64,000 nucleotides of DNA, from positions 10,974,001 to 11,038,000 of the forward strand of contig NC_088316.1 in assembly GCF_910592395.1 (NCBI RefSeq). The letters run 5' to 3'. Both the position numbers and the translations under genes were made by a program. The stretch is from Lineus longissimus. Taxonomy: Eukaryota > Nemertea > Pilidiophora > Heteronemertea > Lineidae. The notes under the pieces are model-generated. The model ran no database searches. It worked only from the letters and a program-made list of their open reading frames with translations, and was not told the DNA's origin. Shown piece after piece: positions 1-64,000 of this stretch; the stretch's first letter is position 1; each line of letters begins with the position of its first letter.

Positions 1-431
1 AGGCTGGAGGTTCCAGACATATCAATAGACGTGTCCATTTGAGTGTAACTATGGCACGTTTCTTAACAGATAATGATATGAACTTGAAATTTGGTACACA
101 TGACTCCCTACAGAGTTGCAACAAAGTCTATAACGTCACAACGTCATTGAGAAACCACCCCCGAGTCATGATGTCATTCAAACTGTGAACTTCGAACAAG
201 ACAGATGCTAGTCAACCCCAGCCACCCTGATGAAGCCTAGAGGGGCAGAAACGCGCGTCGGTGGAGCAACACAACAGCCCAACAATAGGGACTGATGGAC
301 ATTGTTGTAAACTACAGTGACGGTATCCAGTTTTACTTCTACTACACATGACTCCCTACATCATTTATAACCTCTGACACAGAATTTCGATCTGATCTGA
401 TTCTTGACTTGGCCACCAGGGGACCAAAACT
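1..431. repeat. Inverted partial copy of the GTGCTCACC repeat family
   Basis: This stretch holds phrases such as GTGTAACTATGGCACGTTTC, the reverse complement of phrases in the next element (GAAACGTGCCATAGTTAC). It is therefore a partial copy of the same family in opposite orientation. It is cut by the window edge, and no protein is encoded. Confidence 0.5.
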
Positions 432-1468
432 AAATGAAATGGCCAGGGCCATTGTGCTCACCTCATGTGGAGGAAAGATGGATAAAGAGCATGGTATTGT
501 GTCATGTAGTGTTAGGTTTGATGTAGGTCCAAGCAATTACAATTTCCCCAAAATGGCCAATTTACAGTACATTCGACCTCTGTGACCTTGAAAAGTAGGT
601 CAAATCAAAGAAGACCCGGGTGACACACTGAATGGTTGTTAGAATTAGATGTACCTATGATATAAAATTGGTGCCAATCGGGCAAGTCATTACTAGGAAT
701 AATGGCATTTTGAAGAATTTAGGATTTGGTCCCCTCCCTGGAGGCCAAACGGCAAATCAGATCGCACCAAACTTCGGTACCTGAGATCACCTGACCAAGG
801 GGTACATGTGTACTTAATTTCTGATCAATAGTCATTGCAGTTAAGAAACGTGCCATAGTTACGGCCTTACGGCGAATTTACGCCATTTGACCTCTGTGAC
901 CTTGACAAGAAGGTCAAATTAAAAACCTGGGTGACATATACTGTATGGTGGTTAGATGTACCTATGATATCAAATTGGTGGCAATCGGGCAAGAAGTTAA
1001 GGAATAATCACATTTTTAAGGTTTTTGGATTTTGCCCCCTGGTGGTCAAGTGGTGAATCATATTGGACCAAACTTCGGTCCCTGAGATCACCTGACTAAG
1101 GGGTAAATGTGTACCAAATTTGGTATCAACAGTCATTGCAGTTTAGAAACGTGCCATCGTTACATCCTAATGGCCAATTTACACCATTTGACCTCTGTGA
1201 CCTTGAAAAGTAGGTCAAATCAAAAACCCGTACGATATGTGATGTATCCTTGCTAGGAGTACCTACCATAAAATTTTTATTGAAAACGGATCATTAATAA
1301 GAGACATATCACACTTTTTATGTTTTAAGTTTTAGCCCCCTGGTGGCCAAGTCATGAACCAGACCGGACCGAAATTCAGTGTCAGAGTACCTCTGACCTA
1401 GGGGGTCATGTGTACAAAGTTTCAAGTTCATAGCACAAGCGGTTAAGAAACATGCCACACAGGATACG

Positions 1469-1510
<42 letters not shown>

Positions 1511-1556
1511 AGACACAGGGCTATCGTATAGACTCCCCTAACGGTGAGCCAAAAAG
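432..1556 (+). repeat. GTGCTCACC-family repetitive element with internal ~290-bp units
   Basis: It opens with GGCCAGGGCCATTGTGCTCACC and closes with a (GAC)n tract and CGGTGAGCCAAAA. The ends are roughly complementary (GTGCTCACC and GGTGAGC). In between, a unit of about 290 bp recurs, containing AAGAAACGTGCCATAGTTAC, CATTTGACCTCTGTGACC and GGCCCCCTGGTGGCCAAGTC. Further copies lie near 4.85, 10.5 and 55.4 kb. It is probably a non-autonomous mobile element; I do not recognise a named family. Confidence 0.6.
1467..1510 (+). repeat. (GAC)n microsatellite
   Basis: About 14 GAC triplets run uninterrupted just before the right end of the GTGCTCACC-family element. The same microsatellite sits at the same place in the copy at 12.1 kb, so it is part of the element. 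Confidence 0.9.
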
Positions 1557-1790
1557 GTAAAAAGTGCAATATCTAGCTTAATTAATACTAAGAGTGACTT
1601 GTTTCATGATATTTTTATGGTAGGCACTCGGAGCAAGGATACATCACATATTATCCTACGGGTTTTTGATTTGACCTAATTTTCAAGGGCACAGAGATCT
1701 AACGGTGTGCATTGGCCGTTTGAGTGTAACTATGGCACTTTCTTAACCGCTAAAGCTACGAACTTGAAACTGGATGTCAACCAATTTTCA
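1557..1790 (-). repeat. Inverted unit of the GTGCTCACC family
   Basis: GTGATATTTTTATGGTAGG-like phrases, ATCCTTGCTCC-like phrases and GAGTGTAACTATGGCAC read as the reverse complement of the ~290-bp unit of the preceding element. The element is thus bracketed by opposite-strand units on both sides. From 1791 to 2224 nothing is recognised. Confidence 0.45.
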
Positions 1791-2224
1791 TGTGACGATG
1801 TATCTATTTTACTCTCTACGATTATCCCTGAAATTCAGCCAACTTTATAACCAAAATGCTATACTTACATAGTACCGGTAAATTTTTTTGTGCCATTGAG
1901 CCAAGAAAAATAGTATTATTCAATGACAATGGAAAAGATAACGTGCTCAGTCGCACTTAAGTCCCCTCGGCTTGGGTGCAAGTTGAAGAATGTATCATTC
2001 ACAGGGGAACTGTTTTTACATATTAAGGTTGTAGAGATTATGATGTTGAAGCCCTCAGTAAACCTTAGTTGGCTGAGCTGGAGGACAGCTTGCTCTAGCA
2101 CGTTGAACCCTAAGAGAGTGCGGAGTGGCAGTCACCATCTTCTGCAATGGTGCTAAGACCAAATTTAAAAATATATGTTTCTTGTCTGGAGCTGATAGAG
2201 CAGACATTGTAGTTAGACACATAT

Positions 2225-2445
2225 GTGACCCGCTCTACCAAAACTAGGCGCTTGTCGCATCTGAACTTGACAGGTTGATACGGACTTGTTGTTCATTTCC
2301 CTATTGTAGACCTTTTGTTGAATGTGACCAAATCAGTTTGTAATAGATTTCACAAAAGGTCAACAATAGGGAAATGAACAACAAGTCCGTATCAACCTGT
2401 CAAGTTCAGATGCGACAAGCACCTAGTTTTGGTAGAGCGAGTCAC
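2225..2445. mobile_element. Hairpin (foldback) MITE with ~92-bp arms
   Basis: The left arm starts GTGACCCGCTCTACCAAAAC and runs to about 2316. The right arm (about 2354-2445) is its near-exact reverse complement, ending GGTAGAGCGAGTCAC. The loop is under 40 bp and there is no coding capacity. A relative with the same GTGACCC end lies at 4641-4833. The near-perfect arms suggest recent insertion. Confidence 0.8.
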
Positions 2446-2594
2446 AAATACTGTGTTCAATTTCGAGCACTAACCAGTATTTGGAAGTTGTAAAGTATGA
2501 TACACAGGTGGTGTAAAGGCATTTCATAAGCATTATGTATCCATTCCCTTTACAAAACATTTGAAGCAGATCAACACTCTTACTATAAAGACTC

Positions 2595-2766
2595 TTAGGC
2601 CCAAATTCATAAAAGGCGTTTAAGGGTTAGACATGTACAACTTCTCTCTTATCAGTTTCTGGGCCTATTCATATTCTGCGAAGATTTGCATGAAGGGCCA
2701 GAATCTGTCTATTCAGTAGTTAAACGCTGTTTTAAGCTAAACGCCCTTTATGAATTTGGCCCTTAG
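2595..2766. mobile_element. Short inverted-repeat MITE
   Basis: The ends are TTAGGCCCAAATTCATAAAA and, at the right, its reverse complement with small changes (TTTATGAATTTGGCCCTTAG). A GGCC...ATTCA...AAA...TTA end of this type resembles PIF/Harbinger MITEs (compare the element at 56.7 kb). That assignment is an inference. Confidence 0.65.
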
Positions 2767-4640
2767 TTTTTCTTTGTTGAATTATTTATCTTCACAAATG
2801 GCATTGGGTCATTTGTTTCATTAGAATTACAAAATGACCAAGAAAGGGGAATACATTATGTGTTTCAAAGTATATAAATATATATGAGATTTGATAAACA
2901 ACAAGTGAGAAATAAAGAATTGAGAAGTAGTGGGTAAAGGACCATCTAGTAGTAATTCCTTCTTATGTTGATGACACCTTTCCATGAAACAAAGTTTAGT
3001 AAAGGGGCTGAAAACATAATGTTAGGAAAGACTGAACTATTCACAGGGCTCCGCACATACGTGTAGTCTTACTTCTCAGTATCTGAATTGTCACTTTTGT
3101 TGAATCTGCATCGGATATTGACAGAACACGTTTGTGGTGGAGACATGGAAGGCGCTTGACAGGGTTGTTACAACATCTGTTTTCTTCTGTTCAGTTCGTT
3201 TTCTCAGTTCAGCAAGGGGGAGCAGAGTCAAATGTACGAAGTGATTAGTGTAAGGAAATCCAGATGGTTTTATGCAATTATGGTAGGAGTAATATGTCTC
3301 GGCAACTCCACAAATAGGACTGGGTAGATTTGTGTAGATGAGGTCAATAGTAAAGGGCAAAAATGAAAAAATAATGGCACAGCTCACAGGTTCATTGTTG
3401 GATACACACACAGGACAAAATAAAAAAAACCATAACTTTTTTTCAAATTTTGGGCCTTAGGTCGACACATCGGAGAAAAAAATGAATTGACCATATGGGC
3501 AAAAACGACTGTACTTCGCTCTTTTTTTCTTCTGAATGGCCTAAATGGCACATCGTAGGCTTCAGTACAAATAAAAAAATAGTTTTTCCCAATTGTATTT
3601 TTCCCGGTTGGCATTTTCCAATGTCGGCGGGCCCGTAAACCAAAGAATGAAAAAAACGTAACATTAATGCTGACTGTACTTTGGACTTTGACTGTACATG
3701 GAATCGCATGTTTGTTCCTTTGATATGCGTGCCCTGCATGTTTTGCTGCTTCAAGCTTTTGTTCTGCTGCTGTTATATTTGAACACTGCACTAACCTGCA
3801 AATTCTACTGTTAGATGTCAAATTTGTTCATTTGTTGGTTGTGCATTGTGTACTGCAAATGACATGCATTAACATCACCCAAGGTGAGCACATGGTCCCT
3901 GGTCCATTTCGTTTATATCTGCATTAGCTCATATATTATCCGTGTCCATGAAGATCTATTATGCCGTCAATTGATTTGTGATCTCATCAGGGTAAGTCGT
4001 TATGTAGACTGATAACCGCCCTTTCGCCGATTCAATATGCCATGAATATGCCAAGTGTCAAAACATTATTTACATCTTATTTGCACGTCAAATGTGATTC
4101 GTTGATCAATCAAATATGTTTTAGCTCAACATGATACCAGGGGTAGTGCAAGTGACCATAGGAGCGCGCAATGACACCTGGGTAAACGAGGTTAGAACAA
4201 GATCAGTTAACCATTTTTTGCAGTCCCCAAAATATGATATTTTCTGAATTACTCAATGTTCTGTTTTTACCATGGGTGCTGCTGTCATGTTAGTACAACT
4301 TAGTTTAAGCACATTTTTATTCATAGAAGAGAATAGGGATTGGACGTAAGTTTCAAAGAAACTTATAAAATGTCCTTTCCACAGTACAATGGTGTAATAG
4401 ACAAACATAAGTTTACATACAGGTTTTTTGTGAAAGAAGTATGGTGGTGCTTTGTCAACAATTGACACCGTTATTTACACTTACAGGGGATCTAGCGGTA
4501 GCGGCCTTTGAAGGGAGAATCTATTTGTGCGTATGATGAAAGTCTGAACAGCGTTCATGGTGGATAAATTTTAGTACAACTACGAAAACAGTTGTGTTGT
4601 CATGGCCGTGAAAAGTATAAAATGCTGTAAACTCACAATT
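2767..4640. other. Gene-free stretch (PGM2 intron 4 or beyond)
   Basis: Several ORFs of 70-145 codons occur on the minus strand (3091-3411, 3384-3821, 4253-4468), but none shows a recognisable domain or fits the missing PGM2 exons. AT-rich runs and poly-A or poly-T tracts are present. Nothing is annotated here. Confidence 0.5.
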
Positions 4641-4833
4641 TGTGACCCATAACAGCAAAAGGAGGCGCATGTCGCACAGAAGAGGAGCCTAAATGACACC
4701 AGGAGATAATGGAAGAAATTGATGTATTAGATTTCACTAAAGGCAGGTCAGTGAAATGGACAACAAGTACCAGTCGGTCTCAACCTGCCAAGCTCAGAGC
4801 GATAAGCGCCTGGTTTTGCTGTGATGGGTCACA
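4641..4833. mobile_element. Inverted-repeat MITE related to the 2225 hairpin
   Basis: The left end is TGTGACCCATAACAGCAAAA and the right end TTTTGCTGTGATGGGTCACA. Internal GGCGCATGTCGC is matched by GCGATAAGCGCC. The internal phrases AACAAGT and CAACCTG are shared with the hairpin at 2225-2445, so both belong to one family, this copy being more diverged. Confidence 0.7.
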
Positions 4834-4850
4834 TTATTGTAGTACATTCT

Positions 4851-6057
4851 TTGAATGAAATGGCTAAGGGCCATTGTGCTCAACGCATAGATATTTGGTG
4901 GTTAGGAATTCATTCTGGTTAAGAAACATGCTACAAGTATATAGGTCAAACCAAAGTCGGTATGACATGTGATGTATCCTTGCTGCGAGTACATACCATA
5001 AAAATATCATCGAAAACAAGTCACAAATAAGCGAGATATTGCACTTTTTGTGTCCGAGGTTACATGATGTAGGGAGTCAAGTTCATAGCTTTTGCGGCTA
5101 AGAAACGAGCCATAGTTACACTCAAACTGCCAATTTACGCCATTTGACCTAAGTGACCTTGAAAATTAGGTCAAATCAAAAACCCATATGATATGTGATC
5201 TATCCTTCTTAGGAGAACCTACCATAAAAATGTTATCGAAAAAGAGTCACTCATAAGAGAGATATCACAGTTTTTAGGTTTCCATATCTGGCCCCCTGGT
5301 GGCCAAGTCAAGAATCAGATCGGACTGAAATTCAGTGTCAGAGGATACATGACATACGGAGTCATGTGTACCAGATTTCAAGTTCATAGCTTTAGGGGTT
5401 AAGAAACGTGCCATAGTTACCCTCAAACGGCCAATTTACGCCATTTGACCTCTGCGACCTTGAAAATTAGATGTTATATATCCTTGCTAGGAGTACCTAC
5501 CATTACGATTTTAGCGAAAACAAGTCGCTTATATTAAGCGAGATATCACACTTTTTAGGTTTTAACTTTAGGCCCCCTGGTGGCCAAGTCGAGGATCAGA
5601 TCAAACAAAATTTGGTGTCAGAGGTTAGCTGATTTAGGGAGTAATGTAAACCAAATTTCAAGTTCATAACTTCAGCGGTAAAGAAACGTGCCATAGTTGC
5701 ACTCAAATGGCCAACTTACGCCATTTGACCTCTGTGACAATGAAAATTAGGTCAAATCAATTATCAAAACCCATATGATGATATGTGATGTATCCTTGCT
5801 AGGAGTACCTGCCATAAAAAATTTAGTGAAAACGAGTCGCTTATAAGCGAGATATCTCTATGGCAATTTTTTGGTTTTAACTTTTGGCCCCCTGGTGGCC
5901 AAGTTGAAAATCAGATCAGAACGAGAGTCAGAGTCAGAGGTCACCTGACCTGGGGGGGCAATGTGTACAAAGTTTCAAGTTCATAGCCCTAGCGGTTAAG
6001 AAACGAGCTACTGGTTTTTGAAAGAGAATACATAGACCCCCTAAGGTGAGCCAAAAA
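4851..6057 (+). repeat. GTGCTCACC-family repetitive element
   Basis: It starts TGAAATGGCTAAGGGCCATT, ends CCTAAGGTGAGCCAAAAAG, and contains about four diverged ~290-bp units. The (GAC)n tract seen in other copies is missing or deleted. Its right end lies only about 50 bp from the splice donor of PGM2 exon 4, so it sits at the start of intron 4 in the direction of transcription. Confidence 0.6.
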
Positions 6058-6107
6058 GCCATGCCTAGATACGTGTCATTTATTGCTACCAGTGAAATAT
6101 TGCTTAC

Positions 6108-6192
6108 CACAAATGGTGTTGGACATATTTCTGAGTAGAGATAGACTGGAATCTCAGCATTCAGGAAGATCACTGCTGTCATCAGAGCCCAC
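6108..6192 (-). CDS. PGM2: PGM2 coding exon 4
   Basis: The acceptor TTCTACAG precedes this 85-nt exon and the donor GTAAGC follows it. It encodes the residues ending in IPVYLYSEICPTPFV, matching the stretch before the active-site loop in PGM2. It completes a codon split with exon 3 (CG+G, arginine) and ends in phase 0. Confidence 0.85.
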
Positions 6193-9100
6193 CTGTAGAA
6201 GATTAGAAGTATGTTGGACATTCTAAGGTAAGGTGTTCAATCAAGCATGTTTAAAACCCTTTCACTGCCGGCATAATGTAGAACTTGCATGTTTTTCCAG
6301 ATTGATTGGTCACAAGTTTTGGGAAAAACATCTGCATGAAGCGTTTTTTAACTCTTTCACTGCCAGCCCTATTTTAAAGTTATTCCCCCATCTTGCTAGC
6401 ATTTTTGCCATTTTTACCACTTTTTGTAGCAGGAGCTGGGGGCCCTCTTTGGCGCCCTCGACCACGCCCTCAGCCACGTGCAGCTTGATTCCCACCTGCA
6501 GCAGGCTGCGCCCCCTGCCCACCATCACCTGAGTCATTGTCACTACTACATATATCATTACCCCCAACTGCCTGGTCATTATCGCCATCAGAATCAGGCT
6601 GATCACGCAAATTGATCTCAAATTGGTCTATCTTCACCAATTCACCTGACTCAAAATACCCACTTCCTCGGTACGAGATTGAGAACCAAATGCTTCCGAG
6701 AACACTTCCGAAGACATGGCGGGAGGTTTAAATCAACGTAGAATCAATAGTTTGGTTTACTTTTTGATGGGTAGATGGAAACACTGAGATAACGTTTTGA
6801 AACATTATTGGCAATTTAGCGACCTATTTTCAATAACATTTTAAAACGTTATTGGCAGTGAAAGAGTTAAGTTCAGAATAGATTCATCGTGCAGCAGTCC
6901 AAATTCTCAGAGGCTGGTATGTTGTTTTCTTGTCTGCTTTTCAATATAGTGAAAACTACATCTTGATACAACCTTTAGTTTCTGGGGATACAACAGTTGG
7001 TAAGGAAAGAGACTACAGCAAAAGGACTTCAATTTTTTCGTACCGGTGACTGTTGTGTCTTGCATCATATCCAACAACCAAGCCTCTCTTCTTTAGATCA
7101 GGACAAACGTTTTGGGCATGTCTAAGGAGTCCCTGGGTTGACTGTATGACAGTCACGTCCGACATGCGAGAGTAACCAGCACCCATACGTCCACGCAGGC
7201 CTTGAAGTATCAAATAAACCTTGTCATAAAATGAACAGGCTAAGATATCCAAGTAACAAGCAATAATCGTGCCTCCAATAGACCAAATCCCGTCCAGAGT
7301 TTTTTACTTAAAAAATATTCATATCAGAAATGATCTAGCCCAGGGAGTGAGTAATCATTGCCAATGGTAGAAATTTCAGCAAATTCTGCTGACACCCAAC
7401 CTTGTAACTTTTTGCAGTCCCACATGTCCATCTGGGTGATCAATGATGTATCCACATTCAAGAGTCTGACAATGCCAATGATGCAGGCATGCAGGACCAA
7501 GGATGACAAGACGTGGTTGGGGACATCATGAATGGCTTTATGATTAAGGGCCACTGTGGACATAAAAGTTGCTGGTCCACTTGAATGGCCATAAAGCTAG
7601 ATTTAACTCAAACAAAGAAAAGTTTCTTACCAGCTGTTCCAAATTCCAACCTTGAACACAACCTGGCACGGAGTTCCTTCACATCTCCTTTCCGTGCCAG
7701 ACTAGCTATCTCAGCATGTGTCTTCTCATTCTGAAAGTCAACAAATTGGCATTTAAGTAATAGACTACTGAGGCACACACAACACACGCCACCATTTTAA
7801 AGGTATCTCACCCAACATCGGCAAAAGATCCATTGAGTAACACCAGAACTCCTCCAAAACACACCGGCAAATTCGAAACAAAAATGGGCCAGACTTTTAA
7901 AAAGTTTTGCCTGCAAATCCAAATTCCATATTAACATTTTGCTAGAATGAAGCTACTACATGTACAGCAGAACATCTCTATTCAAAGAGTAAGTAGATTG
8001 GAGCTGCTCTGCTCTTCATTACTTTAACCACAGTGAGCGTTTAAAAACGACACAGAAACTTCTGAGCGGATATCAGGTGGCATAATCATGTCTACTATCT
8101 ATGGGCCCATGCAATTCCTGCCAAAAAACCTGCACTGGGCCATGGAGGATACCATTTACATGGTATAACGTCACAAGATTGTATATTGTGTCATAACCAC
8201 CACTGTTGAGGTGAAGTGTGTCATTTTCACAAGTGCCCAACCATCAGTGACTCTATAGACATCCTTCTCAAATGTTACATTGTATGACATCATTTTCACC
8301 AACATGGCTGACGTATGTTTTTGGCGCCAAGATGTTGGGTCCCTTGAATGGTCGATTTGAAAGTCTGATGCATTTCATCTGGCAATATTTATGCACAGAA
8401 ATTTGATGAGTTTTGATTTACCTCGCTGGTGTCTCACAAGTAAACTGTAATTCGAACGATTGTATACACTAACATTAAAGGGGTACACTGTTCGTAATTA
8501 CTTGTGGTCCAGTTAGATAGAAATTCACCAATACACAATGCTGTAGTGCAGTTATTATGAATACAAATTTGTTGAAACTTTGTATAATTTACAATTTGTA
8601 TATCTGTCTACAGAAAGGCAATGCTGAAATTTATAATTTAGTATGTATTTACGCAATTGAAAATATTCAAATTCAATTACAAATTCAATGATTTTAATGA
8701 ACGCCGTGGGCCTTTAGGACACCCTCAGGACTGATAAGTGCTGTCATTAATAGAGGAGTGTCCTGATCAGAGCAGTCGAATTGAATGGAAACGCCCAATT
8801 TGGGACCAAAACTAATGTCCTCAATATAGAGGGTGTCCTTAATTCGAGAGGTGTTCGCTAAGTGAGGTTCAACTGTACTGTTAGTGTTACAGTTGTCATT
8901 GTTGGCAAAGTGGCAGTGGACAAACTACATGGACACCATCCTCTATAAAATAGTACATTGTACATCCACATTTACATTATGTAAGTATAGACCTGGCTTT
9001 TTTGTGATGTTTCTGAAGTGCTCACATAAATCTAGCAAGTAGTCCCTTTTTGTTTGTCCCACATATTGTATTCCACATGTACGATAGACAGTTAATCAAA

Positions 9101-12100
9101 TTGCTCCTTTTGCAATCTATGTTTGTCCTGGTTGTTTACATGTCCTAGACGTGACGTGACTGCGATTAGAGGCGGAGGTGTCGAAACGCCCTAGTGCACC
9201 CGGACCTCTGGGGAGGAGTCCCCTTCCAGGGTGAGAAATAAGAGTCAGTTTGAGGCCCTTACGGAACTTCAATCATAAATTAAAGCCTAGTGGTTAACAA
9301 TAGACGAATTCGAAGAAGACAAATCAGTGCCAAGCCAAAAAAATCAAATGTGCACACTGAGAACACGTCACAAGGCCTGAGCCGACTTCGGACAATGCCT
9401 AGAGGCACGGCAATCCTTTGTTCAAGGTGAAACGCATGACTGGTCAGTGCCAAAACAAACTTCTTCGAATTCGTCTATAATGGCTACCACGCAAAAGGGC
9501 CCGGGTTCGATCCTGGGGGGAACCCAGGATTGTATTTCTGGATAAACCGGCGTGGCTTTCTAAGGAACTAAAATTCCTGGCTCTTCACAGTCCTTCAAAT
9601 GAGACATAAAATCGAGGTTCCTTGTATTGTATCTGGTGTCTATGCCAGGGCAGGTTAAAGACCCCACCAAGTAAGAAACATGAGTAGCTTGTGTGGACTC
9701 ATAACCTCTCGCCGAAGTTGATTCACTAGACCAAAACCCAATACATGGACTTTGCCAGAACAATCAACATTACCGTTGATCCACACTTGACTTTTTTCGA
9801 TGTCTTCTAATAATGATGATATTTTGAATGCTTTTGGTGATGATTTGATAAAAAACACGTCTTTTATATTGAGGTAAACTTACGCTACCTGTGAGTGTGA
9901 GTGTGAAAAGGTATATTTGCAAAATGGCCGAAATTTATTTTTCACACACGGTCTATACACCCTGGAGAAAATCACCTTCAAGTGCAGAGTGAACGCTGAA
10001 GAAGAAGAGGTCCCTACAGTACACCAGCCTAGGCGGAGGAAGCCACTGCTCACTGCTGGCCACAACTAACATTAACAAGCAGCAACCGAAAGACCGCATG
10101 GTCGCACACCAATGTTATTTTGTTCGTTGTGCCTATATTTAGGTTTTTTTGGGCCAGCAGTGGCTTCCTCTGCCTGGTGTAAAACGGCAGTCATCCCAAA
10201 CAGCGTCCACCAGTGCCGGGCACCAGCTTCCACCCGGTCATCCTAAATTGCGTCCAGTGGCGACCAGTGGCGTCCAACGCGAAATAAAAGGGTGTATATG
10301 GTTAAAATTGTTTTCAAGCTCCTAAAACACTTTCAATAAACAAGATTTAGAAGTTTGGTAGAGTTTGCAAACTTAGTTTTAGAATAATCATCACCAGAAA
10401 ACGATCTTAGTATGCGTCCAGCAAAAGTACTGGACGCCATGTTTGTTTTAGCTGCCGTTCCTTGGGTTTATAGAAAAAGCGGAATCGGGATCTGGCATCA
10501 GGTTGGCATACTAAGATTGTTTTCTGGTGATGATTATTCAAAAATGAAACGGCCAGGGGCCATTGTGCTCACCGTATAGATATTTGGTGCTTTGTAATTC
10601 ATCCAGATTAAGAAACATTGTACATGTATAGTATATAGGTCAAACCAAAGTCGGTATGACATGTGATGTATCGTTGCTTGGAGTAAGTACCATAAGAATA
10701 TCATCAAAAACAAGTCAATAATAAACGAGATATTGCACTTTTTACCTATTTTAGTTTTGGCCTCCTGGTGGCCGAGTTGAGTACCAGATCAGATCGAAAT
10801 TCGGTGTCCGAGGTTACATGACGTAGGGAGTCATGTGTATCAAATTTCAAGTTCGAAGCTTTAGTGGTTAAGAAACGTGCCATAGTTACAATCAAACGAC
10901 AAATTTACGCCATTTGACCTCTGTGACCTTGAAAAGCAGGTCAGATCAAAAACTCATATGATATGTGATGTATCCTTGCTAGGAGAACCTACCATAAAAA
11001 TGTTATTGAAAACGAATCACTAAAAATAAGCAAGATATTGCACTTCTTACTTTTTCCATTATGGCCCCCTGGTGGCCGAATAAAGAATCAGATCGAGCCA
11101 AAATTTGGCATCAGAGGTTATCTGATGTAGGGGGTTATATGCACCAAGTTTCAAGTTCATAGCTTTACTGGTTAAGAAACGTGCCATAGTTTACACTCTA
11201 ACGGCCAATTTACGCCATATGACCTCTGTGACCTTGAAAAGTAGGTCAAATTGAAAACCCGTAAGATATGTGATGTATTCTTCCTAAGGGTACCTACCAT
11301 AAAAATTTTATCGAAAACAAGTCACTTATAAGCGAGATATCACACTTTTTAGATTTCCACTTTTGGCCCCCTGGTGGCAAAGTTGAGAATCAGATCAAAC
11401 TGAAATTCAGCACCAGAGGCTATGTGATATAGGGGGTTATATGTACCAAGTTTCAAGTTCATAGCTTTAGTGGTTAAGAAACGTGCCATAGTTTACACTC
11501 TAACGGCCAATTTACGCCATATGACCTCTGTGACCTTGAAAAGTAGGTCAAATTGAAAACCTGTAAGATATATGATGTATTCTTCCTAAGGGTACCTACC
11601 ATAAAAATTTTATCGAAAACAAGTCACTTATAAGCGAGATATCACACTTTTTAGATATCCACATTTGGCCCCCTGGTGGCAAAGTTGAGAATCAGATCAA
11701 ACTAAAATTCAGCACCAGAGGCTATGTGATATAGGGGGTTATATGTACCAAGTTTCAAGTTCATAGCTTTAGTGGTTAAGAAACGTGCCATAGTTTACAC
11801 TCTAATGGCCAATTTACGCCATATGACCTCTGTGACCTTGAAAAGTAGGTCAAATTAAAAACCCGTATGATATAAGATGTATATTTGCTATGAGTACCTA
11901 CAACAAAAGTTTCATCGAAAACAAGTCACTAATAAGCGAGATATCACACTTTTTAGATATCCACATTTGGCCCCCTGGTGGCCAAGTAGAGAATCAGATC
12001 GGACAGAAATTTAGTGTCACGGGTCATCTGACCTAGGGGGTCATGTGTACAAAGTTTTAAGTTCATAGGCCTAGCGGTTAAGAAACGTGCCACTGTTTTT

Positions 12101-12116
12101 GAACTAGGATACGACG

Positions 12117-12151
<35 letters not shown>

Positions 12152-13351
12152 ACGACAACGACGGACGACGGACACTGCGGTATTGTATAGACTCCCCTAC
12201 GGTGAGCCAACTAGGTTTGCAAACTCCACCACCAAACTTCTAAATCTTGTTTATTGAAAGTGTTTTAGGACTAGGAGCTTGAAAACATTTTTAACCATAT
12301 ACACCCTATCATTTCGCGTTGGACGCCACTGGTCGCCACTAGTCGCCACTGGACGCAAAATAGGATGACCTGCTTCCACTTCTTCTTCTTCTTCAATTAC
12401 TCGGTTGGCCGTCTGTCGACGTATAATAACCGAGGTGGGGGTGTGGGCATGCGGGGAGGAAGGTTTGTTAGTAGCATGCCTTGGGGAGGCATGCCCTGAA
12501 CGCTGCGGGTGAAGTAGCCCAGCGAGCATCTACGCTTAAACTATACCAGTCGGAAGTTGTACAGATGATGAAAGATTTCCTGTACGCGTCGGTGTTGCAT
12601 CTAGTTTGAATTAGTCTGTTCCTTCTTCCTTCCAGGGTTGATCAGATTGGGGTCAAGTTGAAGTTGAACTTCGACTTTCTTATTTATTATTTGGTAAAAA
12701 AGGATGCGGTGTTGGTTTTTCCGTCGTGATGTTAAGGGTTCCCAGTTGAGATTTCTCAAGAGTTCCGTGACGCTCGTTTTGGGCTGGTTGTTCCGGGTGA
12801 CGAACCGTGCTGCCCTTCTTTGTATACATTCTATGTTAGAGGCCTATCTGCTATTGTCGTCAGGGTCCCAAACCTGAGAGCTATATTCAATGTTAGATCT
12901 GCACATTGTGAAATAAGCTAGCTCGCGCAACTTCTGGGGGCATGAATGTAAGTTTACGCTTAAGAACCCAAGTGTGTGGCTGGCTGTAGTTATGTCTTGT
13001 CGATGTGCCACCACTGACACTAGGTTTCAAGTCAGGTATATAAAGTCATCAAAATAAAATAGCCATTAACGTAATAAGTATTAAGTATACCATAAAACAC
13101 ATTTCCTGAAAATTTCATGACATTTGGGTGTAAGATAAGGGAGATGTTGCCTAAAAATCACAAGGTTCCTGTGGTATTGAGAAGCCCTATCTAGTATCTA
13201 TCATTTCCTCCAGCCAGGTCAAATCCAGCTATTTTTTTCCAAATTCTTTCGTGAAAAAAAGCAGCAAAAACGCACTTATTCTCACCTTATCCCAATTCAG
13301 CCATTCCTCGACTTTAGAATCAACTTCTGCATCACCAGTTGAGACTGCCAT
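6108..13351 (-). CDS. PGM2: Phosphoglucomutase-2 / phosphopentomutase, 5' part (four exons)
   Basis: This is a host gene of the alpha-D-phosphohexomutase superfamily; vertebrate PGM2 interconverts pentose-1- and -5-phosphates in the cytosol. The spliced CDS is join(13351-13286, 7730-7631, 7200-7044, 6192-6108) on the minus strand: 408 nt, 136 codons, with consistent phases (0, 1, 2, 0) and GT/AG borders. Diagnostic phrases from memory of PGM2 are EEWLNWDK, RLEFGTAGLRGRMGAGYSRM, IQSTQG, VVGYDARHNS and YSEICPTPFV. The active-site serine loop (ASHNP) and the C-terminal ~450 residues are not in the window and should lie left of position 1. Intron 1 is about 5.6 kb and filled with mobile elements. 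Family assignment is strong; choosing PGM2 over PGM2L1 is not resolved. Confidence 0.88.
6247..6275. repeat. Solo piggyBac-type terminal motif
   Basis: TTAAAACCCTTTCACTGCC closely resembles the TTAACTCTTTCACTGCC end of the element 100 bp away. It looks like the orphan end of a second insertion or a partial duplication. Confidence 0.4.
6352..6866 (-). mobile_element. piggyBac relic with TTAA target duplication
   Basis: TTAA flanks both sides (6348-6351 and 6867-6870). The terminal repeats are CTCTTTCACTGCCA and its complement. On the minus strand from about 6715 there is a coding relic starting MSSEVFSEAFGSQ, followed by an acidic, Asp/Gly-rich stretch (DSDGDNDQ, SGDGGQGAQPA) like the N-terminal region of piggyBac transposases. 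The catalytic part is absent, so this is an internally deleted, non-autonomous copy. It lies in PGM2 intron 3. Confidence 0.75.
7044..7200 (-). CDS. PGM2: PGM2 coding exon 3
   Basis: A 157-nt exon with acceptor ATACTTCAAG and donor GTACGA. It encodes GLRGRMGAGYSRMSDVTVIQ and, further on, LVVGYDARHNSHR, the classical N-terminal PGM2 core before the catalytic serine. It starts in phase 1 and ends in phase 2. Confidence 0.88.
7631..7730 (-). CDS. PGM2: PGM2 coding exon 2
   Basis: A 100-nt exon with acceptor TGACTTTCAG and donor GTAAGAAACT. It encodes a stretch with KGDVKELRARL and then LEFGTAG, matching the helix and glycine-rich turn of PGM2. Phase 0 in, phase 1 out. Confidence 0.87.
7731..8474. 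other. Gene-free part of PGM2 intron 1
   Basis: No repeat boundaries or coding homology are recognised in this segment. Intron 2 (7201-7630) carries a 79-codon minus-strand ORF at 7324-7563 that I do not recognise. Confidence 0.4.
8475..8716. mobile_element. MITE with AAAGGGGTACNCYGTTCG ends
   Basis: It starts TTAAAGGGGTACACTGTTCG and ends GAACGCCGTGGGCCTTTA, an imperfect inverted repeat. A second copy lies at 54634-54858 with the same internal order (AGCAGTTAT-like, TTGTATATCTGTCTACA-like and ACGCAATT-like words). There is no coding capacity. Confidence 0.65.
8714..8875. mobile_element. Truncated copy of the TA-flanked MITE
   Basis: GGACACCCTCAGGACTGATA, AATTTGGGACCAAAA and AGAGGTGTTCGCTAAGTGAG match the intact MITE at 54404-54581. 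The left terminal repeat is lost; the copy abuts directly the MITE at 8475-8716. Confidence 0.65.
8970..9078 (-). pseudogene. Penelope-like GIY-YIG endonuclease fragment
   Basis: Read on the minus strand this gives TCGIQYVGQTKRDYL followed by EHFRN, the typical YVGxTxR...H signature of the GIY-YIG domain that ends Penelope-like retroelement proteins. An in-frame stop lies just upstream (AI*LTVYRTCG), and no reverse transcriptase is seen nearby. It is a short dead remnant. GIY-YIG nucleases occur elsewhere, so Penelope is an inference. Confidence 0.5.
9278..9600 (+). repeat. tRNA-like SINE, split by an insertion
   Basis: GCCTAGTGGTTAA resembles a pol III A box and GGGTTCGATCCTGGG is a B box. 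The distance between them (about 210 bp) is far too long for a tRNA-like promoter unless the hairpin element 9300-9478 is removed, after which it is about 30 bp. The body continues with AACCCAGGATTGTATTTCTG. SINE identity is inferred from the boxes only. Confidence 0.5.
9300..9478. mobile_element. Inverted-repeat element inside the SINE
   Basis: The ends are ATAGACGAATTCGAAGAAG and its exact reverse complement CTTCTTCGAATTCGTCTAT. Inner GTGCCAA words also mirror each other (CAGTGCCAAG on the left, CAGTGCCAAA on the right, as direct copies). The element separates the A and B boxes of the surrounding tRNA-like SINE. The target-site duplication is unclear. Confidence 0.65.
9601..10232. other. 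Gene-free intronic sequence
   Basis: ORFs at 9560-9763 and 9655-9858 show no recognisable domain. Nothing further is called. Confidence 0.35.
10382..10539. mobile_element. Hairpin MITE with ~34-bp arms
   Basis: It starts GAATAATCATCACCAGAAAA and ends with the complement TTTTCTGGTGATGATTATTC; the arms extend to CTTAGTATGC / GCATACTAAG. Non-coding. Confidence 0.7.
10542..12211 (+). repeat. GTGCTCACC-family element, five to six ~290-bp units
   Basis: It begins TGAAACGGCCAGGGGCCATT and ends CTACGGTGAGCCAA after a (GAC/ACG)n tract at about 12119-12178. Units at 11,100-11,800 are almost identical to one another (for example CATATGACCTCTGTGACCTT and GGGGGTTATATGTACCAAG), showing recent internal tandem duplication. 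Confidence 0.65.
12119..12178 (+). repeat. (ACG)n / GAC microsatellite
   Basis: About 60 bp of ACG/GAC triplets with a few GGACG interruptions, at the same place as in the element at 432-1556. Confidence 0.85.
12630..12906 (-). pseudogene. LINE reverse-transcriptase C-terminal remnant
   Basis: The minus-strand translation gives RSNIEYSSQVWDP, then ECIQRRAARFVTRN, SVTELLRNLNWEPL and SRRKNQHRILFYQII. This is the conserved C-terminal end of many CR1/L2-type LINE reverse transcriptases (typically EYxSxVWxP ... IQRRAARFV ... LxWxxLxxRR). One stop (SR*ASN) interrupts it. It lies in PGM2 intron 1. Confidence 0.7.
13286..13351 (-). CDS. PGM2: PGM2 coding exon 1 with the start codon
   Basis: Twenty-two codons, MAVSTGDAEVDSKVEEWLNW then DK, followed by donor GTGAGAAT. 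The EEWLNWDK end joins in phase 0 to exon 2 (NEKTHAEI), as in PGM2 where a WLxWDKN motif opens the protein. The ATG is the only in-frame Met before the motif, and a CTTTACAAACAG-like tract lies 5' of it. No TATA box or initiator could be defined upstream. Confidence 0.85.
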
Positions 13352-13924
13352 TTCTTTACAAACAGAAAAAAAGCGATTATTTACAGAAAATACCAGAAAA
13401 TCTCCCAAAATGGTGACCGAAGAGCACCCAATTTGTATCCTGTGGCAGGGCGGACTTGATTTTGAAAATTATCTAAATATAAAGATCTGATTAATAAAAT
13501 GGGAACTCACTGAGAACCATACAAAGTTCAACCGTTATGAAGTACTCCTAATCTTTTATTTTAATAATGACGTGCTACATTTAGAAATAATATGAGTTTT
13601 GTTATTCGCGGATTAATACAAATGCAGACACCTTTTGCATTGGTCTCATTCACCAGTTTTTACATTCAAACACATTGGTCTCCCACTTAGGTCTCAAAAG
13701 CCAGTGCGGAAAATTTATTCAGCCGAACCACATGAGTAAGCCCAGGCCTGGGACACGAAGCATGTTCTAGAATCCTTCTGAAGTCAAGCCTTTGTCCATA
13801 ACTACTACAACCTATAAATTTTTAGATTTGTATTGTAGAGTCCCTGCAGGGAGACTTTTAGAGCACTTTCGTTGGATTACCAATAGCTGGCGCCACTTTT
13901 TTGTTCCACACTTATGGTGTTATT
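13352..13924. other. Upstream region of PGM2
   Basis: It should contain the 5'UTR and promoter of the minus-strand PGM2 gene. No core promoter element stands out. Confidence 0.35.
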
Positions 13925-14092
13925 ATAGGAAGCTAGACCTCACTTTTAATATCTGCCTTGAACTCTTTGACCATATGGTCCTTCCTATAATGTTGTACGG
14001 TATCACACGAAGATATTTCTCTACTTGAGAAAATGCATGTAAGGTTCATTAAGATTCTTTTTTGGGGTGAGCCAGAAGTTCTTCACTTATTA
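13925..14092 (+). pseudogene. LINE reverse-transcriptase fragment
   Basis: The translation includes LTFNICLELFDHMVLPIMLYG and then, in another frame, LLEKMHVRFIKILFWG. The order LFDxMVxPIxLYG ... xEKxHxRFxKxIL is characteristic of LINE reverse transcriptases. A frameshift separates the two halves at about 14010-14030. Confidence 0.6.
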
Positions 14093-14545
14093 GTCTGACG
14101 TACACCAGACCTTCTTTGTAGGAGACGTTTTCCAGCACGGTGTATGTGGGCAGAAGCAACACTGCGCAAGATTACCTTAATAAGATTACCCTAATAATAG
14201 ATTATGCTAATGAGCATACCTTCCTCATTGAGTTTCCCAGAATGGTCCATATCGCGCGAAGCTCGGGACGGCATGGTTCTTCTTTTAAGTATATGCCTAC
14301 GTCACAGAGTCTCCGTAATGGTCATTTTTAGCACAGTAGTCTCGCGCAGCCAGGCCTTCTTCACTTATTAGTCTGGCGCAAGCCAGGCGTTCTTCGTACT
14401 AGACGTTTTCCACCACAATGTATCTGGCCCGAAGAAACACTGCACAAGATTACCTCGAGCTGGAGCTAAGAATAGATTATGCTAATGAGCATACTTCCTC
14501 ATTGAGTTTTCCCAGAATGGTGCATATCGCGCGAAGCTACTTTTA
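14080..14545. repeat. Tandem/direct duplication (~190-bp units)
   Basis: CTTATTAGTCTGACG at 14088 and CTTATTAGTCTGGCG at about 14361 each lead into GACGTTTTCCA, AAGATTACC, AGATTATGCTAATGAGCATA and ATATCGCGCGAAGCT. The two copies are about 275 bp apart and moderately diverged. Function unknown. Confidence 0.6.
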
Positions 14546-14954
14546 TGCCTAATACCATTAGGCCCCGCGTGGTGGCGCTGAGGCGGCCGCTGTAATCAAG
14601 CGAATGAGTGGTTGAGTTGCTCTAGAAGCTACTTGGACATAACAAAGGACGAACCTAACCAAAATTACTTACATTTTCGCAGTGCTACAATGATGCTGAA
14701 ACCACATGTCTGTTGACTGTGCTTTAGGAGAGACTGGCATCATGCCTAGTCTCTCCGAAGTCCGAAGGAAATATCTAAATAACTATTTTTGCAACCATCC
14801 TAATGCACTTAAATTTACACAGGTAATGAATGTAGAAAGTAGAAAGAAACTAACCAAGACCCCGCATTCTACTGTAAAGAACTTATTTCTAAAGTTTAAT
14901 CATCAACTCACTTGTCCTTTTTCAAATTACTTATGCTATCAAACCCATTACTAG

Positions 14955-15187
14955 GCTCTTGCCTCGGGGCCTACAATGTATTTTAGTTAGACAAACTTCA
15001 TTATCGAATTACGGCCATCTTCTCAACATGTATGTCTGTATTGTATTGTAATTGACTTTTCATGTACCTTTTACTAAGGTCTGAATAAAAATTCGTTCGT
15101 TCGTTCGTTCGTTCGTTCGTTCGTTCGTTCGTTCGTTCGTTCGTTCGTTCGTTCGTTCGTTCGTTCGTTCGTTCGTTCGTTCGTTCG
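14955..15187 (+). mobile_element. LINE-like 3' tail ending in (TTCG)n
   Basis: GTATTGTATTGTAATTGAC is followed by CTGAATAAAAATTCG and about 24 TTCG repeats (15092-15187). A short 3' end leading into a tandem 4-mer is typical of CR1/L2-type LINE insertions. An 82-codon ORF at 14706-14954 lies directly upstream, but I do not recognise it. Strings of NERT in ORFs here are translations of the microsatellite. Confidence 0.6.
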
Positions 15188-15384
15188 GGTCCTTGAAATG
15201 GTGTGAAATTGGTCCAAAATAGGCCTACCAAGATGAGACAGATAGTCGCAAAGAGCAGCCACAACCTGGCTAGGCCTACCAAGATGAGACAGATCGCAAA
15301 GAACAACATACTGCTGCTGTGCTGCTGACAGTGTCCTACATAGGCAAGACCAAGGTGTCCTTACTAAGATGCAGATAGTCGTAA

Positions 15385-15745
15385 AAAGGGCAGTCACAAC
15401 CGACCTACTAGAGCGAATTCAACGAAGAGGAGCGCGATTTTTTTCGTCACCAATGAATACAGAGACCGAAGACCATGATCTGTCACCCGCCAACTCCAAA
15501 CCCTACAGTGGGATACACTTTAAGAGAGGAGAAGGAAGGCATCACTACAGTGCTTTACAATATCCGCCACAGCCTCGTGGACTTCGTCGCCCCAGACTGG
15601 CCATCACCATGGGCGACCCGAGGACCCGAGGCCTGGACAGATACCACCCAGCAAGAGGCATCATCCCTCTTCCACAGAACGATCAGAAGCTGGAACACCC
15701 TCCCAGAAGCGACAACATCTGCCAAGACCCCTAGCCTCCAGCTCC
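15385..15745 (+). pseudogene. LINE reverse-transcriptase C-terminal remnant
   Basis: LLERIQRRGARFF, then after a frame change LYNIRHSLVDFVAPDWP and FHRTIRSWNTLPEATTSA, reproduces the end of a LINE reverse transcriptase (xxRIQRRxARF ... RTIxxWNxLP). The sense agrees with the (TTCG)n tail upstream, but the two belong to separate insertions. At least one frameshift lies at about 15430-15530. Confidence 0.65.
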
Positions 15746-15789
15746 GCGTAGACCACAACTATTTTAACCACCAGATTTTATCGTTTTAA

Positions 15790-16830
15790 TCGCACCGACC
15801 AATATTTTATAAACGTCTGTGCACCGTCTGCGTAATGAGCAACTACTTCATGGTTAATAACGCGCAAACTGCGCCCTACCATTTAGGCCTACCGGAAGAT
15901 GATGATGATGATGATGCGGATAATGATAATAATAATATTAGGCAGGACCAAATTTGGTGTCCTCTAGTAGCCTAGCCTATCAGGATAGTCGCTGGAGACA
16001 AGTCACAACCCATAGTTCGGAGAGATGAGACAATTAACAGTGAGGATTGTCACAACCTTTAGGCCTATATACTTCATAAGGCAGGGGGTGTAGGCCTAGT
16101 GTTTCACCCAGCTGGGGTCTTATTCCGAGAGAAGGCCTAAAGATGAGACAACAGTCGCCGAGGACATGTCACGACACAACCTATCTCTAGGCCTAGCCTA
16201 TTTATAAGAGTCCCCCCCCCCCTCCCACCCGCCTGCTGCATTGCTATATCCCATCCAACTTCGGTAGTGCTCGGCAATTTTGATACGAACATCTACGAAT
16301 GAAACCTGGACTTCCTTATGTCTAATTGGGGTTGCCTTGGTGACGAGCGCGGGAAGGAGTCAATTAGGAATAGGGCATACACAGCGTGTGTGTGTACATC
16401 AACAGACTGTATGTGCACACACGCATGCACGTACAGTAGTAGGCCTACACAAGTCATGGATTAATTAATTTTGATTAATTTTGTCTTTGAATAATGGTCA
16501 ATTAGTGCTAAAATTGGGATTATGGACCAAACAACTCCCTATGAATCTCGCTTGATTTGGCGTAATCAGCCCGAAATAACCAAAGCTAATAAGCAATTGC
16601 ATAATTTATATTTAGTGTAGAGTTTATGCCATCTCGAGCAATTTTCTGTATATTTTATTCACGCGAGAAAAGACGGATCGCAAGTGCACATGCACCAGTG
16701 ATTGACCAAGCGGTAGCCCATTTTAGAGAACCCACTGCGGTCATAGGCTTTCATACTTTCAAAGATGCAGTTTCAAAGTTGAGTTGGTGTCTTTCGGAGT
16801 TGAAACTGTTTCAGAGTTGATCCGTAACAG
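15790..16830. other. Gene-free stretch
   Basis: It contains GATGAT microsatellite (about 15898-15920), a C-run near 16212, and no recognisable coding sequence. Confidence 0.4.
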
Positions 16831-16831
16831 A

Positions 16832-17201
16832 CGTAGGCCTATCAAGGGCGGAGTGCCCCAACCCAAAGGAGAATCCTTCTAGAAGTGTCCCTGGTCGATA
16901 TTACAGTTACAGGGATAGTCTCCTCTGAGGGGGCAGGCCAAAGGAGAATCCTTCTAGAAGATGTCCCTGGTCGACATTACAGTTGCATGGATAGTCTCCT
17001 CTGAGGGGGCAGGCCTGGTAGAACCATGGAGGTATTATAATAATACCTCCATGGTAGAACCCACACCGTGGATGACATGGCATGCAGTAGACGTAGGCCT
17101 ATCAAGGGCGGAGTGCCCCAACCCAAAGGAGAATCCTTCTAGAAGATGTCCCTGTTCGTCATTGCAGTTGCATAGATAGTCTCCTCTGAGGGGGTAGGCC
17201 T
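16832..17201. repeat. ~105-155-bp tandem repeat with an internal palindrome
   Basis: AGGAGAATCCTTCTAGAAG and GATAGTCTCCTCTGAGGGGG occur three times (about 16870, 16940 and 17125), and GGCCTATCAAGGGCGGAGTG twice. At 17033-17065 lies a palindrome, ACCATGGAGGTATTA, three bases, TAATACCTCCATGGT. The array directly abuts the MULE fragment that follows. Confidence 0.65.
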
Positions 17202-17672
17202 TACTCAGTCGACTTGGAGAAAGGTTCAGGAACTTGGTCTGGTGCCCGTGTACAAACAAAACGAGGACTTCAGACATTTTTGTGGAATGCTAGATGGTGT
17301 GGCATTCTTACCTCTGCAGGATGTAGCTGCTGGAATGGACTATGTACGACAGGTTGCTCCCCCAGAAGCAGCCGACCTTATCAACTACTTCGATGCCACA
17401 TATGTCAACGGCGTCTATCGTAATGTTCGCGCAGCTGATGGTCGTGTCCGTCTCCGCAGAAACCCACCCTCCTTTCCACCAGAATTATGGAATGTGCACA
17501 ATACCACGTTAAATGGCGATCCGCGAACCAACAATGTGAGCGAAGCTGGCAACAATCGCTTCAACCACTTGACCGGACAAGCTCATCCATCTATATGGAA
17601 ATGCATCCAAACGTTGCAGCTCGAAGAAGAGTCGGTCCGTGCCATGGTCGCTCAACATGCCGTTGGTACATA
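17202..17672 (+). pseudogene. MULE-type transposase, C-terminal fragment
   Basis: From about 17202 the frame reads STWRKVQELGLVPVYKQNED, LDGVAFLPLQDV, then LINYFDATYVNG, FPPELWNVHNTTL, DPRTNNVSEAGNNRF and HPSIWKCIQTL. I recognise the pattern AFxPxxDV ... YFxxTYVxG ... LWN ... PRTNNxxE ... HPxIWxxI of the C-terminal half of the FLYWCH/MULE transposases common in invertebrate genomes. The N-terminal DD part is absent and no terminal repeats are seen. The E of the TNNxxE motif is present. It is a truncated relic. Confidence 0.7.
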
Positions 17673-17699
17673 GGACGATCATATACTCGTGTTTAGGAC

Positions 17700-18334
17700 A
17701 ACCGGACAATAGGAAAGGCACATTAAAATTATGTTTTTCGGGACGGCTGGAGGCATTAGCCACTACCCCCCCCCCCAGATTGCTTTGCCTCTGCCTTGAG
17801 TCCCACGAATCTCGCTTAGAATGTCTTCTCGCCAATGAGTAGAGACCCCAGACTAACAAACAAATCAATTAGCAATAAACATCCATTCTAAAAACCTTCA
17901 ATCAAGTTAAATAGATCCCATTTCCTTACAATGTAATTACTGGTTTCTATACACACATAACCTTTAGGTCAATTTAACTGGCTAGGCCAGTTAGACCAAT
18001 AAGTGGGCCTATTCTGGAGGAGGCCTTTAGAAGCCACACCTTCTATCTCATAATGTACCATGGACAAATAACATGGATGTCATTGGGAGACGCCTACGGC
18101 CGACTGCTGTCATCAGAGGAAAGATGTCATCAGTTAACAAGTCACTTTTCAAATAAAACCCTTCACAACCCTCGAGTCTCAAGTGTGCATCACCTGCGGT
18201 ATCCGCGCCCAGCCAGTAATTCACAATAGCTGATACTATTATACTAGCTATAAATACCGAAATGAACATCTTTAGAGAAATAACTAGAATGTGAGAATCA
18301 ACGAATTTCATACAATAACTTTTTAAAAAGTGTC
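17700..18334. other. Gene-free stretch
   Basis: Beyond a C10 run near 17768 nothing is recognised. Confidence 0.35.
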
Positions 18335-18475
18335 TGTACCTTTTTTACCTAGTCCCCATTTTTCTTGTACCTTTTTTACCGATACCTTTTTTACTTGTAC
18401 CTTTTTTTCCTGTACCTTTTTTACCGTACCTTTTTTACCTGTACCTTTTTTACCTGTACCTTTTTTACTGGATAC
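18335..18475. repeat. 15-bp minisatellite (CCTTTTTTACCTGTA)n
   Basis: About nine imperfect copies of ACCTTTTTTACCTGT, with CCGAT, CCGT and CTTGT variants. The Lys/Gly-rich ORF on the opposite strand is a translation of this array. Confidence 0.8.
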
Positions 18476-19082
18476 CTGGTAGAACCTATCCTGGTTGAGA
18501 GCGACCCGGGTCACTATTTAGGCCTATTTTACTGCTGGGGTAATTAGCGCTATCTATCAATGTGCACTGTTTCTGTTTTTGAGTGTTTCCCCTCATTGTT
18601 TGGGAACGCTCAAAAATAGATTGACAAGTTTTTCTGTGTATCCCCCCTATTGAAAAGTCGTGGTCTCTCTAGCTGCCTATTGTTTGGAAACACTGACACA
18701 TGGGAAACAACCACAGATGTTAAAGGCTTGTACCCACGGACGCGATTTTCCTTGCTTTTGCCGCCGCGGAAAGTCGCAGCGATAATCGCAAAGAATGGTT
18801 CCTAGTCAATTCAGTACATGTGTTCCCACTTGAGCGATGCTACAAAATCCAAGCGATTTCTCGTGCTTTCTCGTGCTTGGCCTTGCGCGCTACGTAATTG
18901 AGATTGCAAAAAGGGCAATCTATGCGACAAATCGCGGCGACCGGTTAGGTCATTTTGACTCAAGTAACTGCCTTTGGGTTATTGACAGACAGAATTACGT
19001 AATGATTTGCGGGCTTGTGTCCACAAATAGTCCTCAACTGTTCACTTGGTCATCATTTTGGGTCCGTCATCACCAACTCGAC

Positions 19083-21135
19083 ATGTCTGAACCCGATTTT
19101 TTGGAACGGTTGATCCTGGAGATTGAGAAGTTCCCTAGGATATATAACAAAGGATTGGAGGAATACAAGGATCCTGACAAAAAAGATGACGCATGGAAAA
19201 AGGTTGCTGATAAGTTGTCTATTGGAGGTAAATACATTTGATGTACATTTGGCTGATACAGTCTGTTATCATCAGCAATTTGAGAAGGACATATTATACA
19301 CTTTTGTTATGGATCTGCTGATACAGATGTTCCAAATGTCCTAGTCAGCAGGGCTTACTTCTATCTGAGATACTAGCCAGTTTTATTTAGTCTTCACCAA
19401 AGCAACTTTGGTGTTGCCATGAAACAGCACCGGCATCTGACATGAAATAGTCCTTGAATGTTTCTCTCACAACCAGGGCATCTTTCTTCTGCCTATGCCC
19501 GACTTGCTCTAGGTTCTGCAATATTCCATCATCAATACGATCTGTTTGGGCTTTTGGTTGTGGTGGTGGTGGAGGAACAGCTGTGCCCCTTTTCTGCAGC
19601 ATATTATGCAGAACGCACGTTGCCATCACCACCGCATCATCATTTTCTGGTTGAAGAGGAATTTTGCGGTGAAAGAGTCGCCATCGGTTTACAAGAATAC
19701 CAAATGCATTTTCTGAAATACGTCTGGCCCTAGATAACCTATAGTTGAATATGCGCTGATCAACGGGAAGATTTCTTCCCAGAAAAGGGCGCAGAAGGTT
19801 TTGTAGTGACGGGAAGGCCTCATCAGCTACAATGACACATGGAACCAAACCTCTGTGATCTGCATCTGGTAGATGCTTTTCTTCTGGAATATGGAGGGTG
19901 CCAGAGGCTACACCCTGGCCTAAGACGCTCCTACGGAAAATACCCCCGTCACTATTGGAACCGTATGATCCGACATCAATGACCGAGAAGGAGTAGTCAT
20001 GGTCTACCAGGGCAAGCAAGACAACGGAAAATGTCTTCTTGTAATTAAAATACATACTTCCAGATTTCTTTGGTGCAAAAATGAGGACATGCTTTCCATC
20101 CAATGCACCCAAACAATTTGGAAATTGCCATTTTGTATAGAAGCCTTCGATGCCTCTTTCCCAGTGGTTTCGGTCCGGTTTCGGCATGTACAACGGCTGT
20201 AGTTTCATCCAAATTGCTTCGCATGTTTCCTTCACGATTCTAGAGACCGTTGTCTTCCCAACACGAAAACTTGTCGATATTGTATTGTAGGAATCACCAG
20301 TTGCTAAGAACCTGAAATGAGAACATTTTTTTTTCAGTTCCTCTGGCAAAATCGAAGTGGACGCCATGAGAAGATACAAGAACGATATTCGTACAAAGAG
20401 TGGGCAAGGAAGAAAAAATGTAAAGGAATACAAGTACGCAAAAATGCTGGGATTTCTGGAACCGTTTTTGGAGGATCGAAGGTAAAGAATGATTTGATAT
20501 TTGCAAAATTTCGACTCTCGATAAATTGCCATATGAACAAGCATATTAAAATTGAATATGTTGTTCTTTCTAGGTCATCGGGTAATCTTCAGGCTACTCA
20601 AGAAGAGGGCCATGATGAAAAGCAGACGACCAAGGATGTATCTGACTTCCTTGCTGAGGATGACGATCAGACTGTGGATGAGGATCACGATGACACCATG
20701 GAGCCAAGCAGTTCGTCAAAGACAAGTGCCGTCACAGCGAAGAAAAGGAAGAAAACTGAGAGCACTGATGTCATTGCCACTACGGATGCAGTCTTTCTAA
20801 ATTACATAAAGAAAAAAAGCGAAAAAATGGACAGGAAACCTCCAATCGATACTGATGACGATGTAGCAGATTTCATGAAGTCTATGACAACTAAAGTAAG
20901 AAAGTTCCCCCCATATGTTAGGGTAGATCTAATGTTCAAAGTACATGGCCTTGTTCATCAAGCAGAAATGCAACAAATGTATAAAGCCAGTTCATCAGGC
21001 AATAGAGATGCATCTTCATGTAATGCACCAAACCAATCTTTGGTTGGGCAGCAACAGAGTGCAGCTGCAGTAGGTTCAGCTTGTCAACAAACCTTTGGCC
21101 AACAAATGATGAACAACTCGTGGTCATCCTTCTAA
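19083..21135 (+). pseudogene. MADF-BESS (Myb/SANT-like) protein of the Harbinger element, one frameshift
   Basis: Three exons fit GT/AG rules: 19083-19227, 20338-20481 and 20574-21135. Exon 1 starts MSEPDFLERLILEIEKFPRI and includes LEEYKDPDKKDDAWKKVAD, a classical MADF start (LI..V..yP.lY...dyKd..k...aW..ia). Exon 2 gives KSKWT, then in another frame RRYKNDIRTKSG. The exon is 144 nt, whereas phases at both ends demand 145 (mod 3), so one base seems lost near 20364. Exon 3 ends with a BESS-like helix (DDVADFMKSMTTKVRKF) and a Gln/Ser-rich tail. In PIF/Harbinger elements this partner binds the ends and brings the transposase to the nucleus. The frameshift could be an assembly error. Confidence 0.7.
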
Positions 21136-21501
21136 ACAGATGGTAAATAAATTCATGAAATTTAACCAAATTAAACTTGCTTTGTCTTCTTACCTCAGAC
21201 ATATGGCTAACCGCTCCTCAGGACCAATAGGCCTGCGCATAGTTGTGACGTCTTTCGTCAATTCTTCTCTCAACATCGCTAGCAGGTTGTTGAATTCGTG
21301 CGGGTACATCCTGAAGTACATGAAGAATTTATCTTCGTATCCAAACAACTGTCTGATGAGATGATGATATTCGCCATAAATTGGCCTCTCCTGCCACAGG
21401 TCGTGAACCCAGTAATTGTGCCTTCTCTTCTTCTTTCTCTTGCATAACATGCGTACGACGAGGATATCGTCGAAGTCAGAATCCGAATCCGTTGAAGACA
21501 T
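19387..21501 (-). CDS. PIF/Harbinger DDE transposase (two exons)
   Basis: Spliced CDS is join(21501-21194, 20311-19387) on the minus strand, 1233 nt, 410 aa, intact. Exon 1 starts MSSTDSDSDFDDILVVRMLC and ends PEERLAICL; the donor GTAAGAAG and acceptor TCATTTCAG join it to FLATGDSYNTISTSFRVGK, the helix-turn-helix typical of the family. Catalytic signatures seen are GALDGKH (first Asp), SYGSNSDGGIF (second Asp region), IVADEAFP and RISENAFGIL (Glu). Its 882-nt intron contains exons 2 and 3 of the antisense MADF gene. It catalyses cut-and-paste movement in the nucleus. The ATG at 21501 is favoured because it opens the conserved N-terminus. Confidence 0.85.
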
Positions 21502-21787
21502 GTTTCAAAATGAACCCGGACGGCACGTGCAACGTGTCCAAAATGAACTCCGCAAGTCCTTGAAGTCGATTAGCAAGAGATTATGTCGTAACCTGACATG
21601 AGTACGCTCCATTATACGCTTCAGTCGGAACAGGTTACGAAATTCGGCGCGCAACGACTTGTCGCGGCGGAATATCGCAGCGACGTTTTGTAGGCGATAA
21701 ATCGCGCCCGTGGGTACAAGCCTTACACCGGGCCTAGAATTTTTTTGTGATTACGACCATTGACATGGAGTTTTATCTTATTTTGTA

Positions 21788-21952
21788 CCGGTGTGACAGC
21801 GGATATAGTCCCCCTGGGGTCATAGTCCGGTAGCATTGTATTTGATCAATTAAGCAGCATGATCTATTGTACCGCTAACCCTAACCAAAACATTTAGCAA
21901 TGCGGGCTATTGTTACACGGACTATCAGCCCTAGGACTACTGTCCCTTGCAC
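21788..21952. repeat. Dispersed repeat, copy 1 (GTGTGACAGCGGATATAGTC)
   Basis: About 150 bp starting CCGGTGTGACAGCGGATATA and including AGCAGCATGATCTATTGTAC, CTAACCCTAACC and GGACTATCAGCCCTAG recurs at 63848-64000 with only a handful of differences. Non-coding, nature unknown. It may extend further right, but the second copy is cut by the window edge. Confidence 0.7.
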
Positions 21953-22701
21953 ACCGGGAGTCGACCTTATGGACTGTAAGAGCCGTGGTGATGGACTTTT
22001 GTTCCACTTTGATCGTGGGTCGCAGATCATTTGATAGGGGCAGTACCGGTATTGGTGTTGGTGGACATATGCCGAATCCCAGAAATAATAAATCCCAATC
22101 AATTTAATAGACTGTTCATGATAAACGACTGAATATGGTGTCATCTTTACACGTGATAACGTCACGCCAGGAGCTTGCATGAATTATGAAATATCCGATT
22201 TTCGCCGTGCCATTTTTATTGGTCACGCGCCTGTATTAAAAGATCCGGTTTAAGTTGAAGACAAACATAGTCCTTTGAAATATAGAATTGCCTTATGTGC
22301 ACACGATGTATGCGCGTGCGTGTGTGCGATTGTTCCTGCCAGTGGGTTTGAACCACTCACGCCAAAAAATATTGGTATGGTGAAAATCATTGAAAAAGGG
22401 TCACCTAGCGTTCAGACCCCCCCACACACACACTCAAAGTTATCATAAATAACACAAAACGATATGGTTTGACAGGGTTGGATGGATCTATTGATTTGTG
22501 AAAGTGTTCCTCGCTGTTTAAGTCTGAGAAACGTTATGAACATGAAGACGGTGCAAACTTTTAACTGAAAAATGACTTAGAATTTTAATACAGGTGCGTG
22601 ACCTATTGTATTTTTTGTTATGACATTAAATTTTGAAAACATTAGATGACCTTTATTTCTAACAGATTGATGTACTGGGAACGGTTTTAAAGCCAACAAA
22701 A
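21953..22701. promoter_or_regulatory. 5' leader region of the large composite element
   Basis: No ORF is recognised. A tract ending TTTATTTCTAACAG just before 22666 looks like a splice acceptor, so ORF 1 may be preceded by an intron. Terminal inverted repeats were looked for by eye against 33.6-35 kb and not found. Confidence 0.25.
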
Positions 22702-23778
22702 ATGGCTGGCGATGATAAAAAAAGAAGCAACGTCAACTCTGCGAGAAAGTTACTTAGGAGGAATCGACAAACTAGAAGTGGGGACCTTAGTAGGACAATA
22801 ACGAACGCATTTGTGAAAGTACTCTCTCCGAGACCTAGAACTATCAAATTAGATTCTTTAGTATGTCACGAAATTATGAGAGAATTAAAGTGGCCGAATA
22901 ACCGTATAAGGTACGTTCGTCTGATTTGGAGAGAAAATAGAGGTAATGTTAGAGAATACGTTGAGGATGCAAGGAGAGTTGACCACCTTAGTGTTCGTTG
23001 CCCTGATCAAGGCACTGAAAAGCCAGGTGAAGATATTCCAAGGACAGACGCAACCACAAGACGGATAGGGGTTGACCTTTTAGAACAGCCACTGAACGAG
23101 CCAAAGGAAGAATTATTTTCAGACAATCCGAGCGTTCTTTCAGTTGGAAGAAAGACCGAAGGTAATGATGCAAATGAGGGCGATAGCGACAGAGACTTTA
23201 AAAGTGTTGAGATAAGGAGTCCGGAATTAGCAGCAAAGGAGAAGGAAGACGAACGAAAGCGAATGGAAAGGTATGCCAAAATAATTAGGTATGACTTGGC
23301 GTTCTGGTTTAAGGGTTTAGATGACAAAGGAGCTTGGGCAGATGAAACAGTGCTACTGAACGTTAAATTCATTGACAGAGACTTTTCGTCAGATAGTAAA
23401 GAGGACACAGATGATACGGATACGACTGAAGGAGAAGGAGTCTCCAGTGGGCCATTGGTAGGGAGATTGTCAGGTAACATGACCGAACCTCCAGGTCTAA
23501 AAAGAGAATTAGGAACAAGGGGAAATGAAAAGAAGCAAAGAAAAGAGATCAGTATGTCAAAGGCTCAGGGCTCAACTGGCAAGCGACGGACAACACGCAC
23601 AATAACCAAAAAAAGGTATTCCAATAATTGGTTCGTCCCAGATTGGCGGAAAAAGAACATGGTAAAAAAAAGTAACAAAAGACAGAAAATGGTTTGCCTC
23701 ACAGGTCGCAGGCAAAAAGTGGCAGAGAGGATGGAACCAAAAGTCGAAAGCTGCATAAAGGCGATGACGATAAGATGA
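22702..23778 (+). CDS. Unknown basic protein, ORF 1 of the composite element
   Basis: It encodes 358 aa starting MAGDDKKRSNVNSARKLLRR. The N-terminal ~110 residues are strongly basic and helical (HEIMRELKWPNNRIRYVRLI); the middle is acidic (DSKEDTDDTDTTEGEG); the C-terminus is again basic (KRRTTRTITKKRY). No family is recognised; DNA binding is plausible from composition only. The ORF overlaps the next ORF by about 100 nt in another frame (-1), so it may be the N-terminal part of one longer protein joined by splicing or frameshift. The ATG at 22702 follows a possible splice acceptor at 22665. Confidence 0.5.
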   Translation: MAGDDKKRSNVNSARKLLRRNRQTRSGDLSRTITNAFVKVLSPRPRTIKLDSLVCHEIMRELKWPNNRIRYVRLIWRENRGNVREYVEDARRVDHLSVRCPDQGTEKPGEDIPRTDATTRRIGVDLLEQPLNEPKEELFSDNPSVLSVGRKTEGNDANEGDSDRDFKSVEIRSPELAAKEKEDERKRMERYAKIIRYDLAFWFKGLDDKGAWADETVLLNVKFIDRDFSSDSKEDTDDTDTTEGEGVSSGPLVGRLSGNMTEPPGLKRELGTRGNEKKQRKEISMSKAQGSTGKRRTTRTITKKRYSNNWFVPDWRKKNMVKKSNKRQKMVCLTGRRQKVAERMEPKVESCIKAMTIR

Positions 23779-24764
23779 GCCAGGGAGGGAATGAGCAAAG
23801 TGTTTTTGGCCTCACACGAGAATATAAGGACGATGATGATGATGAAGATTCCAAACGCCGAAAGCGCCATGATGGCAATGACTGCAGCGCGAGCCAGGGA
23901 GGGAATGAGAAAGGTGTTTCTGGCATCAGAGGAGAATTTAAGGACGATGATTATGATGATGATGATGATGGTGATGAAGATTCCAAACGCCGAAAGTGCC
24001 ATGATGGCGATGACTACAGCGCAGGCCAGGGAGGGAATGAGAAAGGTGTTTCTGGCATCAGAGGAGAATTTAAGGACGATGATTATGATGATGATGATGA
24101 TGATGATGAAGATTCCAAACGCCGAAAGTGCCATGATGGCGATGACTACAGCGCAGGCCAGGGAGGGAATGAGAACTTAGGTGTTTCTGGCATCAGTGGA
24201 GAATTTAAGGACGATGATTATGATGATGATGATGTAGATTCCAAACGCCGAAAGCGCCATGATGGCGATGACTGCAGCGCGAGCCAGGGAGGGAATGAGA
24301 AAGGTGTTTCTGGCATCAGAGGAGAATTTAAGGACGATGATTATGATGATGATGATGATGATGATGAAGATTCCAAACACCGAAAGCGCCATGATGGCGA
24401 TGACTGCAGCGCAGGCCAGGGAGGGAATGAGAAAGGTGTTTCTGGCATCAGAGGAGAATTTAAGGACGATGATTATGATGATGATGATGTAGATTCCAAA
24501 CGCCGAAAGCGCCATGATGGCGATGAATACAGCGCGAGCCAGGGTGGGAATGAGAAAAGTGTTTCTGGCATTAAACGAAAATATCAGGATGACGATGATT
24601 ATGATGATGAAGATGAAGGTAAAGATTCCAAACGCAGAAAACTGCATGTTGGGTACAATGAAGATGGTATTTGCGATGGCGACGGCGAAAACGACGGAGA
24701 TGCCGATAATAACGGTAGGGATGATGATGTGTTATTCAAAATCGAAAGATGCCCCTTGATTTAG
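23694..24764 (+). CDS. Coding minisatellite: alternating basic and acidic repeats
   Basis: Seven repeats of 41-44 aa each consist of a basic patch (SKRRKRHDGDD), a linker (SQGGNEKGVSGIRGEF) and an acidic run (KDDDYDDDDDDDED). Unit starts are spaced 132, 132, 126, 132, 123 and 132 bp, all multiples of three, so the frame has been kept while the array changed. The basic patches look like nuclear-localisation signals. No ATG lies near the start of the open frame (23676); the first is in DDKMSQGG at about 23773, consistent with translation as a continuation of ORF 1. The ORF ends 16 nt inside the transposase ORF. Function unknown. Confidence 0.55.
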   Translation: MPHRSQAKSGREDGTKSRKLHKGDDDKMSQGGNEQSVFGLTREYKDDDDDEDSKRRKRHDGNDCSASQGGNEKGVSGIRGEFKDDDYDDDDDGDEDSKRRKCHDGDDYSAGQGGNEKGVSGIRGEFKDDDYDDDDDDDEDSKRRKCHDGDDYSAGQGGNENLGVSGISGEFKDDDYDDDDVDSKRRKRHDGDDCSASQGGNEKGVSGIRGEFKDDDYDDDDDDDEDSKHRKRHDGDDCSAGQGGNEKGVSGIRGEFKDDDYDDDDVDSKRRKRHDGDEYSASQGGNEKSVSGIKRKYQDDDDYDDEDEGKDSKRRKLHVGYNEDGICDGDGENDGDADNNGRDDDVLFKIERCPLI

Positions 24765-26854
24765 AAACCATCGAAGGTTGCGTTGGGCAACCGATGACGG
24801 GAAAAGGATTTTATGAACGTCAATTACCTAGCTCGGCGAATTTTCAATTGGCATGCGAGGACTGGAAGGTAATTCTACAGCAAGCATCATCAAATACCTC
24901 ATACTTCAGGAAAGGAATGTGGCATGAAAAGTTCATTGAGGGAATTAAGCACAGTAATCCTTTCTGCAGCTTGATAATCAAAGACCACGTTAGAGGGAAA
25001 CGTAACTTGCTGAAGATGCGCCTGTATTGCAAATACACAGGCTGTCCCGTGTTAGCCACCCTGAAGATGGACAAAAATCTGCTGGCAACTGTACACTATA
25101 CGGGACACGTATGTCATAGAATACAGGAGGAAAACGCTCGTCCGATTCGTGGGACAGAGCGAAAAGCACTCCATGATATGTTTTCACATGGTGAGAAGCC
25201 GATGAATGAATACGTAAAGCGAGTCGGAAAAAAGGACCGGGAGGCTTTCATTATAAATGGCAATTGTGATGGAATTGGCAAATCAGGACAGGTTTTAAGA
25301 CAGATAGCACATGAGGCTAACTTAAATCTGACCTTTGATAAAAATGAAATGCTCAGTATCCTAAAAATGAAGACCTCCATGGAGAAGGCAAGTGGGCAAT
25401 CCAAAGTGCCAGGTTTTATTCAGGTTGTGGCTGTTGATCCACAGTACGTGTTTTATTGGACCGAAGACGGCGTCAGACTGTGGCACGATCTGTGTAGAAA
25501 GGATGCCTCCGTGATGGATGCAACGGGGAAGGTGATTCGAAAAACTTTAAAAGGGAAGAAATTTCTGTTTTACGAAGTAAGCATCAGAAATCCTATAAAG
25601 GGTGAACAAGCCATTCCCCTATTTGCTATGATCAGCACAGTGCATTCCCTGCCTTTGGTTCGTTACTGGATTTCTGAGTTCCGTAGAAATGAAAAAATCC
25701 TGTACGGACACGGCAGAGTTACCATACCTTGCCAAATAAATATGGACAGGGCAATGGTGTTTATCCTGGCCTTTCTTGGTGAAATAAACAACGAATCTTT
25801 GAAAAATTTCCTTGACCGATGCTGGAGGGTTGTGAATGGACAGGCTCAAGATGATGACATGACAAATAAAACCGTGCCCCATGCTTGCTCAAGTCAGGTC
25901 ATGAAGGATGTTTCAAAAATATGCAAGAAGCATTACAGCGGAAACACAGAATACGGCCTTTACTGCTTCAGTACCCTACTGAATGCCGGAGATATAAGGG
26001 AAGCTGAAGCAGCTTTATTTGATTTGGCTGTCATCGCACATGGTAGGCATGTAACAAATGCTGTAAAAATTGCGAGTGAAAGAATGGCTCGTCGGATAAA
26101 CAGTTTGCCGAAATGCAGCTTGACTGATCAGGACTTACCAACTTATAAAGTAACAGGTAACGATGAGGACGAGAACGAGGTCACTGAAAGCGCAGTTGAG
26201 CCAAACAAAAAACTCACTGAAGAAGATTACCTGACTGTGGCCGTCGGCACAAAATTTGCCAGATGGGCGAAAGAAACAATCCAAGAAGGGGAAAAGGTGG
26301 CCCAGAGAGACCCCGTAACAACTGAACCGACGAATTGTCGATATTCGCCCCAGTTCATAGCAGAACTGGAGAGGCTCCTTCTGCCAACGTTCCCACTGTG
26401 GTCTGTTGTAATGATTGAGGACCTCTCGAGGCATGGAGAAACCGCTCCGTACCGGAGACACATGTTTACTGGTAGGGGTCATCACAGTATCATGGCTGCA
26501 AGCAAGACCACCAGTTTGCAGGGAGGCCGATTCAGCACATTGAAGAACATCCTCCTGCAGGGTACTCATAACAATAGGCTAGATGTTTTCTCTAGCAAAC
26601 TAGAGGAAAGCACAAAGGCCCTGCAGATGCTTGCGGTAAAAACCTGCATTAAAGGGAAAATAAAGAAAACAAAAGGGAAAGAAAGTACCGATGTGCAGGA
26701 GCAGTGGAGTAAAAGAGATAAAGAACCCGAACAGGTCCGGGACAAGAAAGTCGGAAAGTATCAGCAGGCACCTTTCAAGGAAATTCCTATAACCAAAACG
26801 CCCAAGGTATCCAAAAAAAACAGCAAAGAACAAGGGGATACCGGTATCTCTTGA
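24749..26854 (+). CDS. DDE transposase, MULE (NOF/Foldback)-like
   Basis: A 701-aa protein. A zinc-knuckle-like region (C94, C99, H120, C122, H123: YCKYTGC ... HYTGHVCH) is followed by the candidate catalytic core: VMDATGK (D257), CQINMDRAMVFILAF (D333) and VPHACSSQVMK (H378, C380), the usual order D ... D ... HxCxxHxxK of NOF/IS3EU-type transposases. The C-terminal part has LPTFPLWSVVM and KTTSLQGGRFSTLK. In relatives I recall, the latter is SNAxVExxFxxLK with the catalytic Glu; here that place is G592 (codon GGA at 26522). If the alignment is right, the enzyme is dead. The tail is basic. The frame runs out at 26854 next to an A8 run (26813-26820). Family placement is from motif memory only. 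Confidence 0.65.
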   Translation: MPLDLETIEGCVGQPMTGKGFYERQLPSSANFQLACEDWKVILQQASSNTSYFRKGMWHEKFIEGIKHSNPFCSLIIKDHVRGKRNLLKMRLYCKYTGCPVLATLKMDKNLLATVHYTGHVCHRIQEENARPIRGTERKALHDMFSHGEKPMNEYVKRVGKKDREAFIINGNCDGIGKSGQVLRQIAHEANLNLTFDKNEMLSILKMKTSMEKASGQSKVPGFIQVVAVDPQYVFYWTEDGVRLWHDLCRKDASVMDATGKVIRKTLKGKKFLFYEVSIRNPIKGEQAIPLFAMISTVHSLPLVRYWISEFRRNEKILYGHGRVTIPCQINMDRAMVFILAFLGEINNESLKNFLDRCWRVVNGQAQDDDMTNKTVPHACSSQVMKDVSKICKKHYSGNTEYGLYCFSTLLNAGDIREAEAALFDLAVIAHGRHVTNAVKIASERMARRINSLPKCSLTDQDLPTYKVTGNDEDENEVTESAVEPNKKLTEEDYLTVAVGTKFARWAKETIQEGEKVAQRDPVTTEPTNCRYSPQFIAELERLLLPTFPLWSVVMIEDLSRHGETAPYRRHMFTGRGHHSIMAASKTTSLQGGRFSTLKNILLQGTHNNRLDVFSSKLEESTKALQMLAVKTCIKGKIKKTKGKESTDVQEQWSKRDKEPEQVRDKKVGKYQQAPFKEIPITKTPKVSKKNSKEQGDTGIS

Positions 26855-28577
26855 GAATGTATCTCTTGAGAAAGAAAGAAAATCAAGCATTACCCGCCCG
26901 AAAGTAGACAATGCTCGCTTGCCTAAGTCTATCGTATTTGACCACGGAAATTACGCTCTATCCAGTACAGGAAGACGAGGAACTGGCACTGATGGCAAAG
27001 AAATACATACGAAAGGAGCAGTTAGTGATAGAACACCGTCAATCCCAGGTGGTGATATCGGTTTGAAGAAAATGTACAATACTAAAAACAACTGCTGGTT
27101 CATCGCTTCCATTCAAGCCATTATTCCAACAAGTGCTGTTGATGACATTCTTTCCAGGCCAACGGAGAGTGTTGAACCCAAGACGAGGATTATCCAGTCG
27201 TTCCTGAGAAAATACAGGGAGGGCAAGAGCGTACCCAGGCAACTGATCGAAAAAACCATACAAGAGGTGATCGCAGCCGCAAAAAATAAAGACATGGAAT
27301 TGGGACGCTAGAACGATGCCCATGAATTCTTCACAACGTTTATAGCTGAAATGATGGTGGAATTGGGTATCAACACCGGTGCAGTTAGAATGACAACGAT
27401 GTGCACAGAATGTGGAAAGACAGGAAACCCAAAAGTGGAATCAGTTACACAAATTCCAGTCCCTGTGACAGACCAGGGCACTGTAAGTCTCCAGAATATT
27501 TTCGACAATCATGCTATGGGCGTAGAATGCTTAACTGACACCGGATGCGAATGCAAGGCTGAACAATCCCTAGTCAGGGCGGCTGAAGTTCTTCGTCTCC
27601 CGACCATTCTTGTCTTTTTCGTGAACAGGAATCTTGGTGGTGCTAGTGACAAAGTATTTGGCGATGTCGATTTACCGGATGAACTCCAAATGAGGCAACG
27701 AAATAGAGATGGTAGTGAGTATGAATTGCAGAGTTATGAACTGAAATCTGCCATTGTTCATCAAGGTAAACACTGTACTGTTGGGCATTACAAAACTTTG
27801 CTCAAAGGCGAACATGGCGGCTGGATAACATGTGATGACAATGATCTCTACAAGAGCACGGAGGCAGATGTACAAGCTGCACATGCCGAATGCTATCTGA
27901 TTATTTATGAAACGTCCAAACCAGAAAAGCCCCCACTAAGCCGGTCTACCGATTTTGAAATCAGTACAGCTGAAATACAAAAGAAGCAGGCATTGGTGTC
28001 AATTCTGCAAGGCATCGAAAAAAAAGGGAAAAAGTCGATGGCAACAATTGATGGCGTAAATATAAGGTACATCGATGTTAAAGCCTTGCTGGGAACAAAC
28101 TGGGTGAATGACGCTGTCATAAATGCGTACATTAAACTTGTGTGCCGACGGGCAAAATACAACAGAGATATGCCCAAGGTGTATTCATATCAAACTCAGT
28201 GGTACGAGAGCATAACAGGACAGATAAAAAAAATATTCATGTGGACCAGATATGTAAATCTCAGCGATTACGACTTGATATTCTTCCCAACAAACACCTC
28301 TTGCCATTGGGTTCTGATTGTGATCGATTTGAAAAAGAAAACGGCCACAACATATGATTCTTTAGGGGAGTCTGATGGCAAACAAGACAAAAGGAGGAAA
28401 TTAGAGGATCAACAACTGGCAATAAAAGTGGTCAATGACGCAATGAAGAAAGAAATTGGGGTGGAGTACGATTTTAAACATACGTCACAAACGGCGGTAC
28501 AACAACAGAGGAACTTCAACGACTGTGGTGTGTTTCTCTGCCACTTCGCAAAATGCATAAGTGCAGCTAACCCGTAA
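26793..28577 (+). pseudogene. USP-type deubiquitinase fused to ULP1/SENP-type SUMO protease
   Basis: The frame is open from 26793 with no ATG until just before the USP Cys box (NTKNNCWFIASIQAI), implying translation as an extension of the transposase. USP features: Cys box, DAHEFF (family QxxDAHEF), zinc-ribbon CxxC pairs (MCTECG; GCECK) and the His box HCTVGHYKTLL ... WITCDDNDL ... CYLIIYE. A TAG at 27309-27311 sits just before NDAHEFF where the family has Gln, so it is probably a CAG-to-TAG nonsense change. ULP1 features (about 28040-28560): WVNDAVINAYIKLV, SCHWVLIVID (His), ATTYDSLG (Asp), NFNDCGVFLC (Cys). The C-terminal ~25 residues normal for ULP1 are missing because the minisatellite begins at AANP*. 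Presumed substrates: ubiquitin and SUMO conjugates in the nucleus. Confidence 0.75.
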
Positions 28578-29705
28578 ATCGTCATGTTTGCCAGCCTCAA
28601 ATCGTCATGTTTGCCAGCCTCAAAGTGAGATTGGGTGGGTGATAATTCCATCGCTAACCTGTAAATCGTCATGTTTGCCAGCCTCAAATCATCATGTTTG
28701 CCAACCTCAAAGTGAGATTGGGTGGGTGATAATTCCATCGCTAACCTGTAAATCGTCATGTTTGCCAGCCTCAAATCGTCATGTTTGCCAGCCTCGAAGT
28801 GAGATTGGGTGGGTGATAATTCCATCGCTAACCTGTAAATCGTCATGTTTGCCAGCCTCAAATCGTCATGTTTGCCAGCCTCAAAGTGAGATTGGGTGGG
28901 TGATAATGCCATCGCTAACCTGTAAATCGTCATGTTTGCCAGCCTCAAATCTTCATGTTTGCCAGCCTCGAAGTGAGATTGGGTGGGTGATAATTCCATC
29001 GCTAACCTGTAAATCGTCATGTTTGCCAGCCTCAAATCGTCATGTTTGCCAGCCTCAAAGTGAGATTGGGTGGGTGATAATGCCATCGCTAACCCGTAAA
29101 TCGTCATGTTTGCCAGCCTCAAATCGTCATGTTTGCCAGCCTCAAAGTGAGATTGGGTGGGTGATAATACCATCGCTAACCTGTAAATCGTCATGTTTGC
29201 CAGCCTCAAATCGTCATGTTTGCCAGCCTCAAAGTGAGATTGGGTGGATGATAATGCCATCGCTAACCTGTAAATCGTCATGTTTGCCAGCCTCAAATCG
29301 TCATGTTTGCCAGCCTCAAAGTGAGATTGGGTGGGTGATAATGCCATCGCTAACCTGTAAATCGTCATGTTTGCCAGCCTCAAATCGTCATGTTTGCCAG
29401 CCTCAAAGTGAGATTGGGTGGGTGATAATACCATCGCTAACCTGTAAATCGTCATCTTTACTAGCCTCAAATCGTCATGTTTGCCAGCCTCGAAGTGAGA
29501 TTGGGTGGGTGATAATACCATCGCTAACCTGTAAATCGTCATGTTTGCCAGCCTCAAAACGTCATGTTTGCCAGCCTCAAAGTGAGATTGGGTGGGTGAT
29601 AATTCCATCGCTAACCTGAAAATCGTAATGTTTGCCAGCCTCAAATCGTCATGTTTGCCAGCCTCGAAGTGAGATTGGGTGGGTGATAATACCATCGCTA
29701 ACCTG
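28562..29705 (+). repeat. 87-bp minisatellite, about 13 copies
   Basis: The unit contains CTAACCTGTAAATCGTCATG, TTTGCCAGCCTCAAA (twice, an internal ~30-bp duplication), GTGAGATTGGGTGGGTGATA and ATNCCATCG. Spacing is exactly 87 bp (28625, 28712 ...). Because 87 is a multiple of three and the unit lacks stops, long ORFs occur on both strands here; they are artefacts. The array starts at the last codons of the ULP1 ORF. Confidence 0.95.
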
Positions 29706-32700
29706 TAACCTCGCCATTCCTCAACGGGTGGGTGATAATACCATCGCTAACCCACAACCTCGCCATGCTTCAACGGGTGGGTGATAATACCATCGCTAAC
29801 CTGTAACCTCGTCATTCCTCAACGGGTGGGTGATAATACCATGGCTAACCCACAACCTCGCCATGCTTCAACGGGTGGGTGATAATACCATCGCTAACCT
29901 GTAACCTCGCCATTCCTCAACGGGTGGGTGATAATACCATCGCTAACCCACAACCTCGCCATGCTTCAACGGGTGGGTGATAATACCATCGCTAACCCGT
30001 AACCTCGTCATTCCTCAACGGGTGGGTGATAATACCATCGCTAACCCACAACCTCGCCATTCCTCAACGGGTGGGTGATAATACCATCGCTAACCTGTCA
30101 CCTCGCCATTCCTCAACGGGTGGGTGATAATACCATCGCTAACCCACAACCTCGCCATGCTTCAACGGGTGGGTGATAATACCATCGCTAACCTGTAACC
30201 TCGCCATTCCTCAACGGGTGGGTGATAATACCATCGCTAACCCACAACCTCGCCATGCTTCAACGGGTGGGTGATAATACCATCGCTAACCTGTAACCTC
30301 GTCATTCCTCAACGGGTGGGTGATAATACCATCGCTAACCCACAACCTCGCCATGCTTCAACGGGTGGGTGATAATACCATCGCTAACCCACAACCTCGC
30401 CATGCTTCAACAGGTGGGTGACAATACCATCGCTAACCCACAACCTCGCCATGCTTCAACGGATGGGTGATAATACCATCGCTAACCTGTTACCTCGCCA
30501 TTCCTCAACGGGTGGGTGATAATACCATCGCTAACCCACAACCTCGCCATGCTTCAACGGGTGGGTGATAATACCATCGCTAACCTGTAACCTCGCCATT
30601 CCTCAACGGGTGGGTGATAATACCATCGCTAACCTGTAACCTCGCCATTCCTCAACGGGTGGGTGATAATACCATCGCTAACCTGTAACCTCGCCATTCC
30701 TCAACGGGTGGGTGATAATACCATCGCTAACCCACAACCTCGCCATGCTTCAACGGGTGGGTGATAATACCATCGCTAACCTGTAACCTCGTCATTCCTC
30801 AACGGGTGGGTGATAATACCATCGCTAACCCACAACCTCGCCATTCCTCAACGGGTGGGTGATAATACCATCGCTAACCTGTCACCTCGCCATTCCTCAA
30901 CGGGTGGGTGATAATACCATCGCTAACCCACAACCTCGCCATGCTTCAACGGGTGGGTGATAATACCATCGCTAACCTGTAACCTCGCCATTCCTCAACG
31001 GGTGGGTGATAATACCATCGCTAACCCACAACCTCGCCATGCTTCAACGGGTGGGTGATAATACCATCGCTAACCTGTAACCTCGTCATTCCTCAACGGG
31101 TGGGTGATAATACCATCGCTAACCCACAACCTCGCCATGCTTCAACGGGTGGGTGATAATACCATCGCTAACCCACAACCTCGCCATGCTTCAACAGGTG
31201 GGTGACAATACCATCGCTAACCCACAACCTCGCCATGCTTCAACGGATGGGTGATAATACCATCGCTAACCTGTTACCTCGCCATTCCTCAACGGGTGGG
31301 TGATAATACCATCGCTAACCCACAACCTCGCCATGCTTCAACGGGTGGGTGATAATACCATCGCTAACCTGTAACCTCGCCATTCCTCAACGGGTGGGTG
31401 ATAATACCATCGCTAACCTGTAACCTCGCCATTCCTCAACGGGTGGGTGATAATACCATCGCTAACCTGTAACCTCGCCATTCCTTAACAGGTGGGTGAT
31501 AATACCATCGCTAACCCACAACCTCGCCATGCTTCAACGCGTGGGTGATAATACCATCGCTAACCCACAACCTCGCCATGCTTCAACGAGTGGGTGATAA
31601 TACCATCGCTAACCTGCAACCTCGTCATTCCTCAACGGGTGGGTGATAATACCATCGCTAACCCACAACCTCGCCATGCTTCAACGGGTGGGTGATAATA
31701 CCATTGCTAACCCACAACCTCGCCATGCTTCAACGGGTGGGTGATAATACCATCGCTAACCCACAACCTCGCCATGCTTCAACGGGTGGGTGATAATACC
31801 ATCGCTAACCCGCAACCTCGCCATGTTTCAACGGGTGGGTGATGATACCATCGCTAACCCACAACCTCGCCATGCTTCAACGGGTGGGTGATAATACCAT
31901 CGCTAACCCACAACCTCGCCATACTTCAACGGGTGGGTGATAATACCATCGCTAACCTGTCACCTCGCCATTCCTCAACGGGTGGGTGATAATACCATCG
32001 CTAACCCACAACCTCGCCATGCTTCAACGGGTAGGTGATAATACCATCGCTAACCTGTAACCTCACCATTCCTCAACGGGTGGGTGATAATACCATCGCT
32101 AACCCACAACCTCGCCATGCTTCAACGGGTGGGTGATAATACCATCGCTAACCAACAACCTCGCCATTCCTCAACGGGTGGGTGATAATACCATCGCTAA
32201 CCTGTAACCTCGCCATTCCTCAACGGCTGGGTGATAATACCATCGCTAACCCACAACCTCGCCATGCTTCAACGGTTGGGTGATAATACCATCGCTTATC
32301 TGTAACCTCGCCATGCTTCAACGGGTGGGTGATAATACCATCGCTAACCTGTAACCTCGCCATTTCTCAACGGGTGGGTGATAATACCATCGCTAACCTG
32401 TAACCTCGCCATTCCTCAACGGGTGGGTGATAATACCATCGCTAACCTGTAACCTCGTCATTCCTCAACGGGTGGGTGATAATACCATCGCTCACCCGCA
32501 ACCTCGCCATGTTTCAACGGGTGGGTGATAATGCCATCGCTTACCCGCAACCTCGCCATGCTTCAACGAGTGGGTGATAATGCCATCGCTTACCTGTAAC
32601 CTCGCCATTCCTCAACGGGTGGGTGATAATACCATCGCTAACCTGTAACCTCACCATGCTTCAATGGGTGGGTGATAATACCATCGCCAACCTGCAACCT

Positions 32701-32815
32701 CACCATGCTTCAATGAGTGGGTGATAATACCATCGCTAACCCACAACCTCGCCATGCTTCAACGGGTGGGTGATAATACCATCGCTAACCCGCAACCTCG
32801 CCATGTTTCAACGGC
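29706..32815 (+). repeat. 49-bp minisatellite, about 63 copies
   Basis: Unit: CTCAACGGGTGGGTGATAAT, ACCATCGCTAAC, then CTGTAACCTCGCCATTC (type A) or CCACAACCTCGCCATGCTT (type B). A and B often alternate, giving a 98-bp dimer. It shares GGGTGGGTGATAATNCCATC with the 87-bp unit, so one array was derived from the other. A block of 16 units (784 bp) from about 30.0 kb is duplicated in tandem: rare variants such as CAACAGGTGGGTGACAATAC (30408, 31192) and CCTGTCACC (30094, 30878) recur exactly 784 bp apart. Confidence 0.95.
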
Positions 32816-32821
32816 CTAAAA

Positions 32822-33588
32822 GTGAGTTGGGATGTATCAGTATACTTGGCCAAGTTGTCTTTTCAGAAAATGAAACAAGTGATTTTTTTGATGGACTCGC
32901 GAGGCTATCAGGTCCGGGACTTGCTACGATCAAAAGAAAACCTGAACTATCAGACGCACTGTGTTGTCATGCCCGGTGCAACGATTGATCGTCTGCAGTT
33001 TGAGGGAGACTACCAAGTTGACACTCTGACGCGAAGGAAAGTTCGGCCGGAGGATATCAAAATAGTTCTAATCGCAGGTATATGCAACCTTACTGAGAAG
33101 CGACAGCATCGTGGAGGTGAAGAGCTGGTTTTCCTCAACCAAGCAAACTGTTTTACGCTGATCAACCAGATAAAGGATTTTTTAATCATTTTGAAACTAA
33201 AAACATCAGAGTCAAAATATCGACTCTAGTACCAGCTTTCCTTAACAAATACAATATTAAAAACGCTCAAAAGAGGAAGTTGTGGCCCTGTCGTTACCTA
33301 GATGAGGAAACAGAGGATCAGCAGCGAAAGCTAGAGCGGTCTGTTGCTCGTGTAAATAGGGAGATCATCCAACTTCAGCACGCAACAAATGCCATTCGCC
33401 TTGACAGAACGGCAATAAAAACTTCAAAGAAGCAACGTGGACGCAAGATCGTAAAGTTCACAGCACGCGGTCTAACGGATGGAGTCCACCCCAATGAACA
33501 AATGGTCCACCAATGGATGAGACACATCGAGCGGTGTATCAAAGAATTCATAGACGTGGCGTCAAAAGGTATGCAAAAAATGTTTTGA
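32822..33588 (+). pseudogene. SGNH/GDSL-hydrolase-like ORF, one frameshift
   Basis: The first ATG is at about 32870 (MKQVIFLMDSRGYQVRDLL). SGNH blocks: I, FLMDSRG (nucleophile Ser); II, VMPGATIDRL (Gly); III, LIAGICNLT (GxN); V, LTDGVHPNEQ (Asp-x-x-His). The frame changes near the T6 run at 33178-33183: frame 2 up to INQIKD, frame 1 thereafter (ISTLVPAFLNKY ... RYLDEETEDQQ). Residue order and spacing then fit one protein of about 235 aa, so a one-base loss is likely. SGNH esterase-like domains occur in several invertebrate retroelement ORFs and in cellular proteins; substrate unknown. It may be cargo of the composite element or its own unit. A possible polyadenylation signal AATAAA lies near 33699. 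Confidence 0.6.
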
Positions 33589-34983
33589 AATTCATGTAGA
33601 ATCTTATTACCAGTTAACACTCCGATCACATCAAACCTCATTAAGAGTAAAAAGCAGTGTTCCGACCAATTTGAATGTTAAAATTATATTTATTTTACAA
33701 TAAAAATGTATCATTGTCCGAAGTAAAAAAAACCCAACCAACTAATTAGATATGTGCCCAACTTATTTCAATTCAAAAAAATCGTCAATGGTAACCTCTG
33801 TTAACAAGGAAATCTTACTATACGTTGGTAAATATCAGCGGGTGTACATGTGTACGAAATGCGACCAGAGGACAGACGGCCGCGAAATTGGTATAACCAG
33901 AGTCTTTGTATAGAAAGACTCTGGTATAATTATCCGAGCTATTAAATGTGACTTAATTACCATTTCTCTACTTAAAACTTTCAGAAGCTGGCCCTCCGCC
34001 AATGGCAGCGTACCACTAGACAGCAAACATCGCCAAGATTTGTATATAAAGGCAAGTACAAAGAAATATAAGTGTAAAATCAAACTTATTTTTGTACCCC
34101 ATCGACTTATAAATTCACTACTAAGACGCGAGCATAATTTTGTCTATGGTGTTGGAGTATGTAGAGTCAGAAAGAGTCTGCATACGATGCGCGCAAAAAG
34201 AACGTGTTTCTGCCACCCAACTATATAGCATATAATTCAGTAATACAATGGATTCGCTTTTTTTTCAACATAATTGGTTCTCTGAGTTGGAATGTCCTTA
34301 TCAGAAACATCCGGAACCTCATGGCCTATACTCCTTTAAACATAGCCGGGGTGTAATAAATCATTATAAAGATGCAATAAACATTGATGGTCAAGATGTA
34401 TCAGAAATGGCCAAGTCCCGTAGACGTAGAATTAGTACGCACAAAGTGCAAAGGCCTGAACTCACTGTCGCGTTTTAAAGTTTTTTAAGAAGTTAAATCA
34501 TGCTTTTGGTCGCATACCTATTCAGGAACTTCCGAAATTTGATACGGCCAGTTGACCGATATGAAAAAGTTCCTTATGAGAGAACCGCAGTGGTTGGTGA
34601 CATGTTACCCAGATGGTACACGTAATCGGTCTATAACACGGTGGACAAGTTTGAAGTGATTGAATTTGGCCCGGGGATAATATTTGGACGCGTCGAATAG
34701 CGAAAGGCCCTACAAAACATGCTTTTCTTCTTGATTTGTGCTTTATCCTCACGGATTCTGACAAAACCAGGCCTTTGTATCTTCGTTGCAGATTCCATTC
34801 ACAATATTTCAATACTAAATCATTAGCCGTTGAAGCATTAGGCGGGTATTCATTGGAGGGTATATTCGGTTTATCCCATAAAGTAACTGGTGGGAAATGT
34901 AGCCCCATAGTTGATGACGTATTCCGGAAATTCTATAAGTTATAAGTATAAGTTTAGGGATAAGTTGTGGATTTCAACCTCAC
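33589..34983. other. Unassigned region right of the composite element
   Basis: A small hairpin at 33896-33932 (CCAGAGTCTTTG / AAAGACTCTGG) and two unassigned plus-strand ORFs (34248-34478 and 34736-34945) are present. The minus-strand ORF 34522-34908 carries RRKACFVGPFAIRR, faintly like a retroelement integrase tail, too weak to call. The right end of the composite element may be here. Confidence 0.4.
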
Positions 34984-34985
34984 TA

Positions 34986-37271
34986 CAGGGTGTATCAGAA
35001 AAAATTAGACTGTCGAAAAAATCATCATAAAATTAACATAGGGAGGAGTTTCGAAAAACTGGCTACACCCCTTTGTAGAGGGTGTGATTCTGCATTGTAT
35101 TATACCAGTGTCATCGTTAACACTTTACGTTACAATGTGCATGGACAGTTTGAATTTTGAAAAATTAAAGTCCTTTGCGCACGGGAATGTGAGGGTTAAA
35201 ATTGGATGTGTCAAAGTGAATGAAAAGTTTAGATGGAGTTTTACTCGCGTGCCAAAGCGTTTTTGAAATAATTAACCCTTTCACCCCCTAATCCTGAAAC
35301 AAAACTATCTCATTTCTGAGTGTAGATCTTCATCAAGGGGTCAAGAAACTTAAACTGTTTTACATGTACTGACTGTTAGGTTTACATGAATGTAAGCGTA
35401 CACCGTCATTGTTCGGCTGAGGAAGATCACTTAAAAGAAAAAAATAACCTAATTGTACAGTAGCCCATTGCCATTTTTAACAAAGCATTCACAATGTACA
35501 TGAACATGTAAATGTACAATGAATTAAACTGTCAAATCACATAATTCTTCTTACAAAATTCTCGTACTTTCTGGAATTTCCTGTCATGGTGCAATGGGAC
35601 AATCAAAAGTTCCTTAGTCCTCCACGTGGGCACCGTTTCTTTGAACGCAGATTTGTGCCCTTCGCAACATGTGCCCAACAGCACGCCTTATCACCGCTCC
35701 GTCTTCCCTTAAGATCTCAACTTCGGCTGTGATCCTTCTCTCAAGATCATCCAGGTTGGCAGGGGGTGTGACATAAACCTTTGATTTAAGGTGGCCCCAC
35801 AGGAAGTAGTCGAGTGGTGTAAGGTCGGGAGACCGCGGAGGCCATTCCACTGGTCTGTTCAACGTAACAACTCTGTCTCCGAACAGTTCTGTCAGCCGCT
35901 CGGTAACAACCCTCCGTCTGTGGGGTGGCGCGCCATCCTGCGCCCACCAAGCGCGCCGGAATTCGATGGCATCCCTTCCTTGTGGCCTAAACCTGCGCAT
36001 TCTGTTGATAGCGGGAACCACACGTTCATTGATCATTTGGAGGTAGTCCTGGCCATTCAGGTTTTGGCGAAAGAAGAAAGGTCCGACGATGGCTCCGTTG
36101 CCGACTAAGCCAATCCAGACCGTCATCTTGTGCCGGGCGTCATTGCGCTCGTATGCAAAATCAAGTGGCTGCTCTCCCCTCGGGCGATATTCCCTTACGT
36201 TATGGCTGTTCACAAAAGCATTCATGGCGAAGCCAGACTCATGATAAAGTCATCGAGGAAACGTTGCCGCTGTCCAAGCAACCACTGGCAGAATCGTAGG
36301 CGACGTGCCAAATCGCCGGGAAGAAGTTGATGCCTCTTAATCATTTGGTACGGGTGGAATCGCAGGTCAAGGCGCGTGCTACGATTGAATGTGGTTGACG
36401 ACATGCCAAGACCGTTCTTTCTGCAGCTGATAGTCTCCTCTCTCTCTTGTCCGACATGGTGTTCGTCGAGGAGGGTCCTCACTGCTTCAATGTTGGCTGG
36501 AGTACGTTCCGTCCTTCGTCGGCCCGACCTCCCTTTGTTGAGATTGTGGCTGGTTCCAGAAGTACGGTACTTATTGACGTTGTTGAAGACAGTGGCACGA
36601 CTTGGAACTCTCAGATTTGGAAATTGACGTTGGAACCGCTCAAGAACAGCAGGGACACTTTTGGTTTGGAGATATTCAGTAACCAGAAAAGACCTCTGAT
36701 GAGGGGTGTACTGTGGCCTGACCATTTTGCATCCATACCACAGGACACAAGCCAAACAGTGAGGACAAAATGCACAGATGCTCACAGATTTATGGCCAGG
36801 AATTACGTTAGGCCTATTATCTAACCAACATAAGGTAGCTATTTGAAGAAAATATGAAATTGACAAGATAGGACTTATGGTTATTATGGTCACGACCACT
36901 TCATGCCATTGCGTTAACCCCTTGATGAAGATCTACACTCAGAAATGAGATAGTTTTGTTTCAGGATCAGAGGGTGAAAGGGTAATTATTTCAAAAACGC
37001 TTTGGCATGCGAGTAAAACTCCATCAACATTTTTCATTCACTTTGACACATCCAATTTTAACCCTCATATTCCCGTGCGCAAAGGACTTTAATTTTTCAA
37101 AATTCAAATTGTCCATGCTCATTGGAACGTAAAGTGTTAACGATGACACTGGTATAATACAATGCAGAATCACACCCTCTACAAAGGGGTGTAGCCAGTT
37201 TTTCAAAACTCCTCCCTATGTTAATTTTATGATGATTTTTTCGACAGTCTAATTTTTTCTGATACACCCTG
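34986..37271 (-). mobile_element. mariner-superfamily transposon (DD41D) with ~350-bp terminal repeats
   Basis: TA precedes (34984-34985) and follows (37272-37273) the element. The ends are CAGGGTGTATCAGAAAAAAT and its complement. The inverted repeats run to about 35340 and back to about 36918 with few differences (for example AGTTTCGAAAAAC against AGTTTTGAAAAAC). The 2.3-kb element carries a single transposase gene on the minus strand. Such long repeats are uncommon for mariner-type elements. Confidence 0.85.
35614..36725 (-). pseudogene. mariner-type DD41D transposase, frameshifted
   Basis: The ATG at 36725 opens MVRPQYTPHQRSFLVTEYLQ, a helix-turn-helix start; a second HTH region with SGRRRTERTPANIEAVRTLL follows. 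The first part ends at 36222 after FLDDFIM. The second part, in another frame, resumes as ESGFAMNAFVNSHNVREY and includes GPFFFRQNLNG, WWAQDGAPPH (second Asp), WPPRSPDLTPLDYFLWG (third Asp). Exactly 41 residues separate the two Asp, the DD41D signature reported for the rosa/VISITOR-type group. At the join (about 36243) the bases around the first catalytic position read CATGAGTCT, so one base is missing and the expected GAT (Asp) codon is not present. The copy is inactive unless this is a sequence error. Confidence 0.8.
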
Positions 37272-37273
37272 TA

Positions 37274-38339
37274 TAGTGGCTGTTGTTGTACGACCGCATT
37301 AGATCGATTATGTCACATCCAAGCGGCCGATTCGTCCATCACACTGTTTTAACTATAAAATTCAAAATTATTGACAAGCTCTTCGTCACATGCGGGAGTG
37401 TCACTAAATGGCGGGAATGATAAATCGAGTGCGATCTCGGAAGACTTTTGCTATCCAAATCACATGAAAGTCACAAAAGATCGGGGTTCTTTTATTTCCC
37501 TGAACGCTTTGAGTGGCTGAAAAAGCTGGCTGAGGCCTGAAACTAGGTTATAAAAGCTCAATTATCTCTTCATCATTGAATGAAAATTGCCATGAAGTTA
37601 TTGCTTTTACTCATTTCAGTATTCACCGGTTGCCGTCCACCCCTGTGCATTCACGTACTGATAGAACCCAACTATTGGTGATTGACTGATCGTCAGAAAC
37701 CTATGCAATGCCTTGGAGAAGCGCTCCTGAGGTGGGACCAAATATCACAATGGTGTTAAGTTCCGAGAACTATCTGTAGGACGTCATTTGGGCATGTAGC
37801 CTAATAGCAATCATCAATCAACGAACTGGTTTCGTGAATCTGCATGGCATTAATAAGCAATTGCGCAAAAAGCACAATTTTACATAGTGAACTAGGCAAA
37901 AACTGCTAAAGGTATTGAAAGACATGTTGTAGGATCAGAAATATGCCAAAATAAAAATGGTGAAAGTTCAATTTTTCACTTTTTGTGATTCTACAATGAA
38001 GCCACCCGAAGATTTTAGCCGCTTTGTACATTCGTTTCATTGTAAAGGCGTTTATTCATGCATTTTGTTAGCAGCACTGTAAATCAAAGTTGAACCTTCA
38101 CATGTTTTAGAGCATTGATGGACTTGTGAACTAAGATTGTATATACTTTAAGGGTTATTATAAATTGTGAATATCAGCATTCAATTGATATCTTGACTTT
38201 TTCATTTTTGTGAACGGCCACACGTCGGTAACATATGGAATACTATCTTCTTGTCAAGCATTGGCACTCAACACAACTAACCTGGTTGTGAAGGAGACCT
38301 GGTGAGGGATCTGGAACCACTTGTCCCATCTTGCTTAAA
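37274..38339. other. Gene-free stretch
   Basis: No ORF above 60 codons and no repeat boundaries are seen. Confidence 0.4.
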
Positions 38340-39450
38340 CAGGACTGCTAACATAGGGGACACCAAGCCGGGTAAGACAGTCACATCCCTTGCCCATGAT
38401 CATTGATGATGCTACATGTATGAAATGTCCTATACTAGTCCCATCTTGGTTCAGGCACACTATAACCAAGCTGGATGAGACAATCACATCCCTTGCCCAT
38501 GATATTGGTTATGAGGTGTCCTATAGTCCCATCGTGGTTCAGGGACACCAAGCCGGGTAAGACAGTCACATCCCTTGCCCATGATCATTGATGATGTTAC
38601 ATGTATGAAATGTCCTATACTAGTCCCATCTTGGTTCAGGCACACTATAACCAAGCTGGATGAGACAATCACATCCCTTGCCCATGATATTGGTTATGAG
38701 GTGTCCTATAGTCCCATCGTGGTTCAGGGACACCAAGCCGGGTAAGACAGTCACATCCCTTGCACATGATCATTGATGATGTTACATGTATGAAATGTCC
38801 TATACTAGTCCCATCTTGGTTCAGGCACACTATAACCAAGCTGGATGAGACAATCACATCCCTTGCCCATGATATTGGTTATGAGGTGTCCTATAGTCCC
38901 ATCGTGGTTCAGGGACACCAAGCCGGGTAAGACAGTCACATCCCTTGCACATGATCATTGATGATGTTACATGTATGAAATGTCCTATACTAGTCCCATC
39001 TTGGTTCAGGCACACTATAACCAAGCTGGATGAGAGGTTCAGGGACACCAAGCCAGGTAAGACAGTCACATCTCTTGCCCATGATATTGTTTATGAGGTG
39101 TCCTACAGTCCCATCATGGTTCAGGGACACCAAGCCAGGTGAGACAGTCACATCTCTTGCCCATGATATTGGTTATGAGGTGTCCTTTAGTCCCATCGTG
39201 GTTCAGGGACACCAAGCCGGGAGGACAGTTATATCCCTTCCCATGATATTGGTTATTGGGTGTCCTATACTTGTCCCATCGAGGTTCAGGACACCAAGAC
39301 GAGCGAGATGGTCACATCCCTTGCCCATGATATAGGTTATGACATATCCTATACAGAGTCCTATACTGCTTGTCTCATCTTGGTTCAAGGACACTAAGCT
39401 GGATGTGTGACGGTCACATCCCTCGCCTATATGTTGGTTATGACATGTCC
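38340..39450. repeat. 185-bp tandem repeat, degrading to ~90-bp units
   Basis: GGACACCAAGCCGGGTAAGA, CAGTCACATCCCTTGCCCAT, GATCATTGATGATGTTACAT and CACACTATAACCAAGCTGGA recur every 185 bp from 38358 to 39040 (nearly identical copies). From 39040 shorter, more variable half-units follow. Each 185-bp unit is two related halves of about 95 and 90 bp. Confidence 0.9.
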
Positions 39451-40157
39451 TATACCAGTGTAGTATAAAGAAGGCAGGTTTAGTTGTGATTTTGAACTCA
39501 AGGTACAGCCAATCATCATTTTAACCCCCACACATATATCACTATCAGGTTAAACCTTTTTTCGCTAAAGAATTGCATCAGATTTATAACACTTTATAGG
39601 TACCATCTCTTATGAGGGAATAATGTATCTTTCAAAACCTTATGAAAAAAGTGTCATGAGGAATCAGTAAAAAAAGGACCAGTGAATTTACTTTTTTTCA
39701 AGGAAAACCCCATTTTATTATAAAAATACACAGCTAAGTCAGAAGTCATGGATATAATTGTCATTTTCTGAAGATTTAGTGCATCTGCTGAAACTTAAAG
39801 GGAGTGTAAACAATCATCAACTTTTGCACAGAAAAATGCCATCAAAGTCATCCTTTAGCTAACTTTGCAATGCTGGCCCAGGCCTACTATTCAAGATGAC
39901 AGCCGAAATATAATACAAAAAACTTGGTTCACGCCAAGTTGATTCTAATCAATACATATAATCCTAATTACTACAGCAAAACTGAGGGTATACATGGGTG
40001 AATTCAGGCCTATTATGTAATCTTCGCACGTTCCGAAAGCTGTCTGGGGTGAGGAACTGGGCTATTTATTGAGATAGCAATTAATACTTTGGTGTCGCAC
40101 CTCCCTGCAGAGCGTAATCTGGTAAAACTTGAACTTCAATTCTAGCTGAAACGGCTG
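39451..40157. other. Gene-free AT-rich stretch
   Basis: Nothing recognised. Confidence 0.35.
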
Positions 40158-40211
40158 TGGTGATAATACCATCGCTAACCTGTAGCCTCACCATGCTTCA
40201 ATGGGTGGGCG
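40158..40211 (+). repeat. Orphan copy of the 49-bp minisatellite unit
   Basis: GGTGATAATACCATCGCTAA, CCTGTAGCCTCACCATGCTT and CAATGGGTGGGCGATT equal one full unit plus part of the next, 7.3 kb from the array at 29.7-32.8 kb. Confidence 0.85.
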
Positions 40212-40640
40212 ATTAAAATGAGTTAAGACGAATAAGTAGCTGGCTTTTGAACCGGGAAATGGGCTAAGAAATGGTTAAAGTGAAATGCAAAGGAATGAAA
40301 TGGAGTCAGAAAGGGTTAAAGTGACTTGTAGCTGAATCGGGAGCCAGCATTTGAATAGGGAAATGGATTTATAGTGGGTTAAAATGAGTTAAGACGAATA
40401 AGGAACTGGCATTTTGAACTGGGAAATGGAATCAGAAAGGGTTAAAGAGACTTGCAAATGAATGAAATGGAGTCAGAAAGGGTTAAAGTGACTTGTAGCT
40501 GAATCGGGAGCCAGCATTTGAATAGGGAAATGGACTTAAAGAGGATTAAAATGAGTTAAGACGAATAAGGAACTGGCATTTTGAACTGGGAAATGGAGTC
40601 AGAAAGGGTTAAAGAGACTTGCAAATGAATGAAATGGACA
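40206..40640. repeat. 167-bp tandem repeat, about 2.6 copies
   Basis: AAAATGAGTTAAGACGAATA occurs at 40215, 40381 and 40548 (spacing 166-167). Other shared words are GGGAAATGGA, AATGAAATGGAGTCAGAAAG and GAATCGGGAGCCAGCATTTG. It starts exactly where the orphan minisatellite unit ends. Confidence 0.85.
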
Positions 40641-41095
40641 TAAATGTAGGTCAGTGTGACTTCAATTCATTCATTTGGCCACAAATGACCCTCGAATAAC
40701 ACAGCACGTCCAGACCTGCACCAGAAGAAAGAAGTGTATAGTGATAATCACGGGTCCAATTTTCAACGCCCCCCCCCCCCCTTCTCGGAAAGTAGCCTAG
40801 CGTGTCCATAGTTGCACATTTGAAATTCAAGCCACAAACCAAGCAGTCGAAGGAAATGTGACTCAATGATCGAAACGTCCTCCCGATTGCATGGAAATCG
40901 CAGGACGTGTAGCGGAGACTATATTTTACGAATACATCATCAAGGTTTTAAATTCGAGGTTAGGACCTGTAATTTTCAACAATGACTAGAAAGAAGAGAG
41001 AAAAAAAGATAAGAGTGTAGAGAGTGTAGAGAGTGTAGAGAGGAGATGTTGAAAATAATTGCCTCTGGTCAGATTTGAACCTACCAACTGCGGCG
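40641..41095. other. Gene-free stretch
   Basis: It holds a C11 run near 40770 and GTAGAGAGT micro-repeats near 41015. No gene. Confidence 0.35.
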
Positions 41096-41772
41096 TATAG
41101 ACCGTACGGTGACTGCCCATAAGTCCGAAATACACAAGTCCGAAGGTCCAGAAGTCCGAAGGTTCACAAGACCACAAAGAAAAAATCTCTTTTGAAAACG
41201 TCCCACAATTCCGAAGGTCCACAGTTCCGAAGGTCCACAAGTCAGAAATACCATAAGTCCGAAAGTAATAAAAAAGGGTCCACAAGTCCGACAGCCCAGA
41301 AGTCCGAAGGTTCATAAGTCCGAAATAACATTTGAAACGCGCGTATGTTACAATGTACATGTATATATTGTAAATAGTTATCAGTATGTAACGTGCGGAA
41401 ACATCAAATACGGCTTACCCGATCAACCTGACCCAGCATCACGTTATTTTCTTTGCAGATAGTCATTTTTTAGCATGGCCTACGTGAAAAGAGGGCTGAG
41501 GGCTCGAACAAAAGTTCTAATTTTCAATGATTTCCGCTAACCATCGTTACAAGAATGCCACGGAAAAGATATACTGGCGAGATTTTTTTACTGCTTTAAA
41601 GGTCAAACAGCATTAATATAAAAAAAATTGTTTTCGGAACTGTGGACCTTCGGACTAATGAACCTTCGGATTAATGGATCGTCGGACTTGTGAATCTTCG
41701 GAATTGTGAACCTTCGGACTTGTGAACCTTCGGACTTATGGGCGGTAACCGACCGTGGTTGACCGTACGCCT
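41096..41772. mobile_element. Foldback-like element with tandem AGTCCGAAGGTTCACA arms
   Basis: The left arm (41098-41335) starts GACCGTACGGTGACTGCCCA and consists of many AAGTCCGAAGGTYCACA-type 15-18-bp units. The right arm (41635-41765) holds the same units inverted (CCTTCGGACTTGTGAACCTT) and ends GGGCGGTAACC then GACCGTACGC. Terminal inverted repeats built of short tandem units are a hallmark of Foldback elements. The central ~300 bp is non-coding. Confidence 0.7.
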
Positions 41773-41929
41773 TCTGCACGAGCCAAGGCGACTTCGCGGT
41801 CAACGTTGAATGTTCATGAAATAATATCTAAAAGCGGTTGGCATGTCTTCACAAAAATTAGGGTCACGAAATGATAAAAATAATGCATCAAAACATACAT
41901 GACATCATCTTGTTATGTCAAGGATGAAT

Positions 41930-42441
41930 CCCATCTGAGCATACGGCACGGGGGCCTCTTTGTTATTCAAAAATAGCTTTCAGCTGAGTAATGGTTACTG
42001 GCGCCTCTTGTTATACTAAAAATTCTATTGTAACCGAGCAGTAGCCCTTTATAGTGACACTAAATGTGCTCCCAGGTAAGTAGACGGCACCGCGTCCCTC
42101 TTTATAAGCAGCCATTCGATTTCAGCTGAGTAACGGGCACTGGCACCTCTTGTTATACTAAAAAACCTATTTCAGTCGAACAGTACGCCTATGCTAATGA
42201 TCAATCCGAGCTGAGTAGACGGCACAGGGCCTCTAGTTATAAAAAAACAATGGATTTCAGCTGAGTAATGGGCACTGGCGCCTCTTGTTATACTGAAAAA
42301 TCTATTTCAGTCGAACAGTTAGCCTTTGTTACTCTTGTTATGCTAATGATCAATCCGAGCTGAGTAGACGGCACGGGGGCTTCTCGTTACAAAAAAAACA
42401 ATGGATTTCAGCTGAGTAAAGGGCACTGGCACCTCGATCTT
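41930..42441. repeat. ~132-151-bp tandem repeat, left part
   Basis: CAGCTGAGTAATGGGCACTG, GCGCCTCTTGTTATACT and GAGTAGACGGCACGGGGGCC recur about every 132-151 bp (41991, 42123, 42258, 42409). The BEL/Pao element is inserted in this array, which continues after it. Confidence 0.8.
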
Positions 42442-43703
42442 TGTTTCTACGGACGCCGCCCCGCCATGTTTTGTCATTTCACTTGCTGTAAGCAGTTCCG
42501 GTGCGCGCACTGCCTGTCGGGTAGGCGGGCCGGGACTTTGAATTAATATTATTATTTTGTTCTGGTTGAGTTAATTTTTGGGCGTAATCCCAGTCGACCA
42601 TATTTCGTGGAGTTGAGGAGACGTTTTTCCTGCACTGCCGTGTTCGTTCGGTGTTGTCCTGTTTTTGTGCAGTCCTGTTTTGTGAGCGTGATGTGGATTT
42701 TATTCTAAAGGATTTTAATGGGTCGCTACAGGTGCCTTGCGGCACTGTAGTCTTCTTGAAGGACCGCGATAGGCCTATTCTGTCCAATAGGCCTCACCTT
42801 TGTAAGTAGTTTTTATGGTTGGTTTAATTCAGAACTTCAAGCACATCGTTGACGTTACGTATTTATAAAACCCAAAAAATAGTTACATAGAGAATAGATT
42901 TATATTTAGAAACGTGATATAGTTTCATGTGTGTGATGTATTACCCTCCGTTATTAGAGGGCTGTGTTAGATTGTTGTTGACATAGAGGAGGGGGTTAGA
43001 ATCATAGGCCAAGAATTGATTGGAACGTCCTGTCTAGGATACCGACACTGTGTCTATTCGTGAGAGTAGTATCACCCTGGCTTTATCGAGGTTTGCTGCA
43101 ACATATAGTCGATAGATGGCGCCCGTGATGTCTGGATCGCAGCGTGTATATAGATGAGTGCTGTTAAGAGTCTCGCCTTTAGGACGTCCACTTGCTGATT
43201 ATAGATGAGAATAGACTCGCCCTTTTTACGTCCCGTTCCGTTGTTGCAGAATATATTTCCAGAACTACTCTTTGACACTAATAGTATCACCAGGCCAGCA
43301 TTGACTTCGTCATCGTTTCGTTTGGTCTAGTGATAGGCTAACCCTCTGTAATTATGCAACAACCCGTTATATATATATCAATTATGTGTGTGAAGCACTA
43401 TGTGCTGCTTATATTGGCTTAACGCCACAATTTACCGAACTCGACACTGATTAAAAAATCTTGCCCTCTGGGCGTATAATCCAGAGTGTTACCAATCAGA
43501 GGATATAGTGCTGCTCCACGCCTGATGTCGTGACTTGTGTACGTTGAAGCCGTCTTGCCGAGGGGACTTTCGTGTTCGATCGTCACTACTTGACTACTGG
43601 GGTTGGAAACAGGTGCCGTCTGGCGAGGTCCAATAGCAGCAGATCGACTTCCGGTTCGGTGAGTAAAAACCTAATTATCTCACCTTTCGTCATCGTAAAA
43701 ACA
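42442..43703 (+). repeat. 5' LTR
   Basis: It starts TGTTTCTACGG and ends CGTAAAAACA, so it has TG...CA ends. It is nearly identical to 49832-51092. A minus-strand ORF (42479-42787) repeats in the other LTR and is not a gene. Confidence 0.92.
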
Positions 43704-43721
43704 TGGTCTCTCCGACCGGAT
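43704..43721 (+). other. Primer-binding-site-like sequence
   Basis: TGGTCTCTCCGACCGG follows the LTR directly; the leading TGG is complementary to a tRNA CCA end. The tRNA species is not determined. Confidence 0.6.
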
Positions 43722-43865
43722 TAATTGTATTACCAGGAGCAAGATTGTTTGAGTGAATCTGGAGAGATCGTATATTATTCTTCACCGTCGTATTTTAGAA
43801 TTCGTTTGTCATACTGTAAATATTTGTTTGTTCGTCGTAAATCGTTTAGAGAGTCCTAGGTTGTA

Positions 43866-46355
43866 ATGGCCAATGTTAGACGTTCCACGCGTACCAGGCG
43901 ACCCCCACCATATCTCAAGAGTTTTGTGACGGGACCTCTGCGTGGATCACAGCCCCATCCTGGTCAAGCCTACCAGTCCGTCAGCTGGTTCCAGAGTTTA
44001 GAGGAGGAGGCTGCCGTTGATGAGGAGGATGAGGTTTTAGTCCAAGCTAGCAACAAGGAGGATGTGGAGACCTGGCTCGAGGGGGAGTCTCTTGCCTTGA
44101 TGGAGGAGATCGAGAGTGAACGGAGAAAGGTTGACGCTCTGCTGAGGTCACGGGGGAGCCGCACCGGCATGCTGAGGATGGTCGACAGAATGCGGGCCAG
44201 TTTCGAGGAGTTACGAGGAGTCATCGATCGCCTAGTGAGCTCGTACACCAGTGTCGATAAGATGAGAGAGTTAGTTCAGGCTGGGAGGAGTATAAAGGCC
44301 AAGATCCAGGACACGGAGGACGAGGTTGATGCCCAACTCACCGAACGGGAGGACGAGGCGCAGTCGATGGGCCAAGCGGTAGATAAGCCGGATGAGAAGT
44401 TGCCAGAGGCTTGTGACGACAACCATGATGAAGTGGAGGATGCCGGTAGTGGGTTGAGCCATGAGAGTCAGCAGTCTCAGCGTTCGTTGAAGTCTCAATC
44501 TGCACAGATCAAGGCCGAGGTTGCCTCAATGAGAGTAGGGCAAGAAAAGAGAAGATATGCGGCGGAACTGGCTGTTAAGGAGGCTCAACACAAGATGGCA
44601 ATCGCCGAGGCCGAGGATGAGGCGGCTCGAGCTAGGCTAGAGGCTAAGTTGTGGTCCGAGGACCCGGCGCGACACGTGAGGTTACCCATGACAGTTATAA
44701 CGAGCAGGTCACCAGCTGAGATGAAGACGCCGCCACAGCCTGAGCAAGAAGTACCGGATGAGAGTCGTGAGGATCCGTTAGGGAGATTGGTGCATTCGAT
44801 TACTTCTTCCCATCTGACTAAACCTGCGCACAGCTCTACTCCGGCCCGGGCGGTTGGTGGCCAGAACTCTACTGGATCCAGAGAGGTTGGAAAGTTCTTC
44901 CAAGGTATCGCTAAGCCTCACCTACCGAAGTTTGATGGTAATCGAGATCTTTACGAGGATTGGCGGGCACAGTTTGAAGTTTTCGTGGAGCAGGCTGAAG
45001 TCCCGATCAGATTTAAAATGATCATGCTTAAGAACGCCCTGATAGGACGCGCCGGCAAGCTGGTCGAGAATCTCGGTTTTACCGAAGCCCAGTACTCTAT
45101 GGCCCTCTTTAAGTTGGATCAACGCTATGGCGGAGAGTCAAGGATCTTGAAGAAATACATCGACCAGTTGATGGCACTCAACGAGGTCAGTGAACAGGAT
45201 TTGAAGGGATTGGAGGATCTGGCGAACCATTTATGCGATGTAGTGTCGAAGTTAGCAGATACAGACCATGCCCAGGAGTTAGTTGGACAGAACACGTTGT
45301 ATGCTCTCGTGAGGCGGAAGGTGCCCGTTTCCCTGTTGGTAAAATACGCAGAGTCGGACACTTCGACGAGGATAGATGGGTTGGCAGTATTCGCCAAATG
45401 GTTCAACCATCATGTATGTTTGATGATTGAAATGACTGACTTGAGGGAGTCACGCCGCAAGGGACCAAGCCAGACTAATGCTAACAAGTTGGTGAAACGA
45501 CCAGACAAGAGCACGGCCTATGCTTCGACTGCGACCGCTTACTCCGGGACGACGTCTAAACCAGCTGACGCAGAAAACCAGTATTCCTGCCCTTTGTGTA
45601 AGGCCGCACATCACATCGTCAAGTGTGACAGATGGACACCTACTACTACTAGCCAACGTTGGGACATTGCTAAGGAGAAGGCCCTGTGTTTTAGATGCCT
45701 GTGTAGCAACCATATGGGCAAGGATTGCCAGAAGGGATCCCGCAAGTGTGGGATTGACGGCTGTCAGAAGAACCATCATCGTCACTTGCACAGAAGGAAG
45801 CCGAAGACAGATGTGTCGGTCGAGCCTAAAGACCATGCCAACAACATGTTTGGAGTCGCCAAGGATGGAAGAGTTTATCCAAGCAAGGTCGCCCTACGAG
45901 TCATCCCAGTTTATGTAGTTGGGAGTCGAGGACAACGTCAACGACTGAACGCGCTGTTGGATGATGGCTCAGATTCAACATATATAACCAGATCTGCAGC
46001 AGAAGCCTTAAACACCCCTGTGCAGGAACAGGCCTTGAGTGTATCTACTTTAACTGACCCTAAGAAATCCCTACGTAGTGGCCTGGCGGTGATGACGATC
46101 GAAAGCTTGAGCGGCGAGATAACAGCCAAGGTGGGAGCACGAGTTCTTGACAGGTTGTGTGAGAATCTACCGCCGCAAAATTGGCAGCATCTACGAGATC
46201 GATGGTCTCATTTGAAGGGAATCGAGTTCCCAAGAGTATATGGGTGCAAGACCGTCGATATTTTAATTGGTGCTGATCACCCGGAATTGACGTTAGCATT
46301 GGAGGAGCGACCGGGCCAACTGGGAGAGCCGGTGGCAAGGCTGACACCTCTGTGA
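43866..46355 (+). CDS. BEL/Pao Gag and protease region
   Basis: The ATG at 43866 opens an 829-aa frame: an acidic, coiled-coil-rich Gag N-terminus (about 1-340), a BEL-type Gag core (LPKFDGNRDLYEDWRAQFEV, about 350-370), a cysteine-rich zone with a CCHC knuckle (CFRCLCSNHMGKDC, about 616-629) and a retropepsin-like motif (LNALLDDGSDSTYITRSAAE, about 695). The frame ends with TGA at 46353-46355, while the next ORF continues in the same frame 24 nt later, in a position where the family normally reads on. Acts in particle assembly and polyprotein cleavage. Confidence 0.85.
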   Translation: MANVRRSTRTRRPPPYLKSFVTGPLRGSQPHPGQAYQSVSWFQSLEEEAAVDEEDEVLVQASNKEDVETWLEGESLALMEEIESERRKVDALLRSRGSRTGMLRMVDRMRASFEELRGVIDRLVSSYTSVDKMRELVQAGRSIKAKIQDTEDEVDAQLTEREDEAQSMGQAVDKPDEKLPEACDDNHDEVEDAGSGLSHESQQSQRSLKSQSAQIKAEVASMRVGQEKRRYAAELAVKEAQHKMAIAEAEDEAARARLEAKLWSEDPARHVRLPMTVITSRSPAEMKTPPQPEQEVPDESREDPLGRLVHSITSSHLTKPAHSSTPARAVGGQNSTGSREVGKFFQGIAKPHLPKFDGNRDLYEDWRAQFEVFVEQAEVPIRFKMIMLKNALIGRAGKLVENLGFTEAQYSMALFKLDQRYGGESRILKKYIDQLMALNEVSEQDLKGLEDLANHLCDVVSKLADTDHAQELVGQNTLYALVRRKVPVSLLVKYAESDTSTRIDGLAVFAKWFNHHVCLMIEMTDLRESRRKGPSQTNANKLVKRPDKSTAYASTATAYSGTTSKPADAENQYSCPLCKAAHHIVKCDRWTPTTTSQRWDIAKEKALCFRCLCSNHMGKDCQKGSRKCGIDGCQKNHHRHLHRRKPKTDVSVEPKDHANNMFGVAKDGRVYPSKVALRVIPVYVVGSRGQRQRLNALLDDGSDSTYITRSAAEALNTPVQEQALSVSTLTDPKKSLRSGLAVMTIESLSGEITAKVGARVLDRLCENLPPQNWQHLRDRWSHLKGIEFPRVYGCKTVDILIGADHPELTLALEERPGQLGEPVARLTPL

Positions 46356-46379
46356 TGGACATGCACAGGGTCCATTGAG

Positions 46380-48437
46380 GTGGTCACTCCTTTGACCAGC
46401 AATTCTGTTACGACTGCAAATACTTATTCAACAATTACGGATCGTCAGTTGGACGAGAGCCTCCGATCATTGTGGAACATGGATGTGTTCACAACTACAT
46501 CAGAGACCAACTTCACTCCAGAAGAGCGGGCGATCATCAAGAGGACTGAGGCCTCCAAGGTGTACACAGACAATCGCTATGAAGTTTCGATTCCGTGGGT
46601 TGGCGACACCCCTGACTTACCAAACAACTTTCAGGAAGCTCGGCGCCGCCTGTTGTCTATAGAGCGTACTCTCCTCAAGAAACCACACTTAGCCGAAAAG
46701 TACTGCGACGGGATGAGGCAGAATATCCAGAAGGGGTATCTGCAAGAGATTGAAGCTGCTAATGCCGAAGGGGGTTGGTATTTGCCACATTTCCCATTCG
46801 TACGGGAGGATAAAGAGACTACAAAGGTCCGAATCGTCTTCGACTCAGCCGCCAAGTGCCAGGGGGTCTCACTCAACGATGCGATGTTGGCAGGACCCAA
46901 GCTGCAGCGAGACATTTTTGACATTTTAGCACGGTTTCGACGAGGTCCAGTGGGGCTGATTGGAGATATCAAGGAGATGTTCAGCCAGGTGATGTTGAAC
47001 CCTAAGGATCGGGCGTATCATCGAAATTTATGGAGAGATTTGGACTTGACAGCTCCCATCAAGATCTACGAGTCAACTCGAGTGACTTTCGGAGACAAGG
47101 CGTCTCCTTTTTTGGCCCAGTATGTCCTGCAGAGTCACGCACGAGCTCATCAAGATGAGTACCCAGAGGGAGCCAGAGTGTGTCAGGAGAATACTTATAT
47201 GGATGACGCCATTGACTCTCAACCAGACACCGCTGCCACTATCAAGTTGAGATGTGAGCTGAGCGCCCTTTTGCTTAAGGCAGGGTTTTTCATCCGCCGT
47301 TGGTGTAGTAATGAGTCAGGAGTATTGGAGGGTGTACCCCGTGAGGACTGTGCAGCAGGCATTGTGGACTTGCAGGACTCCACTTTGATGCCGAGCGTTA
47401 AGACACTGGGAATCAAGTGGAACGCAGCGACAGATATGTTAGAGTTCTCCACCCAAAACATCGCGCCACCGGCAGTAATGACTAAGAGAACACTCTTGAG
47501 TCGTGTTGCTACGTTGTTCGACCCTTTGCAATGGCTGTCACCCTTCACCATTCGTGTCAAGATCGTTCTTCAGCAGTCATGGGTGCTTGGACTGACGTGG
47601 GATGAGCCCCTTCCCTCAGGAATTATTGCTGAAGCCAGAGATTGGTTTGCTGAGCTGAAGAAGATCGAAGGCATCTCAATACCGAGGTGCTACTTCCGCA
47701 CACAGCCTGACAGCGAGATTACTCTTCATACCTTCAGTGATGCCTCTTCAAAAGCATATGCCGCCGTCACGTACATCCGTCAGCAGAAGGCAGATGGCGG
47801 GGTGAACCTTGCGTTGGTGGCGTCAAAGGCTAGGGTCGCTCCATTGAAGACAGTGAGCATCCCAAGACTGGAATTAATGGCAGCTGTTCTCGGTCATCGT
47901 CTCACCCAGAATATAACCACCGTTTTGAAGTATTCTATGATGAACGTGACGTATTGGACTGACAGTATGGATGTGGTGCACTGGGTTCGCAGCCAGTCAC
48001 GTCAGTTCAAAACATTTGTAGCCAACAGAGTATCAGACTTGCAATCCGATACCCTGCCGAGTCAATGGCGGTTCGTACCTGGAGTGTTGAACCCGGCAGA
48101 CGTAGCGACCAGGGGCATGACAGCAAGGGAGTTCACTTCCAAGAATGTATGGTTTGACGGACCCGACTTTTTGTATGCGGATGAGGATTGCTGGCCGGAA
48201 ACCCCGATGGGAACCAAGAGTGCAGAGGCGGAGGGAGAGACTTCTAGATCCTATGTTCACGTTACCGTGTCTGGATCGGAGCGCACGATGGTAATAAATT
48301 TTTCAAAGTTCTCCACCTGGATCCGTCTGGTCCGAGTCACGATGTGGGTATTGAGGTTCATCGACTGCTTAAGAGTCAAGGCAAAGAGAGTAAGAAGGGA
48401 GAAGTTGGCTTCGGAGGCAGATAGATCTTCCAATTGA
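46380..48437 (+). CDS. BEL/Pao reverse transcriptase and RNase H region
   Basis: A 685-aa frame, in phase with the Gag-protease frame. Motifs: VRIVFDSAAKCQGVSLNDA and GDIKEMFSQV (RT palm), YMDDAIDS (YxDD box, about residue 275), and RNase H features TFSDASSKAYAAV, VSIPRLELMAA and YWTDSMDVVHW. It copies RNA to DNA in cytoplasmic particles. The frame stops at 48437, just before the integrase zinc domain, which continues one frame later: a one-base indel near 48430 is likely. Confidence 0.88.
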   Translation: MVTPLTSNSVTTANTYSTITDRQLDESLRSLWNMDVFTTTSETNFTPEERAIIKRTEASKVYTDNRYEVSIPWVGDTPDLPNNFQEARRRLLSIERTLLKKPHLAEKYCDGMRQNIQKGYLQEIEAANAEGGWYLPHFPFVREDKETTKVRIVFDSAAKCQGVSLNDAMLAGPKLQRDIFDILARFRRGPVGLIGDIKEMFSQVMLNPKDRAYHRNLWRDLDLTAPIKIYESTRVTFGDKASPFLAQYVLQSHARAHQDEYPEGARVCQENTYMDDAIDSQPDTAATIKLRCELSALLLKAGFFIRRWCSNESGVLEGVPREDCAAGIVDLQDSTLMPSVKTLGIKWNAATDMLEFSTQNIAPPAVMTKRTLLSRVATLFDPLQWLSPFTIRVKIVLQQSWVLGLTWDEPLPSGIIAEARDWFAELKKIEGISIPRCYFRTQPDSEITLHTFSDASSKAYAAVTYIRQQKADGGVNLALVASKARVAPLKTVSIPRLELMAAVLGHRLTQNITTVLKYSMMNVTYWTDSMDVVHWVRSQSRQFKTFVANRVSDLQSDTLPSQWRFVPGVLNPADVATRGMTAREFTSKNVWFDGPDFLYADEDCWPETPMGTKSAEAEGETSRSYVHVTVSGSERTMVINFSKFSTWIRLVRVTMWVLRFIDCLRVKAKRVRREKLASEADRSSN

Positions 48438-48439
48438 CT

Positions 48440-49581
48440 GGTTTCTACACGCAGAGACGGTGTTGCATCAGGCGGTACAGAGAGAGAGTTTTACGGAAAC
48501 GATAGAGGCCCTGAGATCAGGACAGGGTTGCCGACGGAGTCGTCTACAGAATTTGTCTCCGTTTCTGGATGAGAATGGTATCTTGAGAGTTGGCGGCAGA
48601 CTTCAGCACTCGTCATTGCCGTATGATGCACGTCATCCGATCATTCTTCCAAGCCAGCATCACTTGTCAACCTTGATCATTCGACGAGCCCATTCAACTG
48701 CCGGACATTCCAGAGCGGTGAACGCTGTCTTGGCTGAGATCCGCCAGCGTTTCTGGATTGTTCAGGGGCGGGAGATGGTGAAGAGGGTAGCATACGAATG
48801 CTTTTTCTGTCGACGACGTAAGGGATCACATGCCTCCCAGATCATGGCACCGCTGCCCACGTCACGTGTGATGCAGTCTTTGCGAGCCTTCAGTTACTGC
48901 GGCGTGGACTACGCTGGGCCATTTATCACCAAGATCACTCGGAGAGTTACTGCCAAGAGGTACCTATGTCTTTTCACCTGTATGCAGACACGTGGAGTTC
49001 ATTTGGAGATGGCGTACTCCATGGAGACGGATGGGTTTCTTCTCGCCTTTTCACGAATGGTTGCACGCCGGGGAAAGCCAGCAGAGGTAGTCAGTGACAA
49101 CGGCAGCAATTTTGTTGGAGCAGAGCGAGTCCTTCGAGAGTTAGTTCAAGGGTTGGAACGAGAACGAATCCTAGAGTCCGCAACCAATCAGGGCATCAAG
49201 TGGAGGTTTAACCCGCCATACGGGTCACACCATGGTGGTGTGTTCGAATCACTTATTAAGTCTGCCAAGCGGTCACTTTACGCAATTTTTGGTGAAGCCC
49301 ACCTTACTGATGAGGAACTACTGACGGCGATCGTGGAGGTGGAGGGGCTCTTAAACTCTCGCCCCCTGGCATACTGCAGTTCCGACCCATGTGATGAGGA
49401 GGTGTTAACACCAAACCATTTTCTGGTTGGGCAGTGTGGCGGTCCTCTACCGCCTCAACGAATAGAGGAACTGCCGTTAAACCCGAGGAATCGTTGGCGA
49501 GTCGTTCAAAGTTTGCTGGGCAAGTTTTGGACACGATGGTCCAAGGAGTACCTATCCATCCAGCAGCCAAGAGGGAAATAG
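48440..49581 (+). CDS. BEL/Pao integrase region
   Basis: The frame is open from about 48438 (DWFLHAETVLHQAV) and holds the HHCC zinc domain (RRAHSTAGH ... ECFFCRRRKG), then the catalytic core with GVDYAGPF (Asp), VSDNGSNFVGA (Asp) and HHGGVFESLIKSAKRSLYAI (Glu). No convincing ATG fits; it is presumably part of the upstream polyprotein. TAG at 49579-49581 follows QQPRGK, where the family usually has Trp, and the same frame stays open after it. Confidence 0.88.
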
Positions 49582-49812
49582 GTGACTCCTCAACCGGACT
49601 TGAGCATTGGAGATGTTGTTGTCATGCAGGAATCTAGCAAGATACGTAGCAGTTGGCCATTGGCACGTGTAGTCGAGGTTTTTCCCAGCAGTGATAGTCA
49701 TACACGAACAGTGAAGGTCCTTTCGAGAGGAAAGGAGTTTGTCAGACCGATCACGAAATTAGTTCCGTTGGTCGTTTCAAGAGATAATTTGGATGTGACC
49801 CGGAAAGACTAG
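49582..49812 (+). CDS. BEL/Pao integrase C-terminal tail
   Basis: In phase with the integrase core: LSIGDVVVMQE, SSWPLARVVEVFPS, HTRTVKVLS, FVRPITKLVPL is the SH3-like tail that closes BEL/Pao integrases. It ends with TAG at 49810-49812, 20 nt before the 3' LTR. Confidence 0.8.
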   Translation: MTPQPDLSIGDVVVMQESSKIRSSWPLARVVEVFPSSDSHTRTVKVLSRGKEFVRPITKLVPLVVSRDNLDVTRKD

Positions 49813-49820
49813 TTCCGGTC

Positions 49821-49831
49821 ACAGAGGGGGG
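49821..49831 (+). other. Polypurine tract
   Basis: ACAGAGGGGGG lies directly before the TG of the 3' LTR, the expected plus-strand priming site. Confidence 0.75.
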
Positions 49832-51092
49832 TGTCTACGGACGCCGCCCCGCCATGTTTTGTCATTTCACTTGCTGTAAGCAGTTCCGGTGCGCGCACTG
49901 CCTGTCGGGTAGGCGGGCCGGGACTTTGAATTAATATTATTATTTTGTTCTGGTTGAGTTAATTTTTGGGCGTAATCCCAGTCGACCATATTTCGTGGAG
50001 TTGAGGAGACGTTTTTCCTGCACTGCCGTGTTCGTTCGGTGTTGTCCTGTTTTTGTGCAGTCCTGTTTTGTGAGCGTGATGTGGATTTTATTCTAAAGGA
50101 TTTTAATGGGTCGCTACAGGTGCCTTGCGGCACTGTAGTCTTCTTGAAGGACCGCGATAGGCCTATTCTGTCCAATAGGCCTCACCTTTGTAAGTAGTTT
50201 TTATGGTTGGTTTAATTCAGAACTTCAAGCACATCGTTGACGTTACGTATTTATAAAACCCAAAAAATAGTTACATAGAGAATAGATTTATATTTGGAAA
50301 CGTGATATAGTTTCATGTGTGTGATGTATTACCCTCCGTTATTAGAGGGCTGTGTTAGATTGTTGTTGACATAGAGGAGGGGGTTAGAATCATAGGCCAA
50401 GAATTGATTGGAACGTCCTGTCTAGGATACCGACACTGTGTCTATTCGTGAGAGTAGTATCACCCTGGCTTTATCGAGGTTTGCTGCAACATATAGTCGA
50501 TAGATGGCGCCCGTGATGTCTGGATCGCTGCGTGGATATCGATGAGTGCTGTTAAGAGTCTCGCCTTTAGGACGTCCACTTGCTGATTATAGATGAGAAT
50601 AGACTCGCCCTTTTTACGTCCCGTTCCGTTGTTGCAGAATATATTTCCAGAACTACTCTTTGACACTAATAGTATCACCAGGCCAGCATTGACTTCGTCA
50701 TCGTTTCGTTTGGTCTAGTGATAGGCTGACCCTCTGTAATTATGCAACAACCCGTTATATATATATCAATTATGTGTGTGAAGCACTATGTGCTGCTTAT
50801 ATTGGCTTAACGCCACAATTTACCGAACTCGACACTGATCTAAAAAATCTTGCCCTCTGGGCGTATAATCCAGAGTGTTACCAATCAGAGGATATAGTGC
50901 TGCTCCACGCCTGATGTCGTGACTTGTGTACGTTGAAGCCGTCTTGCCGAGGGGACTTCCGTGTTCGATCGTCACTACTTGACTACTGGGGTTGGAAACG
51001 GGTGCCGTCTGGCGAGGTCCAATAGCAGCAGATCGACTTCCGGTTCGGTGAGTAAAAACCTAATTATCTCACCTTTCGTCATCGTAAAAACA
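49832..51092 (+). repeat. 3' LTR
   Basis: It starts TGTCTACGG and ends CGTAAAAACA, followed by the target duplication ATCTT. It differs from the 5' LTR by about eight substitutions and two small indels by eye (for example CGTGGATATCGATG against CGTGTATATAGATG). Confidence 0.92.
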
Positions 51093-51097
51093 ATCTT

Positions 51098-51520
51098 TAT
51101 ATACTAAAAAAATCTATTTTAGCCGAACAGTAGGCCTCTGTTACTCTTGCTATGCTAATGATCAGTCCCAGCTAAGTAGACGGGAAGGGGGCCTCTAGTT
51201 ATGAAACAAATGGATTTCAGCTGAGTAATGGGCACGGCGCCTCTAGTTATAGTTAAAAAACAAACAATTCCAGCCGAGCAATTGGCATTAGTTATGCCAA
51301 AGATTAATCCAATGTAAAGTAGATGGCATGGGGGGCCTCTTGTTTTGCAAATAAATAAATTTCAGCAGAGTAAAACGGGCATTGGCGCCTCTTGTTATAC
51401 TATCGGAGATCCCCCAGCTGATCAGTTTGTCCTTAGCACCTCTTGTTATGAATCCCAGCTGAGCAGATGGTACAGGGGCCTCTTGTTACGCAGTCAATAG
51501 AATGGGCACTGGCGCCTGAA
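51098..51520. repeat. ~130-bp tandem repeat, right part
   Basis: It continues the array interrupted by the BEL/Pao element (CAGCTGAGTAATGGGCAC, GGGGCCTCTTGTT, GGCGCCTCTTGTTATACT), with more diverged units toward the right. Confidence 0.75.
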
Positions 51521-54401
51521 TGGAATCATCGCGGTGGCATGTACCTGTATTCCATATTTTATATTTGCCAACCCGAGTAAACTATGGTTACTCGGGTAAA
51601 AGGTTTCGGGCTGGAATTTCGGGCTGGCTTGATTCGGGATAGAACCTAGGGATGAAATCTCGGGCTGGCTTTTTTCGGGCTGGAAAATTTCGGGCTAGCT
51701 TGACTCCAGCGGTGTTTTATGTAGCTACAGTACATAGGGCGGGGAGAAGGTTTGGGGGTCTGCGAGGGATATATTGAAAAAGTACTAACGAACGGTCAAA
51801 GATATTAAGTATTTTGGTCATCCTCAGCACTAGCCTTCATACCTAAAAAATAAAAATATCTGTACCCGTACATGTACCCGTTTGAGTCTTACTTAATCCA
51901 TCGTTATAATTATTGGCCTCACAGAGTGGTAGAATAAGTATATATGTCTTGGCTTATTAAATTAGTATTGAATTGATTTAACTCGAGCCTACGAACGTGC
52001 CTTTTATAATAGCCAACTATGAATAGAAAGTTTCATTTGAAAAACAGCGAAATGCAATTAATTTTGATACCCTGAGGATTCAATGATTTTAACAGCATTT
52101 TGAGCCTAACCATTGGCTAGTTTCTTTTATTACGTCTTTGACAACTGCCCATCATGATAACTAATGCGTACGTAATAGTGTCAGGTAAAGTTGAAGGGGG
52201 TTACCACATTGTCAGTCAGGCAAGGACCAAGAAGCAGGATTTTGTCGCTATATCTGGCTATCGTCGCTACTTCCTACTTGGCCAGTCAGCTGGCATAGCC
52301 TACTAGAAAGTGGCAACGAGAGCCAGATTAACTAGCGTAGCAAGATTTGCGGTTTTGACGGAGATACTCGTAGCTAGATCTAGCTGTGACGCATAGCCGA
52401 ATACCCAATACAGCATTTTACTCATAATGTTTGCTATCAATTGACGGAGCAAATTGTGAATTCAGCGTGGAAATTTTCAAGGACGTACGCAGATGAGCGC
52501 TTTTTCGGCAAACGTTTTTTTAGAAATGACTCGGGTTATTACGAGAGTGCGGTCAAGATCCCAGTCAAGGCGGTAGTCGGCGGGGTGAAGACCGAAAAAG
52601 CTATTTCGGGGTCGACTCAATCGCCCCTGGGGATCCATTGCCTGATTGGTTGGCGGTGTTGTAGCTACTCTCAAACAACGGTAGTTCACTTTTTGAATGC
52701 AATATTACACACGGCGATTGCCTTCTTTGCGAAAATACTTTTCAATATTGAACCCATGGTTACACACTTAGAAAAAAAGTTTTTCAGCTGTTGAAACTGG
52801 TAATGGCTTTTTGGCCAACACAAATATGCACCTCGCACTGAGAGGCTTTTGAGCGAAGTCAAAAACCCTTATAGGTTGTTTTTTACGAACTCAAAACGGT
52901 TTGGAGTTTTTCATTTTACCAAAAAACCTGTAACGAGGTGCATGGCCAAAAAATCCTTAGAGTGTAGTGCATTGCTGGTACAAGATGTTAAAGAGATCCA
53001 GTCGTGGCACAGGTAACTATTTAGACTAGCTGAACGTGGTAAAAATAACTAAATTGGTGATTACTTCTTATGCAGCTCATTGGATCCATAATCAACTACC
53101 TGAGGGGAACTCGAAAATGCTAACATTTATCAATGGAAGCTTATTCCCGCTTTCGGTTTTAAAAGGGCCGTTCGAAACTCAGCATTTTTATAAGCGTTTC
53201 GCTATAGATTTCCTTTAAGTGTTACCATCTACTTTTGAGTTGCGGTCAATACGTTCAATGAATAAATGCCTACATTGTTCTTTTTGACGCCCAGGTAATT
53301 GCGTTGACATTAATTCGACATTTGCAATTACTTGGTTGAGCTATGGCATAGTTCTGAATCCATCCGTGCAAAAAAGTACTCAAAGAAACATCAGATGGTG
53401 AAATTCGCGCAGATGAGTTATTTTCTTCAGTCAGTCGAGACCTTGATCGATTGGGCTAATGCCGTTGTTTGTTATAACATAGAACAATTAAAGGGTAGGT
53501 GATAAAGCTTGAAACAGTGAAACCTTGAAACTCGTGATACACCTTGGAATCAGTCATAAAAATGCATAAAAACATGAAATAATGCCATTTGAACCTAAGG
53601 TGGTTACGAATCAATATTTGGAGCTTATTTTTACATAATCAAATTGGAATTTGACGGTAGTTTAGAAATCAGTCGCATATCCGATTCAATAATCTATATT
53701 TTAGAACAACCCAGTCATACCTCGCCTCCAGTGTACATTACTGATCTCCCAAATATAGGCATGCACGTCACGACACGCCCACCACGCACCCATAATATGG
53801 ACCAATCAGCGCTCCGCTTACTACGCCACCACACGGGGCCTATTTGAACTACGGAGCGGTGTGATCATACAGGGTGATACAGAGAAGATTGACTACATCA
53901 TGCAATACCGGCTGGCACTTATCCGTAGAAACGTAGATGAAGGTTTATTACCGAAGGTTTTAGCCGGGTTTGGAGATGAAAAATGTGAATAAATTCCTTC
54001 GCTGTGAGCGATTTCGTACATATTCATGTACACATCGAGGGATGTAGAGATATTTTCGTGATGTAACCAGTTCTAAGCGGACACATTTTTTAGTGATTCC
54101 CGTGTGCATGTTTGTCATATCTACTGAGCTTTATCAGAGCATTATATATACAAATGATTCTTCTAATAAAAACGTTTTATTTTAGTATATGGAATACAAA
54201 ACAATCACAAAATCTTACTTTTTCTTTCATTGAAGAGCAATAATTAGATATATGCAAATGGTGGCCCGTCATGAATATAAGTTTATTTTTTAACGACAAC
54301 AACACATTTCCAATGCATTCAATGATGACGTCATCCTCCACAAAAAGGTTGATTCTGGAACTCGCGGTACTTGCACAGTGATTCCACGGTTTAGTACCGA
54401 C
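51521..54401. other. Gene-free stretch
   Basis: It holds GGGCTGG micro-repeats at 51605-51710. The 117-codon ORF at 52441-52794 shows no known domain and no supporting splice context. Nothing is called. Confidence 0.4.
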
Positions 54402-54403
54402 TA

Positions 54404-54581
54404 CAGTAGAACCTCTCTGTTAAGGAAACCCTCGGGACTGACAAGTGCTGTCCTTAATAGAGTGGTGTCCTGATTAGAGAGGTCAAATTGAATGAAAACA
54501 ACCAATTTGGGACCAAACCTAGTGTCCTTAATAAAGAGTTTGTCCTTAATAGAGAGGTGCCCGGTAAGGGAGGTTCTACTG
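54404..54581. mobile_element. TA-flanked MITE (CAGTAGAACCTCTC ends)
   Basis: It begins CAGTAGAACCTCTCTGTTAA and ends TAAGGGAGGTTCTACTG, with TA on both sides (54402-54403, 54582-54583). The internal words GTCCTTAATAGAGAGGTG and GTGTCCTGATTAGAGAGGT mirror each other. This type of end and the TA duplication indicate a Tc1/mariner-derived MITE. A truncated copy lies at 8714-8875. Confidence 0.85.
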
Positions 54582-54633
54582 TATATCACTGGTTACATGG
54601 TTTCACTGATTCCAAGCTTTATCAACTACCCAA

Positions 54634-54858
54634 TTAAAGGGGTACGCCGTTCGTTATAACTGGTGGTCCAGGAAAATAGAAATGCTGTCATACACATTGC
54701 CATAGAGCAGTTATAATGCATCCAAATTTGCTAAAGCTTTGTATTTATAGTATTTGTACATCTGTCTACACATCGATATTGCCGTAATTTATATCTAATA
54801 TTTATTTGATACGCAATTACAAATTTCAACTTTTTTTAACGAACGGCGTATGCCTTTA
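54634..54858. mobile_element. MITE, second copy of the 8475 family
   Basis: It starts TTAAAGGGGTACGCCGTTCG and ends AACGGCGTATGCCTTTA; the ends are better conserved than in the 8475-8716 copy. Confidence 0.7.
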
Positions 54859-55413
54859 GAGGATATTTATCCCCCTCCCAAATTTTCCCAATGATTTGCA
54901 TTTTTATGGGCTGTGAAAAATGTAGCAAATTTCTCCTTCGGAACCGTTCCTTAAACACTAGGCCTACACATGTAGCTGAGCACAATAACCACTGTTGTTG
55001 ATGGAATAACGTAACAATCAATCTTACCATTTCCGCCACCCAAAACTATGAAAATATATTCTATGATTCGGGTAGCAAAAAAGAGGTTCCGGCCTGGTTT
55101 TCCTGGAAATTAATTTGGATCCAGTAATTTTGTGAAAGATGATATCCTAAATCGTTTTTAGACCTCAAAAATCAAAACCTTTGATTCCAACAAGCAGCAC
55201 TTTAAATTCCAGGAAATCTCAAATAAATCCCTGTTCTGCTAGGCGAAGTATACGTCCACAACATTTTCCCCGATTTTCCTGGATTCTGTAAGGGCAATTA
55301 GTTTCATCTGTGATGTTTAAAGAGCAGTTTGATAGTATATATTTATAGTAGATAATGAATACATGACATATGTTGCTTCCAGCAGCCCTGTCTGTGACTT
55401 CTCCAAAAAGGAA
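54859..55413. other. Gene-free stretch
   Basis: Nothing recognised. Confidence 0.35.
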
Positions 55414-56095
55414 ATGAAATGTCCTGGGGACATTGTGCTCACCTGGGAATCATTTCGTTGCAGATGAAATGACATATGGAGGTTAAATTAACTTTTTAGA
55501 TATGACAAAATGTGGCACTGTCAATGACACTTTTAGAGTTTGACCTCTGTGAACTTGATAAACTTAGTCACAGTTGACCTAAATTGGGTCAACTATGCCC
55601 AATATATAGGCGTCTCCATATAAAATTTGAAGAAAATCAGACAAATAGTAGTGAAACGTATCAATTTCAGTGGAATTTCAGAGTTTGACCTTTCTGACCT
55701 TGGAAACTAGGTTAAGGTCAAAATGTTATACGCTCTATGTCAATTTTGATCATATCGCTCAATGATGCACCTTTGAGGATCACACTATGAAGGTTACTTG
55801 ATATAACTGACATTGAATTTTATGACCAGACCTACTTACACCTGAAAAGTAGGTCACATTAACCTGAGTTTTTGAAAGGTTTTCAAAGATGACCAACCAG
55901 AAAGAAGGTCAAATGGCGATGATTTTTTTGGTGTCAAGTCATGTTGTCATAAGACATCCTCACACCAAGTTTCAACTTTCTAGACTCAATAGTGAGCAAA
56001 CGTGCCCCTAATGTTGACGGACGACGGACGGAAGGACCGACAGACGATGGACAAGACGTGACGACATAAGCTAACCCATGTGAGCTAAAAATCAG
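55414..56095 (+). repeat. Diverged GTGCTCACC-family element
   Basis: It starts TGAAATGTCCTGGGGACATT then GTGCTCACCTGG, and ends GTGAGCTAAAAATCAG after GACGGACGACGGACGGAAGG. The internal units (TTTGACCTCTGTGAACTTG, TGACCTTGGAAACTAGGT) are only distantly related to those at 0.4-12 kb, suggesting a different subfamily. Confidence 0.6.
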
Positions 56096-56698
56096 TGAAC
56101 GGCAATTAACAATGCACGGGAACGAGGTATAACCACAGCCCTGCCTGAATATGACAAGCCATGTCCAAAACTGCCTCGGCAACACTGGCAACAGTCATTA
56201 TTAGAGACAGCATCAGTGTGATGCTACAAGTTGTGCCACATGGCAACACTGGGGTATCATCCTCCTGACCAGGTAAATCCACTCCCCAAGTTGTCCCTTT
56301 CTAACCGCCCTGCTTCTACCAGGCGAAATGGCAGCAATGTGGCAGCAACCAGGCGATATGGCAGCAATGACAACTTCAGATGAGATATTGGTTATAACCA
56401 AGATTTCTCAGGCATGCGGCTTAATGAATTAAAGACGACCTGCCATTTTCAACCTTTTGTAATTCGAGATCATGATAATGATAAATATACTGTCACTCAG
56501 ACGTGACACTGCTGGTACCAAGCCGAATGTCGCACCTGGTAAACATGAAAGAAAAACATATCTCTTCACATGTAACTCATCCGCATGATGATATGACATT
56601 CTTATCACAACTCCCTGCACTAACCTATAAACTTTGGTTCTTCGAAAACAAATAATGGACTTGCTTGGTCCTTGGCAAGCCCGGCCGGGGTTTGATCA
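56096..56698. other. Gene-free stretch
   Basis: GGCAGCAATG / GGCGATATGGCAGCA micro-duplication near 56325-56365; no gene. Confidence 0.35.
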
Positions 56699-58777
56699 GG
56701 GGCCTGATTCACAAAGCACTCTTAGATTTCCAATCTTAGATCACTCTAAGAGCACTCATAGGGTGAACTTACGTGAAAGGTTAGGGAACCCTAAGTGTTA
56801 TTCATGTTGCTATCTAAGTAGTATCTAAGTAATTGCTTACGCAAAGTTAATGAATAATTCCTGAGTGAACACACGTAGCTTGCTATAGCAAACTTTAAAA
56901 CGTCTCTCGTAATGAAAGGGTAAGGTATTTTAGCTCATTGCAGTGCATGTTTATACACAATCGTGACAGAAGGCCTAAGGGTTTGCATGGCAGTACAGAA
57001 GACTTCTACGTGGCATTCCAACGGCGTTTCCCAATTACAATGGCCCAAAAACGCCCTAGAAAAACCAATTTCTCTCCGAACGAAATCGACAAACTCACTG
57101 ACCTGGTGCAACAGCATAACAAAGTGATTTCAAGCAAATTCAGATTTGATTACTTTGTGTTACATGAACTTTGGTGTGTTATGAAACTTAAAAACCACGC
57201 GCACAGGGAGCGCAGGGAGAACAGACTTGAGAGTGACGCCGAGAAAGCAGAACGTGATTGAGAGCAAACGAAAAAGCTCGCAACGTTGAGACGGAGCCCC
57301 GAAATTAGGCTGGGTACAAGAAAGCCAGATCAGTGCTGAGGCCGAGTGCCGCCAACGGTTGAAACGAAATAGTATGCTGTACGAGAAAGAATGGTTCGGG
57401 AATGTGTCACGAGACGTCCACGAGGGAACCGAATGTAGCTGCACGTGCACGAATGATTCTGGAATCCACGAGGCGTGTCTAGCCTGTATGCTGAGGTAAC
57501 TCAATATTCTGAACTTAGCGCCGAAATCTAGCTAGTATCGAAGTCTGCTCCCTTTCGCGAAACGCAATAATGTCGACACGCGCTGAAACTCATTCTGAAG
57601 TGACTCTTGAATAGAATTCCTGTATATATTTTGTATCAAACTTATACATTGTATTTGTTTACATTTAAAACCAGTCTCGTTCAGTTTTTTCATACACAGA
57701 AGTGTCGCATGTTGCATAGAACCAACAACCCACTTGAACTCACAGGGGGAGTTCGTAACAATTACCAAGAAGATATGTTCTATTGCACCATGCATCCGGA
57801 CGAGAGAAGAAGTGGGAGGACTTGAAGCAAAAGGTAAAAAAGAAGAGGTATGACGAAATGAAAAAGAGGCAGGTGACAGGAAATGTTCCATTTTCTGATG
57901 ACGGCGAGAATGGTGGTGATGAGAATGCTAATGGTTTAAACGATACAGAAGAAAAGGTCATTGGCTTGCTAGGTGTAGATCATGTGTGTGGCCTTGAAGG
58001 TTGGGTAGATACTGCGGGTAAAAATGCTACGACCGAAAACAGAGGGAAAATACGTAAAGTAAGTAAGCGTGTTCATACATCTGTCAATAGGCTTATGAAA
58101 AGGCTTTAGCTATTCTCTATCATTACCAAGAGCAATAAATGGTCTGGCTCTAAAGGCTAGCTAAATAATTTTTTTCCGAGAATATGAGGGCGTGAATTTG
58201 ATATGTTGCTTGGTTCATCATGGGGGAGGGAGTTGGGGCCGCGCGATAAAAAATACTAACATTAAGTTTGACATGTGTTGATTATTCTGCGTCCGCGCTC
58301 GCTGTAGAAACCCTCAATAATACGTTCCTGGGCATCCGGCTGAGGGAATGAAACGAATTGCTGTGCCTTTCTCACCAGTGCCGTAGAAACTCGTAAAACA
58401 ACCATTGAGGCACTAGGTTGGCTGATGTGACTGGCATCACCGTTACATCACCGATACATCCTGTACCGTTTGAACAAATCGACGTCGTCATATTCATCAG
58501 GAGGGTGCAACCGATCCCGAAAACCCGTTCCCGACAGAGAGCTCGTCTGACGTCTTCTTCAGCAAATATTACAGCCGCCATTCTGGCGCGCGTTGCCTTA
58601 CCAAATGCTCTGAGTGTACACTGAGATGGGTCCGGTACCTCACGTAGAGTTACGATTACACTATGTATTTGCGTAATTTTAAGGGTCTTTTGTGAATACC
58701 ACTTAACTCCTTAAGTGTTATCTAAGAGTATCTTACTGGCCCGTAAGTCCTTAAGAGTGCTTTGTGAATCAGGCCCC
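56699..58777. mobile_element. PIF/Harbinger-type element without transposase
   Basis: The ends are GGGGCCTGATTCACAAAGCA and its complement GCTTTGTGAATCAGGCCCC; the terminal repeats continue as CTCTTAGA and TCTAAGAG-like words. GGGCCTGATTCAC ends are typical of Harbinger-related elements. Inside are two pieces of a Myb/SANT-like gene (57040-58109) but no DDE transposase, so the 2.1-kb copy cannot move alone. No convincing 3-bp target duplication was found. Confidence 0.7.
57040..58109 (+). pseudogene. Myb/SANT-like Harbinger partner protein, decayed
   Basis: The first piece, MAQKRPRKTNFSPNEIDKLT followed by VQQHNKVISSKFR (57040-57144), matches the start of Myb/SANT-like (NAIF1/MSANTD-type) domains. 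The second piece (57783-58109) supplies REKKWEDLKQKVKKKRYDE and then TEEKVIGLLGVDHVCGLEGW, the end of that domain and its conserved tail. The ~640 nt between contain no matching helix, so the middle is lost or intronic. Such proteins bind element ends for the Harbinger transposase. Confidence 0.55.
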
Positions 58778-60519
58778 ATATCTTTACCCTCAATGTATGG
58801 GGGAGGCAGTCCTGGTAGTTCAGTATGGTGCTTGGTACACCCATCAACGCCTTCAATACACTTGGCACTGAGAGTGTCAGCTCTCAAACTTTGTATGAAT
58901 AGCCATGGCTTTGCTGAAGTAATTGACATCTATCAGGGCTCTGATCTTCGCGGTAAAGGACCACTCGCCAATCATCGAGCGTGGTCGTGCTATAGACCAT
59001 CGATAGGCCCATATTTTGAAATGCTTGTCAAATGATAGCCGTCAATCACACCGCATGCCAACCAATCGCAACGTACTCTGGCTTGCGACTGAAATTTCTA
59101 ACAGCGCAGTTCATCGCCGGCGTAGAAATAGAAAATGTCCTCTGTAAAACGCGCCCGGCCCTATTGTATTCTTACGGGGTATGGTCTATTTTTCAAAGAG
59201 GCCATGACCGTCTGATAATTGAATAATTAGATTCCAGACATTCTATCCTCAAACTTCTCCACAGGCTCCATTGCATGACCATCATTGCAATAAAAATCTG
59301 TTGAATAATCAAGCACAGACACTAGGGAATTACTTTCTGCTGCAGCAGTTTTGACTTGATTTCCGAAATCTTGTGATTGTGATGTTCTTCGCAGTTAAGA
59401 CACCAACTGACTGCCGTTCAAATCATAAGTATGCAAATGCATTTGATCGAGCTTGTTTCATCAGGCGCGGATCGAGGGGGGGGGGGGTCTCGAGGTCTTG
59501 TCTGTCAAGATTTGCTAGGGCGTGATAGTGGGTGCTTGCATGTCTTATAGGGGGTTAAACGACCTCATTGAGATACCATTTTCTTAAAACATGAACTTAT
59601 TAGGCACAAGTCAAACCTTTTGAGGCAGTATATGACAGAAATCAAGCGACACTCAGCCAATATGAGCGATACTACTGTGACTGTGGCCAGTCTGTTTCTG
59701 GGTAAATCTTGTTTTTAGTGGTTGTAGCCAGCCTTTAAGCTTTGTAGATGGCTCCACCTATTTTCTCCTCGTGTTATCGCTTTTGCCGCCATTGTTAAGA
59801 TCCAGAATCTTCCCTATTTTTTGGTCCATCAAATGAGTGAATTTGCCTCATCCCCGAAAGTTTTATAGAGAATTTAAGGGCCTTACAAAGGTAACTAATA
59901 TGTCTAGAATAGAAATAATATCCTTTATTGTGATGACAAGAACTTAGGAGAACTTTGTGGCTTGTTTTTTAGATCAAGTATAGATTTAATATTCCCGATG
60001 ACTTTTACACCACTTCGGACATCTCAACCTGGCTAGTACTTGATTATATCGTGATGTGTTCAATCTATCGTCTCTGTGAGGTAGCTCGGTAATTAGAGCT
60101 CTTCATCTTAATAATTTTGTTTGTAGTTAACATCAAGTTTTTGGGCAGCAATGTGGACTTTAGTAGCATAATCTCAGTCAAGATATCATTGCCGCCACAG
60201 CTGCTGAATAGGAGCCGATATATCTTGTAGAAGCCCCCTATGGTCAGAAATTAGTACCTAATGCAAGAAAAATGACGTATTCGTTATCTTTATTAGTTCT
60301 AGTTATTTTTAAAGGGCGGGGGGGGGGGGGAACTTTGTCTTCGATGAAACAAGGTCGTTAAGAATGTAATCCTAATGTTAGCTTTATTCATGAACTCCTA
60401 CGATATACATGTACATTGTCATACAAAATCGTCCCTTATATCGGTGTGGTCGTCTCCTCGTACTCTTATCTAACTCGGTGATGCACATGTGCGGCGGCCA
60501 AACCGATGAGGCTTCCTCT
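58778..60519. other. Gene-free stretch with one possible minus-strand exon
   Basis: G-runs occur at about 59477 and 60313. On the minus strand, 59393-59229 is open and ends EKFEDRMSGI*; the composition looks protein-like (DYSTDFYCNDGHAMEPVEK), but no homolog or splice partner is recognised. Confidence 0.3.
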
Positions 60520-60657
60520 GGGCGGGGCGTGGAATTTTTTTCCCGAACCTTTCGTACAACACAGTGTACATTGATAAAACTTTCAACTAATCAGATGGAT
60601 GCAAATATGTGACGTCAAACTCTGATGCATAAATTGGTGGCGGTTACAGAGTTCACG

Positions 60658-60954
60658 ATGGCACCACCACATCTGTCAATAACCCTACGGAATCAGGTGG
60701 TGATACAGCACAATGTGGCTGTACTATTAAGTGAACATCCTCTGCAACTGCCTAATGAGGCTGTGAAGTTAGGGGAGCTGTTACTCAATTAGATTCATGG
60801 TGAATCTCGTGGAACTACACTCTCGGAGAATAAAGAGGTTGATTTGTTAAACCATGATATTCTCATTTGCATTGCATCTGAGAGCCTAGCAGAAACAACG
60901 TTGAAGTCTGGCGTAAAGAAAGCCCCACACCACCTCAGCAAGCATGAGGTATGA
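60658..60954 (+). pseudogene. Broken 98-codon ORF carried by the MULE-type element
   Basis: It begins MAPPHLSITLRNQVVIQHNV and continues past an in-frame TAG (60790-60792) to LAETTLKSGVKKAPHHLSKH and a stop at 60952-60954. No family is recognised. Position inside MULE terminal repeats suggests either the remnant of a MULE-encoded protein or a captured host exon. Confidence 0.4.
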
Positions 60955-61231
60955 GTGAAAAGGCCTAAATCTCAGGATGTCCCACTGTCCCTCTTAAAGG
61001 GGTAGGCTACACTCTAAAGAGAGATGAGAAGGACACATCCTAAAGGACACACATTTGACCTAGCTCCTGCTGTGAATAGTCCCCCTTTTTTGTTGAAATC
61101 ATGTTTTAAATAGCATTGTCCTTATATATTATTATTATTGGGCAAAAGAATGCCATGATTTAAAATTTGGAAAGAGAAAAAGAAAGAAAAAAGGAGAACA
61201 AAATATTTAAAAAAATTTTAAAATGTTACCA

Positions 61232-61330
61232 TCCCCTTGCGGGATTCGAACTCGCGCTCATCGAACTTCCCAAAATTGGCTCAAAAATGGACTTTGTGGA
61301 TGGTCTAAGCTCACGAGTTTGACGTCACAT
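61232..61330 (-). other. tRNA-like segment with a B box
   Basis: The minus strand gives GCGAGTTCGAATCCCGCAAG, a good pol III B box with flanking pairing, and about 60 nt upstream GTGAGCTTAGACC, a weak A box. It may be a tRNA-derived SINE scrap; it does not fold as a full tRNA by inspection. Confidence 0.35.
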
Positions 61331-61418
61331 ATTTGCTTCCATCTCATTGGTTGAAAGTTTCATCAATGTACACTGTGTTGTACGAAAGGTTCGGGGAAAA
61401 AAATTCCGCGGGCGGGGC

Positions 61419-62364
61419 TCTATATAGTAGAAGACTCACATTACCCTGGGACCTCATTATTTAGATAGGCCTACAGGTCATGTAAATTATACATTCTGTT
61501 TCATTTTAATATCAAGAGCAAATACCAAATTGAGACAACGACCATCCTTATACGTTAAAGTACTTATTATTATACAATGTGTACAGAATTAAAAATTACG
61601 AATCTTTCCTTTCTTTGACATTCTTCCATTGGCCTGACACCATGTAACATAATGTACTAGTAAAATGTTACACTATAGTTCAACTGTCCAGGAACTAGCC
61701 CCATTTCGATTCAACTCTCTAACAGATCAATTCATTATGCACTGAACCATACAACATTCGTGTATGCAAGGACAGTATGTATGGAACAATACAACATTTA
61801 TGCATACAAGGACATAGTACTTTGCTTTTGGCAGTTGCACCAAAGCTGAACAAATTGTCGTGAACATAGCATGTCCCGCTATAAGGATATTTCTTCCCTA
61901 CAAAAACCTGTAATACTAGTAAATCCATCATAAACCTCTTTGACATACAATACAAAAGACGATTTCTAATCTCAAAACTATGGAGTAAACTGCACGCATA
62001 AACCTTGCTTTCTCCGGCAAAATGATGAAACACAATAAAACACACATTGAAACATGATCAGTAATTATGAAAATCATGTAACATGACTCTAAAATTTTCC
62101 TGGAACTTAGAAGTTCTGATAGTATCTGAATACTCCAAAGAACACTACACAAAACATAAAGCTTTTCTGAAATGCCGTCATTCCATATATATTAGAACTT
62201 TGTCCTTTCATCATCTCACCCAAAAGTTTAGGGTGTCCTTCCCAGAGGGAATATTCAACCAAAGGCACTGAATCCCTGTACAATGCAACATGCCACCAGT
62301 AGCCAGGAAACTATTGCCTTGGTCCAATCACTAGCACCTGCCACAGTCCACCTAAACCATGGTA
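61419..62364. other. Gene-free stretch
   Basis: Overlapping minus-strand ORFs at 61719-62152 show no domain. A local ~50-bp near-duplication (GTATGCAAGGACA / GCATACAAGGACA) lies at 61765-61810. Confidence 0.35.
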
Positions 62365-63390
62365 GGCCATGGGACGAGTGTGAAAAATGTGAAGTTCCGT
62401 TTGACAAATTAGCGGGCAAATTGAAAACAGCCGTTTTTGGGTAATATGGGGGTGCTGATTTCAAAAATCAATTTTTCTCCCGCGTAAAATTGCACATTAA
62501 GTCAGAAATGAGACCCTTAATAGGGCCTAATGGTCCCAAAGTAGGGGTCAAAAAGTTGATGTCATCGAAACATGTCAACATGGGTATCAAAATGAAGGTC
62601 TATGGGGGTACTTTAACATTGCATAGTTTTTGGCCCCCTTAACGAACCGTGGGACCCCCCAGGGAGGGTCAAAAAGGGCAAAAGTGGAAATTTTGACCGC
62701 CTCTCATGAGCTTCATGGGCACCGCATGTGGATAAAAACTGTTTTATTCGACAGTACTCACATAGACCTTTTCATAGATACCCATGACGACACCCTTGGG
62801 CAAAAGGTTTTCGAGATCTTAAATTTGGAGCCTAAAAAGGGGTCAAAATTACTATCTCGGCAACCCTTACCCGAGAGTGTTGTCATGGGTATCATTCTGA
62901 AGGTCTATACGATTACTGTCAAATAAAACAGTCGTTTTTGGGTAATATGGGGGTGCTGATTTCAAAAATCAATTTTTCTCCCGCGTAAAGTTGCACATTA
63001 GGTCAGAAATGAGACCCTTAATAGGGCCTAATGGTCCCAAGGTAGGGGTCAAAAAGTTGATGTCATCGAAACATGTCAACATGGGTATCAAAATGAAGGT
63101 CTATGGGGGTACTTTAACATTGCATAGTTTTTGGCCCCCTTAACGAACCGTGAGACCCCCAGGGAGGGTCAAAAAGGGCAAAAGTGGTAACTTTGACCCT
63201 GTCCCACGATCTTCATAGGGACTATAAATGGATAAAAACTGTTTCATTTCTGACTTAATGTGCAACTTTACGCGGGAGAAGAATTGATTTTTGAAATCAG
63301 CACCCCCATATTAACCAAAAACGACTGTTTTCAATTTGCGCGCTAATTTGTCAAACGGAACTTCACATTTTTCACACTCGTCCCATGGCC
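62365..63390. mobile_element. TA-flanked element with ~150-bp inverted ends and an internal direct duplication
   Basis: TA flanks it (62363-62364, 63391-63392). The ends are GGCCATGGGACGAGTGTGAA and its complement; the repeat runs through CCCGCGTAAAATTGCACATT (inverted at 63240-63290). A segment of about 270 bp (CAGCCGTTTTTGGGTAATAT through AACGAACCGTGGG) appears twice directly, at 62428-62650 and 62930-63155, nearly identical. The ORF 62630-62926 lies within this duplication and looks non-genic. Tc1/mariner-type by target site only. Confidence 0.75.
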
Positions 63391-63847
63391 TAATGTGCTT
63401 GTTTCACTTCAGTGCACTCCAATTGCCGAGATCTACTGGATGTGTACCACAATACATTACAATGACCTCACTTCACTCTAATTGCCGAGATATACTGGAT
63501 GTGTAACACAATACATTACACCTCACTGCACATTTATATATGTGTTTATTCGTACACATTGGTACATTTATAGTGCAGGAGTTCATTACAGTTGGTCGTG
63601 CATTACAAACTACAGATGACAAATAAATTTACAGTACCATAGCCTACTGATATAAAGAGATAACCGCTACAAATACAAGCTACAAATTATAAGTAATTTA
63701 CACTCCTAGTATTCTATTATAGAGAGATCAATGTGGCTCACCAATTCATCAATTAATTAACACATAATGTAGAATATAATTTGGGCAAATTGCCCCTATC
63801 CCATCCATACTTAGCAACCAAGAAATTAAACATTTCCCCAGAGACGA
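63391..63847. other. Gene-free stretch
   Basis: A ~60-bp tandem duplication (TCTAATTGCCGAGATATACT / TCCAATTGCCGAGATCTACT) lies at 63417-63520; otherwise nothing. Confidence 0.4.
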
Positions 63848-64000
63848 CCGGTGTGACAGCGGATATAGTCCCCCTGGAGTCATAGTCCGGTAGCATTGTA
63901 TTTGACCAATTAAGCAGCATGATCTATTGTACCACTAACCCTAACCAAAACATTTAGCAATGCGGGCTATTGTTACACGGACTATCAGCCCTAGCACTAC
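63848..64000. repeat. Dispersed repeat, copy 2 (cut by window edge)
   Basis: Near-identical to 21788-21940 (for example CCCCTGGAGTCATAGTCCGG against CCCCTGGGGTCATAGTCCGG). Same orientation. Confidence 0.7.

Follow-up and report, generated by a model that had tools for sequence, protein, structure and literature searches.

A probable decayed transposon copy in Lineus longissimus with a putative DDE transposase joined to USP and ULP1 proteases

The 64,000-nucleotide stretch of the Lineus longissimus genome analyzed here (the window; C9:10974001-11038000) probably contains a DNA transposon copy that has decayed, and the one long protein encoded by this element would carry a USP and a ULP1 domain that act in cis on the transposase. 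From N- to C-terminus, the gene product is predicted to comprise an acidic N-terminus, a finger-like domain, a DDE-type (CxxH) core, a linker, the USP, and a ULP1/SENP-type deSUMOylase. Domains that remove ubiquitin or SUMO have been gained repeatedly by transposons, and the reason is unsettled. One enzyme per modifier on a single chain would point to the SUMO-then-ubiquitin degradation route as a host pressure, and the pairing of USP and ULP1 may shield the transposase from host protein-tagging defences.

The window copy (hereafter the C9 copy, after its contig) is encoded on the forward strand, with a transposase-like ORF of 708 aa (24728-26851), which has a C-x4-C finger-like N-terminal part, followed by the USP and ULP1 in another frame (26793-28574). 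An ORF of 708 aa is not due to chance, since base shuffling of 24728-28577 (300 replicates) left a longest ORF of 120 aa on average and of 218 aa at most. The copy is broken by frame changes and by one in-frame stop within the USP. An initial annotation had placed the unit at 24749-28577. This interval does hold the transposase, USP, and ULP1, but the unit is wider on both sides, with probable N-terminal ORFs (22663-24761) upstream and minisatellites (28566-32814) downstream. The first of these ORFs (22663-23775, +; 371 aa) has no Pfam match, and it is probably the 5' part of the same gene, given its position and its likeness to the long N-terminus of a copy on contig C2. It meets the next ORF by overlap only, possibly because of an intron or a break. 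The acidic repeat region (23676-24761, +) consists of DDDDD / SKRRKRHD units and includes a 132-bp tandem repeat (23832-24640). Acidic repeated N-termini also occur in the C2 copy and in P0007, a protein from outside the genome, and the C9 copy has its repeats in common with a copy on contig C10 (C10a, C10:5634695) that is 98% identical to positions 26598-26929 of the window.

The initial annotation had reported USP and ULP1 motifs behind the transposase-like ORF, on the same strand and in a single frame, and profile searches confirmed this: in the ORF at 27312-28574 (+), residues 22-196 match Pfam UCH (52.2 bits, E 8e-14) and, in the same frame, residues 263-420 match Peptidase_C48 (86.1 bits, E 4e-24). 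The linker and USP Cys-box (YNTKNNCWFIASIQA; N-x4-C, Cys codon 27093-27095) occupy 26793-27308 (+), within an ORF (26793-27311) that shares this frame and is separated from it by one TAG inside the USP domain (27309-27311, +). Beyond this stop, the C-terminal part of the USP (27312-27926, +) contains NDAHEFF, CxxC and CxC, the His of GHY (27786), and DD, and the ULP1/C48 protease (28098-28574, +) contains His 28305, the Asp of YDS, QQ...NDCG, and Cys 28524. When the C9 copy is aligned with copies on contig C3, both have N-x4-C-W, NDA[HQ]EFF, GHY, and DD in the USP, and CHW, YDS, QQ, and NDCG in ULP1. The Cys-box Cys, oxyanion Asn, His-box GHY, and Asp of USPs, to which residue roles are assigned, were all found in the alignment with one of these (C3a). 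The His-Asp-Cys of ULP1, with its Gln, is present together with the C48 profile, for which L002, a C3 copy, scores 68 bits. The C9 ULP1 stops 25-30 residues short of the C-terminus seen in C3. Among PDB chains, the USP part matches USP36, USP46, USP2, and others by sequence, and the nearest to the ULP1 part are SENP1 (E 9e-23) and SENP2, which suggests that the latter part may cleave SUMO rather than ubiquitin or NEDD8.

Two recoding events were considered for the broken frames and rejected. An alternative reading of the TAG is unneeded, as L002 has no stop at that site. For the A-run that precedes the linker, a programmed -1 frameshift is inconsistent with the coordinates, which do not put the USP in the -1 frame, and the close copy C10a reads across in one frame.

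The entire case for a putative DDE transposase consists of a D, D, CxxH, acid pattern and of the dispersed, decayed copies. In the C9 copy, the corresponding residues are D264 (25517), D340 (25745), C387xxQ (25886), and position 599 (26522) for the third acid. Alignment shows that the pattern is kept in relatives, from which the C9 copy departs by a Gln in place of the His of CxxH and a Gly at position 599. For instance, the C2 transposase has D656, D729, HLCTAH, and APVEAWF; the last-acid motif reads SVQEGRF in P0003 and STIENRF in P0006, and P0004 has Asp at this place. The first two acids are 73-76 residues apart, and the second and third are 234-259 residues apart, a spacing that is long for a MULE. 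The initial description of the transposase as 'MULE-like' was not confirmed, because the 708-aa ORF matches nothing in Pfam or the PDB, and its NCBIfam and PHROG matches are weak and meaningless. Similarly, neither Pfam MULE, nor the Pfam PHD finger, nor an integrase-type Pfam domain matched the window ORF, a 1216-aa ORF of the C2 copy, or the eight members of A2. An AlphaFold model of the transposase was unusable (pLDDT 43).

The genome (391 Mb, 30 contigs) contains further copies. With the transposase as query, 21 matches were obtained, which cluster into 12 places on contigs C2, C3, C9, C10, C17, and C20, that is, the window and 11 others. A search with C48 gave 31 matches, of which the best five were the window, three C3 places, and one C2 place. 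Of the 26 lower-scoring matches, L006-L008 were compared by tblastn, and none of these three had a transposase or USP match within about 1.5 kb on each side. The three C3 copies each have an uninterrupted 616-aa USP-ULP1 ORF, and in L002 this ORF matches the complete UCH profile (89.8 bits over 4-254 of 254), exceeding the curated Pfam cut-off of 23.9 bits. In the C2 copy, the 1216-aa ORF unites acidic repeats, transposase, and USP Cys-box in one frame, and after one frame break a 466-aa ORF matches UCH (76.8 bits) and C48 (64.8 bits). The last 151 residues of the 1216-aa ORF correspond to the start of the C3 616-aa ORF at 98% identity, and thus the domain order can be read across two copies without mending.

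Proteins from outside the genome have part of the same arrangement. With the 708-aa ORF as query, a protein search recovered P0003, P0004, and P0005 (49-52% identical), and a profile search added P0006 (33% identical to P0004), P0007, and P0008, along with a weak match (E 7.5e-6) to P0009, from the thrips Megalurothrips. The start of a USP is fused behind the transposase in two of these proteins: P0004, of 806 aa, has a UCH score of 23.9 bits, which is exactly the cut-off, and P0006, of 925 aa, scores 41.4 bits. The USP/C98-like tail of P0009 scores below the cut-off. None of these relatives extends as far as a ULP1, with P0004 and P0006 ending inside the USP, and linkage of ULP1 to the transposase was seen in this genome only. 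A 421-aa USP-ULP1 query recovered only two fungal SUMO proteases among proteins up to 1.75 times its length. Pattern matches in viral contigs (81 and 45) and in prokaryote genome contigs (27) yielded no confirmed relative. Taken as reading frames, the C2 ORF with its C3 overlap, the P0004 and P0006 fusions, and the C10a junction, where the transposase C-terminus and the USP linker share one frame, show that the parts are encoded as one polypeptide. The initial annotation, by which the proteases lie 'next to' the transposase, was thus right about the linkage and understated it.

Between the C9 copy and the C2 and C3 proteins, identity amounts to 20-25% for the transposase (E 2e-9 to 1e-14) and to 36% over 418 residues of USP-ULP1 (E 5e-79 to 2e-81). 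By these comparisons, the copies form two old families with one architecture: family A, of the window type, and family B, of the type found on C2, C3, C20, and at one C17 place (C17b). In USP-ULP1, the C3 copies are 99-100% identical to one another and the C2 copy is 98% like them; therefore, the 12 places are not independent, and independent replication is limited to family A versus family B. It is this two-family comparison that carries the argument for the architecture. The same order of domains was found in both families, and the two outside fusions of transposase and USP agree with it. The spread of the C9 copy over several frames could also be expected if unrelated USP, ULP1, and transposase pieces were chance neighbours or had been brought together by an assembly artefact, but the probability of this is negligible. 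It is contradicted by the shared order in two diverged families, by the outside fusions, and by the uninterrupted frames of 616 aa at three C3 places and 466 aa at C2.

A USP lies behind the transposase at 9 of the 12 places (the window, C2, three on C3, C20a, C20b, C17a, and C10b), and both USP and ULP1 do so at six (the window, C2, three on C3, and in part C20b, whose ULP1 stops short of the catalytic residues and lacks the core). These counts bear out the linkage proposed initially, and the outcome that would speak against it was not encountered among the 12 transposase places or the C48 matches. At the three places without a USP, C10a keeps the linker and has lost the rest (5.9 kb examined), C17b is cut behind the transposase, and C9b is a fragment (3.7 kb examined). 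All 12 places are broken at least once or fragmentary. For instance, C20a consists of tandem partial units, the last of which alone extends into the USP, and this USP is interrupted by a reverse-transcriptase ORF (named by eye). Similarly, the C17a transposase is interrupted by a piggyBac-like ORF (named by eye) and has Arg at the USP Cys position, and C10b breaks exactly at the Cys-box.

This state of decay bears on whether the gene might instead have been domesticated from a transposon and now be an immobile host gene. In favour of domestication, certain segments, among them the 616-aa ORF, remain intact and differ hardly at all, yet 12 places on six contigs, all broken or fragmentary and two interrupted by other elements, make domestication very improbable, as does a dN/dS of 0.9-1.1 between the C9 copy and C10a. 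In this comparison with the closest copy, the individual values were 1.08 and 0.87, which indicates decay since insertion. Family B copies differ by few changes, with dN/dS of 0.0-0.9, and comparisons inside a family give ratios that are either close to 1 or uninformative. Between the C9 copy and C3, pS and pN were 0.70 and 0.42 in the Cys part of the USP (83 codons), 0.82 and 0.43 in its His part (195 codons), and 0.78 and 0.37 in ULP1 (188 codons); in the transposase, the C9 copy versus C10b and C17a gave pS of 0.79-0.87 and pN of 0.20-0.31. Synonymous sites are saturated and catalytic motifs persist, which at the level of codon comparison shows long-term purifying selection.

On the 3' side, an 87-bp minisatellite (28566-29708, +; 13.1 copies by TRF, 96% matches) starts where the ULP1 ORF ends and passes into a 49-bp one (29677-32814, +; 64 copies by TRF). 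At C2 and C3, the gene-proximal units are 66 bp rather than 87 bp, and the same 49-bp family is then present; the parts of C10, C17, C20, and C9b that were examined did not show the 49-bp core. Behind the minisatellite lies an ORF remnant (32740-33585, +) that is open in the C2 copy (280 aa; 71% by tblastn); it lacks any substantial Pfam match and by eye appears SGNH-hydrolase-like. Among the 40 of 82 candidates that were scored, those at C2, C11, and two C3 places have a 3' module 97-99% identical to that of the window; at two C5 places, the identity is 67%. The near-identical module adjoins a family A gene at C9 and a family B gene at C2. The two C3 module places are 25-80 kb from the C3 genes, and no gene was found near the C11 module. 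Recombination within the minisatellite is a guess at how this distribution arose.

Searches for inverted repeats and comparisons of 3' and 5' edges gave no proven TIR or TSD, and no TIR, including a 3' TIR, was found around the window gene. The C2 gene is flanked on both sides by inverted arrays of a 167-bp repeat, and the best 5' candidate is an edge that C2 and C17b have in common, which at C2 precedes the ORF by about 960 bp. The case for mobility therefore rests on the dispersed, decayed copies.

SENP-type enzymes act on SUMO and USPs on ubiquitin, in each case by removing the modifier, and SUMO marks become degradation signals through SUMO-targeted ubiquitin ligases. In a transposon whose proteases work in cis, both enzymes would act on the transposase itself and on surrounding proteins, such as the repair and chromatin factors present where the element is excised or inserted. 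Removal of SUMO and ubiquitin would then prevent SUMO-targeted ubiquitylation and the proteasomal loss of the transposition complex. That the element may strip both modifiers, either off the transposase it encodes or off chromatin, as initially suggested, is a reasonable proposal. The same anatomy would also fit proteases acting in trans, stripping ubiquitin or SUMO from host silencing or repair proteins, and for transposases with Ulp1 or OTU, Bao et al. proposed that repair factors are activated (PMC2836005). Fusion to the transposase favours local over diffuse action, however, and we regard action in trans as unlikely.

ULP1-bearing Mutator-like transposases are MULEs that Pfam recognizes, and the C9 transposase is not. 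The gene may nevertheless belong to a known superfamily, either Rehavkus or another MULE-related group, in which the USP-ULP1 part has merely gone unannotated. MULEs are characterized by CxxH between the second D and the E, long TIRs, and a TSD of about 9 bp. Its DDE and CxxH pattern is compatible with this, as is the minisatellite right behind the C-terminus: Rehavkus, a MULE-related DDE group, has a minisatellite on the C-terminal/3' side, before the 3' TIR (PMC6446971). At C9, C2, and C3, a minisatellite likewise lies behind the gene, but no 3' TIR was found, and the PHD finger of Rehavkus has no counterpart here. With the lack of Pfam PHD and MULE matches and the 234-259-residue spacing, membership in such a group seems somewhat unlikely. 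The main text of two MULE surveys (PMC6446971 and PMC13359780) contains no words starting with ulp, peptidase, OTU, or ubiquitin. Tentatively, and with slightly less than even confidence, the copies may instead represent a separate DDE lineage, with a one-chain transposase whose deubiquitinase and deSUMOylase would undo both steps of SUMO-targeted ubiquitylation. This arrangement would be conserved in both deeply diverged families and, as far as the USP is concerned, across species.

Single ubiquitin or ubiquitin-like proteases are already known with transposases. The initial annotation had presented the combination as novel, and no USP-ULP1 pair on a transposase was reported in the literature searched, with Repbase and most subscription papers outside the search. 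The claim needs narrowing, since the single domains have precedents, namely a C19 peptidase on a Trichomonas transposase and Ulp1 or OTU on Ginger1 (PMC2836005). The Trichomonas vaginalis protein XP_001314237.1, cited there, resembles the present gene in that its transposase carries a USP-type (C19) domain, but it has a transposase_11 core, and that text mentions no ULP1 for it. Ginger1 transposons of Hydra and other animals likewise have a C-terminal protease domain for ubiquitin or a ubiquitin-like modifier, either Ulp1 or OTU. Their core is Gypsy-integrase-like, with an H2C2 finger and GPY/F, whereas no integrase-type match was obtained here, and the families described in that text have OTU or Ulp1 each (one with PHD), without a USP or a protease pair. 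Mutator-like elements of plants, hydra, and lancelet, cited in the same source, also encode Ulp1 inside a DDE transposon, but no USP is mentioned for them there. Helitrons differ in their rolling-circle Rep/helicase, without a DDE core, and in that both of their domains are of the deubiquitinase type, with no deSUMOylase named in the available part of PMC9741609. They are nevertheless similar in that one transposon encodes two different deubiquitinase domains, VTD and OTU, which occur together in 121 elements, and a protective role, the prevention of degradation, has been proposed for the VTD deubiquitinases (PMC9741609).

The 3' module, consisting of a minisatellite and an ORF judged SGNH-like by eye, is strongly similar among places in the window (30607-40638), on C2 (11885324-11887471, where 82-bp and 167-bp arrays are additionally present), at two sites on C3 (11322499 and 11444432) and on C11 (8983155-8989327). 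The transposase-USP-ULP1 gene linked to this module belongs to family A in the window (contig C9) and to family B at C2, and no linked gene was found at the C11 place. The occurrence of a near-alike module beside differing genes could be the result of module exchange, or the module could be part of a larger composite element. Within the module in the window sits a Tc1/mariner-like element (34975-37282; class assigned by eye) with inverted ends of 306 nt that are 95% complementary. The module resumes at 37272, and the C2 copy is free of this element, which is an insertion into the window's module.

Two transposase-USP-ULP1 copies on C3 (L011 and L012; C3:11404001-11424000) lie in tandem, 5.3 kb apart, and are separated by the minisatellite; both lack the N-terminus. 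This arrangement is likely to be due to unequal exchange in the minisatellite. Several copies also have 302-bp tandem repeats nearby (window 552-1377 and 10681-12092, and the C2 and C17b flanks), with the orientation reversed at C2.

Other elements in the window were recognized by eye. These are a PIF/Harbinger-like transposase ORF (-) with an adjoining ORF (+) at 19387-21135, and a BEL/Pao-like retrotransposon with three long ORFs (43860-49581). A 26-nt inverted repeat (arms at 18723-18748 and 21699-21724) may represent the ends of the PIF/Harbinger-like element.

Elsewhere in the genome, L006, L007 and L008 are stand-alone ULP1-type ORFs of 179-221 aa, with neither USP nor transposase matches in their neighbourhoods. 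Outside it, the thrips Megalurothrips usitatus protein P0009 has a distantly related transposase core and a USP/C98-like tail scoring below the Pfam cut-off, and is possibly a third lineage of transposase-USP fusion.
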